From positions 1-35,224 of the IMG/VR virus record IMGVR_UViG_3300034190_000172: a stretch of 35,224 nt of DNA. One strand, written 5' to 3'. Positions 1 to 35,224 of the stretch are shown piece by piece. The notes under the pieces are model-generated. The model did no database searches. It was not told the origin of the DNA and saw only the letters and a list, made by a program, of their open reading frames with translations. Made by a program: the position numbers and the translations under genes. Within the stretch, counting starts at the first letter, position 1, and every line of letters begins with the position of its first letter. Source of the DNA: a virus.

Positions 1-2
1 TC

Positions 3-74
3 GACTCATGGGACAGAGAGCGTCACCTCAAAGGCTTCGCTGTTAATTACAACCCAGCTCGTCACACTGTTTAA
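3..74 (+). CDS. 3' end of an upstream gene (partial)
   Basis: An open frame enters from the left edge and ends at a TAA at 72-74. Only 23 residues are visible, with the sequence ending in NYNPARHTV. They are rich in charged and polar residues, as coding sequence would be, but too short to name. The stop is followed by a hairpin and then the integrase, which fits the end of a gene. It could also be a chance open frame. Confidence 0.4.
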   Translation, partial: DSWDRERHLKGFAVNYNPARHTV

Positions 75-85
75 TCAATCTTACG

Positions 86-99
86 GGGGCGAAAGCCCC
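86..99 (+). terminator. Short GC hairpin with GAAA tetraloop before the integrase
   Basis: GGGGC (86-90) and GCCCC (95-99) pair perfectly around a GAAA loop, the very stable GNRA type. No T-run follows, so it is not a classical intrinsic terminator. It lies between an upstream stop at 74 and the integrase start at 120, and could act as a weak terminator, an mRNA-protecting 5' hairpin or a protein-binding site. Confidence 0.5.
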
Positions 100-119
100 T
101 CCACGTTGGGAGACGTACA

Positions 120-950
120 ATGATACTTAGTCAATTCATCCAAGAAGAAGCATCCCGCCTTTGGGAAGGTAAGCACTTAAATGACGTGCGCTTCCAACTA
201 GGACGCTTCTGTAACTTCAACGGTTACGGCGAACGTGACATTGGTGACTTTAAGCCTCGTGACATCCACTTATTTCAGGATTCACTTATCGAAGCTGGTC
301 TTAAGAAGTCTACGGCCAACCGCTATAACTCAGCGATATCCGCTATCTTTAAACATGCAGTAGAAGAGGAGGTGATCAACCACGCTCCTAAGTTTAAGTG
401 GTTTAAGACTAAGTCTAATCGTGTGCGTTACTTTACTGACAGCGAGTGCGAGCAAGTCATCGAGTTCTTTGGTGAGCATAAGCACTCGTGGATGAAGCAG
501 ATGTTTATCATCGGCATCAATACTGGGATGCGCTTAGGTGAGATCGCACAGATCGGCGATACTGCTCCGGTACAAACAGACTCAGACGGCTCTGTGTGGG
601 TCTACCTGCCTGAAACTAAGAACGGTGACGAACGCTATGTCCCGCTTAATAAAGCCGCTCAGAAGGCCGTACAGGAGCTAGGAGGACGTGTTATTAATCA
701 TTACAGCCATCGTACCTTCTACGATGCATGGGCAGACTGTCGTTATGCTGTGGCTAAGAATGATAGCGAGTTCGTATTCCACGTTTGCCGCCACACTTGT
801 GCGACACGCTTGGCTAATGACCTTGGTGCTCAGACATTGGTCATCGGTAAGATGCTTGGTCACCGTTCGACTAACACTACGCAGAAGTATGTGAAGGCAA
901 AAGGTGCAACTCTGCAAGAGTACGCTAAACTATTAGAGAAGGTGGCATAA
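120..950 (+). CDS. int: Tyrosine recombinase (phage integrase)
   Basis: This 276-residue protein is a tyrosine site-specific recombinase that would integrate the phage genome into, and excise it from, a host attachment site. An N-terminal SAM-like core-binding domain (about 1-95) precedes the catalytic domain. Catalytic residues can be assigned: Arg138 in TGMRLGE, Lys167 in PETKNGDERYVPL, His221 and Arg224 in HVCRH, His248 in LGHRS, and the nucleophile Tyr257 in TQKYVKA. The set is complete, so the enzyme should be active. The ATG at 120 has a GGGAG Shine-Dalgarno nine bases upstream. It lies upstream of the RNA polymerase gene, as integrases do in several marine T7-like phages. No attP or tRNA fragment was found nearby, and no excisionase or repressor is recognisable. 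Confidence 0.95.
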   Translation: MILSQFIQEEASRLWEGKHLNDVRFQLGRFCNFNGYGERDIGDFKPRDIHLFQDSLIEAGLKKSTANRYNSAISAIFKHAVEEEVINHAPKFKWFKTKSNRVRYFTDSECEQVIEFFGEHKHSWMKQMFIIGINTGMRLGEIAQIGDTAPVQTDSDGSVWVYLPETKNGDERYVPLNKAAQKAVQELGGRVINHYSHRTFYDAWADCRYAVAKNDSEFVFHVCRHTCATRLANDLGAQTLVIGKMLGHRSTNTTQKYVKAKGATLQEYAKLLEKVA

Positions 951-958
951 GGGAGCTT

Positions 959-1147
959 ATGGAAATTAAAACCGTAAAAAAGAAGAAAATGGTTTCAATG
1001 TCGAACGCTGACTTAGATCGTATATATCATGCCCTGCTTGGGTACGAAGATGAAAGAGCCTTACGTATTGTATGGACTATTGAGACTGAGCGGCAAGACC
1101 TAATTGACGAATTACACAGGAGCGAAAGCTATGACAGGAAAGGGTAG
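959..1147 (+). CDS. Small early protein, unknown function
   Basis: This 62-residue protein has a lysine-rich start (TVKKKKMV) followed by a mostly helical charged stretch with many Glu, Asp and Arg. A good Shine-Dalgarno (AGGGAG) precedes the ATG by a few bases, and it starts eight bases after the integrase stop, so the two are probably co-transcribed. The size and charge pattern are common among early phage proteins that act on the host. A role as a small DNA-binding excisionase-like factor is possible from its position, but no helix-turn-helix is clear. I do not recognise the family. Confidence 0.65.
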   Translation: MEIKTVKKKKMVSMSNADLDRIYHALLGYEDERALRIVWTIETERQDLIDELHRSESYDRKG

Positions 1148-1598
1148 CGGAAGACGACCATTGCGAGTCGAGTTAAACACGTTCGAGTCCAACTGGGACA
1201 AGATCTTTAAAAACAAAGACGAGTACTGTGATGCTCACGACCGAAAGTATGAAGATGGCGATTGTGTCGATTGTACTCAAGCCATCTCAGAAGGCGAACA
1301 AAGTTCGTATTACACACCAATCCCCAGAGCTATAGTTGAAAGCTTTGGGGGCGATGATAACGGATGGTCAGTTATTGTTGCTGACCTGTTTCCTGACAAG
1401 TGGAGAGCAAAAGAGAACGACATTGTTCTTAGTTGCGAAGTGTCGTGGACACACGCTGAACACGGTCACTACCGAGACACTTTAGACAACCTTGTTGCCT
1501 CAGGTAAACTCGATCACGAGACTGGCTACTACGAACCTGTAGAAGTCCATGAAGACATTATTAACCGCATACAACAGTGGGTAGAGAAGAATGGATAA
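1131..1598 (+). CDS. Hypothetical early protein with KGSGRRP start
   Basis: This is a 155-residue protein. I chose the ATG at 1131 because AGGAG lies nine bases upstream and the protein then starts MTGKGSGRRPL followed by FESNWDKIF. That short N-terminal pattern (KGxxRRP, then F..NWD.IF) recurs in small phage early proteins of unknown function. Cys residues occur in the N-terminal third (a CDAH pair and a CVDC pair), which could bind a metal. The rest is acidic and mixed. Its start overlaps the previous gene by 17 bases, and its stop overlaps the next start (1591), so translation is probably coupled. Function unknown. Confidence 0.75.
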   Translation: MTGKGSGRRPLRVELNTFESNWDKIFKNKDEYCDAHDRKYEDGDCVDCTQAISEGEQSSYYTPIPRAIVESFGGDDNGWSVIVADLFPDKWRAKENDIVLSCEVSWTHAEHGHYRDTLDNLVASGKLDHETGYYEPVEVHEDIINRIQQWVEKNG

Positions 1599-1686
1599 GA
1601 ACGACATGATCGAGATAGCAGCAATACTTACGCTATCATTCATTATAGTTACACTAGCATTACCTGTGTTCATACCACTTTTTTAA
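1591..1686 (+). CDS. 31-residue single-pass membrane peptide
   Basis: The ORF starts at an ATG inside the last codons of the preceding gene and ends at the TAA at 1684-1686. After a charged start (MDKNDMIE) the remaining 23 residues are almost entirely hydrophobic (Ala, Ile, Leu, Phe, Val), ending in PVFIPLF, so it should span the membrane once. Translational coupling through the ATGGATAA overlap is plausible. Such peptides in early phage regions can be toxins, superinfection-exclusion factors or lysis helpers; nothing here chooses among them. A chance ORF remains possible, but the clean hydrophobic composition argues against it. Confidence 0.55.
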   Translation: MDKNDMIEIAAILTLSFIIVTLALPVFIPLF

Positions 1687-1728
1687 ATTGTGGTACGAAA
1701 AAGTATATCCGACAACTGGAGAAAGGAA

Positions 1729-2073
1729 ATGAGAACTAAAGCATTAGAAACAGAAGTATTAGACTACCATCTATCAGACGGTATAACCTTTGGTGAGGCT
1801 ATCAGCTTTTACGATAGCTTCGGTCATCCAGATCTTGATGGTCTGTATGGTTCAGCTCTTAACCAAAAGGAAGCTACCCTACTGATACATAGAGAAGGAT
1901 GGCTCCGCTCTTGTATCAAAGATTACAACAATCCCAATGTCCCATCATCAGCTAAGGATAAAACCGCCGAAGAGGTCGGAAGGTATTTCCTTAACAGTGC
2001 TTTGAACTACATCGAAAGACTTCATGCCGATGATGAATGGCTCAATGATAACCAAAAAGCGTTCAAATTCTGA
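1729..2073 (+). CDS. Hypothetical early protein
   Basis: This is a 114-residue acidic protein of unknown family. The frame is open from a GTG at 1690, but I prefer the ATG at 1729 because a near-perfect Shine-Dalgarno (GGAGAAAGGA) sits immediately before it. The sequence looks globular and mainly helical (ITFGEAISFYDSFG; EVGRYFLNSALNYIERLH). It is the last gene before the putative phage promoter and the RNA polymerase, so it belongs to the early transcript read by host polymerase. Confidence 0.65.
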   Translation: MRTKALETEVLDYHLSDGITFGEAISFYDSFGHPDLDGLYGSALNQKEATLLIHREGWLRSCIKDYNNPNVPSSAKDKTAEEVGRYFLNSALNYIERLHADDEWLNDNQKAFKF

Positions 2074-2091
2074 ACTAAAATAGGGATGGGC

Positions 2092-2114
2092 ATTTGTGTC
2101 CACCCTTTGAGATA
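2092..2114 (+). promoter_or_regulatory. Putative phage RNA polymerase promoter, copy 1
   Basis: The 17-mer CATTTGTGTCCACCCTT at 2091-2107 recurs exactly at 12745-12761. Both copies are followed by a GAGATA element: TGAGATA here, AGGAGATA at the other site. The spacing and layout match promoters of T7/SP6-type polymerases: about 17 bases upstream of a G start (2109 here) followed by a purine-rich GAGA. Both sites are intergenic, and this one lies 29 bases upstream of the polymerase ATG. Assignment as a promoter is inference from position, repetition and similarity in form to the SP6 promoter. Confidence 0.65.
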
Positions 2115-2137
2115 CATCATTGAAGGACATAAGATCT

Positions 2138-4627
2138 ATGACTAAGATTCATGGCACTGAGACAGATGAACTACTACGTGAGTTCAACGCAATAGATAAA
2201 GGACGTGAAAAGTACTTTGACCGAGACGGTAAAGTTACACAGATGTCCATCAAGAATATCCCACATAAGTTAATCAAAGATGCACTACCTATAGTGTCAT
2301 CAGTACTGAATGAGAATCTTGGCGACCTGACACCAAAAGGCAAGGGTCGTCCTTTTTCATGGGTACAAGATCTATCAAGTGTAGACCTAGACCTCATAAG
2401 TTACTTAGGTCTTACCACTTGTATGGATGGCGTTGGTATGCAGAAGTCGATGACTTGGGTACTAACTAAGATCGGTAAACGTATAGAACTAGAGTGCTGG
2501 GCTAAAGAGCTGCGTGAGCAAGACGCACGTCTTTTCGAGCGTATAGAGTCTAAGGTTACTAAGGATCACAACTCTGAGAGATACCGATTAAAGGCAGCTA
2601 CAGCTATTGCTCGTAAAGGTGGTTTTGAGAGATCCAAGTGGTCAGACGAGAGAAGAGTCAAAGCTGCTTCACCAGTATTAAATGCCATCTTAGAGCACTC
2701 CGGCGTATTCGAGGTATGGTCTATTGTTAAGTCAGGTAAGACACAGCGTAGTGTTGGATTGACAGGTGATGCTAGTCATTTGATAGCAGAGCTGATGGCA
2801 GATGAGTCTTGGTGTCAGCCTGTATTTAGCCCGATGATCGTACCACCTAGACCTTGGGAAGACATCGACACTGGTTGCTACATCGATGACGCTTTAAGAG
2901 CACAGATTGATCTTATTAGGTTTGGTAGTCCTTGGCAGAAGAAAAGCTTTAGAGACAGGGACTTAAGAGATGAACCTTATGTTAAGGCAGTTAATGCTAT
3001 TCAGGCTACGCCTTTTGTAGTTAACGAGGATATCTTGGATGCAGTAACTTGGGCTTGGCAGGAGGATATTCAAATACCAAGCTTCCCTCGTAAGTCTTAC
3101 ATAGAGCGCCCTGAGTTCCCTGAGAACTGGGATTACTTAGAGACTGTTGATAAAAAGCTTTGGCGTATCACTGCAAGAGATGTAGTGGTTCGTAACCGTC
3201 AAATTGATGGCGCTAGGGCAGTAATGGCTCAGGACTTAAACACGGCTAACGAGATGCTGATGTTTGAGGAGTTTTACTTACCTCACAACTTTGACTTCCG
3301 TGGTCGTGTGTATCCTATACCTCACTTTAGTCATCATCGTGACAGTCATGTAAAAGCGATGTTCTACTTTAAGAATGCTGAAGTAGTTACACCTGAGAGT
3401 TCTAAGTGGCTGGCGATACATTTAGCTAACACTGGCGACTTCAATAAGATCAGCAAGCAAGGCTTTGATGAACGTGAGATGTGGGTAGAGTTAAACCGTG
3501 ACAGCATTATTGGTGTTGCGCAGGATTACAAAGCTACCATTGGCTGGTGGTCACAAGCAGACAAGCCGTTTGAATTCTTAGCGGCCTGTTTGGAAATGGC
3601 AAGTTACTGGCAAGCACAGCAAGACGGTGAAGCGTTTTACTCAGGCTTACCTTTGGCGCTTGACGGTACTAACTCAGGCATTCAACACTTCAGTGCGTTA
3701 GGTCGTAACATTCAAGATGCCAAGCTTGTAAACTTAGTACCGGCTGACAAGCCTCAAGACATTTACCAACGTGTAGCCGATGCGGTGAAGTTACAAATTG
3801 AAAACGATCCTTGTGCTGAGGCTGATATGTGGAAGGCATACGGCATTAGTCGAAAGACTGTTAAGCGTAACGTGATGACTTATGGTTATTCATCTAAGCA
3901 GTTCGGATTCTTTGAGCAACTTCGTGAAGACGTTATGACACCTCTTACTGACAAGGTTTTACTTAAAGAGTTAGCGGTTCACCCGTTTGGTGAAGATGCT
4001 GGTTACGATGCTGCGAAGTACTTAGCACGTCATAACTGGACTGCTGTCAACGAAGTCATATCATCAGCACAGCAAGGTATGGCATTCTTTCAACAGTTAT
4101 GTGGCGCATTAGCGCATGAAGGTAAGCACTTTCACTGGGTAACGCCTTCGGGCTTTCCTGCTGCACAGTTTTACCCAGCTAACCGCCACAAGAAGATTAA
4201 GCTTTATCTTTATGACCGTGCGGCTGAGATGCCTGTACGTTCTCAGGTAACGCTTAGAGAGTTAGACAGTAGCCGAGTAGACAAGCGTAAAAGCAAGACA
4301 GCGATATCACCTAATGTGATCCATTCGCTAGATTCAGCGCATCTTCTCAGAACTGTGCTAGACTGTATCGATGGTGAGGAAGAGCAGATGTCGTTTTTCT
4401 TAATACACGACAGCTTTGCTACAACAGCCAACAAGACGCAGAAGATGTACGAAGCAATTAGGTCTACGTTCATCGATATTTATGACAGCGAAAGCTGGTA
4501 CGAAAACTTACTTTCTCAGGCTAAAAGGCAATTGGATAACCCAGACAGTAATCGGGTTCCAGAGCTGCCAGAGATGGGCGAGCTTAATTTAGCTCAGATC
4601 GCTGACAGTAAATACTGCTTCAGCTAA
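2138..4627 (+). CDS. Single-subunit phage RNA polymerase (T7 gp1-like)
   Basis: This 829-residue enzyme, slightly shorter than the 883 of T7, would transcribe phage genes from its own promoters. Motifs in order: FDFRGRVYP (about 385), LALDGTNSGIQHFSA with catalytic Asp509 (T7 Asp537), KRNVMTYGYSSKQFGF with Lys576 and Tyr584 (T7 Lys631, Tyr639), and HDSF with catalytic Asp758 (T7 Asp812). The C-terminus YCFS corresponds to the T7 FAFA foot. The segment where T7 carries its promoter-specificity loop (about 685-715) is diverged, so the promoter should differ from that of T7. I place the start at ATG 2138, preceded by AAGGA; an upstream TTG at 2120 is less likely. The putative promoter just upstream suggests self-amplifying expression. 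Confidence 0.97.
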   Translation: MTKIHGTETDELLREFNAIDKGREKYFDRDGKVTQMSIKNIPHKLIKDALPIVSSVLNENLGDLTPKGKGRPFSWVQDLSSVDLDLISYLGLTTCMDGVGMQKSMTWVLTKIGKRIELECWAKELREQDARLFERIESKVTKDHNSERYRLKAATAIARKGGFERSKWSDERRVKAASPVLNAILEHSGVFEVWSIVKSGKTQRSVGLTGDASHLIAELMADESWCQPVFSPMIVPPRPWEDIDTGCYIDDALRAQIDLIRFGSPWQKKSFRDRDLRDEPYVKAVNAIQATPFVVNEDILDAVTWAWQEDIQIPSFPRKSYIERPEFPENWDYLETVDKKLWRITARDVVVRNRQIDGARAVMAQDLNTANEMLMFEEFYLPHNFDFRGRVYPIPHFSHHRDSHVKAMFYFKNAEVVTPESSKWLAIHLANTGDFNKISKQGFDEREMWVELNRDSIIGVAQDYKATIGWWSQADKPFEFLAACLEMASYWQAQQDGEAFYSGLPLALDGTNSGIQHFSALGRNIQDAKLVNLVPADKPQDIYQRVADAVKLQIENDPCAEADMWKAYGISRKTVKRNVMTYGYSSKQFGFFEQLREDVMTPLTDKVLLKELAVHPFGEDAGYDAAKYLARHNWTAVNEVISSAQQGMAFFQQLCGALAHEGKHFHWVTPSGFPAAQFYPANRHKKIKLYLYDRAAEMPVRSQVTLRELDSSRVDKRKSKTAISPNVIHSLDSAHLLRTVLDCIDGEEEQMSFFLIHDSFATTANKTQKMYEAIRSTFIDIYDSESWYENLLSQAKRQLDNPDSNRVPELPEMGELNLAQIADSKYCFS

Positions 4628-4643
4628 CTTACGAGGACAACCG

Positions 4644-4853
4644 ATGCACCCACGAGAGAGGGTGTTAGGGGTAGCACTTTTAAAGAAAAACAAGGGAGAG
4701 CCTATTCCGTTAGATTTACTAGCGGAGTTGGACAAGTACGGCTTGGACGTATCGGAGTTTGTGGACTTACCACTATCGACCGACCAGCCACTAATCACAA
4801 TAGAACAGTTTAATTTGGAGACCAACTATGAGCGCACAAAAAGAAACATTTAG
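4644..4853 (+). CDS. Small hypothetical protein between RNA polymerase and SSB
   Basis: This 69-residue protein starts 17 bases after the polymerase stop, with ACGAGGA upstream, and overlaps the SSB start by 26 bases. The sequence is mixed (VLGVALLKKNKGEPIPLDLLAELDKYG) with no recognisable motif. Position, ribosome binding site and overlap support a real gene. Its place between RNA polymerase and SSB is where T7 also carries small regulators such as gp2, but no similarity to gp2 is visible. Confidence 0.7.
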   Translation: MHPRERVLGVALLKKNKGEPIPLDLLAELDKYGLDVSEFVDLPLSTDQPLITIEQFNLETNYERTKRNI

Positions 4854-5367
4854 CACCCCAGTAGGAACAGCACGATATCCGTGGTTAAAAGAGCCGGACA
4901 CTGCGTTCGGTCAGCAAGCTTACAAGTGTATGCTTATCTTAAGCCCTACTGATGCACAGCCTATCATCACTAAGATTGAGGCTATGAAGACACTGTTTGG
5001 TGCTAAGGCTGATAAAGCCATGCTGCCTTATGAAGAAGACGCAGAGACTGGTGATATCATTCTCAAGACTAAAACTGGTTTCGAGCCGCTGTTCTTTGAC
5101 AGCCAAGGCAACCCAGTAGTCTCTGGCTCACTCCCTGATATTTGGGGCGGTAGTCAGCTTAAGTTAGGTGGTATGATCTCACCTTGGAATAAGAATGGTA
5201 AGATGGGTATCACTTTGCAGCTTGGTAAAGTTATGATTGTTGAAGCTAAAGGGCCGACAGGTGGTGGTTCTGTAGATTCAGGTTTTGAGGCTGTAGAGGG
5301 CGGCTTTGTGATGGAAGAAGGTGCAACCTTCGAGGAACCATCAACTGATGCGCCATCGTACCTTTAG
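4828..5367 (+). CDS. Single-stranded DNA-binding protein (T7 gp2.5-like)
   Basis: This 179-residue protein has the length and plan of phage gp2.5-type SSBs: an OB-fold body and an unstructured acidic tail. The body contains the conserved type of segments around ARYPWLKEPDT (about 14-24), TKTGFEPLFFDSQGN (about 82-96) and an IWGGSQLKLGG strand. The tail (last about 22 residues) has five acidic residues and no basic ones, but it ends in SYL rather than the terminal Phe of T7 gp2.5, the residue that contacts polymerase and helicase. The gene lies in the canonical place between RNA polymerase and endonuclease I. Start ATG 4828 is preceded by GGAG. Confidence 0.85.
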   Translation: MSAQKETFSTPVGTARYPWLKEPDTAFGQQAYKCMLILSPTDAQPIITKIEAMKTLFGAKADKAMLPYEEDAETGDIILKTKTGFEPLFFDSQGNPVVSGSLPDIWGGSQLKLGGMISPWNKNGKMGITLQLGKVMIVEAKGPTGGGSVDSGFEAVEGGFVMEEGATFEEPSTDAPSYL

Positions 5368-5788
5368 AAGTGCGTATGCAAGAGGCTATCGTTCTGGCTT
5401 AGAGGACAAAGTAGCGACACAGATTGAGGGTATGAACTTCCCTGTAATCTACGAGAAGGAAAAGATTAAGTTTATTCATCCAGCTCGTAACGCTACTTAC
5501 ACGCCAGATTTTAAAATCACGCTAGGAGACGGGCAGTGGTTTTACGTTGAAACAAAAGGTATCTTCTCAGTCGCTGACAGGCAGAAACACCTCCTAGTCA
5601 GAGAACAGAATCCTGAGATAGAGATCCGGTTCGTATTCAGCAACAGCAGGTCAAAGCTCTATAAGAAAAGCCCAACAAGTTATGCGGATTGGTGCGGAAA
5701 GCACGGATTCATGTACGCTGATAAGCTTATCCCAGAGCAATGGTTTTTGTCAGGGTCGTCTCCCACGCCTGACAAGAAGAAGGCTTAA
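5348..5788 (+). CDS. Endonuclease I, Holliday-junction resolvase (T7 gp3-like)
   Basis: This 146-residue enzyme resolves branched DNA and degrades host DNA to feed phage replication. It matches T7 gp3 along its length: FRSGLEDKV-type start (RSGLEDKV, Glu19), YEKEKIKF (Glu36 or Glu38), YTPDF (Asp54), VETKG (Glu68, Lys70), then KHLLVREQNPE, RFVFSNSRSKLYKKSPTSYADWC and ADKLIPEQW. All catalytic carboxylates are present. I chose ATG 5348, which overlaps the SSB stop by 20 bases; a GTG at 5321 would add nine unlikely residues. Translation is probably coupled to the SSB. Confidence 0.95.
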   Translation: MRHRTFRSAYARGYRSGLEDKVATQIEGMNFPVIYEKEKIKFIHPARNATYTPDFKITLGDGQWFYVETKGIFSVADRQKHLLVREQNPEIEIRFVFSNSRSKLYKKSPTSYADWCGKHGFMYADKLIPEQWFLSGSSPTPDKKKA

Positions 5789-5811
5789 ATTACCCCCTCA
5801 GATTAAGCCTT

Positions 5812-5852
5812 GGGAAGGGCGGCACTCAACTCCTTCGAGTGTCGTCCTACTC
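5812..5852 (+). terminator. Long stem-loop between endonuclease I and primase-helicase
   Basis: A 16-base arm at 5812-5827 pairs with 5837-5852, with one A-A mismatch and three G-U pairs, around a 9-base loop. It fills most of the 98-base gap after endonuclease I. What follows is A-rich (CTAAACTAAAACTAAAAAC), not T-rich, so it is more like an RNase III processing site or a stabilising hairpin than an intrinsic terminator. Confidence 0.5.
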
Positions 5853-5886
5853 CCTAAACTAAAACTAAAAACAAGGAGACATTCTC

Positions 5887-7476
5887 ATGCAAGATACAAC
5901 TGAAGACTCAACATTTATACGACACGAAGCTTGTGAAAACTGCGGCTCAAGTGACGGTAAAGCTTTATATTCAACAGGTAGTACTTATTGTTTCGCATGT
6001 GACGACTATGGCCGTGGTGCGAACGATACCGTTGCGCCTACTGCAACAATTAAAACAAATTCACAACTATGGGCCGGTACAACTCAGGGTGTCCGTGAAC
6101 GTGGTTTATCAGAAGAAAGCTGTCGTAAGTTTGGATACCTGACGTGTGTTACAAGCGAAGGCACCGTATGGGCAGCAAACTATAGAAACACAGACGGCTT
6201 GATCGTAGCTCAAAAGTTAAGGACTGCTGACAAAGCATTTAGCGTTGTTGGCGAAGGCAAGAAGCTTACGTTCTTCGGACAGCACTTATGGAACAAAGGC
6301 CGGAAGCTCGTGATCACTGAAGGTGAGATCGATGCAATGAGTGTCAGCCAGATGCAAGGGCATAAGTGGCCTACAGTATCATTACCTGCTGGAGCTGCTG
6401 GAGCTAAGAGAGCTATTAAAGACAACTGGGATTACTTAGACGGCTTTGAAGAAATCATACTCATGTTTGACATGGATGAGGCTGGTCAGGATGCAGCTCG
6501 TGATGTTGCCGAGATGCTCCCATTGGGTAAATCAAAGATAGCCGCTTTGCCGTGTAAAGACGCTAATGATTGTTTGATGCAAGGTAAGACTGCTGATGTA
6601 ATTAACGCTGTATTTCAAGCAAGAGACTACCGACCTGATGGTATCGTATCAGCGTCAGACCTTCGTGAAGCAATCACGCAGCCTGATGAAGTCTCGACAG
6701 TCACATATCCATATAAAGAGTTAAACGCTATCACGAGAGGATTACGCAAGGGTGAGCTGGTTACGGTCACCGCTGGTAGTGGCATAGGTAAGACAACACT
6801 ATGCTCAGAGATTGCCATGCACCTGCACAAGTCAGGAGAGCGGCTTGGCATGATCATGCTAGAGGAATCTAACAAGCAAACCCTGCGTAATCTGATCGGG
6901 ATACACAAAGACGTTAACCTCACAGTTAACCCAGATTCATTATCTAAAGAACAACTGGAAGGGGCATTTGATGAACTATTTACAGGAGAAAATCAACTCT
7001 ATCTCTACGATCACTTTGGTTCGACTGAGGTGGATACTATATGTAGCCGCATTCGTTTTCTTCACTCAGTGCTTGATGTTGATTGGATCGTGCTTGATCA
7101 CATAAGCATAATGATCTCAGGCTTGGCGACTACCGATGAGCGTAAGCTTATTGACTTAGCCATGAGCCGCTTAAGAATGTTAGTACAAGAGCTGGGCATA
7201 GGTCTTATCCTAGTCTCTCACTTGAGAAGACCGGAAGGCGACAAAGGTCACGAGGACGGCGCTAAGGTAAGACTAGGTCAGCTTCGTGGTAGTCATGCGA
7301 TAGCTCAACTGTCTGACATTTGTATATCGATGGGCGTTGATCCAGAAAATCCTAACAGCAACACACGACAGCTCGGTGTCTTAAAGAACCGCTTCACAGG
7401 TCAGACAGGGTTCGCTGGTAACATCAGCTACACACCTGAGACCGGCAGATTAATCGATCAAGTATTACAATTTTAA
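5887..7476 (+). CDS. DNA primase-helicase (T7 gp4-like)
   Basis: This 529-residue bifunctional protein makes RNA primers and unwinds DNA at the fork. The zinc-binding domain has Cys16/Cys19 and Cys35/Cys38 (CENCGSSDG and CFAC). The TOPRIM primase centre has Glu145 in ITEGEIDAM and acidic residues in MFDMDEAG (Asp195, Asp197). The RecA-like helicase has Walker A AGSGIGKTT (296-304), DHISIM as Walker B, and SHLRRPEG and RGSHAIAQLSD further on. It ends TGRLIDQVLQF, exactly where T7 gp4 continues into its acidic 17-residue tail, so that tail is absent although a terminal Phe remains. AAGGAGA precedes the ATG. Confidence 0.97.
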   Translation: MQDTTEDSTFIRHEACENCGSSDGKALYSTGSTYCFACDDYGRGANDTVAPTATIKTNSQLWAGTTQGVRERGLSEESCRKFGYLTCVTSEGTVWAANYRNTDGLIVAQKLRTADKAFSVVGEGKKLTFFGQHLWNKGRKLVITEGEIDAMSVSQMQGHKWPTVSLPAGAAGAKRAIKDNWDYLDGFEEIILMFDMDEAGQDAARDVAEMLPLGKSKIAALPCKDANDCLMQGKTADVINAVFQARDYRPDGIVSASDLREAITQPDEVSTVTYPYKELNAITRGLRKGELVTVTAGSGIGKTTLCSEIAMHLHKSGERLGMIMLEESNKQTLRNLIGIHKDVNLTVNPDSLSKEQLEGAFDELFTGENQLYLYDHFGSTEVDTICSRIRFLHSVLDVDWIVLDHISIMISGLATTDERKLIDLAMSRLRMLVQELGIGLILVSHLRRPEGDKGHEDGAKVRLGQLRGSHAIAQLSDICISMGVDPENPNSNTRQLGVLKNRFTGQTGFAGNISYTPETGRLIDQVLQF

Positions 7477-7490
7477 CTGGGGGAGAGGGG

Positions 7491-9290
7491 ATGAGATTTG
7501 TATTCGATATAGAGACAGACGGGTTAATACCTGAGCTGACTAAGATCCACTGCATAGAGTTGATCCATGTTGAAACTGGGACAGCTTACAGCTTTACACC
7601 TGCCAATGTTCAGGCAGGTCTTGATATGCTGGAGAAGGCTAACGAGATCATAGGCCACAACATCATTGGCTTTGATATACCTGCTATCCAGAAGCTTAAG
7701 CCAGACTGGAAGCCGCAGGGCAAGGTTACAGACACACTGGTGCTATCACAGCTACTTAAGGGTGATATCAAGAACTCAGACTTTGACTACGACAGAGAGT
7801 ACGGTTTCGGCATAGGCGTTACCACTGGATTACCTAAGCGGTTATGCGGTAGTCACTCTTTGAAAGCTTGGGGCTATCGTCTCAATGAGCACAAAGAAGA
7901 GATCCAGACAGATTGGAAAGTGTGGACACCAGAGATGCAAAAGTATTGCGCTCAGGATGTCGCAGTAAATCATAAGCTCTTCAACCACTTCGACACACTT
8001 ATTAAAGACAGCGAATGGTCACAGGATTCAATAGATCTTGAGCATCAGGCAGCAGAGCTTTGTTACCGTATTGGCAACAATGGCTGGTCGTTTGATGAGA
8101 AGAAAGCCGGTAAGTTATATGCTGAGCTGGCAAAAGAAAGGTCAATACTCGACACCGAGCTACAGACATTATTCGAGCCTTGGGAAGTATCAACATGGTT
8201 CACGCCAAAAGTAAATAACAAGCGATACGGTTATGAGAAAGGCGTACCTTTTGAGAAGAAGAAGCCTATTGAATTCAATCCTCAGTCACGCAGACATATC
8301 GAACGCTGTCTTAAAGAAAAGTATGGGTGGAAGCCCAAGAAGATGACGAACGGTGGTCACGCCCAGATCGATGAGACCATCTTAGGTGCTCTACATTATC
8401 CTGAGGCCAAGAAGCTGGCTCGTATGTTTCTACTGAACAAACGACTTGGACAACTGGCAGAAGGCAAACAGGCTTGGCTTAAGTTAGCTGATAAAGACGG
8501 TCGTATCAGACACCAGATTGTTCCCTGTGGCACAGTAACAGGCCGTGCTGCTCACAGACGACCAAACTTAGGTCAGGTTCCTAGAGCTTCAGCTCCGTTT
8601 GGTAAACAGTGCAGGGATCTATTCACAGTGCCTGAGGGCTACTCGCTACTCGGTAGTGACCTCTCTGGTATCGAGCTGAGAATACTGGCGCACTATCTAT
8701 CGTTTACCGATGGTGGTGCTTACGCAAAGCAGATCCTCAAAGGTGACATCCACACGTTCAACCAGAAAGCCGCAGGTCTTGAAACCCGTGATCAAGCTAA
8801 GACGTATATTTATGCGCTTTGCTACGGGGCAGGTGATGCCATGATGGGTAAGATCGTTGGTGGTAACGCTAAAGATGGCAAGAAGCTCAAGGAGAAGTTC
8901 TTCAAGAGTATGCCAGCATTCCAAGAGCTACAGAATGGAGTGCAGGGTGCAGTTAGCCGAGGTTGGCTTAAGAGCATCGATGGTCGCAGGGTCAGGCTCA
9001 GATCAGCACACAGTGCGCTTAATGCGTTACTACAGTCTGCTGCTGGGTGTGTCTCTAAACGTTGGATCTGTCTTATTGATAAAGAATTAAAAGCCCGTGG
9101 ATTGGACAAGGACTGTTACATGGTCGCTTGGGTTCACGATGAGGTACAAATAGCTGTTAAGGAAGGGCTAGAAGATTATGTCGGTCATCTCACTGGAAGC
9201 TGCGCGAAAAAGGTTGGGGAAGAGTTTAATATCCAACTCCCCATCGAGTCAGAATTCTCCTTCGGTAAAACATGGGCAGACTCCCACTAA
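7491..9290 (+). CDS. Family A DNA polymerase with 3'-5' exonuclease (T7 gp5-like)
   Basis: This 599-residue replicative polymerase is about 100 shorter than T7 gp5. The exonuclease domain is intact: FDIETDG (Asp6, Glu8), NIIGFD (Asp62), YCAQD (Tyr152, Asp156). Polymerase motif A is SDLSGIELR (Asp390), motif B KTYIYALCYGAG (Lys437, Tyr441) and motif C WVHDEVQ (His549, Asp550). Between the palm segments containing FTPK (about 240) and FNPQSRRHI only about 22 residues remain where T7 has its roughly 76-residue thioredoxin-binding domain, so it probably does not use thioredoxin as T7 does. Tyr441 corresponds to E. coli Phe762. GGGGAGAGGGG lies right before the ATG. Confidence 0.97.
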   Translation: MRFVFDIETDGLIPELTKIHCIELIHVETGTAYSFTPANVQAGLDMLEKANEIIGHNIIGFDIPAIQKLKPDWKPQGKVTDTLVLSQLLKGDIKNSDFDYDREYGFGIGVTTGLPKRLCGSHSLKAWGYRLNEHKEEIQTDWKVWTPEMQKYCAQDVAVNHKLFNHFDTLIKDSEWSQDSIDLEHQAAELCYRIGNNGWSFDEKKAGKLYAELAKERSILDTELQTLFEPWEVSTWFTPKVNNKRYGYEKGVPFEKKKPIEFNPQSRRHIERCLKEKYGWKPKKMTNGGHAQIDETILGALHYPEAKKLARMFLLNKRLGQLAEGKQAWLKLADKDGRIRHQIVPCGTVTGRAAHRRPNLGQVPRASAPFGKQCRDLFTVPEGYSLLGSDLSGIELRILAHYLSFTDGGAYAKQILKGDIHTFNQKAAGLETRDQAKTYIYALCYGAGDAMMGKIVGGNAKDGKKLKEKFFKSMPAFQELQNGVQGAVSRGWLKSIDGRRVRLRSAHSALNALLQSAAGCVSKRWICLIDKELKARGLDKDCYMVAWVHDEVQIAVKEGLEDYVGHLTGSCAKKVGEEFNIQLPIESEFSFGKTWADSH

Positions 9291-9555
9291 TGCGTATTTT
9301 GAGAACCTCGCAATGGAGGCAGTTGCGCACAAGGTCAAGGCAGTTCTCGATGAAGCTTGGCAGGGAAACTTCACCACCAAGTCAGACTTCGCAAGACGAC
9401 AAGCCGACTGGGTCGGACTTGCCGCCTCTCTCGGATACATCACCGTCCTCGCAAGTGAAGAGTCATGGACAAGATACTGGATGATTACCGAGGAAGGCCT
9501 CGCTCAGTTACAGGAAATTAATGTTATTTTATTAGGGGAAGACTATGAAGATTGA
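9178..9555 (+). CDS. Small protein overlapping the end of DNA polymerase
   Basis: This 125-residue ORF starts 113 bases inside the polymerase gene in another frame and overlaps the exonuclease start by 11 bases. The N-terminus MSVISLEAARKRLGK resembles the start of many small phage proteins (xVISLExARK), which favours the long form. An internal ATG at 9313 would give 81 residues and avoid the overlap. The C-terminal half (SDFARRQADWVGLAASLGYIT and WMITEEGLAQL) looks like a small winged-helix-type fold, but this is a guess. Function unknown; it lies inside the replication operon. Confidence 0.7.
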   Translation: MSVISLEAARKRLGKSLISNSPSSQNSPSVKHGQTPTNAYFENLAMEAVAHKVKAVLDEAWQGNFTTKSDFARRQADWVGLAASLGYITVLASEESWTRYWMITEEGLAQLQEINVILLGEDYED

Positions 9556-10315
9556 TGAGTTACTACCAGACGGTCGCATCACTATGTTGATCGATGCTGA
9601 TATCTACCTGTTCCGTGCCTGTTCCGCTGCTGAATTCGAGCATGATTGGGGTGACGATGTATGGTCACTCACCACTGACCTCAAAGAAGCTCAGGCTTAC
9701 TTTAAGAAGAGCATCGAAGAGTTCCAACAGGAGTTAGGCATCGAGGACTTTCTGCTGTGTATTACTTCGACTGATAACTTCAGAAAAGACGTACTGCCTG
9801 AGTACAAAAGCAACCGCAAAGGCACACGCAAGCCAGTCGGATATAAAGCTCTCGTTGATTGGGCAAAAGAAGAATATCCCTACTTCATGCTTCCGAAGCT
9901 AGAAGCTGACGATGTCATGGGTATTCTCCAGACGACCAAGGGTAAAGAGACCTACATTGTCTCGGATGATAAAGACATGATGACCATAGCAGGTCGTCTG
10001 TATCAACCTCAGAAGAAGATTAAGCTTAACCTGACTGAGACAGAAGCTAACCAGTGGTTTTACCGTCAGACGCTCACAGGTGACACTGTGGATGGCTATG
10101 CAGGTATCAAAGGTATCGGCCCTAAGAAAGCTGATGGCATTATCGCTAGTAGCTGCACATGGCGTAACGTAGAGGCCACTTATCTCAAGCACGGTTACAC
10201 TCAGAAAGAAGCACTCCAGCAAGCTAGGTGTGCTCGGATCTGTCGATCTACAGAGTACGATTTAACCACCAACACACTTAAACTATGGGAACCAAGCCAT
10301 GACGAACATAATTGA
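9545..10315 (+). CDS. 5'-3' exonuclease, flap-nuclease type (T7 gp6-like)
   Basis: This 256-residue nuclease removes RNA primers and helps degrade host DNA and recombine phage DNA. It has the PIN/FEN layout: IDADIYLFRA near residue 16 (metal-binding Asp), YKSNRKGTRKP, LEADDVMG (acidic cluster), VSDDKDMMTI (acidic pair), and the helix-hairpin-helix region TGDTVDGYAGIKGIGPKKA. All are strongly like T7 gp6. AGGGGAAG precedes the ATG. The start overlaps the small upstream gene, and its stop overlaps the DUF3310 gene start by 17 bases, so this block is tightly coupled. Confidence 0.95.
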   Translation: MKIDELLPDGRITMLIDADIYLFRACSAAEFEHDWGDDVWSLTTDLKEAQAYFKKSIEEFQQELGIEDFLLCITSTDNFRKDVLPEYKSNRKGTRKPVGYKALVDWAKEEYPYFMLPKLEADDVMGILQTTKGKETYIVSDDKDMMTIAGRLYQPQKKIKLNLTETEANQWFYRQTLTGDTVDGYAGIKGIGPKKADGIIASSCTWRNVEATYLKHGYTQKEALQQARCARICRSTEYDLTTNTLKLWEPSHDEHN

Positions 10316-10550
10316 AAGCCCAGCGCATTACGCAATCCATAACATTGAGCCGATCACTTTCATAATGGGCAACAACCTCCCGTTCTGGAAGGGCAACATC
10401 ATCAAGTACTGCATGAGAGCAGGTTACAAGCATTATGACGGCCAAGACTCTGTAGAGAGCGAGATAACAGACCTGATGAAGGTCATCCGATACGCTGAGA
10501 TGCGAATAAACACTCTTGAAGGGAGAAGCCCAATCCATGACGACGAATAG
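10299..10550 (+). CDS. DUF3310-type small protein
   Basis: This is an 83-residue protein. SPAHYAIHNIEPITFI, followed by FWKGNIIKYCMRAGYK and SEITDLMKVIRYAEMRI, is the pattern of DUF3310. T7 gp1.7, a nucleotide kinase, carries the same domain, so a role in nucleotide supply is possible. That fits its position directly in front of the ribonucleotide reductase, whose start it overlaps by 14 bases. The activity of a DUF3310 domain alone is not established, and the kinase idea is inference from the T7 protein. Confidence 0.85.
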   Translation: MTNIIESPAHYAIHNIEPITFIMGNNLPFWKGNIIKYCMRAGYKHYDGQDSVESEITDLMKVIRYAEMRINTLEGRSPIHDDE

Positions 10551-12438
10551 CGGATTACCAACTGATTACCAAACATTCATAGCAACCTCACGCTACTGTC
10601 GTTGGTTGCCTAAGAAGAACCGTAGAGAGACATGGCCCGAAACCGTGGATCGCTTCTGTGAAAACATATTACAGCGAGTATCACTGACTAAAGAAGAGAT
10701 CGAGGAGTGCCGAGAGGCTGTTGTTAACCTTGATGTGATGCCCTCTATGAGAGCCGTGATGACCGCTGGTAAAGCAGCAGACAGAGACAACACAAGTATC
10801 TACAACTGCTCTTATATGGCTGTAGACAGCACCAGAGCCTTTGATGAGGCTATGTTCATACTATTGTGTGGCACTGGTGTAGGCTTCAGTGTCGAAAAGA
10901 AGTACACACAGAAGTTACCACAGGTTCCGAGTGAGTTCCGTGATAACGGTGACGTACTTGTAGTAGCTGACAGCAAAGAAGGCTGGGCTAGGTCATTCCG
11001 TAAGCTTATCGCTATGCTTTACACTGGTGATGTACCTAAGTGGGACACAAGCAAGGTAAGACCTGCTGGTTCACGACTTGAGACCTTCGGAGGTAGAGCA
11101 TCTGGCGCTGGGCCATTAGAGCAATTGTTTGTATATACAATCGATGTGTTCAAAGAAGCAGCCGGTAGACAGCTCACACCTTTTGAGTGTCATTCGATCA
11201 TGTGTAAGGTCGGTGAGGTAGTGGTCGTTGGTGGTGTCCGTAGATCAGCAATGATCAGCTTAAGTGACCTGCAAGACGATAAGATGAGATTAGCTAAGAG
11301 CGGTAACTGGTGGGAAACACGACCAGAGATGGCATTGGCTAACAACTCGGTAAGCTTTACCCGTAAGCCTGACATGATGTCGTTTCTCGATGAGTGGACA
11401 GCACTGGTCAAGAGTGGCTCAGGTGAACGAGGTATATTCAACCGTGAAGCCAGCCAGAACCAAGTAGCACGGTTCGACAGGAGAGATCCAAGCCCTGAGT
11501 TTGGTACTAACCCTTGCTCAGAGATCGTACTACGCCCTAACCAGTTCTGTAATCTATCTGAGGTCGTGGTGAGAGCCAGTGACACAGAAGAAGACCTGAA
11601 GCGTAAAGTACGAATTGCAGCCATTCTAGGCACAGTACAGGCCACATTCACTCATATGCCTTACCTTCGTAAGATATGGCAGAAAAACACGTCAGAAGAG
11701 GCTTTGTTAGGTCTCAGCCTGACTGGGATCATGGACAATGAGATTACTGCTAATCCTGATGGACGACTCCTTAATGTTCTTAGAGATATATCTGTTTCGG
11801 TTAATGCAGAATACGCTGACCGCTTTGGAATTCAACGCTCAGCGAGCATCACCTGTGTTAAGCCTTCTGGCACTGTCAGCCAGCTTGTTGATGCTGCTTC
11901 TGGTATTCATACACGTCACTCTGAGTATTATATTCGTACTATTCGTGGTGATAAGAAAGATCCTCTCACCAAGCTTATGGTAGACCAAGGCATCCCTGCT
12001 GAGGACTGTGTGATGAAGCCTGACACAACGACTGTGTTCAGCTTCCCTGTGAAGTCACCAGACAATGCCATCGTAAGAGACGATAGATCAGCTCTTGAGC
12101 AGCTTGAGACGTGGAAGACCTACGCTCTTGAGTGGTGTGAACATAAGCCATCCGTGACGATATCCGTGAGAGATCATGAGTGGATGGAGGTAGGAGCTTG
12201 GGTGTATAAGCACTTCGATATCATCAGTGGCATTAGCTTCTTACCACACTCCAACCACACCTATCAGCAAGCGCCCTATCAGGAGTGTACCAAGGATGAA
12301 TACATAGCATTGAAGGCAGTGATGCCTGAGAAGGTAGATTGGACGAAGCTGAGTTCTTATGAGTCCGAAGATAACACTTCAGGGTCGCAGACATTGGCTT
12401 GCTCGGGTGATGCCTGTGAAGTCGTTGACCTTACTTAA
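10537..12438 (+). CDS. nrdJ: Class II (B12-dependent) ribonucleotide reductase, monomeric type
   Basis: This 633-residue enzyme reduces ribonucleotides to deoxyribonucleotides using adenosylcobalamin to make a thiyl radical. It follows the monomeric Lactobacillus leichmannii type. NCSY holds Cys91 (Cys119 there), NPCSEI holds Asn325, Cys327 and Glu329 (Asn406, radical Cys408, Glu410), and QFCNL holds Cys338 (Cys419). The tail ACSGDAC has Cys622 and Cys627, matching the shuttle pair 731/736 in spacing. KPSGTVSQL, the phosphate-binding segment, is also present. It is about 100 residues shorter than the lactobacillus enzyme. I chose ATG 10537 (GAAGGGAG upstream) over a TTG at 10516. Oxygen-independent dNTP supply is typical of marine phages; host cobalamin is required. 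Confidence 0.95.
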   Translation: MTTNSGLPTDYQTFIATSRYCRWLPKKNRRETWPETVDRFCENILQRVSLTKEEIEECREAVVNLDVMPSMRAVMTAGKAADRDNTSIYNCSYMAVDSTRAFDEAMFILLCGTGVGFSVEKKYTQKLPQVPSEFRDNGDVLVVADSKEGWARSFRKLIAMLYTGDVPKWDTSKVRPAGSRLETFGGRASGAGPLEQLFVYTIDVFKEAAGRQLTPFECHSIMCKVGEVVVVGGVRRSAMISLSDLQDDKMRLAKSGNWWETRPEMALANNSVSFTRKPDMMSFLDEWTALVKSGSGERGIFNREASQNQVARFDRRDPSPEFGTNPCSEIVLRPNQFCNLSEVVVRASDTEEDLKRKVRIAAILGTVQATFTHMPYLRKIWQKNTSEEALLGLSLTGIMDNEITANPDGRLLNVLRDISVSVNAEYADRFGIQRSASITCVKPSGTVSQLVDAASGIHTRHSEYYIRTIRGDKKDPLTKLMVDQGIPAEDCVMKPDTTTVFSFPVKSPDNAIVRDDRSALEQLETWKTYALEWCEHKPSVTISVRDHEWMEVGAWVYKHFDIISGISFLPHSNHTYQQAPYQECTKDEYIALKAVMPEKVDWTKLSSYESEDNTSGSQTLACSGDACEVVDLT

Positions 12439-12551
12439 GGTTAGCGTTAAAAGTCTCAAAGCGATTCTTTAAAGGAGTAAGGCTATTAGGATAGGATCAG
12501 TCAGCTGTGTAACAAGAGAGACTATTACTAATCGCCATATTAATTACGCTT

Positions 12552-12658
12552 AATGGAGGTTGCGGGGTGATACCTACGACCTTCAATAGCTAAGAACCTC
12601 CATTGACGATGTAACAAGACATCTAAGAGTGTATCCCAGCCAATCGTAGGCATCACCC
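12552..12658 (+). ncRNA. Interlocked inverted repeats, possible RNA pseudoknot
   Basis: Arm A (12552-12561, AATGGAGGTT) is perfectly complementary to A' (12595-12604). Arm B (12565-12579) is complementary to B' (12644-12658) at 14 of 15 positions. The order A-B-A'-B' means both stems together form an H-type pseudoknot, or else two mutually exclusive hairpins. A small extra hairpin (GATGT/ACATC, 12608-12623) sits in the A'-B' loop. It lies 113 bases after the reductase stop and upstream of the putative late promoter, so it would be the 3' end of the replication transcript. It could equally act as DNA. Confidence 0.5.
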
Positions 12659-12745
12659 AAAAGGCTAGTACCCAAGACTCATCCTGTCAAGATATACCCT
12701 GTACGTGATTATGTACCGTGTGAGACAGAAACCTAACCGTAGACC

Positions 12746-12770
12746 ATTTGTGTCCACCCTTAGGAGATAA
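12746..12770 (+). promoter_or_regulatory. Putative phage RNA polymerase promoter, copy 2
   Basis: This is the second exact copy of the 17-mer found before the RNA polymerase gene, followed here by AGGAGATAA. With the start at G12763, the ATTT at the upstream end and the TAG-GAGA around the start fall in the same places as in the SP6 promoter. It faces the virion genes and would give a leader of almost 490 bases before the first fibre gene, crossing the 33-bp repeats. Confidence 0.65.
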
Positions 12771-12848
12771 TGCTCTAAGCTCACTCATATGCAACACACC
12801 AGCAATAAGACATGAGTATATACATGGGTAATCCATGAGTATGTATTA

Positions 12849-12914
12849 GGTGTAAGCAGGGGTGAATACTTAGGTGATCTTGGTGTAAGCAGGGGTGAAT
12901 ACTTAGGTGATCTT
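12849..12914 (+). repeat. 33-bp perfect tandem repeat, two copies
   Basis: Copies at 12849-12881 and 12882-12914 are identical, and five more bases of a third copy (GGTGT) follow. Each unit begins GGTGTAAGCAGGGG and ends GGTGATCTT. Only two copies and no spacers are present, so this is not a CRISPR. Iteron-like binding sites or a recent slippage duplication are the likely readings. Confidence 0.9.
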
Positions 12915-13249
12915 GGTGTTACTTATGTCCCGATTTGTAATGAATAGATATCACCCTTGACCATCAATTATCAGACACACCCAAGATATCACAGCAGTTC
13001 AAGCCTGAGCATCAACGGATAATACATCCGATGACCTATGATCCCTAGTGATATCAATGACTTAGGTCGTATACGCTGGTACTTTAGGGACTCTAGGGAC
13101 TCCTAGCCCAGATTCTGACCCCCACTGCCTAAACTAATCAATGGTTTCAAATAATGACCTTAAAGGGTTCTTCTTGTTGTTGTTGTTATTAGGCTTTCAA
13201 GAGAAGCTACCCAGATTCAACACATTAGATATTGCATAGGTATTAACCA

Positions 13250-14494
13250 ATGGAAGTTACAACAACTAAACACATCAGTAAGCTGGACGTAGCTCAGCCT
13301 TCAGGCAGCTCACCTATCAGTGAGGCAGACGACCACCTAAGATTCATCAAAGACTGCATCAAGACGACCTTCTCAGGTATCACCTCAGTAGGCTCAGGTA
13401 ACGTCACAGCAGATGCAGCAGCTTTAAACAAGCTCGATGGATACACAGGTACGACTGGTGATTTAAACACCATAGCCGGTGCTGTATCCTCAGGTCTTAC
13501 TGTCTCAGATATTGCTAAGCTTGCGGGTGTAAGTGCCACTTCTGCCCAGCTTAATAATACAGCTAATATACCAGCGAATACGAATACTGCCTTAGGTGCG
13601 AAGGCTAACCTAGCTTCTCCTACGCTTACTGGGACTCCTAAAGCTCCTACACAAGCCGCTAGTGATAACTCGACTAAGATTGCTACTACGGCGTATGTTA
13701 CAGCCAAGACCTCAGGTATACCTACCAGTAGTAACCTAGCTGCTACCAATGCTGCTGTAGCCTTGAATACGGACTATAGAGCCTCAAGTACTCTCGCAAT
13801 AGCGGGTAAGGCTAATATAAATAGTCCTGCGCTTACTGGGAATCCTACAGCTACTACACAAGCCGCTACTGATAACTCGACTAAGATTGCTACTACTGCC
13901 TTTGTTACGGGTGCCTTGGGTGCGAAGGCTAACCTAGCTTCTCCTGCGCTTACTGGGACTCCTACAGCTCCTACAGCAGGGGCGGCTGTAAATACCACCC
14001 AGATTGCTACTACTGCCTTTGTTCAGGGCTTGTTAGGTGGTTATCCTACCACGGCTACTTTTAATGCTGGGATAACCTCTGCTACAACACCCAGTGCAAG
14101 TGTAAGTACTGCTGGTAAAATAGAGATTGCTACTACGTCAGAAGCAGCGGCTGGGACAAGTGCAGATAAAGCCTTAACACCGTCGAATTTACTAGGGGTA
14201 GCTGTCGATAATCAGTTTATCAATAGTGTTAACAAGCAAGGCTCTGTGACTATTGCGGGTGTAGGGATTAAATGGGGTATAGGGACAAGTACTACAGGCA
14301 ATTCAGAGTCTTTCACTTATGACACAGCTTTCCCTAATTTTACAAGTGTAGTCATGCTTACCCGAGACACCAATGCTGGGGTATCATCGCTTAACGTTAA
14401 CAGCAGGAATAAGTCTGGCTTCACTATCGATAGGGATAACAACACATACGGTGCTGGTAATTATGATTTTTATTTCCTCGCTATAGGCGGTTAA
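13250..14494 (+). CDS. Tail fibre protein with 36-residue repeats and gp53-like tip
   Basis: This 414-residue fibre protein would bind the host surface. The N-terminus (PISEADDHLRFIKDCIKTTF, about 20-41) is a typical virion-anchoring segment. Three 36-residue repeats follow at 13592-13699, 13799-13906 and 13916-14023, each with the pattern KAN..SP.LTG.P.A.T and ending ..IATTA.V; this is the common phage fibre shaft repeat. The C-terminal part (IKWGIGTSTTGN and YDFYFLAIGG) has the look of the gp53-like fibre tip domain. The DNA of the repeats is nearly identical, so recombination between units is easy. The start lies in ATTAACCAATG, shared with two other appendage genes. Confidence 0.88.
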   Translation: MEVTTTKHISKLDVAQPSGSSPISEADDHLRFIKDCIKTTFSGITSVGSGNVTADAAALNKLDGYTGTTGDLNTIAGAVSSGLTVSDIAKLAGVSATSAQLNNTANIPANTNTALGAKANLASPTLTGTPKAPTQAASDNSTKIATTAYVTAKTSGIPTSSNLAATNAAVALNTDYRASSTLAIAGKANINSPALTGNPTATTQAATDNSTKIATTAFVTGALGAKANLASPALTGTPTAPTAGAAVNTTQIATTAFVQGLLGGYPTTATFNAGITSATTPSASVSTAGKIEIATTSEAAAGTSADKALTPSNLLGVAVDNQFINSVNKQGSVTIAGVGIKWGIGTSTTGNSESFTYDTAFPNFTSVVMLTRDTNAGVSSLNVNSRNKSGFTIDRDNNTYGAGNYDFYFLAIGG

Positions 14495-14538
14495 TCGAGT
14501 TTTAACTCTCATGTCTACACATCAAAGGATTACATCCG

Positions 14539-16575
14539 ATGGCAGTATTACCTGTACGTAACTTAGGATCTGCTGGAGTTGTAACTGACGTAGAGCCATA
14601 CAACCTACCTATTCAGGCATTCTCAAGAGCTGACAATGTAGTATTCGAGGATGGCAAGGTTGCTCGTGCTCCGATCTTTAAGTCGGTGTATAAATTGGAC
14701 GGTGGTTCTCAGTATGACACTGCTGCTTTTGCTACTCAGGCGGCTGCTTCAGGGACAGATGAGTTTTACGTTTGCGATAGAACGTATAATACTTCCAAGT
14801 ATGCATATCCTGCGTTTGCTAGTACTTATAACGCTACTTACTTAATTCCTGATAGCAGTCCTTCTGCGGATACCGTACCTGTAACATCTACAACTTTATC
14901 CGAGGTGGTTTATTTTAATAAGCCTGACCGTAGGCCTATCTATAAGCTACCATCTGAGACATTCTTCCGTGAGTTACATCCTAAGGATGCCAGTACATCA
15001 GCCGCAGGTGTTACATCCTCATGGGGAAGCTTAAGTGATGCTTGGACGTGCCAGTCCTTTCGTTCGTATGGCGACTTCTTACTTGCACTCAACACCTCAG
15101 AAGGAAGTAACTCATACCCAGCACGAGTTCGCTGGTGTGATCCTGTGTTAAACGGGAGTGCTGGCCTTACATGGGATGCATCTGATCCTACTACGCTTGC
15201 TGGCTTTAATGACCTCGTACAGATCGAGGGCGGTATCGTAGATGGTCTATCTTTAGGCAGTCAGTTCGTTATCTACAGCAAAGACCAAGTATGGCTAATG
15301 GAGTTCGTTGGTGGTCAATTTGTGTTTAACTTCAGACGCTTATTTACTGGCGCAGGGGTGATCAATACAAACTGTATAGCTGAAGTAGACAATAATCACT
15401 ACGTCTTTGGTCAGGATGATATCTACATCCACAACGGTACTCAGAAAGAAAGTATTGCTAAGGGTAAAGTTAGAGACTTTATCTATAAGAACCTAGACAC
15501 TGATAAGTCACACGCCATCTTTGTTCACCATGACGTTCGCTTTAAAAAGATTATGTTTTGCTATAACTCAGCAGACCCTAACGCCAAGTTTGACAAGGCC
15601 ACTCACTGCAATAAAGCAGCGGTGTATAGCTACATTGAAGGTACTTGGTCGTTCATGGATTTACCTAACCTGACTTGTGCGGGCATTGGTAACTTGAACT
15701 CGGTAGTCAGCTATGACGTGACAGGTGCGCCTACCTATGACTCTATAGGAGGTACTTACCTAGATGCCGCAGGTTCTTATGCTCGTCAGGCGTTGTTTGG
15801 TAATCGTGTAGTTAGGACTGAAACTGTATTTGTTTTAGACTCTACACCTAAGGCAATAACCCATGCCGTAAGACCAAGCAGCGGTGTCTATAGCAATCAA
15901 TCTGCGGATTTAACTTTTGCCGCAGGACATAATATAAGTATTGGCGATATTATTACTATAACAGGATTGCCTTCTCCTTTTGATATTTGGAATGGAGCGC
16001 AGACTGTAGGAAATGTTACTGGAAATTTGATTAGAGTTGGGAACACAAATACAAGCCCTGTTAATAATATTGTAAGCCTAGCAAATGTTACAGCAGTCAA
16101 TAACGGCGCTTCACCTACTGCTTATCCTGTAAATAGTGTGAACTCATATCACGGGTTAACACATACCCACTTGGTGACATTGGATTCCATTAGAGACCCT
16201 GCTGTGGTTGCTACTTACGAACCCGACATGAACGCCGTATCCGTTTTGGAACGCAAAGGTATCGACCTAGATGAAACAGGGCAGGAGCTTCGTAGTTACA
16301 AGAACCTCAAGAATATCTACCCCCAGATGGTCAGCTCTGATGAGTCACAGGAAGTTAATGAGTCCTTTGTCACCTTCGACTTAGGTGCTGCGGATTTACC
16401 TAACAACACGCCTAATTACACTACGACAACTGAGTTTAAACCCTCGCAAATGTATCAGGTGAATACACGGGCAAGCGGTAGATATCTTAGTTACAAGTTA
16501 ACTACTCCAGAGCCACTGACGTACTTTTCTTTAACAGGCTTTGATGCTGACTTTATAGCGACAGCGAAGAGGTAA
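14539..16575 (+). CDS. Tail tubular protein B / tail nozzle-like protein
   Basis: This 678-residue protein begins LPVRNLGSAGVVTDVEPYNLP and continues AFSRADNVVFEDGKVARAP, the usual opening of podovirus tail-tube/nozzle proteins (T7 gp12 or P22 gp10 role). Beta-propeller-type strands follow, such as SLGSQFVIYSKDQVWLMEF (about 236) and HYVFGQDDIYIHNG (about 290). It would form the distal tail tube. Its position next to fibre and internal protein genes agrees. A stretch near 15840-16140 is more AT-rich, with many Asn, Ile and Thr, and may be an inserted surface domain. Assignment is by pattern and place, not by a single diagnostic motif. Confidence 0.75.
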   Translation: MAVLPVRNLGSAGVVTDVEPYNLPIQAFSRADNVVFEDGKVARAPIFKSVYKLDGGSQYDTAAFATQAAASGTDEFYVCDRTYNTSKYAYPAFASTYNATYLIPDSSPSADTVPVTSTTLSEVVYFNKPDRRPIYKLPSETFFRELHPKDASTSAAGVTSSWGSLSDAWTCQSFRSYGDFLLALNTSEGSNSYPARVRWCDPVLNGSAGLTWDASDPTTLAGFNDLVQIEGGIVDGLSLGSQFVIYSKDQVWLMEFVGGQFVFNFRRLFTGAGVINTNCIAEVDNNHYVFGQDDIYIHNGTQKESIAKGKVRDFIYKNLDTDKSHAIFVHHDVRFKKIMFCYNSADPNAKFDKATHCNKAAVYSYIEGTWSFMDLPNLTCAGIGNLNSVVSYDVTGAPTYDSIGGTYLDAAGSYARQALFGNRVVRTETVFVLDSTPKAITHAVRPSSGVYSNQSADLTFAAGHNISIGDIITITGLPSPFDIWNGAQTVGNVTGNLIRVGNTNTSPVNNIVSLANVTAVNNGASPTAYPVNSVNSYHGLTHTHLVTLDSIRDPAVVATYEPDMNAVSVLERKGIDLDETGQELRSYKNLKNIYPQMVSSDESQEVNESFVTFDLGAADLPNNTPNYTTTTEFKPSQMYQVNTRASGRYLSYKLTTPEPLTYFSLTGFDADFIATAKR

Positions 16576-16577
16576 CT

Positions 16578-16865
16578 ATGGCTATCAATGATAAGACAGA
16601 TAGCTTCGTGATTAAGTACTCACGGGGCGTATATCCTGCTGTTGTCGCAGATACACCAAGGTTCCTGCAAAATGAATTTTTGCGACTTGAAGCATTTTCA
16701 AATGCAACTACCGAAGCAACGATTCAAGTCTCTGATAGGGCTGTAGTTAACCCCAAGAGAGGCATGGTTCGCTATGCTGTAGATCCTTGGTTTCCTGTCG
16801 CAAGCGTAACATCTGGAGACACTGGCCTCGTGGTCTACACAGGCAGTGCATGGGCATTAGTATGA
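16578..16865 (+). CDS. Small virion-associated protein, unknown
   Basis: This 95-residue, beta-rich protein ends GLVVYTGSAWALV, an ending often seen in short phage structural proteins. It starts three bases after the nozzle stop and overlaps the next gene through an ATGA junction, so it is certainly part of the tail operon. A tail-associated role is likely by context only; no enzymatic motif is visible. Confidence 0.7.
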   Translation: MAINDKTDSFVIKYSRGVYPAVVADTPRFLQNEFLRLEAFSNATTEATIQVSDRAVVNPKRGMVRYAVDPWFPVASVTSGDTGLVVYTGSAWALV

Positions 16866-17413
16866 GCAATTCAATAAATCCTTACATCAGTAACTCGTTA
16901 GCGACAGCCGCTAATGCTGAAGAGTACAACAAGTTTCTGACAGCGTTTAACAAAGAGAAAGAGTTTAAAGCTAAAGTTACTGCTTTTGAAGAGGCTTTAT
17001 TAGGTGTCGAAGGTGCTGAAGTTCAAGAAGAAAGTTATGCATCAATGCCTGTCAGTCATAAGTTTGCTGACGGTCTTTATATCCGTGAATGGGAGTCACC
17101 TCCAGATCAAATAGTTGTTACTGAGATACATAAAGTCAGTAACCCTATTTTCCTTATGGAAGGTGATGTAACACTTTTAACTGAAGTAGGTGCAGAGAGG
17201 GTAACACCTCCTTGGTACACTATTACCTCAGCAGGTACTCGACGTATTTTATATACACATACAAAAACAAAGTTTGTAACCGTTACTAGAAGCGATCACT
17301 TAGACGCTACTAGCTTACGGGAAAAATTAACTTACGGTGATTATTCCGAAGTAATTAAAGACTTTCCAGAAATAGAACAGATAGCCAAGTTTATAAAGGC
17401 TTTGGAGAAATAA
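16862..17413 (+). CDS. Cupin-like small tail-region protein
   Basis: This is a 183-residue protein from the ATG at 16862, which overlaps the previous stop as ATGA. The first third is helical (ANAEEYNKFLTAFNKEKEFKAKV). The second part has the strand pattern of a small cupin barrel: FLMEGDVTLLTEVG, PPWYTITSAGTRRILYT and FVTVTRSDHLD. A metal-binding His cluster is not complete (H131-type residues are sparse), so it may be a structural cupin rather than an enzyme. Proteins like this occur beside phage tail genes without known function. The role is unknown. Confidence 0.65.
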   Translation: MSNSINPYISNSLATAANAEEYNKFLTAFNKEKEFKAKVTAFEEALLGVEGAEVQEESYASMPVSHKFADGLYIREWESPPDQIVVTEIHKVSNPIFLMEGDVTLLTEVGAERVTPPWYTITSAGTRRILYTHTKTKFVTVTRSDHLDATSLREKLTYGDYSEVIKDFPEIEQIAKFIKALEK

Positions 17414-17414
17414 T

Positions 17415-19172
17415 ATGGCATGGGTCGCAACAGCAGTAGTTGGTAGTGCAGTAATTGGAGGAGTAGCTTCAAACAGCGCAGCCGGTAAAGCAGCAGACGC
17501 ACAAGATCGTGCATCACAGTTAAACTATGAAGCGTCAATGGCTGGCTTTAACTTGTCGAAGCCGTATCTTTCTGACCTCTATGCCAATCAGCAGTTTCAA
17601 TATGAGCAGATGCTGGCTAATGGCGCTTACGATGGTGAGACCTTTGGCGGTATGGATCCACGTACTACTACTGGCTATGATCAAATGTATGATCAAGGCT
17701 CTCAGCAGAACCTTGCTGCTACTGGTATGATGGATACCACTAGCGGGTTCGCTGGTAACGCTGCTAACCTTTATAACACTGCTGCCAACAGTAACGTCCA
17801 AGGCGATGCGATGAATTTCGCAAGTCAAAATGGTATTGGTGGTGCATTAGATTTCGCAAACGCAAACAACTCTGCCCAGTCAGCGATAAACTTCGGCAAC
17901 GCTAACAACAACTTTGCTAACTCATACGATTACGCAAGTAGTAACACTGGTGTCCAAGACGCTAATGCCTTTGCAGCAGGTAGCACCAACGTCCAAGATG
18001 CTAACGCTTTTGGTGCTGGAAGCACGAACGTCCAAGACGCTAACGCTTTTGCTGCTAACAGTACTAACGTCCAAGACGCTAACGCTTTTGCTGCGGGCAG
18101 TACTAACGTCCAAGATGCCTTAGACTTCGCTGCAAAAGATGATATGCAGGGCGCTATCGATTATGCCTCTGGCGACCGTCTCGATAGTCTTACAAAAGCT
18201 GCAATGCGTGACCCTTACCGTCAACTTACTGAGAGCACGTTAACTGGTATTGATGCCAGCGCATCGGCCTCTGGTAACATGAACAGCTCACGCGCAGGTA
18301 TTGCAGACGCACTTGCTCAACGCTCTTACGATGACCGTTCTGCTGATGTATCTGCTGGTATCCAAGACAGTTTAATGACCCAATACACGAATAATCGAGA
18401 TACCTTAGCGAATAACTATCTTGGCGATAGGGAAAACCAATCTAACGCTTATCTAGACGACAGATCCGACCAAGCCACTACTTATCTTGGTGATAGATCC
18501 GATCAAACTGATCGTTTCACAGATAATAGAAATAACCAAGCCGACACTTATCTGAATAATCGTAACGACATTGCAAACGATTACAGGAACGCAGGGGATG
18601 CGGCATCAAATAGGTACACTGATAGCTCTAACTACCTGTCTGACTCATATCTAACGAACCAAAGTGATCAGAGAAACTTCTACGGTAATACAGAGAACAC
18701 TCAATACTCTAATATGACAACTGCCAATAATAACATGGGCAACATCTATGGTAATGCGATTGCTTCTCAGGGCGCAGGTACTCAAGGGATGATTAACGCA
18801 GGTAATGCTTTCGGCGCTGACAACCAAGCATACTTGAACGATCAACGTGCTAACTACGACAGACAGAATGGTTATGATTTTGGTGTATCTGGTCAATACT
18901 CAAATATGTTAAACGGTTTAGCGGTTACTAACTCCACGAACCCTAACATCCAACCTAATATGTACGACCCTACAGCCGCTGGTATCACAGGTGCTATGAG
19001 CGCAGGTATGGGAGCATATCAGGCGTTTGGCAGTCCTAGTCTGTTTGGAGGCGGTGGTAATACAGTAAAAGCCACCCAGTACACACAAGCTCCTTCTTAC
19101 GGTCAGACGGACGTTTTCTCAGGTGCGACTATGTCTCCTACGTCTAGTGGCGGTGGTGGCTTCTTCGGTTAA
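17415..19172 (+). CDS. Repeat-rich internal virion / DNA-ejection protein
   Basis: This 585-residue protein has a hydrophobic Gly/Ala start (WVATAVVGSAVIGGVAS) like the ejected internal proteins of podoviruses (T7 gp14 role). Residues about 125-255 form about ten 13-residue repeats around a core of QDANAFAAGS; five of them are strong at 17946-18140. Residues 324-455 form 11-residue repeats (Y.x.x.R pattern, as in YLGDRENQSNA and YLDDRSDQATT) running from 18384 to about 18779. The C-terminus is Gly/Ser-rich (GGGGFFG). The hydrophobic start could insert in the host membrane and the repeats could form long rods or coiled coils. It lies between the nozzle and other internal protein genes. Confidence 0.75.
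   Translation: MAWVATAVVGSAVIGGVASNSAAGKAADAQDRASQLNYEASMAGFNLSKPYLSDLYANQQFQYEQMLANGAYDGETFGGMDPRTTTGYDQMYDQGSQQNLAATGMMDTTSGFAGNAANLYNTAANSNVQGDAMNFASQNGIGGALDFANANNSAQSAINFGNANNNFANSYDYASSNTGVQDANAFAAGSTNVQDANAFGAGSTNVQDANAFAANSTNVQDANAFAAGSTNVQDALDFAAKDDMQGAIDYASGDRLDSLTKAAMRDPYRQLTESTLTGIDASASASGNMNSSRAGIADALAQRSYDDRSADVSAGIQDSLMTQYTNNRDTLANNYLGDRENQSNAYLDDRSDQATTYLGDRSDQTDRFTDNRNNQADTYLNNRNDIANDYRNAGDAASNRYTDSSNYLSDSYLTNQSDQRNFYGNTENTQYSNMTTANNNMGNIYGNAIASQGAGTQGMINAGNAFGADNQAYLNDQRANYDRQNGYDFGVSGQYSNMLNGLAVTNSTNPNIQPNMYDPTAAGITGAMSAGMGAYQAFGSPSLFGGGGNTVKATQYTQAPSYGQTDVFSGATMSPTSSGGGGFFG
17946..18140 (+). repeat. 39-bp coding repeat, five tandem copies
   Basis: Five successive 39-base units (starts at 17946, 17985, 18024, 18063, 18102) encode TNVQDANAFAAGS with small changes; the DNA of the middle three is nearly identical. 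More diverged units extend on both sides at the protein level. Such repeats expand and shrink by slippage or recombination. Confidence 0.9.
18384..18779 (+). repeat. 33-bp coding repeat (11-residue units), about twelve copies
   Basis: From 18384 the protein is in register with an 11-residue period. Most units start with Tyr (twice Phe or Met), and the earlier ones follow Y-L-x-D-R-x-D/N-Q-x-x-x. Ten units reach 18713, and two weaker ones follow. The DNA copies are diverged, so the repeat is old and kept at protein level. An 11-residue (hendecad) period is typical of right-handed coiled coils. Confidence 0.75.
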
Positions 19173-19208
19173 TAGCCCCGACTTAACCTTATAAACGAGA
19201 TAATACAT

Positions 19209-20276
19209 ATGCAACCTTATGGAAATATGAATCCTGCCCTTTTGCAGCGAGCAAACGTAATGCAACAGCAGCGGGGCAATAACGTACCGCCTCCTGCGTT
19301 ATCCGCTCCAGAGCAAGACCCTAAACAGGTAGTCGCTCAAGCACAGGCGATCCTTACGAACCCGCAAGCACCTTTAGAGGCTAAGAACCAAGCAAGCCAG
19401 ATTATACAGCAGATTACGGCGGGTAACGCCGGAGGCGCACCACAAGGTAAACCACCTATGTTATCTCAACCGTCTTCTCAGCCGATTATGCCTGAGCGAC
19501 CTACAGCACCCTCTGCGCCCACTTATGGTGGTAACGTAGGAGCGCAAATGTTTGCCCAGAGTCAGGCCGCAGCAGCACAAGGCGGTAACGCTATGTATGC
19601 AGGTATGGCCGCAGGTTATAACCAAGGTAAGCAGTCAGAATACAACGCTGAACTCAATACCTACAAGGCAGAGCAGCAGAAATACGAAGACGGTGTTGCT
19701 CGATATAATACTGCCCTACAAAAGCAGAAAACGAAGCAAGAAGGCTTGGCTAAAGCATTAGCACCTCTTGAGACGCAGCTAGGCAAACTTCAAAATGCAA
19801 GAGCAAGGCTTGAGAAGCAAGGTACAAACATTACTGGTATGAGTGGTGAAGACTACACTAGGTTTACCGATAAGTTCAGCAATAGTGATGAAGCTACTCA
19901 GCGTGAGATGACCCGTAAGATACTTAAAGACATCGGTGTTGACTATACGCTTCTTAAGATTGCCCAGACTAAAGGTGCTATCTCTGAGAAAGAAATGGAT
20001 TTATTCGCAAGTCCTCAACCAAGTGCAAACGCTACTGAAGAAGTTTGGAAGTCTTGGTTAGACGGTCAGATCCGAGCAATGGAAATGGTCATGAGTAACC
20101 TAGTGGCTATCGAAAACGGTCAAATGGCTCCTTCTCGTGTTGATTACAGTGCTGACATTGCCGGTCTAGGTGTTAGCTCACCTAAGCAAAACAGTGGCGG
20201 TGGGAACACGTCCTCTGCTCCTGTGGCTGAGCCGAAGACCACTAAGAACGGCGGCATTAGCTACACAATAGAATAA
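19209..20276 (+). CDS. Internal virion protein, coiled-coil type
   Basis: This 355-residue protein is Gln/Ala/Pro-rich at the start (QRANVMQQQRGNNVPPP), has a long predicted coiled coil around 145-205 (YNAELNTYKAEQQKYEDGVARYN; LAPLETQLGKLQNARARL), then a small globular part and a low-complexity tail. It lies between the repeat-rich internal protein and the giant protein, the place of T7 gp15. A role as an inner-core or ejected protein is inferred from location and composition. GAGATAATACAT precedes the ATG. Confidence 0.7.
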   Translation: MQPYGNMNPALLQRANVMQQQRGNNVPPPALSAPEQDPKQVVAQAQAILTNPQAPLEAKNQASQIIQQITAGNAGGAPQGKPPMLSQPSSQPIMPERPTAPSAPTYGGNVGAQMFAQSQAAAAQGGNAMYAGMAAGYNQGKQSEYNAELNTYKAEQQKYEDGVARYNTALQKQKTKQEGLAKALAPLETQLGKLQNARARLEKQGTNITGMSGEDYTRFTDKFSNSDEATQREMTRKILKDIGVDYTLLKIAQTKGAISEKEMDLFASPQPSANATEEVWKSWLDGQIRAMEMVMSNLVAIENGQMAPSRVDYSADIAGLGVSSPKQNSGGGNTSSAPVAEPKTTKNGGISYTIE

Positions 20277-20296
20277 GCATCCTCCAAGGAAATTAC

Positions 20297-23200
20297 ATGG
20301 CTACTTACAAGATCGGCAAGGGGCGTTACACGCTTCCTACAGGCTTGCCTCAAGACGTTTTAGAACAAGCTATAGAAGAGATATACGCCACACACGAAGC
20401 CACACGCCAAGGTTCCTTGGGATACTCAGTAGATAACGCTCAGAAGATGTTAGGCAAAGGTGCTGAAGCCTTCGGTCGTTTCACTGGTATCGATGCTGTA
20501 GAAAACTACGGCTCTGACGTAGTTGCTCAGCAAGAGAAAGACCTTGAAGAAGGCCGCTATGTATCTGACTACCAAGGAAGCTTCACCGACCAAGACGGAG
20601 CGTTTAAGAAGCTAGGTTGGGCGGGTGAAAAGATCGTAGAAAACCTTGCTACATCAGGCGTAGCTCTAGGTGGCTCAGTAGCTACACTTGCCGCTGGTGC
20701 GTTCTCTGCTCCAGCAGCAATGCTTATCGGCGGCGGTACTCTTGCAACTAACCTTGTGATGTCTACAGGCGAAGCTGCCTTAGAAGCAGAAGATAAGACA
20801 GGCGATTACAGCGCAGGTGGTGCAATAGCCACTGGCGGTATCGTTGCATTCTTAGATCGCTTCGGTGCTAAGATCCCTAAAGATAAAATAGCCAACATGA
20901 CAGGTAGAGAGCTTGTCGATGAGCTTGTAGCAAAAGGCCACACAAAAGCCGCAGGTGAGTTAGTTAAGACTGTTACTAAGAAAGCAGTCAAAGAAGGCGC
21001 AACAGAAGCCGCACAAGAAAACGTGATCATGACAGGTGCTGCCCTTCAAGGCGGTGACTACAGTCTCGGTGAGGTGATTAACAAGAATATCGACTCATTC
21101 GTTGTAGGCGCAGGAATGGGCGCAGGTCAGTCTGTCGCTTCTGGTGGTGTTAAAAGCCTGATAGGTACTGGCGATGTTGCCGGTGAACCTATTCAGCAAG
21201 AAACCGCAGCCGCATCTTTTGCCCTACGCTTAGATACGATTGCTAACGAAGGTCAGCCTACTGACGATGGCCCAGTTCCGTTCGATCTTAATGATGTAGA
21301 TCGTATGTCTGACAACGGTGCAAGAGCCGTGATGGACGTGGCTCATACTCGTATTGCTACAGAGATCAAAGAGGTTTCTAAAGTTCTTAGAGATAAGCTC
21401 AGCGGTAAAGAACGTGCTGAGTTTGAAAAAGAGCTAGGCACACTTGGTGAATATGTTGAGATCAAAGATAATGACGTAGTCCTGTCTGCCGCAGAGCTAC
21501 GAAGCAGTAAGAATAAAACTAAGTCAGCAATTACAACAGGCGGTTATAACGCTGTTAATAAACTTGTTGGCGATAAACGTGAAGGACAAGAGCTTCTTAA
21601 CTTGTTGCGTGAGTCACAAATGCTCACAAGTCTGCACAATAAAGGCTACGTTGGCGGCTTAAGTCAGTACACCGAAGGTCTAAACCCTTTCAAATCACAA
21701 GCTGGATACGGTGACCGTAGCTCTCTTGAGACTGTAGGCCGTCTAGGCTTATCAGCAGCCGCAGGTTCTGCAACAGGTGGTGCAACTATTGGCGCTCAGT
21801 TAGGCGCAGTTGGTGGCGCAAGAGCGGTTGATGCAATGACTGGTAGCCGTTCTCGTGTTAACAAGTTTGTCAACCAAAACAAAGACGGTACACCTTTAAC
21901 CTCATCAGGCCCATCTTTACGAGAAGAGCAGTTTGAAAAACAGCAAGCTGAAGACGCTAGATTCGCTCAAGAAGAAGCCCAGAAGCAAGCACAAGCTGAA
22001 TCCGATGCTCAACAACAGTCTCAGAACGCACAGGAGACCTCTGAAGCCAATCGAGTAGCTGGTCAACGCAATGCTCCTCCTACTTTGGAAAGTCCACAGT
22101 GGACGATGGAGACAGCTACAGGCTTAGACAAGAATGGTGTCGCTATGGCACTCCGTATGCTTGAGCGCCTACCAAGTACACCTGTTGCTATCCGTAAAGC
22201 TATCGATGGCTACAGAAAGACTGTAGATACAGGCGGCAAGGTTCCAAACTTAAGCCCTCTTATACGTTTCGTAAACTCTACAGCTAATGATAATTCTCAG
22301 TTCATCCAGCGAGTAGCTCAGCCTGATACAGGTGTAGAGCAGCAGCAGGTACAGGTTGATAAGACAGAAGCTTACAAGCAGACCGAAGGATACCGCAGAG
22401 GCATAGAGGCTAACCAGAAAGCTGGTAGCGACCTAAGCGCCTCTATGAATGCTGATAAGAGTATTAGCCGTATTGATAAAGCCAAGCTTGGTAATGCGAT
22501 ACAACAGCTTCAGTTAAACTTAGGCGAGAACCCTCTACAGGCAGTACAGAGCATTGTTTCTGATCTGTCTAAGTCTGGTATCTCACAAGAGTTACTACAG
22601 AAGTACATCGCTCCTTATGCTGACCGTGTTGCGAGACAGCAGCCGAAGCCTGACGTGCCTACTTTTGATAATCGTGACCCTGCTGCATACAAGGATGCTC
22701 AGTTTATTTTACCTGAGTTAAGAGATTCGTTTTTAAATTCATTGCCTGAAGATGCGTCCTTTGACGAAGCTATGGATTGGTCTGAAGGTCAGACTCCGAA
22801 TGTACGCAACTTCTTAAAAGCATTAGAGCGTGATGACTGGCTTGGGTTTGATTACCCAGCACAATCTATAGATGCAGCAATGTCTGAAGAGGCCGATAAC
22901 TTTAACCTTTCACAAGGCACTAAGTCAGCTTTGGGAAGACTGGTTAACGAGCCTGACATTCCGATGTTAGACGACCGCACTAAGGCTACACCGTCTGCTG
23001 AATCTGATCCGTTTAACATCGGCGAAGACATGGGTAGAACCATTCTTGGGATGTACCCAACAGAAGGCGCTACGTCTCCTTTCACGGTTAAAACTAAAGT
23101 AGAAGGCATTAAGAAGTTGTTCAGCGAGTTGTACGCCAAGACTACTGGTACAACAGACCCGATTGAGCAAGCACCTGAGAACGTAGATACGGTAGCAAAG

Positions 23201-25642
23201 ACTATAGCTACTGAAGCTATGCGAGCACTTGAAGAAGATAGCACTGCAATTGGGTGGTACGACCGTGTACTAGACAGAGCAATGACTATCTTAGAAATGA
23301 CTGACCCTGACGTATCGGCAACGCCTGAATTAGAGACTACATTTAAGTATGGTTTAGCTGTTACATCGAATGGTCAGGCTGTTGATGATAACTTTAAATA
23401 TGCCGTAGACGTTTTTAACTTCTTTAAGCAGAACGGGCGTTTACCTGAGACTAAGAAAGAGTTTAAGCAAGGCGGTAAAAATAACACTGCAATGCTTCAG
23501 TCTTTTAAGTTCTTCAACGCTTACACTGACGTTCACAACCGAGGCGGTGTTGAAGAAAGCTTACAAGAGTTCCTTGCTCATGATTTTAGACGAGGTGACC
23601 TTGATAAATACATTAAAGGTTTTAACCAAGAGCATGGCACTAAACTTTCAGTCGGTACAAGTGAAAGCGTAGATACAATGATCAAAGGTTCCTATGTAAT
23701 GGGGCCAAAGATTGGTCAAGGTTTCTACCAGAACCTCACAGGTAACTACGATCCACTAACCACTGATATCTGGTGGATGCGGATGTTCAACCGCCATATC
23801 GGAAGACCTCTTGAGCCTCGTAAGTCAGAAGCTCATATGAAGAAGTCTAAAGCCACTATTGTCGATAAGATTAAATCAGCCAAGAAAGGCTCAATGCAGT
23901 TTGATCTCGTCAAAGACGCTTTAAACGTACTAGGTGAAAAGAAAGCTGGACTATATGCTGATAATTCTCGCCTGACACCATTTTTAAAGCAGTTACAAAA
24001 GTCTGGTGATAAGTGGTATAAGCAGTATGCGAAAGACAATGGCGTTAACCCTACTTTTGAAAAGGGTAACCTTTACACCTTAGTAAAGACATACAACGCT
24101 AACACAGTAGACCAACCGCAAGAAGCTCCAAGTGGCCCTAAAGAGCGTCAGTTCATGAGACAAGTTACGTCTCGTGCTCTTGAACTATTAGCAACTCAGG
24201 GTATAGATATAACTACAGCCGACTTTCAGGCGCTTATGTGGTATCCTGAGAAACGTCTGTTTAAGATGATAGGCGTTAAATCAGGTAACGGTTCTGATAA
24301 CGACTACGAAGACGCAGCAAGGTTATTAGCCTCAAAACAGGGTATTTCTAATGAGCAAATTGAAAAAACACTCTCCAAGTCAGGAAGAGGGGCAGATGGA
24401 GTCTCTGGTGGGGCAGTGTCCAGACGACAAGATGGAGGAACTAATACTGGGACTCGGTCGGTTGATGGCTCAACAGAAGCAATCCCAGCCCTCACAATCC
24501 CAACCTACGATGACTTCTCCGGCCCTGAAGCTGAAATAAAAGACTTCCCACCAGTTTCAAAAGTTCACTTCGCAAAAGCTAAAGAAGTTCTATCTGGCAA
24601 AGCTTTTAACATCGGTAAAGATGGTGACCCGTTAGAACACGGTGTCAATGACCCGTATGTTCTATCTCTTGTCGCTCGTACTTTTGACACTACTATCGAG
24701 TATGTAAGCAACCAAGCTGATTTAGATGCGGTCTCTGACCTCTATAATCGCAAAAGAATGCCTTACAACCAGCAGTGGTCTGGTAAATTTATACCTAACG
24801 GTGACGTTTCGTTAAATGTTAAGGAAAACTATTGGGGCTACATACGCTCAGGTGGTGGTGTTGCGGTTGTAAAAGAGGCAGACGCTAACGATCAGATGAG
24901 GACAGCAACTCACGAGGCTGGTCATGGCATTACAATGTACACCGAAAGTGGTGAATTCGATAAGGCTATGAAAAACCCTATTAACAATCGCAAAGGCCCG
25001 AAAGGAAGGCCAGAGTCGATTGTGCAGGGTAGCTTCCAAGGTTACTTCTTTGAGACAATAATGGCAAAACCAAAGAAAGAGCGTGATGCCTTTATTAAAG
25101 AGATTACCTATGTTCAGCAGGAGCTAATGTTCTCTACTAAAGATATGAGGGATCAGGGTGAAAGTACTCCTTTCCGAGTAGCTGGTGAATTCGGTGGTTA
25201 CAAAGATATGCCTTACGGCGAGGGTATGCGATGGAAAAGAAACAACATTAAAGAGAACCTGATAAAGCGAGCTGGTTTAGATATTAAGGATATTAGTGCT
25301 GAAAAGCTGCGTAGCCTTGATAATAACAAAACCTTTAAAAAGCTTATGAAGGATGCTACGAAGGACGACACTGAGTACGAGCGTGGTTATTTAATGGATT
25401 ACGCAGAGTCTATTGTTGACCCTTTCATGTACATCCTGACAGATCCTAAGCAAGCTAAGAAAGACATTCCTAAGTTTTACAAACTGGCTAAGGACTTCTT
25501 CAATAGCAGCGGTGGCCCTCTTAAGTTCTTCTCTGCACTTCTTGCGCTAGTCATAGCGACTGAAGAAGAAGAGGAAGAGCGTAACGTCATGGCACAAGGC
25601 GCACTCAGTCCTCAAGGGCAGGGCGCATTGGCAATGGTATGA
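20297..25642 (+). CDS. Giant internal/ejected polyvalent protein with zinc-metallopeptidase motif
   Basis: At 1781 residues this is the largest protein here, in the place of the T7 ejection protein gp16. Residues about 121-157 and 172-186 are hydrophobic and Gly/Ala-rich, and a similar stretch is at about 480-515; these could cross the host membrane. A Gln/Glu linker follows near 545-590. DDWLGFDYPAQSI (846 on) and NLTGNYDPLTTDIWWMR (1146 on) are segments that recur in multi-domain phage polyvalent proteins. HEAGH (1539-1543) is a zincin active-site motif. The C-terminus has a short hydrophobic helix (FFSALLALVIA) and then EEEEEE. I see no lytic transglycosylase motif. It is probably delivered with the DNA into the cell. 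Confidence 0.8.
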   Translation: MATYKIGKGRYTLPTGLPQDVLEQAIEEIYATHEATRQGSLGYSVDNAQKMLGKGAEAFGRFTGIDAVENYGSDVVAQQEKDLEEGRYVSDYQGSFTDQDGAFKKLGWAGEKIVENLATSGVALGGSVATLAAGAFSAPAAMLIGGGTLATNLVMSTGEAALEAEDKTGDYSAGGAIATGGIVAFLDRFGAKIPKDKIANMTGRELVDELVAKGHTKAAGELVKTVTKKAVKEGATEAAQENVIMTGAALQGGDYSLGEVINKNIDSFVVGAGMGAGQSVASGGVKSLIGTGDVAGEPIQQETAAASFALRLDTIANEGQPTDDGPVPFDLNDVDRMSDNGARAVMDVAHTRIATEIKEVSKVLRDKLSGKERAEFEKELGTLGEYVEIKDNDVVLSAAELRSSKNKTKSAITTGGYNAVNKLVGDKREGQELLNLLRESQMLTSLHNKGYVGGLSQYTEGLNPFKSQAGYGDRSSLETVGRLGLSAAAGSATGGATIGAQLGAVGGARAVDAMTGSRSRVNKFVNQNKDGTPLTSSGPSLREEQFEKQQAEDARFAQEEAQKQAQAESDAQQQSQNAQETSEANRVAGQRNAPPTLESPQWTMETATGLDKNGVAMALRMLERLPSTPVAIRKAIDGYRKTVDTGGKVPNLSPLIRFVNSTANDNSQFIQRVAQPDTGVEQQQVQVDKTEAYKQTEGYRRGIEANQKAGSDLSASMNADKSISRIDKAKLGNAIQQLQLNLGENPLQAVQSIVSDLSKSGISQELLQKYIAPYADRVARQQPKPDVPTFDNRDPAAYKDAQFILPELRDSFLNSLPEDASFDEAMDWSEGQTPNVRNFLKALERDDWLGFDYPAQSIDAAMSEEADNFNLSQGTKSALGRLVNEPDIPMLDDRTKATPSAESDPFNIGEDMGRTILGMYPTEGATSPFTVKTKVEGIKKLFSELYAKTTGTTDPIEQAPENVDTVAKTIATEAMRALEEDSTAIGWYDRVLDRAMTILEMTDPDVSATPELETTFKYGLAVTSNGQAVDDNFKYAVDVFNFFKQNGRLPETKKEFKQGGKNNTAMLQSFKFFNAYTDVHNRGGVEESLQEFLAHDFRRGDLDKYIKGFNQEHGTKLSVGTSESVDTMIKGSYVMGPKIGQGFYQNLTGNYDPLTTDIWWMRMFNRHIGRPLEPRKSEAHMKKSKATIVDKIKSAKKGSMQFDLVKDALNVLGEKKAGLYADNSRLTPFLKQLQKSGDKWYKQYAKDNGVNPTFEKGNLYTLVKTYNANTVDQPQEAPSGPKERQFMRQVTSRALELLATQGIDITTADFQALMWYPEKRLFKMIGVKSGNGSDNDYEDAARLLASKQGISNEQIEKTLSKSGRGADGVSGGAVSRRQDGGTNTGTRSVDGSTEAIPALTIPTYDDFSGPEAEIKDFPPVSKVHFAKAKEVLSGKAFNIGKDGDPLEHGVNDPYVLSLVARTFDTTIEYVSNQADLDAVSDLYNRKRMPYNQQWSGKFIPNGDVSLNVKENYWGYIRSGGGVAVVKEADANDQMRTATHEAGHGITMYTESGEFDKAMKNPINNRKGPKGRPESIVQGSFQGYFFETIMAKPKKERDAFIKEITYVQQELMFSTKDMRDQGESTPFRVAGEFGGYKDMPYGEGMRWKRNNIKENLIKRAGLDIKDISAEKLRSLDNNKTFKKLMKDATKDDTEYERGYLMDYAESIVDPFMYILTDPKQAKKDIPKFYKLAKDFFNSSGGPLKFFSALLALVIATEEEEEERNVMAQGALSPQGQGALAMV

Positions 25643-26115
25643 CGGATAAGAAGAAGTATCCGCAACGAGCACCCAAGAAGAACTACTTTGCTGAACTCGC
25701 TAAAACCGAGGAAGGCAGAGAGTTACGAAAGGCGTGGTCAAACAAGCCCCGTAAGAACGCTGGAAGACCATCTGGCGTTCCTCACGGACATACTAAAGAT
25801 AGTATTGCCCCTTTACGGGTGAAAGCTAAAGAAGAAGCCAAACGGGTGGTAAAATATATGGAAGACAACGGTGAGAAGTTTGAAGACCACTATGCAAAAG
25901 AGGCTATGGAATCTGCGGTTGAGATCATGCGTACCGAAGGTGGTACTCGTGATCGTCTCGCAGCAGCCCGACTTGTGTTAGACTTCACCAAGCAAAAACC
26001 AGTGACTAAATCCGATGTCACTGTAGGCAAAGCAGAGGACTTCTTAGCAGGTCTTCTTGCAGAGGAAGAGCATGGACAAACGACTGAAACAGGTGAGAAA
26101 GAAACTCTACAGTGA
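25639..26115 (+). CDS. terS: Terminase small subunit (probable)
   Basis: This is a 158-residue protein, basic at the N-terminus (KKKYPQRAPKKNYFAEL) with NAGRPSGVPHGHTKDS, then helices (AKEEAKRVVKYMED; TRDRLAAARLVLDFTKQK) of the kind found in phage TerS proteins. It would recognise the packaging site and load the large subunit. The start overlaps the preceding stop as ATGA, and the large subunit gene overlaps its end by 44 bases, the typical TerS-TerL arrangement. The family is diverse, so the call leans on context. Confidence 0.8.
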   Translation: MTDKKKYPQRAPKKNYFAELAKTEEGRELRKAWSNKPRKNAGRPSGVPHGHTKDSIAPLRVKAKEEAKRVVKYMEDNGEKFEDHYAKEAMESAVEIMRTEGGTRDRLAAARLVLDFTKQKPVTKSDVTVGKAEDFLAGLLAEEEHGQTTETGEKETLQ

Positions 26116-27643
26116 CTTTCCTTACTATGCTAAAGCAGCTCTAAGAATTAGAACGAAAGCGGGGCAGATTGAGCCACTGAACCTTAACCCCGCTCAGACT
26201 ATTCTCGACGAAGCTGTAACAGCACAGATGAAAGCGGAAGGTAAAATCCGCATTATCATCTTAAAGGCCCGACAACAGGGATTAAGCACTTACACAGGTG
26301 GTTACCTTTACTTCTCAGTATCACAGCAGAAAGCACGAAAGGCGATGGTTATTACTCACCACGCTGATAGTACTCGTGCGCTGTTTGATATGACTAAGAG
26401 ATATCACGATAACTGCCCAGACGCATTAAAACCCCACACTAAATACTCATCTAGGAAAGAAATAAGCTTTGATGTACTTGATAGCTCATTTGTTGTCGCA
26501 ACCGCAGGTGGTGACAGCGTTGGTCGAGGAGAAACCCTCACGCACGTCCACTGCTCGGAGCTGGCCTTCTGGCCTAAAAGCTCAGCACCTGATATCTGGA
26601 ATGGCCTCTTACAGGCCGTACCTAACTCGCCTAACACAGCCGTTTTTGTCGAAAGTACTGCTAATGGCGTTAGTGGTGTTTATTACGATCTCTGGAGAGG
26701 GGCTATTGAGGGCAAGAATGGTTTCGTGCCTGTCTTTATCCCTTGGTTCACCGACCCTACCTATAGAGAGAAAGTCTCCGAGAACTTTGAACGAACTCCT
26801 GACGAGGAAGACCTTGCAGGACTATATAGCTTAGACAATGAACAGCTCATGTTCAGAAGACGTAAGGTTGCTCAGAATGGCTTAGATCTATTTAAGCAAG
26901 AGTATCCAAGCGAACCTGAAGAGGCGTTCTTAACCACTGGTCGCCCTGTGTTTAATCTTGAGTATCTATCAAAGGCAATGAAGAGCGCACGAGATGTCGA
27001 ACAACGACTCGCATTAGAAGCAGGTAAGTTTGAAGACAACAACCGTGGAGAGATGACGACTTATCGTAAGCACAACACTGGTGAGCAGTATGTAATTGGT
27101 GCTGACGTTGCGATGGGTATTAACCAAGGTGACTATAGTGTTGCTCAGGTTCTCGATAGCAAGAAACGACAGGTAGCAGTATGGCGGGGCAGGGTTCATC
27201 CTGATTACTTCGCTGAGATACTTCAGGCGTTAGGATACTACTATAACGAAGCACTGGTCATAGTAGAAAACAACGGTCACGGTATTTTAACGTGTACCCG
27301 ATTGGGGAAGGACTACGCTTATCCTAACTTTTATACTGAAGTACAAATCGATAAAATTACAGATCAAGAAACGGTGAAACTAGGCTTCACAACCACAGCT
27401 AAAACAAAACCGCTTATCATCGACCAACTCAGAGCTAGTACAAGAGATGGCGATATCGAGCTTAATGACATGGTAACTATCCGTGAAATGCTGACTTATA
27501 TCGTATCCAACTCAGGATCGATGGAGGCAGAACATGGCTGCTACGATGACTGCGTTATGGCTTTAGCATTGGCAAACCACGTCCACGAGGGCGCATGGGA
27601 GCCTATTGAATCAACCGATGACTATTATCAGGACATGCTCTAA
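26072..27643 (+). CDS. terL: Terminase large subunit
   Basis: This 523-residue DNA-packaging motor has an N-terminal ATPase: Walker A KARQQGLS (65-72), Walker B with acidic residues around HVHCSELAFW (Glu163) and coupling motif ESTANG (194-199). The nuclease domain has GADVAMGINQGDYS (Asp345), VIVENNGHG (Glu399) and YDDCVMAL (Asp492, Asp493). It looks like the P22/Sf6-type KAR-Q-G-S enzymes rather than T7 gp19. ATG 26072 has GAGGAAG upstream and is preferred to a TTG at 26057. Packaging mechanism (headful or site-specific) cannot be told from this. Confidence 0.95.
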   Translation: MDKRLKQVRKKLYSDFPYYAKAALRIRTKAGQIEPLNLNPAQTILDEAVTAQMKAEGKIRIIILKARQQGLSTYTGGYLYFSVSQQKARKAMVITHHADSTRALFDMTKRYHDNCPDALKPHTKYSSRKEISFDVLDSSFVVATAGGDSVGRGETLTHVHCSELAFWPKSSAPDIWNGLLQAVPNSPNTAVFVESTANGVSGVYYDLWRGAIEGKNGFVPVFIPWFTDPTYREKVSENFERTPDEEDLAGLYSLDNEQLMFRRRKVAQNGLDLFKQEYPSEPEEAFLTTGRPVFNLEYLSKAMKSARDVEQRLALEAGKFEDNNRGEMTTYRKHNTGEQYVIGADVAMGINQGDYSVAQVLDSKKRQVAVWRGRVHPDYFAEILQALGYYYNEALVIVENNGHGILTCTRLGKDYAYPNFYTEVQIDKITDQETVKLGFTTTAKTKPLIIDQLRASTRDGDIELNDMVTIREMLTYIVSNSGSMEAEHGCYDDCVMALALANHVHEGAWEPIESTDDYYQDML

Positions 27644-29673
27644 TGGCTAAACGAAAAGAATATAAACCAATGTCGGACGCAGAGATACTTGTTCTCGTTG
27701 AGAATAATATCAAGCGTTCTGTTGGTTATTACGATAGTGAGATCAGTGCCGAGCGTCAGAAGGTTACCGAGTATTACAACGGTACAAAACCTAAAGCACC
27801 CGAAGGTAAAAGCAAGTATGTATCAATGGATGTGTATGACGCTGTAGAGTCCATGAAGGCAGCATTACTGGAGACCTTCTCAGCGGGTAGCCAAGTTTGT
27901 AAGTTCGCACCACAAGGCCCAGAAGACGTTAGAAAGGCAGAGGTATGCACTACATACACTGACTACGTAACATTCCGTCAAAACGATCTCATGTCTGTCA
28001 TGAACCACGTTATTCACGATGGTTTAACCTCTCGTGTTGGCATGGCTAAAGTCTTTTGGGACGAGCGTATCGACCTCGTTGAGGAAGACTACGAAGACTT
28101 GATAGCTGATGAGTTAGATATGTTACTCGCTCAAGACGGAGTTGCTCTTGTAAATAACAAAGAGGACGACTTCGGTTTCAACTCTGGAACTATCACGGTT
28201 GAGCAAGATCGTAGTCAAGTAGCTATCGAAGCTGTTGCCCCTGAAGAGTTTCTCATAGAAGCACAGGCTCGTAGCTTAGACTTCACCTTGATTAACTTCT
28301 GCGCCCAGCGCACGGTTAAGACTCTCTCTGATCTACGAGAGATGGGCTTTGACGATGAACTCATTGATAACATCGGTGATCACGAAGACGTTGAGCACGA
28401 AAGCTCACCAGAGATCCTCGCACGTCACGAAGGTGCTGGTGGTACTGTTGGTTTTGACTCTAGCGGTTACCAAGACCAAGTACGTAAAGTCATGGTGTAC
28501 GAAGCTTACATTAACCTCGACAAAGAAGGCGAAGGTATCGCAAAGCTTTACCGAGTACTCAAGGCTGGTAACAGTCTTCTTGCTTGCGATGCTGTTGATC
28601 GTATCCCGTTTGTATCGTTTGCTCCTATCCCTGTTGCTCACGCATTTTATGGTAGTAACTTCGGTCAGAAAGTCATAGCGACACAGAACGCCCGTACAGT
28701 GCTTACACGCTCGATCTTAGATCATGCTGCGGTTACTAATGCTCCTCGTTATCTTGTTACTAAGGGTGGCCTTACGAACCCTAAAGAGCTTATTGATAGC
28801 CGTGTAGGTGGCTTGGTCAACGTAACACGACCTGACGCTATTATGCCTATGCCGCAAGCACCGCTTAACCCGTTTGTATTCCAGACAATTAAGATGCTTG
28901 ATGAAGACAAAGAAGATAACACTGGCGTGTCTCGTATGTCGCAAGGCACTAACAAAGACGCAGTATCAAAGCAGAACTCTGCTGCAATGATCGAACAGTT
29001 AGCTACGATGTCACAACAGCGACAGAAGATTATTGCTAGACACTTTGCTAACCAGTTTATGAAGCCGTTGTTCTCTGAAGTTTATCAGCTATGTGTTGAG
29101 AACGAAGACTACGAAAAGATCGTTGAAGTTGCTGGTGATTACGTTGAGATCAACCCGTCTACGTTTATCGAGAAGCGTGACATCATGGTTGAGCTTCGCT
29201 TAGGCTACGGTGAGCAAGAAAAAGACGCTCAGAAGTTCTTAAGCCTCCACCAGATGTTTTCCCAAGATCCTAAATTAGCACCTATGTATCAAGCACAGAA
29301 TGCCTATGCTTTGATGAAGGATGCATTGAAGGCTCAGGGTATAATGAATGTCGAGGAGTACTTAACACCTCCTGATCAACTACCTCAGCAGCAACCTGAT
29401 CCAATGCAGCAAATGCAAGTGCAGATGGCTCAGAAACAGCTTGAGTTATCAGAGCGTCAGACTGTGATTGGCGAAGAGAAACAGAAGATTGATGCAAAGG
29501 CTAAGAAAGCTAAATTTGATCTTGATAACGCTAAGTTTGAAGAAGGCGGCGTGGTTAAGTTAAATCAACAACAGCTTAAAGAGAAACAGTTCGAGCATAA
29601 GAAACAGCTTGATATTGCCGAGCTTCAAATTCTTAAGACTACTGAAGACGTTAGAGGAATAGCTTCACCATAA
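27643..29673 (+). CDS. Portal protein (head-tail connector)
   Basis: This is a 676-residue protein starting through a TAATG junction with terL. The N-terminal region (VENNIKRSVGYYDSEISAERQKVTEYYNG) and the SKYVSMDVYDAVESMKAALLETF segment are typical of podovirus portals. FDSSGYQDQVRKVMVYEAYI and GVSRMSQGTNKDAVSKQNSA, with the usual wing/stem residues, support it. The C-terminus is a long Gln/Lys-rich coiled coil, probably the barrel. At 676 residues it is larger than T7 gp8. A dodecameric ring is expected. Downstream neighbours are scaffold and capsid, as usual. Confidence 0.9.
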   Translation: MAKRKEYKPMSDAEILVLVENNIKRSVGYYDSEISAERQKVTEYYNGTKPKAPEGKSKYVSMDVYDAVESMKAALLETFSAGSQVCKFAPQGPEDVRKAEVCTTYTDYVTFRQNDLMSVMNHVIHDGLTSRVGMAKVFWDERIDLVEEDYEDLIADELDMLLAQDGVALVNNKEDDFGFNSGTITVEQDRSQVAIEAVAPEEFLIEAQARSLDFTLINFCAQRTVKTLSDLREMGFDDELIDNIGDHEDVEHESSPEILARHEGAGGTVGFDSSGYQDQVRKVMVYEAYINLDKEGEGIAKLYRVLKAGNSLLACDAVDRIPFVSFAPIPVAHAFYGSNFGQKVIATQNARTVLTRSILDHAAVTNAPRYLVTKGGLTNPKELIDSRVGGLVNVTRPDAIMPMPQAPLNPFVFQTIKMLDEDKEDNTGVSRMSQGTNKDAVSKQNSAAMIEQLATMSQQRQKIIARHFANQFMKPLFSEVYQLCVENEDYEKIVEVAGDYVEINPSTFIEKRDIMVELRLGYGEQEKDAQKFLSLHQMFSQDPKLAPMYQAQNAYALMKDALKAQGIMNVEEYLTPPDQLPQQQPDPMQQMQVQMAQKQLELSERQTVIGEEKQKIDAKAKKAKFDLDNAKFEEGGVVKLNQQQLKEKQFEHKKQLDIAELQILKTTEDVRGIASP

Positions 29674-29686
29674 CAGGATAAAGCTT

Positions 29687-29878
29687 ATGTCCGATGTTGA
29701 ACATTTAAACGACCATAAAGACTTCGTTGAGAGCCGCTCAAGTTATGATGATATGTATAACGAGCTTGAGTCGGTTCTTGAGAAGTTTGACGGACTTGTC
29801 TTCGCTCATGAGAAGGTAGCCGCCTTAGAAACTATTAAGGCACTTGTTATCTTTTCTGAGTGTGTGGACATGGAATAA
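29687..29878 (+). CDS. Small acidic protein
   Basis: This 63-residue protein is strongly acidic, probably all-helical (DDMYNELESVLEKFDG; KVAALETIKALVIFSE). AGGATAAAGCTT precedes the ATG, and it starts 13 bases after the portal stop. Nothing identifies it; head-assembly context only. Confidence 0.65.
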   Translation: MSDVEHLNDHKDFVESRSSYDDMYNELESVLEKFDGLVFAHEKVAALETIKALVIFSECVDME

Positions 29879-29906
29879 AACCACTACCAATGGAGAGCAT
29901 CCAGTA

Positions 29907-30179
29907 ATGAACGAAGAAGAACTAATCGCTTTAGGCGATGACGCAGAGGGCTTGCTTAAAAGCAGCTCTTTCAACCGTGTAATCAACTCACTTGTCGATG
30001 GTACTTTTCAGACGTTTGTTAACACAAACCCTGAGGATCACATAGGACGAGAGCGTTCTTACGCACACTATCGAGCACTCGTGGATATTACTAACACACT
30101 ACGCCAGCAGGTTTCGGTGCGTGATGGGATTAATACTAAGAGTGACGAAATTAACGGTAACAACGACCAAGAGGTTTAA
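29907..30179 (+). CDS. Small hypothetical head-region protein
   Basis: This is a 90-residue acidic protein from the ATG at 29907 (GGAGAG upstream); an earlier in-frame ATG-type start at 29844 would overlap the preceding gene. Segments such as SSSFNRVINSLVDGTFQTFVNT and RERSYAHYRALVDITNTLRQQ look helical and resemble small proteins found between portal and scaffold in several podoviruses. Function unknown. It is followed at six bases by the scaffold gene. Confidence 0.7.
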   Translation: MNEEELIALGDDAEGLLKSSSFNRVINSLVDGTFQTFVNTNPEDHIGRERSYAHYRALVDITNTLRQQVSVRDGINTKSDEINGNNDQEV

Positions 30180-30185
30180 AGCACC

Positions 30186-31211
30186 ATGTCTGACAACGTG
30201 CCTACTCAAGAAAGAACTGCACTCGATACCGATGATGCGGCAAATGCCCTTTTAGCTAGATGGTCTGACGATGAGAATCTATCAGACGAAAGTGACGAGG
30301 CGACAGTTGAAGATTCAGATATAGAGACTCCTGATGAAGAACTGAATGAAGAAGAAACGGAAGTAGAATCCGATGAAGATGATGAAGACCTTGAAGAAGA
30401 AGACTCAACCGAAGAAGACGGTGAAGCAGAAGAAGAAGACGAAAGCGAAGAAGTATTAGACCTTTCGGACGACACTAATGTTGATATCGTTGTTGACGGT
30501 GAGACTAAGCAAGCATCTATCAAAAGTCTTAAACGGTTATACGGACAAGAAGCTTCACTAACTCGCAAGTCTCAAGAACTCGCTACCCAGCGAAAACAAG
30601 CCGATGATGCCGTTGGTAAATCCAATGTCGTACTTCAGCGGATGCTTGAAAAAGCGCAGGAACGGTTTAAGCCTTACGCAGATGTCGATATGCTAGTTGC
30701 TAGTAAAACGATGTCTAACGAAGACTTCGCCCTTCTACGTAAAGAAGCGCAGACAGCACAGCAAGACCTACACTTCCTCCAGCAAGAAGCAGATCAATTC
30801 TATGGTCATCTAAAGCAGCAGCAACAGTCTGTTATGCAAGATCAGGCCAAAGAATGTGTAGCTACACTTCAAGAGAAGATGCCTAACTGGAACAACAAAC
30901 TGTATGACGATATCCGAGCGTATGCCATATCAACTGGCTTACCTGAGGAACGAGTTAATCAGATCGTTGATCCGAATGTCATCATGACTTTGAATAAGGC
31001 TAGGCTTTATGATGAAGGCAAGAAGGTAGCGACTGTTAAGCGCAAGAAAGCAACCGGCAAGAAGTCCATGCGCTCGAAGACTTCTCCTGCTGTTTCTAAA
31101 AATGCACTGGCTGCAAAGAAGCAGAAGATAGCAAGAGATAAGATCCGTGCGAGTGGAGGTAACGACTTTGACGATATCGCCTCTGCAATCCTTGGACGCT
31201 GGGAAGAATAA
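30186..31211 (+). CDS. Capsid scaffold protein (probable)
   Basis: This is a 341-residue protein with a very acidic unstructured N-terminal third (about residues 18-100, runs of Glu and Asp). A helical coiled-coil middle follows (SQELATQRKQADDAV; EAQTAQQDLHFLQQEAD), then a basic tail (KRKKATGKKSMRSK). This is the plan of phage scaffolding proteins, whose basic end binds the shell. It sits directly in front of the capsid gene. A protease is not seen, so scaffold is probably released whole. The long acidic run also gives a Ser-rich shadow frame on the other strand. Confidence 0.85.
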   Translation: MSDNVPTQERTALDTDDAANALLARWSDDENLSDESDEATVEDSDIETPDEELNEEETEVESDEDDEDLEEEDSTEEDGEAEEEDESEEVLDLSDDTNVDIVVDGETKQASIKSLKRLYGQEASLTRKSQELATQRKQADDAVGKSNVVLQRMLEKAQERFKPYADVDMLVASKTMSNEDFALLRKEAQTAQQDLHFLQQEADQFYGHLKQQQQSVMQDQAKECVATLQEKMPNWNNKLYDDIRAYAISTGLPEERVNQIVDPNVIMTLNKARLYDEGKKVATVKRKKATGKKSMRSKTSPAVSKNALAAKKQKIARDKIRASGGNDFDDIASAILGRWEE

Positions 31212-31241
31212 AACCAAACCATCTAAATAAGAGAATATATT

Positions 31242-32141
31242 ATGTCAGCTACAAAGTTTACTACATACGATCAAGTCGGTATTAAAGAAGATGTTTCTTC
31301 ATTGATTACAGACATTTCACCTACGGATACTCCTTTTGTATCTTCACTTAAGAACGAGAAAGTTTCTAGCCGTACATACGAATGGCAAGAAGATGCATTG
31401 GATGCTGCGGGTGCAAACGCATACGCTGAGGGTGCATCTGCTCCTGCTGCTGCTCAGTCTGCAACTACTATGCAGAACAACACTACACAGATCTTAATGA
31501 AGACTGTTAAAGTGTCTGGTACTGCTGATGCGGTTGCTACTCATGGCCGTGCAAAAGAAACTGCTTACCAGTTAGGTAAGAAGCTTAAAGAAATCAAACG
31601 TGACTACGAACGTGCTTGCGTTGGTATCGACAATGCTGCTGTAGTTGGGGATGACTCTACACCTACCGCTCGTGAGTTTAAATCCGCAAGCCAGATGATT
31701 ACTCGTGCTGTAGATGCTGGTAGTAACGCTAATGATGCATTAACTGAAGCTAAGTTACTTGAGTTAGGCCAAGGTTGTTACGAAGCTGGCTCTGAGCCAA
31801 CTATGTTAATGATCAAACCTGCTGATGCGTTATTGGTTGCTGGTTTCGTTAATACTGCTGCTGGTCGTAACCGTGAGATCCAAGACAGCAAGACTTTGGT
31901 TAATGCCATTGAATTGCTAGTGACTCCTTTCGGCGAATACCGAGTTGTTATTAACCGTCACCAAGCTTCAGACTTAGCTTTCCTATTAGATCCGACTATG
32001 TGGTGTACTACTACATTACGTCCGTTCTCACGAACTCTATTAGCGAAAGACGGCGATTCAGATTCTCACTTAATCGTAGGTGAAGTTGGCTTGAAACATA
32101 AGTCATTCGCAGACGGCGGTAAGATTACTGGCTTAAGCTAA
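31242..32141 (+). CDS. Major capsid protein, SU10-like (DUF5309 family)
   Basis: This 299-residue HK97-fold capsid protein starts KFTTYDQVGIKEDVSSLITDISPTDTPF, the characteristic opening of the SU10/DUF5309 capsid family, and is unlike T7 gp10. Later parts include YQLGKKLKEIKRDYERACVG, TMLMIKPADALLV and LAKDGDSDSHLIVGEVGL, also usual there. It is followed by the only strong intrinsic terminator in the window, which fits very high expression. Upstream is the scaffold, 30 bases away, with AAGAGAATATATT before the ATG. Confidence 0.92.
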   Translation: MSATKFTTYDQVGIKEDVSSLITDISPTDTPFVSSLKNEKVSSRTYEWQEDALDAAGANAYAEGASAPAAAQSATTMQNNTTQILMKTVKVSGTADAVATHGRAKETAYQLGKKLKEIKRDYERACVGIDNAAVVGDDSTPTAREFKSASQMITRAVDAGSNANDALTEAKLLELGQGCYEAGSEPTMLMIKPADALLVAGFVNTAAGRNREIQDSKTLVNAIELLVTPFGEYRVVINRHQASDLAFLLDPTMWCTTTLRPFSRTLLAKDGDSDSHLIVGEVGLKHKSFADGGKITGLS

Positions 32142-32161
32142 TCGTTTAGCAAATTAGTATT

Positions 32162-32220
32162 GCGGGGGGAGTCGCAGAGGTTGCGCTCTCCTCCTCTGTT
32201 CTCCCTGCTTTACTTTTATT
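32162..32220 (+). terminator. Strong terminator downstream of the capsid gene
   Basis: Outer arms 32162-32170 and 32200-32208 pair over nine bases with two G-U pairs. A three-base bulge (32171-32173) separates them from an inner stem, 32174-32180 with 32193-32199, closing a 12-base loop. The stem is followed by TTTACTTTTATT. It lies 21 bases after the capsid stop, the position of T-phi after T7 gene 10, and probably limits transcription of the genes beyond. Confidence 0.8.
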
Positions 32221-32245
32221 AACACCTCCCAATTGGATAGCAAAC

Positions 32246-32569
32246 ATGAGTGATTTTAAAGACGCTTTCATGAGCAAACAACTTTTAAACGCTGAATCTG
32301 ACTTCATCGACATGGATGATAAAAACTTCACCATGAAAAGTGAGCAGGTTATTCCCAGCGCATTTATAGATGATCTACGAGATCAAAGATACGCATCACA
32401 CGATAGCCGTGAAGGAAACTTTATGAAGGTCGCAAGTATTCCCGTGGTTATACACGAGAAGTGGCTTCGTGAAGGTTTCGATTTATTCAAAGAAAAACAC
32501 AAGACCGTACTAGCGAAACTCAAGTCAGAAAACCTTGATGCATTTATCGCTACCGATAAGAAACTCTAG
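32246..32569 (+). CDS. Hypothetical protein between capsid and adaptor genes
   Basis: This 107-residue acidic N-terminus and a basic, helical C-terminus (FMKVASIPVVIHEKWLREGFDLF) resemble small proteins seen near capsid genes in several podovirus and other phage genomes. It is located between the capsid terminator and the gp11-like gene. No motif gives a function; a minor head or connector part is possible. Confidence 0.7.
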   Translation: MSDFKDAFMSKQLLNAESDFIDMDDKNFTMKSEQVIPSAFIDDLRDQRYASHDSREGNFMKVASIPVVIHEKWLREGFDLFKEKHKTVLAKLKSENLDAFIATDKKL

Positions 32570-32581
32570 TAGGAAAACAAT

Positions 32582-33226
32582 ATGAACTACGGCGCAATTA
32601 GGACACATTTTAAAGAGCTACTAAACCGCACAGATATCACTCCAGCCCTAATCACGAAGTTCATTGAACAAGGTAATCTCAGGATCGCTCGTATCTTGCG
32701 TGTACCGGCAATGGAGCATCTTGAGACTTACTCAATGAATTCTGCTGGTACTAAAAAGATAACCATACCTAGTGTGTTTCTTGAAACAATTGATCTATAT
32801 CACAGCGGCGGCAACACCTTAGAGCGTGTACCTATGTCTAAGATGTCTCAGCTACGCTCAAGTGATGTGACTGGTGAACCACGGTATTACACTCGTGTGC
32901 AGGGTGAGTTCTTAATCCACCCATACCCAACATCAGGCACTCTTAGCTTAAGTTACTACGGTGAGTTTGAACCTTTGTATGACAACGGTTTAACTTATGA
33001 TGCAGCTAACGATGACGATAACGAAACAACACTCACGAAGATCGCTCCCGATCTACTTATGTATGCGGCGCTAACTTATGCTGCGATGTATTACTTAGAT
33101 GAACGTGAGCAAGCTTTTGAGACAAAGTACAGAACACTTCTTGGTGAGATACAGTCTCAGGCTGACGACCAAGAGAGTAGCGGCGGTACACAAGTAATAA
33201 ACCCAGCTTATGCATACGAGGATTAA
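32582..33226 (+). CDS. Head-tail adaptor / tail tubular protein A (T7 gp11-like)
   Basis: This is a 214-residue protein. The start YGAIRTHFKELLNRTDITPALITKFIEQGNLRIARILRVP and a C-terminal helix region are the pattern of podovirus adaptor (gatekeeper) proteins; size is close to T7 gp11 (196). It would form the ring joining the portal to the tail nozzle. The gene follows the small capsid-proximal gene, as in T7 where gp11 follows capsid. Here, however, the gp12-like gene is about 18 kb away rather than next to it. Confidence 0.85.
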   Translation: MNYGAIRTHFKELLNRTDITPALITKFIEQGNLRIARILRVPAMEHLETYSMNSAGTKKITIPSVFLETIDLYHSGGNTLERVPMSKMSQLRSSDVTGEPRYYTRVQGEFLIHPYPTSGTLSLSYYGEFEPLYDNGLTYDAANDDDNETTLTKIAPDLLMYAALTYAAMYYLDEREQAFETKYRTLLGEIQSQADDQESSGGTQVINPAYAYED

Positions 33227-33229
33227 CCA

Positions 33230-34669
33230 ATGCCTAGCAGCTTTTTCGTAAACAATGGAGGCACGACCGCAGCACGTTCTACAATTGCTGACGATCTTAC
33301 CGCTTCTTCTAATTCTAAGAGTGACGCACAGAAGCTCGCTATTAACGCTGAAGATGCTCAGTTTACTCTGAGCGATGGAACTACAACTGGTAACTCTGCG
33401 CTACACTACAGCGCAAAGGCAGCAGCATCAGCAACCTCTGCATCAGGCTCAGCGTCAACTGCAACTCAACAAGCTGGTCTTGCTAACGATGCAAAGTTAG
33501 ACGCACAGACTGCTAAGGCAGAAGCGGTTGTAGCATTCGGTGATAGTGTTCAGCTTACAGGTGATCAGACTATTGCAGGTGCTAAGACTTTCTCAGGCAC
33601 AGTGACGGCTGATGGACTGACTGTGGATGGGCTACAAACAATCAACACCTCATCATCAGGGGTGCAACCGCTTTTAACACTACTCCAAGCAAATAACACA
33701 ATTGGAAATTCTTGGGGCATTGATTTTAAAAGGACTACTGGTTCAGCCTCTGAAGACCTTGTGGCAAAAATCCATGCTAATAGAGAAGGTGGCGATGCCA
33801 CTGGAATTACGTTTGGTATTAATAAAGCTGACGGCTCTCTTATTGAAGCAGGTAAGTTTGATTCGTCAGGCAGATGGCTTGTGGGCAAGACTGCACAAGG
33901 TTTAAGTACCGCAGGATTTGAAGTTGAACAGACTGGGCAAACATCAGTTACACAGTCAGGTGCATCGTGCATTAGACTTAATCGTTTAAGTTCTGATGGA
34001 GACATCATTCAACTGCGCAAGGATACTTCACAAGTGGGGAGTATTGGGACGTTGAGTGGGTTTATCTACATTGGCAACGGAGATTGTAATTTACTGTTTA
34101 CTGGTGGCACCGATCAAATGCTACCAGTAGGAACTAATGGTGCTACAAAAGACGGTCAGATTGATCTAGGAAGCCTAGGCAACCGCTTCGACGACATCTA
34201 CGCCACCAACGGCACAATCCAAACATCTGACCGCAACGAAAAGCAAGACATTGCAGAGCTATCTGACGCAGAGCAACGTGTAGCTGTAGCTGCCAAAGGC
34301 TTGCTGCGTAAGTTCCGCTGGAAGGATGCTGTAGCGGAGAAGGGTGACGATGCCCGTATTCACTTTGGTATCATCGCACAGGACTTGCAGGATGCTTTCA
34401 CTGCTGAGAGCTTGGATGCAGGTCGTTACGCAATGTTCATTTCTAGTACTTGGTGGGAGACACAGACTGATGTCCCTGCTGTTGAGGCTGTAGATGAGGT
34501 GCTGGACGAAGACGGCAACGTAGTCACTGAGGCTGTGGAAGCCAATGAAGCCTACACCCGCACAGACACATATGAGACCTTAGAGAAAGCCCCAGAGGGT
34601 GCAACAGAACGCACTCGCCTTGGTGTCCGTTACTCTGAACTCTTAGCTTTTGTTATATCAGCAATTTAA
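33230..34669 (+). CDS. Tail fibre/spike with C-terminal S74 intramolecular chaperone
   Basis: This is a 479-residue protein. N-terminus FFVNNGGTTAARSTIADDLTASSNSKSDAQ and an Ala/Ser-rich coiled coil (about 58-105) would attach and extend the fibre; a QTIAGAKTFSGTVTADGLTVDG shaft repeat follows. The end, from TSDRNEKQDI, is a peptidase S74 chaperone: Ser333 and Lys338 are the self-cleavage pair, followed by HFGIIAQDLQDAF and LGVRYSELLAFVISAI. After folding the trimer, this piece (333-479) should cut itself off. Start context ATTAACCAATG is shared with 13250 and 34688. Confidence 0.9.
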   Translation: MPSSFFVNNGGTTAARSTIADDLTASSNSKSDAQKLAINAEDAQFTLSDGTTTGNSALHYSAKAAASATSASGSASTATQQAGLANDAKLDAQTAKAEAVVAFGDSVQLTGDQTIAGAKTFSGTVTADGLTVDGLQTINTSSSGVQPLLTLLQANNTIGNSWGIDFKRTTGSASEDLVAKIHANREGGDATGITFGINKADGSLIEAGKFDSSGRWLVGKTAQGLSTAGFEVEQTGQTSVTQSGASCIRLNRLSSDGDIIQLRKDTSQVGSIGTLSGFIYIGNGDCNLLFTGGTDQMLPVGTNGATKDGQIDLGSLGNRFDDIYATNGTIQTSDRNEKQDIAELSDAEQRVAVAAKGLLRKFRWKDAVAEKGDDARIHFGIIAQDLQDAFTAESLDAGRYAMFISSTWWETQTDVPAVEAVDEVLDEDGNVVTEAVEANEAYTRTDTYETLEKAPEGATERTRLGVRYSELLAFVISAI

Positions 34670-34687
34670 AATCACAGGAATTAACCA

Positions 34688-34984
34688 ATGGTAAACTTAC
34701 AAGCAGGTTCAATCTTTAAGCCAGCGATGGGCGATGGGTCAAACGGAGTTGTACAAGTCCATACAGATGGCACTAACGATGTTACGTTGTATGGTAGCGT
34801 CGATGGTGTCACCTTCACTTTAATCAAAACATATGCGGTAGACACTGACGTTATCGAAGAGGTAGTCTTGTGTCCATTCCTTGCTATCTCTGCTGACACT
34901 GCTGCGACTGTAGCGGCTGGAAGTTTAGCTACGACTTCACTTGGCGCATCTACTGTTAAACTGGACGAAACTAGAGGGCGATAG
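34688..34984 (+). CDS. Small beta-rich virion protein (probable)
   Basis: This 98-residue protein is made of short beta strands (VVQVHTDGTNDVTLYGSVDGVTFTLIKTY) resembling a small decoration or fibre-associated domain. It follows the S74 fibre with an identical start context, and two bases separate its stop from the next ORF. Function unknown; appendage role inferred from context. Confidence 0.65.
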   Translation: MVNLQAGSIFKPAMGDGSNGVVQVHTDGTNDVTLYGSVDGVTFTLIKTYAVDTDVIEEVVLCPFLAISADTAATVAAGSLATTSLGASTVKLDETRGR

Positions 34985-34986
34985 CC

Positions 34987-35224
34987 ATGCTTAAATCGCT
35001 GATTAAACCGTTAATAGCTACACCCCCTCAAACGATAGTACGCCCGACCTTCATGGCCTCTGTAGTCGCAAGCTCTCTTATAGACTCAATAACTATATAT
35101 AGTGCCACTGTTAACATATACGGAAACATTTATTCAGGGTTTGGCAAAGGCATGGGAAGCTACCACGGCTCAAGAAGTCCATCTACCATTGATCTAGCTG
35201 ATGGTGTTACACACGGTGTTGAAG
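34987..35224 (+). CDS. Start of a further gene, cut by the window edge
   Basis: An ATG at 34987 opens a frame that runs to the end of the window without a stop (79 codons). The visible part has a short helical start, then Ser/Ile/Tyr-rich strands (SVVASSLIDSITIYSATVNIYG) and Gly/Ser-rich turns, which fits a virion surface or fibre protein. Not identified. Confidence 0.6.
   Translation, partial: MLKSLIKPLIATPPQTIVRPTFMASVVASSLIDSITIYSATVNIYGNIYSGFGKGMGSYHGSRSPSTIDLADGVTHGVE

Follow-up and report, generated by a model that had tools for sequence, protein, structure and literature searches.

Among the promoters of T7-type single-subunit RNA polymerases, those of T3, SP6 and K11 have well-known sequences, which are used in the alignments described below. 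In the cyanophage Syn5, a single promoter serves more than 37 kb (PMC3950665), so a genome with few promoters is feasible. LUZ100 is a T7-like phage with temperate features and an integrase upstream, and its phage promoters have been mapped before and after the polymerase gene; it has eight phage-specific promoters, with the sequence ATTACCACACAG..TGGA (PMC10134795). In the isolated temperate-type roseophages CRP-804 and CRP-114, the present analysis also finds motifs of their own that recur directly ahead of the polymerase gene and directly behind it, as candidate promoters, and the published account of these two phages makes no mention of promoters.

The DNA analyzed here (the window) is a whole IMG/VR record of 35,224 bases, which is linear, has no end repeats and is probably a genome fragment. 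Its gene order is integrase, T7-type RNA polymerase, ssDNA-binding protein, endonuclease, primase/helicase, DNA polymerase, exonuclease and ribonucleotide reductase, followed by a gap and then by the tail fiber and virion proteins, terminase, portal, scaffold, capsid and tail genes. The main features are:

120 to 950, plus strand: tyrosine integrase gene, downstream of a third copy of the element described below, which is left of the window.
2138 to 4627, plus strand: T7-type single-subunit RNA polymerase gene, the presumed reader of the element (PHROG 414, E=3.8e-189; Pfam RNA_pol).
4828 to 12438, plus strand: replication block, from the ssDNA-binding protein to ribonucleotide reductase, presumably transcribed from copy 1.
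13250 to 34669, plus strand: virion and packaging block, from the tail fiber to the tail, presumably transcribed from copy 2.

The RNA polymerase gene (2138 to 4627) is intact, is in the same genome as the element and matches the T7 RNA polymerase in the PDB with E=1.9e-85. The nearest isolates are remote, the identity of the polymerases being at most 32% among the matches listed. The DNA polymerase is 46% identical to that of roseophage CRP-804, the terminase 38% to that of roseophage CRP-7 and the ribonucleotide reductase 67% to that of roseophage CRP-5, and a marine Rhodobacteraceae-type host is plausible. The virion block at 13250-34669 departs from the T7 order, and its capsid and terminase are nearest to those of non-T7 phages (Salmonella 7-11 type, Stx-type podoviruses and CRP-7), so that it looks as if a T7-type transcription and replication module has been joined to another virion module.

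The 17-mer CATTTGTGTCCACCCTT, which the first-pass annotation had put forward as a candidate promoter, is indeed present as two exact copies, at 2091-2107 and 12745-12761, both on the plus strand, and no further match with up to three mismatches is found on either strand elsewhere in the 35,224-base window. The predicted promoters are:

2092 to 2114, plus strand: putative promoter copy 1, positions -17 to +6, with the predicted start at G2109 and the ATG of the RNA polymerase gene 29 nt downstream.
12746 to 12769, plus strand: putative promoter copy 2, positions -17 to +7, with the predicted start at G12763, ahead of the virion block and with a leader of about 490 nt.

Their placement ahead of the RNA polymerase gene and in the gap that precedes the virion genes agrees with the ORF map. 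Copy 1 is located after an ORF that ends at 2073 and before the polymerase start (ATG at 2138; TTG at 2120), and copy 2 is in a gap of 811 bp that separates the ribonucleotide reductase ORF, ending at 12438, from the tail gene at 13250. Both are outside the forward ORFs of at least 90 aa, as are 6.9% of the positions of the window. The claim that each copy is followed by GAGATA at the expected start needs an adjustment. GAGATA is present after both, but copy 1 continues as T/GAGATA (TTT/GAGATA) and copy 2 as A/GGAGATA (TTA/GGAGATA), where the slash precedes the predicted start; it begins at 2109 in the former and at 12764 in the latter, and hence its spacing differs by one base. It is G2109 and G12763 that are in the same register.

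The 17-mer pair alone is weak evidence, because a second exact 17-mer pair, GAAGCAGGTAAGTTTGA, occurs in the window at 27017 and 33845, within coding sequence. A chance repeat would be in agreement with this, and also with the presence of the exact 17-mer in an unrelated sequence family (L003, L005-L008), which has no matching polymerase and was set aside. The homologous positions at which the element is kept in several lineages, and its recovery by a matrix that is blind to the window, speak against chance.

When IMG/VR is scanned with the exact 17-mer, near-identical contigs and the more distant G002 are obtained; a profile search adds clade 2 (L023-L028 and L030), and a further pattern scan adds clade 3 (G011). 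The looser-pattern matches L066-L069 and L071 have no matching polymerase and were rejected. The polymerase of clade 2 is 52% identical to that of the window and its copies are of the AGTTTTGTCCACCCTTAGAGA type. In L028 there are six copies, two after the lysis genes and one each before the integrase, before the polymerase, after the polymerase and before the tail gene. G011, with 40,514 bases and a polymerase of 49% identity, is effectively complete, since the overlapping contig G009 joins both of its ends. It has exactly four copies, at 26283 (early), 27958 (before the polymerase), 30480 (after the polymerase) and 39497 (before the tail gene), all of them intergenic and on the coding strand, with only 11% of the sequence being outside forward ORFs of at least 90 aa. 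The fragment L064 again has the copy before the virion genes, and L029 (polymerase 42% identical) has a single weaker match, before its polymerase gene.

Across lineages whose polymerases are 39-52% identical, the element is thus found at homologous sites, namely ahead of the early region, ahead of the polymerase (G002, L028, L050, G011 and L010) and in the gap that precedes the homologous tail gene (L028, G011, L064 and, inverted with its block, G002). The first-pass annotation had made its promoter claim depend on related phages having the motif at the same places, and it is present both before the polymerase and before the virion genes. The copies are near-identical, are located in gaps before gene blocks and are oriented with these blocks. 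In G002 (polymerase 39-43% identical, depending on the aligner), one copy precedes the polymerase on the plus strand, from 13662 onwards, and the other precedes the virion block on the minus strand, from 9106 downwards. The virion block of G002 is inverted with respect to that of the window and the element is inverted too, upstream of the homologue of the window tail gene; this co-inversion, in which a directional element moves with its operon, is the strongest single evidence. Two tRNA-Arg-like stretches of G002 were considered as inversion sites and rejected, their similarity being too weak.

The same data bear on whether the element could be the binding site of another phage regulator, a repressor or activator acting next to promoters, instead of a polymerase recognition site. 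The element does occur in regulatory gaps near the integrase, in the contig L011 it adjoins a consensus sigma-70 promoter, and MarR-type regulators are encoded in the same region of related temperate-type phages. The element is, however, non-palindromic and always oriented along the downstream gene, it inverts with the inverted virion block, it ends in a T7-type start sequence and it co-occurs with the polymerase across lineages, all of which makes a regulator site very unlikely. The polymerases associated with the motif have in common the specificity-loop pattern LxDR...R[ST]Q, from which the polymerases of motif-free Sphingomonas-type prophages deviate. A tie between this pattern and promoter recognition is only suggestive, since common ancestry would explain it as well. 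The motif is not found in alphaproteobacterial prophages with polymerases of 34-39% identity and therefore is not a feature of all relatives.

The consensus over the lineages is AgTTtTGTCCACCCTTa/GAGA, which can also be written as nAgTTtTGTCCACCCTTa/gagaA. Its geometry is of the T7 type, with 17 nt followed by the predicted start nucleotide, which is most often G, and an AGA-rich initial sequence; position +1 is T or A in the L011 copy, in the virion copy of G002 and in some copies of L028 and G011. A weight matrix made from all lineages but the window's own clade ranks the predicted starts at 12763 (32.2 bits) and 2109 (31.4 bits) first in the window. The third-ranked site scores 12.9 bits and is antisense within a gene, and the best site of 30 shuffled windows scores 20.0 bits. 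When G011, clade 2 or G002 is left out in turn, the own sites of each top its list. It is this conservation in relatives, as captured by the blind matrix scores, and not the pair itself that places the element beyond chance. Judged by these sequence comparisons, the idea of a chance repeat is already refuted, its probability being practically negligible.

The statement that there is no third intergenic copy holds for the window but not for its clade. The contig L011 matches window bases 1-5002 with 99.9% identity, continues for another 1,651 bases on the left, across a lysozyme gene, and has a third copy, so that the clade has at least three. Features of this early region and its counterparts are:

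L011, 1232 to 1254: third copy of the element, with ATTTGTGTCCACCCTA at 1232-1247, about 420 bp beyond the left end of the window.
L011, 1293 to 1358, minus strand: Asn-like tRNA stretch, probable attP.
L028, 7897 to 7973, minus strand: Met tRNA stretch, probable attP.
G011, about 26,390 to 26,450, minus strand: Tyr-like tRNA stretch, recognized by eye, probable attP.

The third copy is preceded by a terminator-like hairpin (1165-1194) and is followed directly by a perfect TTGACA-N18-TATAAT sequence (12/12 for sigma-70) at 1257-1286. At neither window copy is there a strong sigma-70 consensus (TTGACA-N16-18-TATAAT), and the 9/12 match that overlaps copy 1 is of a kind found at background frequency. 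In L011, L028 and G011, an opposite-strand tRNA or half of one is located between the early putative phage promoter and the early and integrase genes; in L011 and L028, as also in G011 when judged by eye, the early copy is flanked by a late terminator and the attP-like tRNA sequence. If these stretches are attP sites, integration might sever the phage promoter (in L011 also the sigma-70 promoter) from the early genes and the polymerase, helping to silence the prophage, and excision would restore the lytic circuit; this is a tentative and rather doubtful proposal. The clade 2 integrase frame (L028, 8526-9355) looks split in two when compared with the window integrase.

It could also be considered that the element acts at the RNA level, as a terminator, processing hairpin or leader, as copy 1 can form a stem with its own upstream flank. 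However, the pairing flanks are not conserved, other copies lack that hairpin and those of G002 fold weakly; the distance to the next gene varies from about 30 to about 700 nt; and in L011 and L028 terminator hairpins that are separate from the element are located directly upstream of the early copies. The hairpin was therefore rejected as a common feature of the copies, and an RNA-level signal is extremely unlikely.

The leaders have repeats of their own, and an Rfam search of them finds only tRNAs. Upstream of copy 2, at 12551-12658, there are two long inverted repeats with interleaved arms (AATGGAGGTT/AACCTCCATT and GGGTGATACCTACGA/TCGTAGGCATCACCC; z of about -2.2 for the gap), for which a pseudoknot or alternative fold is possible. 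The leader that runs from copy 2 to the tail gene has a 33-bp unit in two perfect tandem copies at 12849-12914, and the L028 leader has a different short-period repeat (20913-20999). A 19-nt sequence containing ATTAACCAATGG occurs with 89% identity at 13235-13253 and 34673-34691, where it covers the start codon of the tail gene (13250) and that of a 98-aa ORF (34688), respectively.

Since distant relatives have the repeated element ahead of the same gene blocks, even when one block is flipped, it is very probably a promoter that the phage's own T7-type single-subunit RNA polymerase recognizes. The comparison gives its sequence, orientation and positions, and its co-occurrence with the polymerase in four lineages; from these we infer that the window polymerase recognizes it, where transcription starts exactly and in what order the events take place. 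In the proposed circuit, the host RNA polymerase would first read the early region from the consensus sigma-70 promoter that adjoins the third copy, and this early transcription would read through into the polymerase gene. From copy 1, the new polymerase would then amplify its own expression and that of the replication genes, and from copy 2 it would transcribe the virion block. The suggestion that the whole genome is driven from very few promoters stands as far as their being few is concerned, with the number now being three known in the clade, including the left end, and four in the complete 40-kb relative. The best reading is that each genome has three or four putative promoters, one of them for the virion genes, and that the polymerase would amplify its own expression.

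Such a polymerase and its element would make a new, apparently orthogonal pair for studying how T7-type specificity changes, and several naturally diverged polymerases (39-52% identical) that apparently read nearly the same promoter can help to locate the recognition residues. The circuit further suggests that three or four promoters within about 40 kb would be enough for a T7-type transcription module to drive virion genes of non-T7 order, in this case in uncultivated marine viruses with integrases. The element is not found in 50,697 phage records, where only chance-level matches and no confident isolate match occur. There is also no report of it in the literature searched, most subscription journals being outside that scope, so that this absence is not proof of novelty.

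When compared with the T7, SP6 and K11 promoters, the element is similar in having 17 nt before a predicted G start, an AT-rich end, a conserved middle and a location ahead of gene blocks of the presumed cognate polymerase; it differs in its GTCCACCC middle and in the TTA that precedes the start, in place of GACTCACTATA or GTGACACTATA, and, compared with T7, in its far fewer copies. SP6 and K11, in their best ungapped alignments, take up the T7 register unprompted, with G at +1. The SP6-like ends noted earlier for copy 2 are borne out, 13 of 23 positions matching in the same register (shuffle frequency 0.003), and K11 shares 11 of 21 positions with the clade 2 consensus. No T7 or SP6 promoter with up to three mismatches is present in the window, which sets the element apart from the SP6/T7 class proper. 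The Syn5 promoter, ATTGGGCACCCGTAA, has a similar CACCC-T-A core (10 of 16 positions agree when offset by 1 nt), and very few promoters per genome are common to both systems. The Syn5 sequence itself is absent from the window, where one match with three mismatches, within a gene, is at chance level; the Syn5 site is inside its polymerase gene, whereas the sites of the element are intergenic, and the Syn5 polymerase is 25% identical to that of the window. LUZ100 has the same autogenous logic, but its promoter sequence differs and its polymerase is 28% identical. CRP-804 shares CACCCTTA with the element; the CRP-804 and CRP-114 sequences are otherwise different, with polymerases of 27% identity. 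In CRP-804 (L088), divergent motif copies at 40616 (minus strand) and 40655 (plus strand) head a minus-strand block, with others at 3675, 6232 and 8175, and this motif set is a candidate promoter set in an isolate. The likeness to every known promoter is, from these alignments, only partial, and the element appears to be a new specificity within a well-known kind, seen so far only in uncultivated viruses.

Follow-up and report, generated by a model that had tools for sequence, protein, structure and literature searches.

The longer of two inverted repeats that follow a ribonucleotide reductase gene in an uncultured T7-like phage probably forms the outer stem of a small noncoding RNA, which would be transcribed leftward from the minus strand by the host RNA polymerase and would carry a hairpin at its 5' end. 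On comparison with related phages, the element has the appearance of a small regulatory RNA, so far undescribed, and not of a pseudoknot.

The window, by which we mean the whole stretch of 35,224 nt (IMG/VR record IMGVR_UViG_3300034190_000172, positions 1 to 35,224), belongs to an uncultured T7-like phage. It encodes an integrase (120–950), the phage's own single-subunit RNA polymerase (2120–4627), a class II ribonucleotide reductase (10516–12438), and further replication genes for endonuclease I, primase-helicase, DNA polymerase, and a 5'-3' exonuclease. The reductase stop at 12438 is followed by a noncoding gap of 811 bases and then by tail fibre, terminase, portal, and capsid genes. The stretch with the inverted repeats (12552–12658) sits between this stop and a phage-type promoter (12745–12767); the integrase, of interest because integron attC-like sites are recombined as single strands by a tyrosine recombinase at a hairpin, lies more than 11 kb from the hairpin element in the window. 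By its gene matches the window is a mosaic, in which T7-type replication genes and polymerase are joined to distant portal and capsid genes, and no close cultured relative was found by DNA or protein in the collection searched. Most of the portal and capsid matches, with identities of about 30–37%, were to Pseudomonas, Escherichia, Vibrio, and other phages, and Pelagibacter phage HTVC106P was one of the portal matches listed. Elsewhere in the window, a 39-bp tandem repeat (17952–18115, 4.2 copies, 85%) lies within an open reading frame of 585 amino acids (17415–19172) that had no Pfam or PHROG match.

The conserved hairpin element occupies 12565–12658 on the minus strand and scored 48.7 bits (E = 1.6e-10) with model R1, which is based on a MAFFT alignment of 17 elements (A1), and 49.1 bits with model R2, the window sequence belonging to the training sets of both; R2 had a single match in G000, on the minus strand. 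The 5' arm of the outer stem of the minus-strand RNA (12644–12658) is complementary to the 3' arm (12565–12579) at 14 of 15 positions, and the single mismatch, A·C on the plus strand, is G·U on the minus strand. Within this stem, the 5' side of an inner helix (12626–12642) pairs with 12587–12601, which contains the conserved motif AACCTCC on the plus strand, and single-base bulges are present at 12630 and 12633, two pairs apart. The bulged A (minus strand) at 12630 was constant in all 17 aligned elements, and the other bulge was G in most elements and T in the window and L001. An apical hairpin, P3 (12608–12623), presents the loop AACAAG on the plus strand (CTTGTT on the minus strand); it has 5 bp in the window, L120, and L001, with changes of C-G to T-A and of G-C to A-T, and is absent from short-type elements. 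The layout of the minus-strand RNA across elements consists of an outer stem of approximately 8–15 bp, the inner helix with its two bulges, and 3–4 bp above, topped either by a loop of six to seven bases (short type) or by the extra small hairpin, whose loop is mostly CTTGAT, CTTGTT, or CTAGTT. In an informal look at coding capacity, an opposite-strand reading frame was found to overlap the element in L145, and the short-type loops differ in length by one base, which would shift a frame. Covarying helices, constant bulges, and a conserved loop are likewise features of structured families in Rfam, but the element differs from these in that Rfam 15 gave no gathering-level match in the window or in seven relatives. 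A search of 12300–13300 at E values up to 10 gave a single match, to a snoRNA model, located elsewhere and below the cut-off.

The strand to which the helix belongs was apparent from its wobble pairs. When the helices of A1 were read on the plus strand, the non-Watson-Crick pairs were mostly A·C rather than G·U. With the same elements read on the minus strand (alignment A2), 94.2% of 328 cells were standard pairs and two-sided changes were present in 15 of 23 pairs, with none of 500 shuffles reaching as high a value and slid controls yielding 35–48%. Column pair 35–74 was represented by C-G, G-C, A-U, U-A, and G-U, and column pair 32–76 changed from A-U to G-C. Wobbles on the minus strand amounted to 25 G·U versus 0 A·C cells, or nine versus zero column pairs (P = 0.004), in a count that leaves out the outer-helix cells of L120, the window, and L001 because MAFFT places them out of register. 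A cruder strand-neutral count on the plus strand, which includes the mis-anchored L103, gave 21 G·U and 40 A·C, with most of the G·U at outer ends beyond the common stem. The strand-neutral count for the neighbouring stretch (hairpin 2) was 36 versus 40; this stretch serves as a neutral comparison and not as a strand control, since its arms were not consistently found. Read on the plus strand, the window alone has no G·U but four A·C pairs in the inner helix, all four being G·U on the minus strand, and a further A·C in the outer stem; L103 and some of the outer rows of the alignment also contain mismatches. The predicted fold of the window element is −47.0 kcal/mol (z = −5.91) for the minus strand versus −29.4 kcal/mol (z = −4.30, trimmed) for the plus strand. 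With RNA parameters, the more stable fold was that of the minus strand for 24 of the 27 distinct elements, a count that again includes mis-anchored L103, and that of the plus strand for L095, L101, and L091. At the level of comparison between relatives, both the helix and its minus-strand identity are thereby shown. The first-pass annotation was right to place a structured element after the replication genes and ahead of the late promoter, and the covariation seen in relatives bears out a helix. The outcome that would have refuted the annotation, a lack of compensating changes, was found for the shorter repeat described below (A/A') and not for the arms of the outer stem (B/B').

The annotation had also taken the element as the end of the replication-gene transcript. 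A plus-strand hairpin at the 3' end or a processing site of that transcript, which would stop decay or be cut by RNase III and would require no pseudoknot, would suit a position between replication genes and late promoter in the lineages inspected, and the plus strand does fold, as its z-score indicates. We nevertheless consider this reading rather unlikely, given that A·C mismatches pile up on the plus strand, that the energies are worse in 24 of the 27 elements, and that there is no terminator-like U-run at the element. An intrinsic terminator, in the form of a G+C-rich hairpin followed by a U-run, was also considered as a candidate and rejected, there being no such site at the element on either strand. 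Since G·U pairs occur on the minus strand only, a leftward sigma70-like promoter is present, and no plus-strand terminator was seen, the reductase transcript probably does not have its 3' end here.

The strand bias would also fit a single strand of DNA. A hairpin formed by the minus strand as single-stranded lagging-strand template, with an origin to its right at the late promoter, might act as a priming or protein-loading site, and its location beside a phage promoter and tandem repeats (12849–12919) resembles the promoter-linked origins known for T7. With DNA parameters, the minus strand was favoured in the window (−17.0 versus −12.9), but it was barely favoured in L089 (−13.4 versus −13.0) and disfavoured in L102 (−13.3 versus −14.5). 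Given that the preference was gone in two of the three elements tested, the pattern is more consistent with RNA than with single-stranded DNA; the DNA reading also leaves the sigma70-like promoter unexplained, and we regard it as quite unlikely.

Directly 5' of the stem on the minus strand lies a candidate sigma70-like promoter (12690–12662), comprising TTGACA (12690–12685), a 17-nt spacer, and TAGCCT (12667–12662). Its score in the window gave P values of 0.001 against 3000 random places and 0.003 against shuffles. For seven distinct lineages combined, the leftward promoter had a P value of 2e-7 against random places, compared with 0.03 for the same-side test on the plus strand; these lineages are not fully independent, because in the short type the late promoter core, read in complement, supplies the −35-like box. 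Several elements of a second set of relatives contain TTGATA-16/17-TACATT or TATTCT on the minus strand, and L117/L001 (P = 0.41), L089 (0.16), and L120 (0.11) have a weak promoter or none. A simple consensus scan placed the window promoter below threshold because TAGCCT matches at three of six positions. The comparison supports a leftward sigma70-like promoter preceding the element, and promoter and strand-specific covariation together make the element a candidate phage small or antisense RNA, apparently copied from the strand opposite to that of the genes. L116 and other loci of the second set have a second hairpin, ATCAAGGGGT...ACCCCTTGAT, in the interval from the element to the promoter; it overlaps the −35 box of the leftward promoter and in L116 has 15 perfect base pairs.

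The put RNA of HK022 and the nut sites of lambda are known cases in which a transcript of the host polymerase has a structured 5' end, and put RNA binds the host polymerase and suppresses termination. By analogy, the element might be a cis-acting antitermination or processivity signal that acts on the host polymerase from the 5' terminus of a long antisense transcript running leftward. The 5' structured position directly after a sigma70-like promoter is alike, and no consistent intrinsic terminator was found after the element on the minus strand in 13 lineages. The candidate RNA differs from put and nut, however, in sequence, partner, and gene direction, and no leftward genes for such a signal to serve are evident in the window. 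We consider this possibility decidedly unlikely.

The pseudoknot or two-state switch proposed by the first-pass annotation depends on a second, shorter inverted repeat. Recalculation reproduced exactly the arms, the coordinates, and the interlocking order A-B-A'-B': A (12552–12561, plus strand) and A' (12595–12604) are complementary at all ten positions, and B and B' are the arms of the outer stem. The annotation had judged both pairs of arms unlikely by chance, which held for one of them. Chance levels were taken from 40 order-1 Markov genomes of 35 kb. Inverted repeats of 15 bp or longer, with no more than one mismatch and a spacer of 20–100, had a mean of 0.1 per genome versus one observed, and perfect 10-bp inverted repeats with a spacer of 20–60 had a mean of 2.0 per genome (range, 0–5), also versus one observed; B/B' is above chance and A/A' is not, genome-wide. 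In a local shuffle of the flank, the ten bases of A/A' had a P value of 0.004 in the window, whereas in 18 of 18 relatives the pairing was absent, with only four to six bases matching between left flank and inner strand (shuffle P values of 0.30 to 1.0). When the plus-strand RNA was folded with its flanks, B/B' and a small inner hairpin were kept and A/A' was dropped (z = −1.61); the trimmed plus-strand fold (z = −4.30) likewise retained B/B' and lacked A/A'. An HDV-like ribozyme, which presumably shares the strand order in the form P1-P2-P1'-P2', was considered as an instance of a conserved nested pseudoknot and rejected, with A/A' missing from all 18 relatives and no Rfam match. Despite perfect complementarity in the window, the pseudoknot or switch is highly improbable and, as a conserved feature, already refuted, because about two such 10-bp pairs are expected per genome and the relatives lack this one; A/A' is best regarded as incidental or as peculiar to the phage of the window.

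Relatives were collected by a reductase search and by a scan for the late-promoter motif. Where readable, they share the order of reductase or another replication-module gene, gap, promoter, and tail fibre, and a hairpin with a shared core lies upstream of the promoter. On the plus strand, this core is GAACCTCCA...AGGAGTGTCTCC in a first set (L089, L118, L120, L145, L155, L160, and L161), GAATGCC...AGGCTATCTC in the second set (among L091–L139), and GAGCTTCC...AGGAATACATC in L001. Model R1 matched 33 of 71 sources, the training elements matching by construction, and then five of 24 and two of 28 further sources; in the former group, two weak hits (L172 and L173, E = 0.046) were dropped as unrelated sequence. 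Model R2 found exactly one copy in 16 of 20 records and no match in four (those of L111, L003, L090, and L086; L002 type), the L002-type records having another hairpin where the element stands elsewhere. In L002, L003, L004, L005, and L009, the position of the element after the reductase stop is taken by a different long hairpin, GTGCAGGGG...CCCCTGCAC, that the model does not match. Of 80 reductase loci, L001 alone carries the element. An integrase was present in ten of 13 records searched and a phage RNA polymerase in the same ten, with the other three being fragments of 13–24 kb. R1 gave no match on stretches of the cultured phages HMO-2011, CRP-403, CRP-804, CRP-4, and CRP-2, nor did R2 on whole HTVC106P. 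One pattern scan of bacterial genomes gave 71 matches versus a rough, hand-estimated chance number of more than 100, and the model matched none of 11 of these 71 loci. Three further handles and 385 genomes of one alphaproteobacterial class likewise gave no matches, in searches run without a positive control. Across the records compared, the element holds a conserved single-copy place between the replication module and the late promoter of related uncultured marine phages.

The late promoter, CATTTGTGTCCACCCTTAGGAGA (12745–12767, plus strand), has its core repeated at 2091–2113, directly before the phage RNA polymerase gene. We take it to be a promoter of the phage polymerase because the motif occurs one to five times per record in a single direction within each of 11 records and its read-backwards control does not occur in them; presumably it resembles the SP6 and T7 promoters. 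The phage polymerase may drive its own gene from the copy at 2091–2113. The noncoding stretch from late promoter to tail-fibre gene (12768–13249) contains boxes GTCCCGATTTG, CATCAATTATCA, CGGATAATACATCCG, and GATATCAA in common with relatives, is possibly a structured leader RNA or an origin, and is kept over approximately 400 bases in the second set of relatives. Just past the late promoter is a perfect 33-bp tandem repeat (12849–12919, 2.2 copies), in place of which relatives such as L089, L118, and L155 have other short repeats. Pairing of the element loop with the late leader, inspected by eye, was unsupported.

For the favoured reading of a leftward small RNA, we propose that host RNA polymerase would start at the sigma70-like promoter, so that the element would be a small noncoding RNA gene divergent from the late promoter. 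The transcript would begin at or near the stem, and the hairpin with two bulges and an exposed loop would therefore be its 5' end. Such an RNA may be made before the phage polymerase takes over, and the hairpin may shield the 5' end or bind a protein through its bulges. The fixed single-copy place and the constant bulges suggest that the RNA is probably regulatory. It is directed towards the 3' end of the replication operon and for that reason may restrain expression of, or read-through from, that operon, or it may hold back the switch to late transcription.

A literature search found no description of the element, which is not proof of its being unpublished, and a pelagiphage transcriptome paper (PMC12753301) made no mention of it under the terms looked for. 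The nearest likeness by description is to Pseudomonas phage LUZ100. In the accessible part of its report, this phage is, like the window, T7-like with an integrase and a phage promoter before its own polymerase gene, and transcriptomics detected a noncoding antisense RNA (PMC10134795). That antisense RNA differs in its location, which is within the structural region past the capsid gene, and the same part of the report describes no conserved structure for it (PMC10134795).

T7-like cyanophages are described, in the part of a report available to us, as integrating without stable lysogeny and as having no repressor homologues (PMC8776855). For integrase-bearing T7-like marine phages, this raises the question of how the lytic genes are restrained. 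It is possible, although doubtful, that the leftward structured RNA is the missing lysis-lysogeny or early-late brake in such phages without a recognised repressor; as a brake, it would limit expression of the replication operon up to the point at which the phage polymerase activates the late promoter, which overlaps or abuts that of the RNA. More generally, wobble pairs should be used to decide to which strand a hairpin belongs before the hairpin is given a role. For these phages, a conserved RNA that lies where the replication genes give way to the late genes and has a host-type promoter of its own would provide a concrete candidate regulator.
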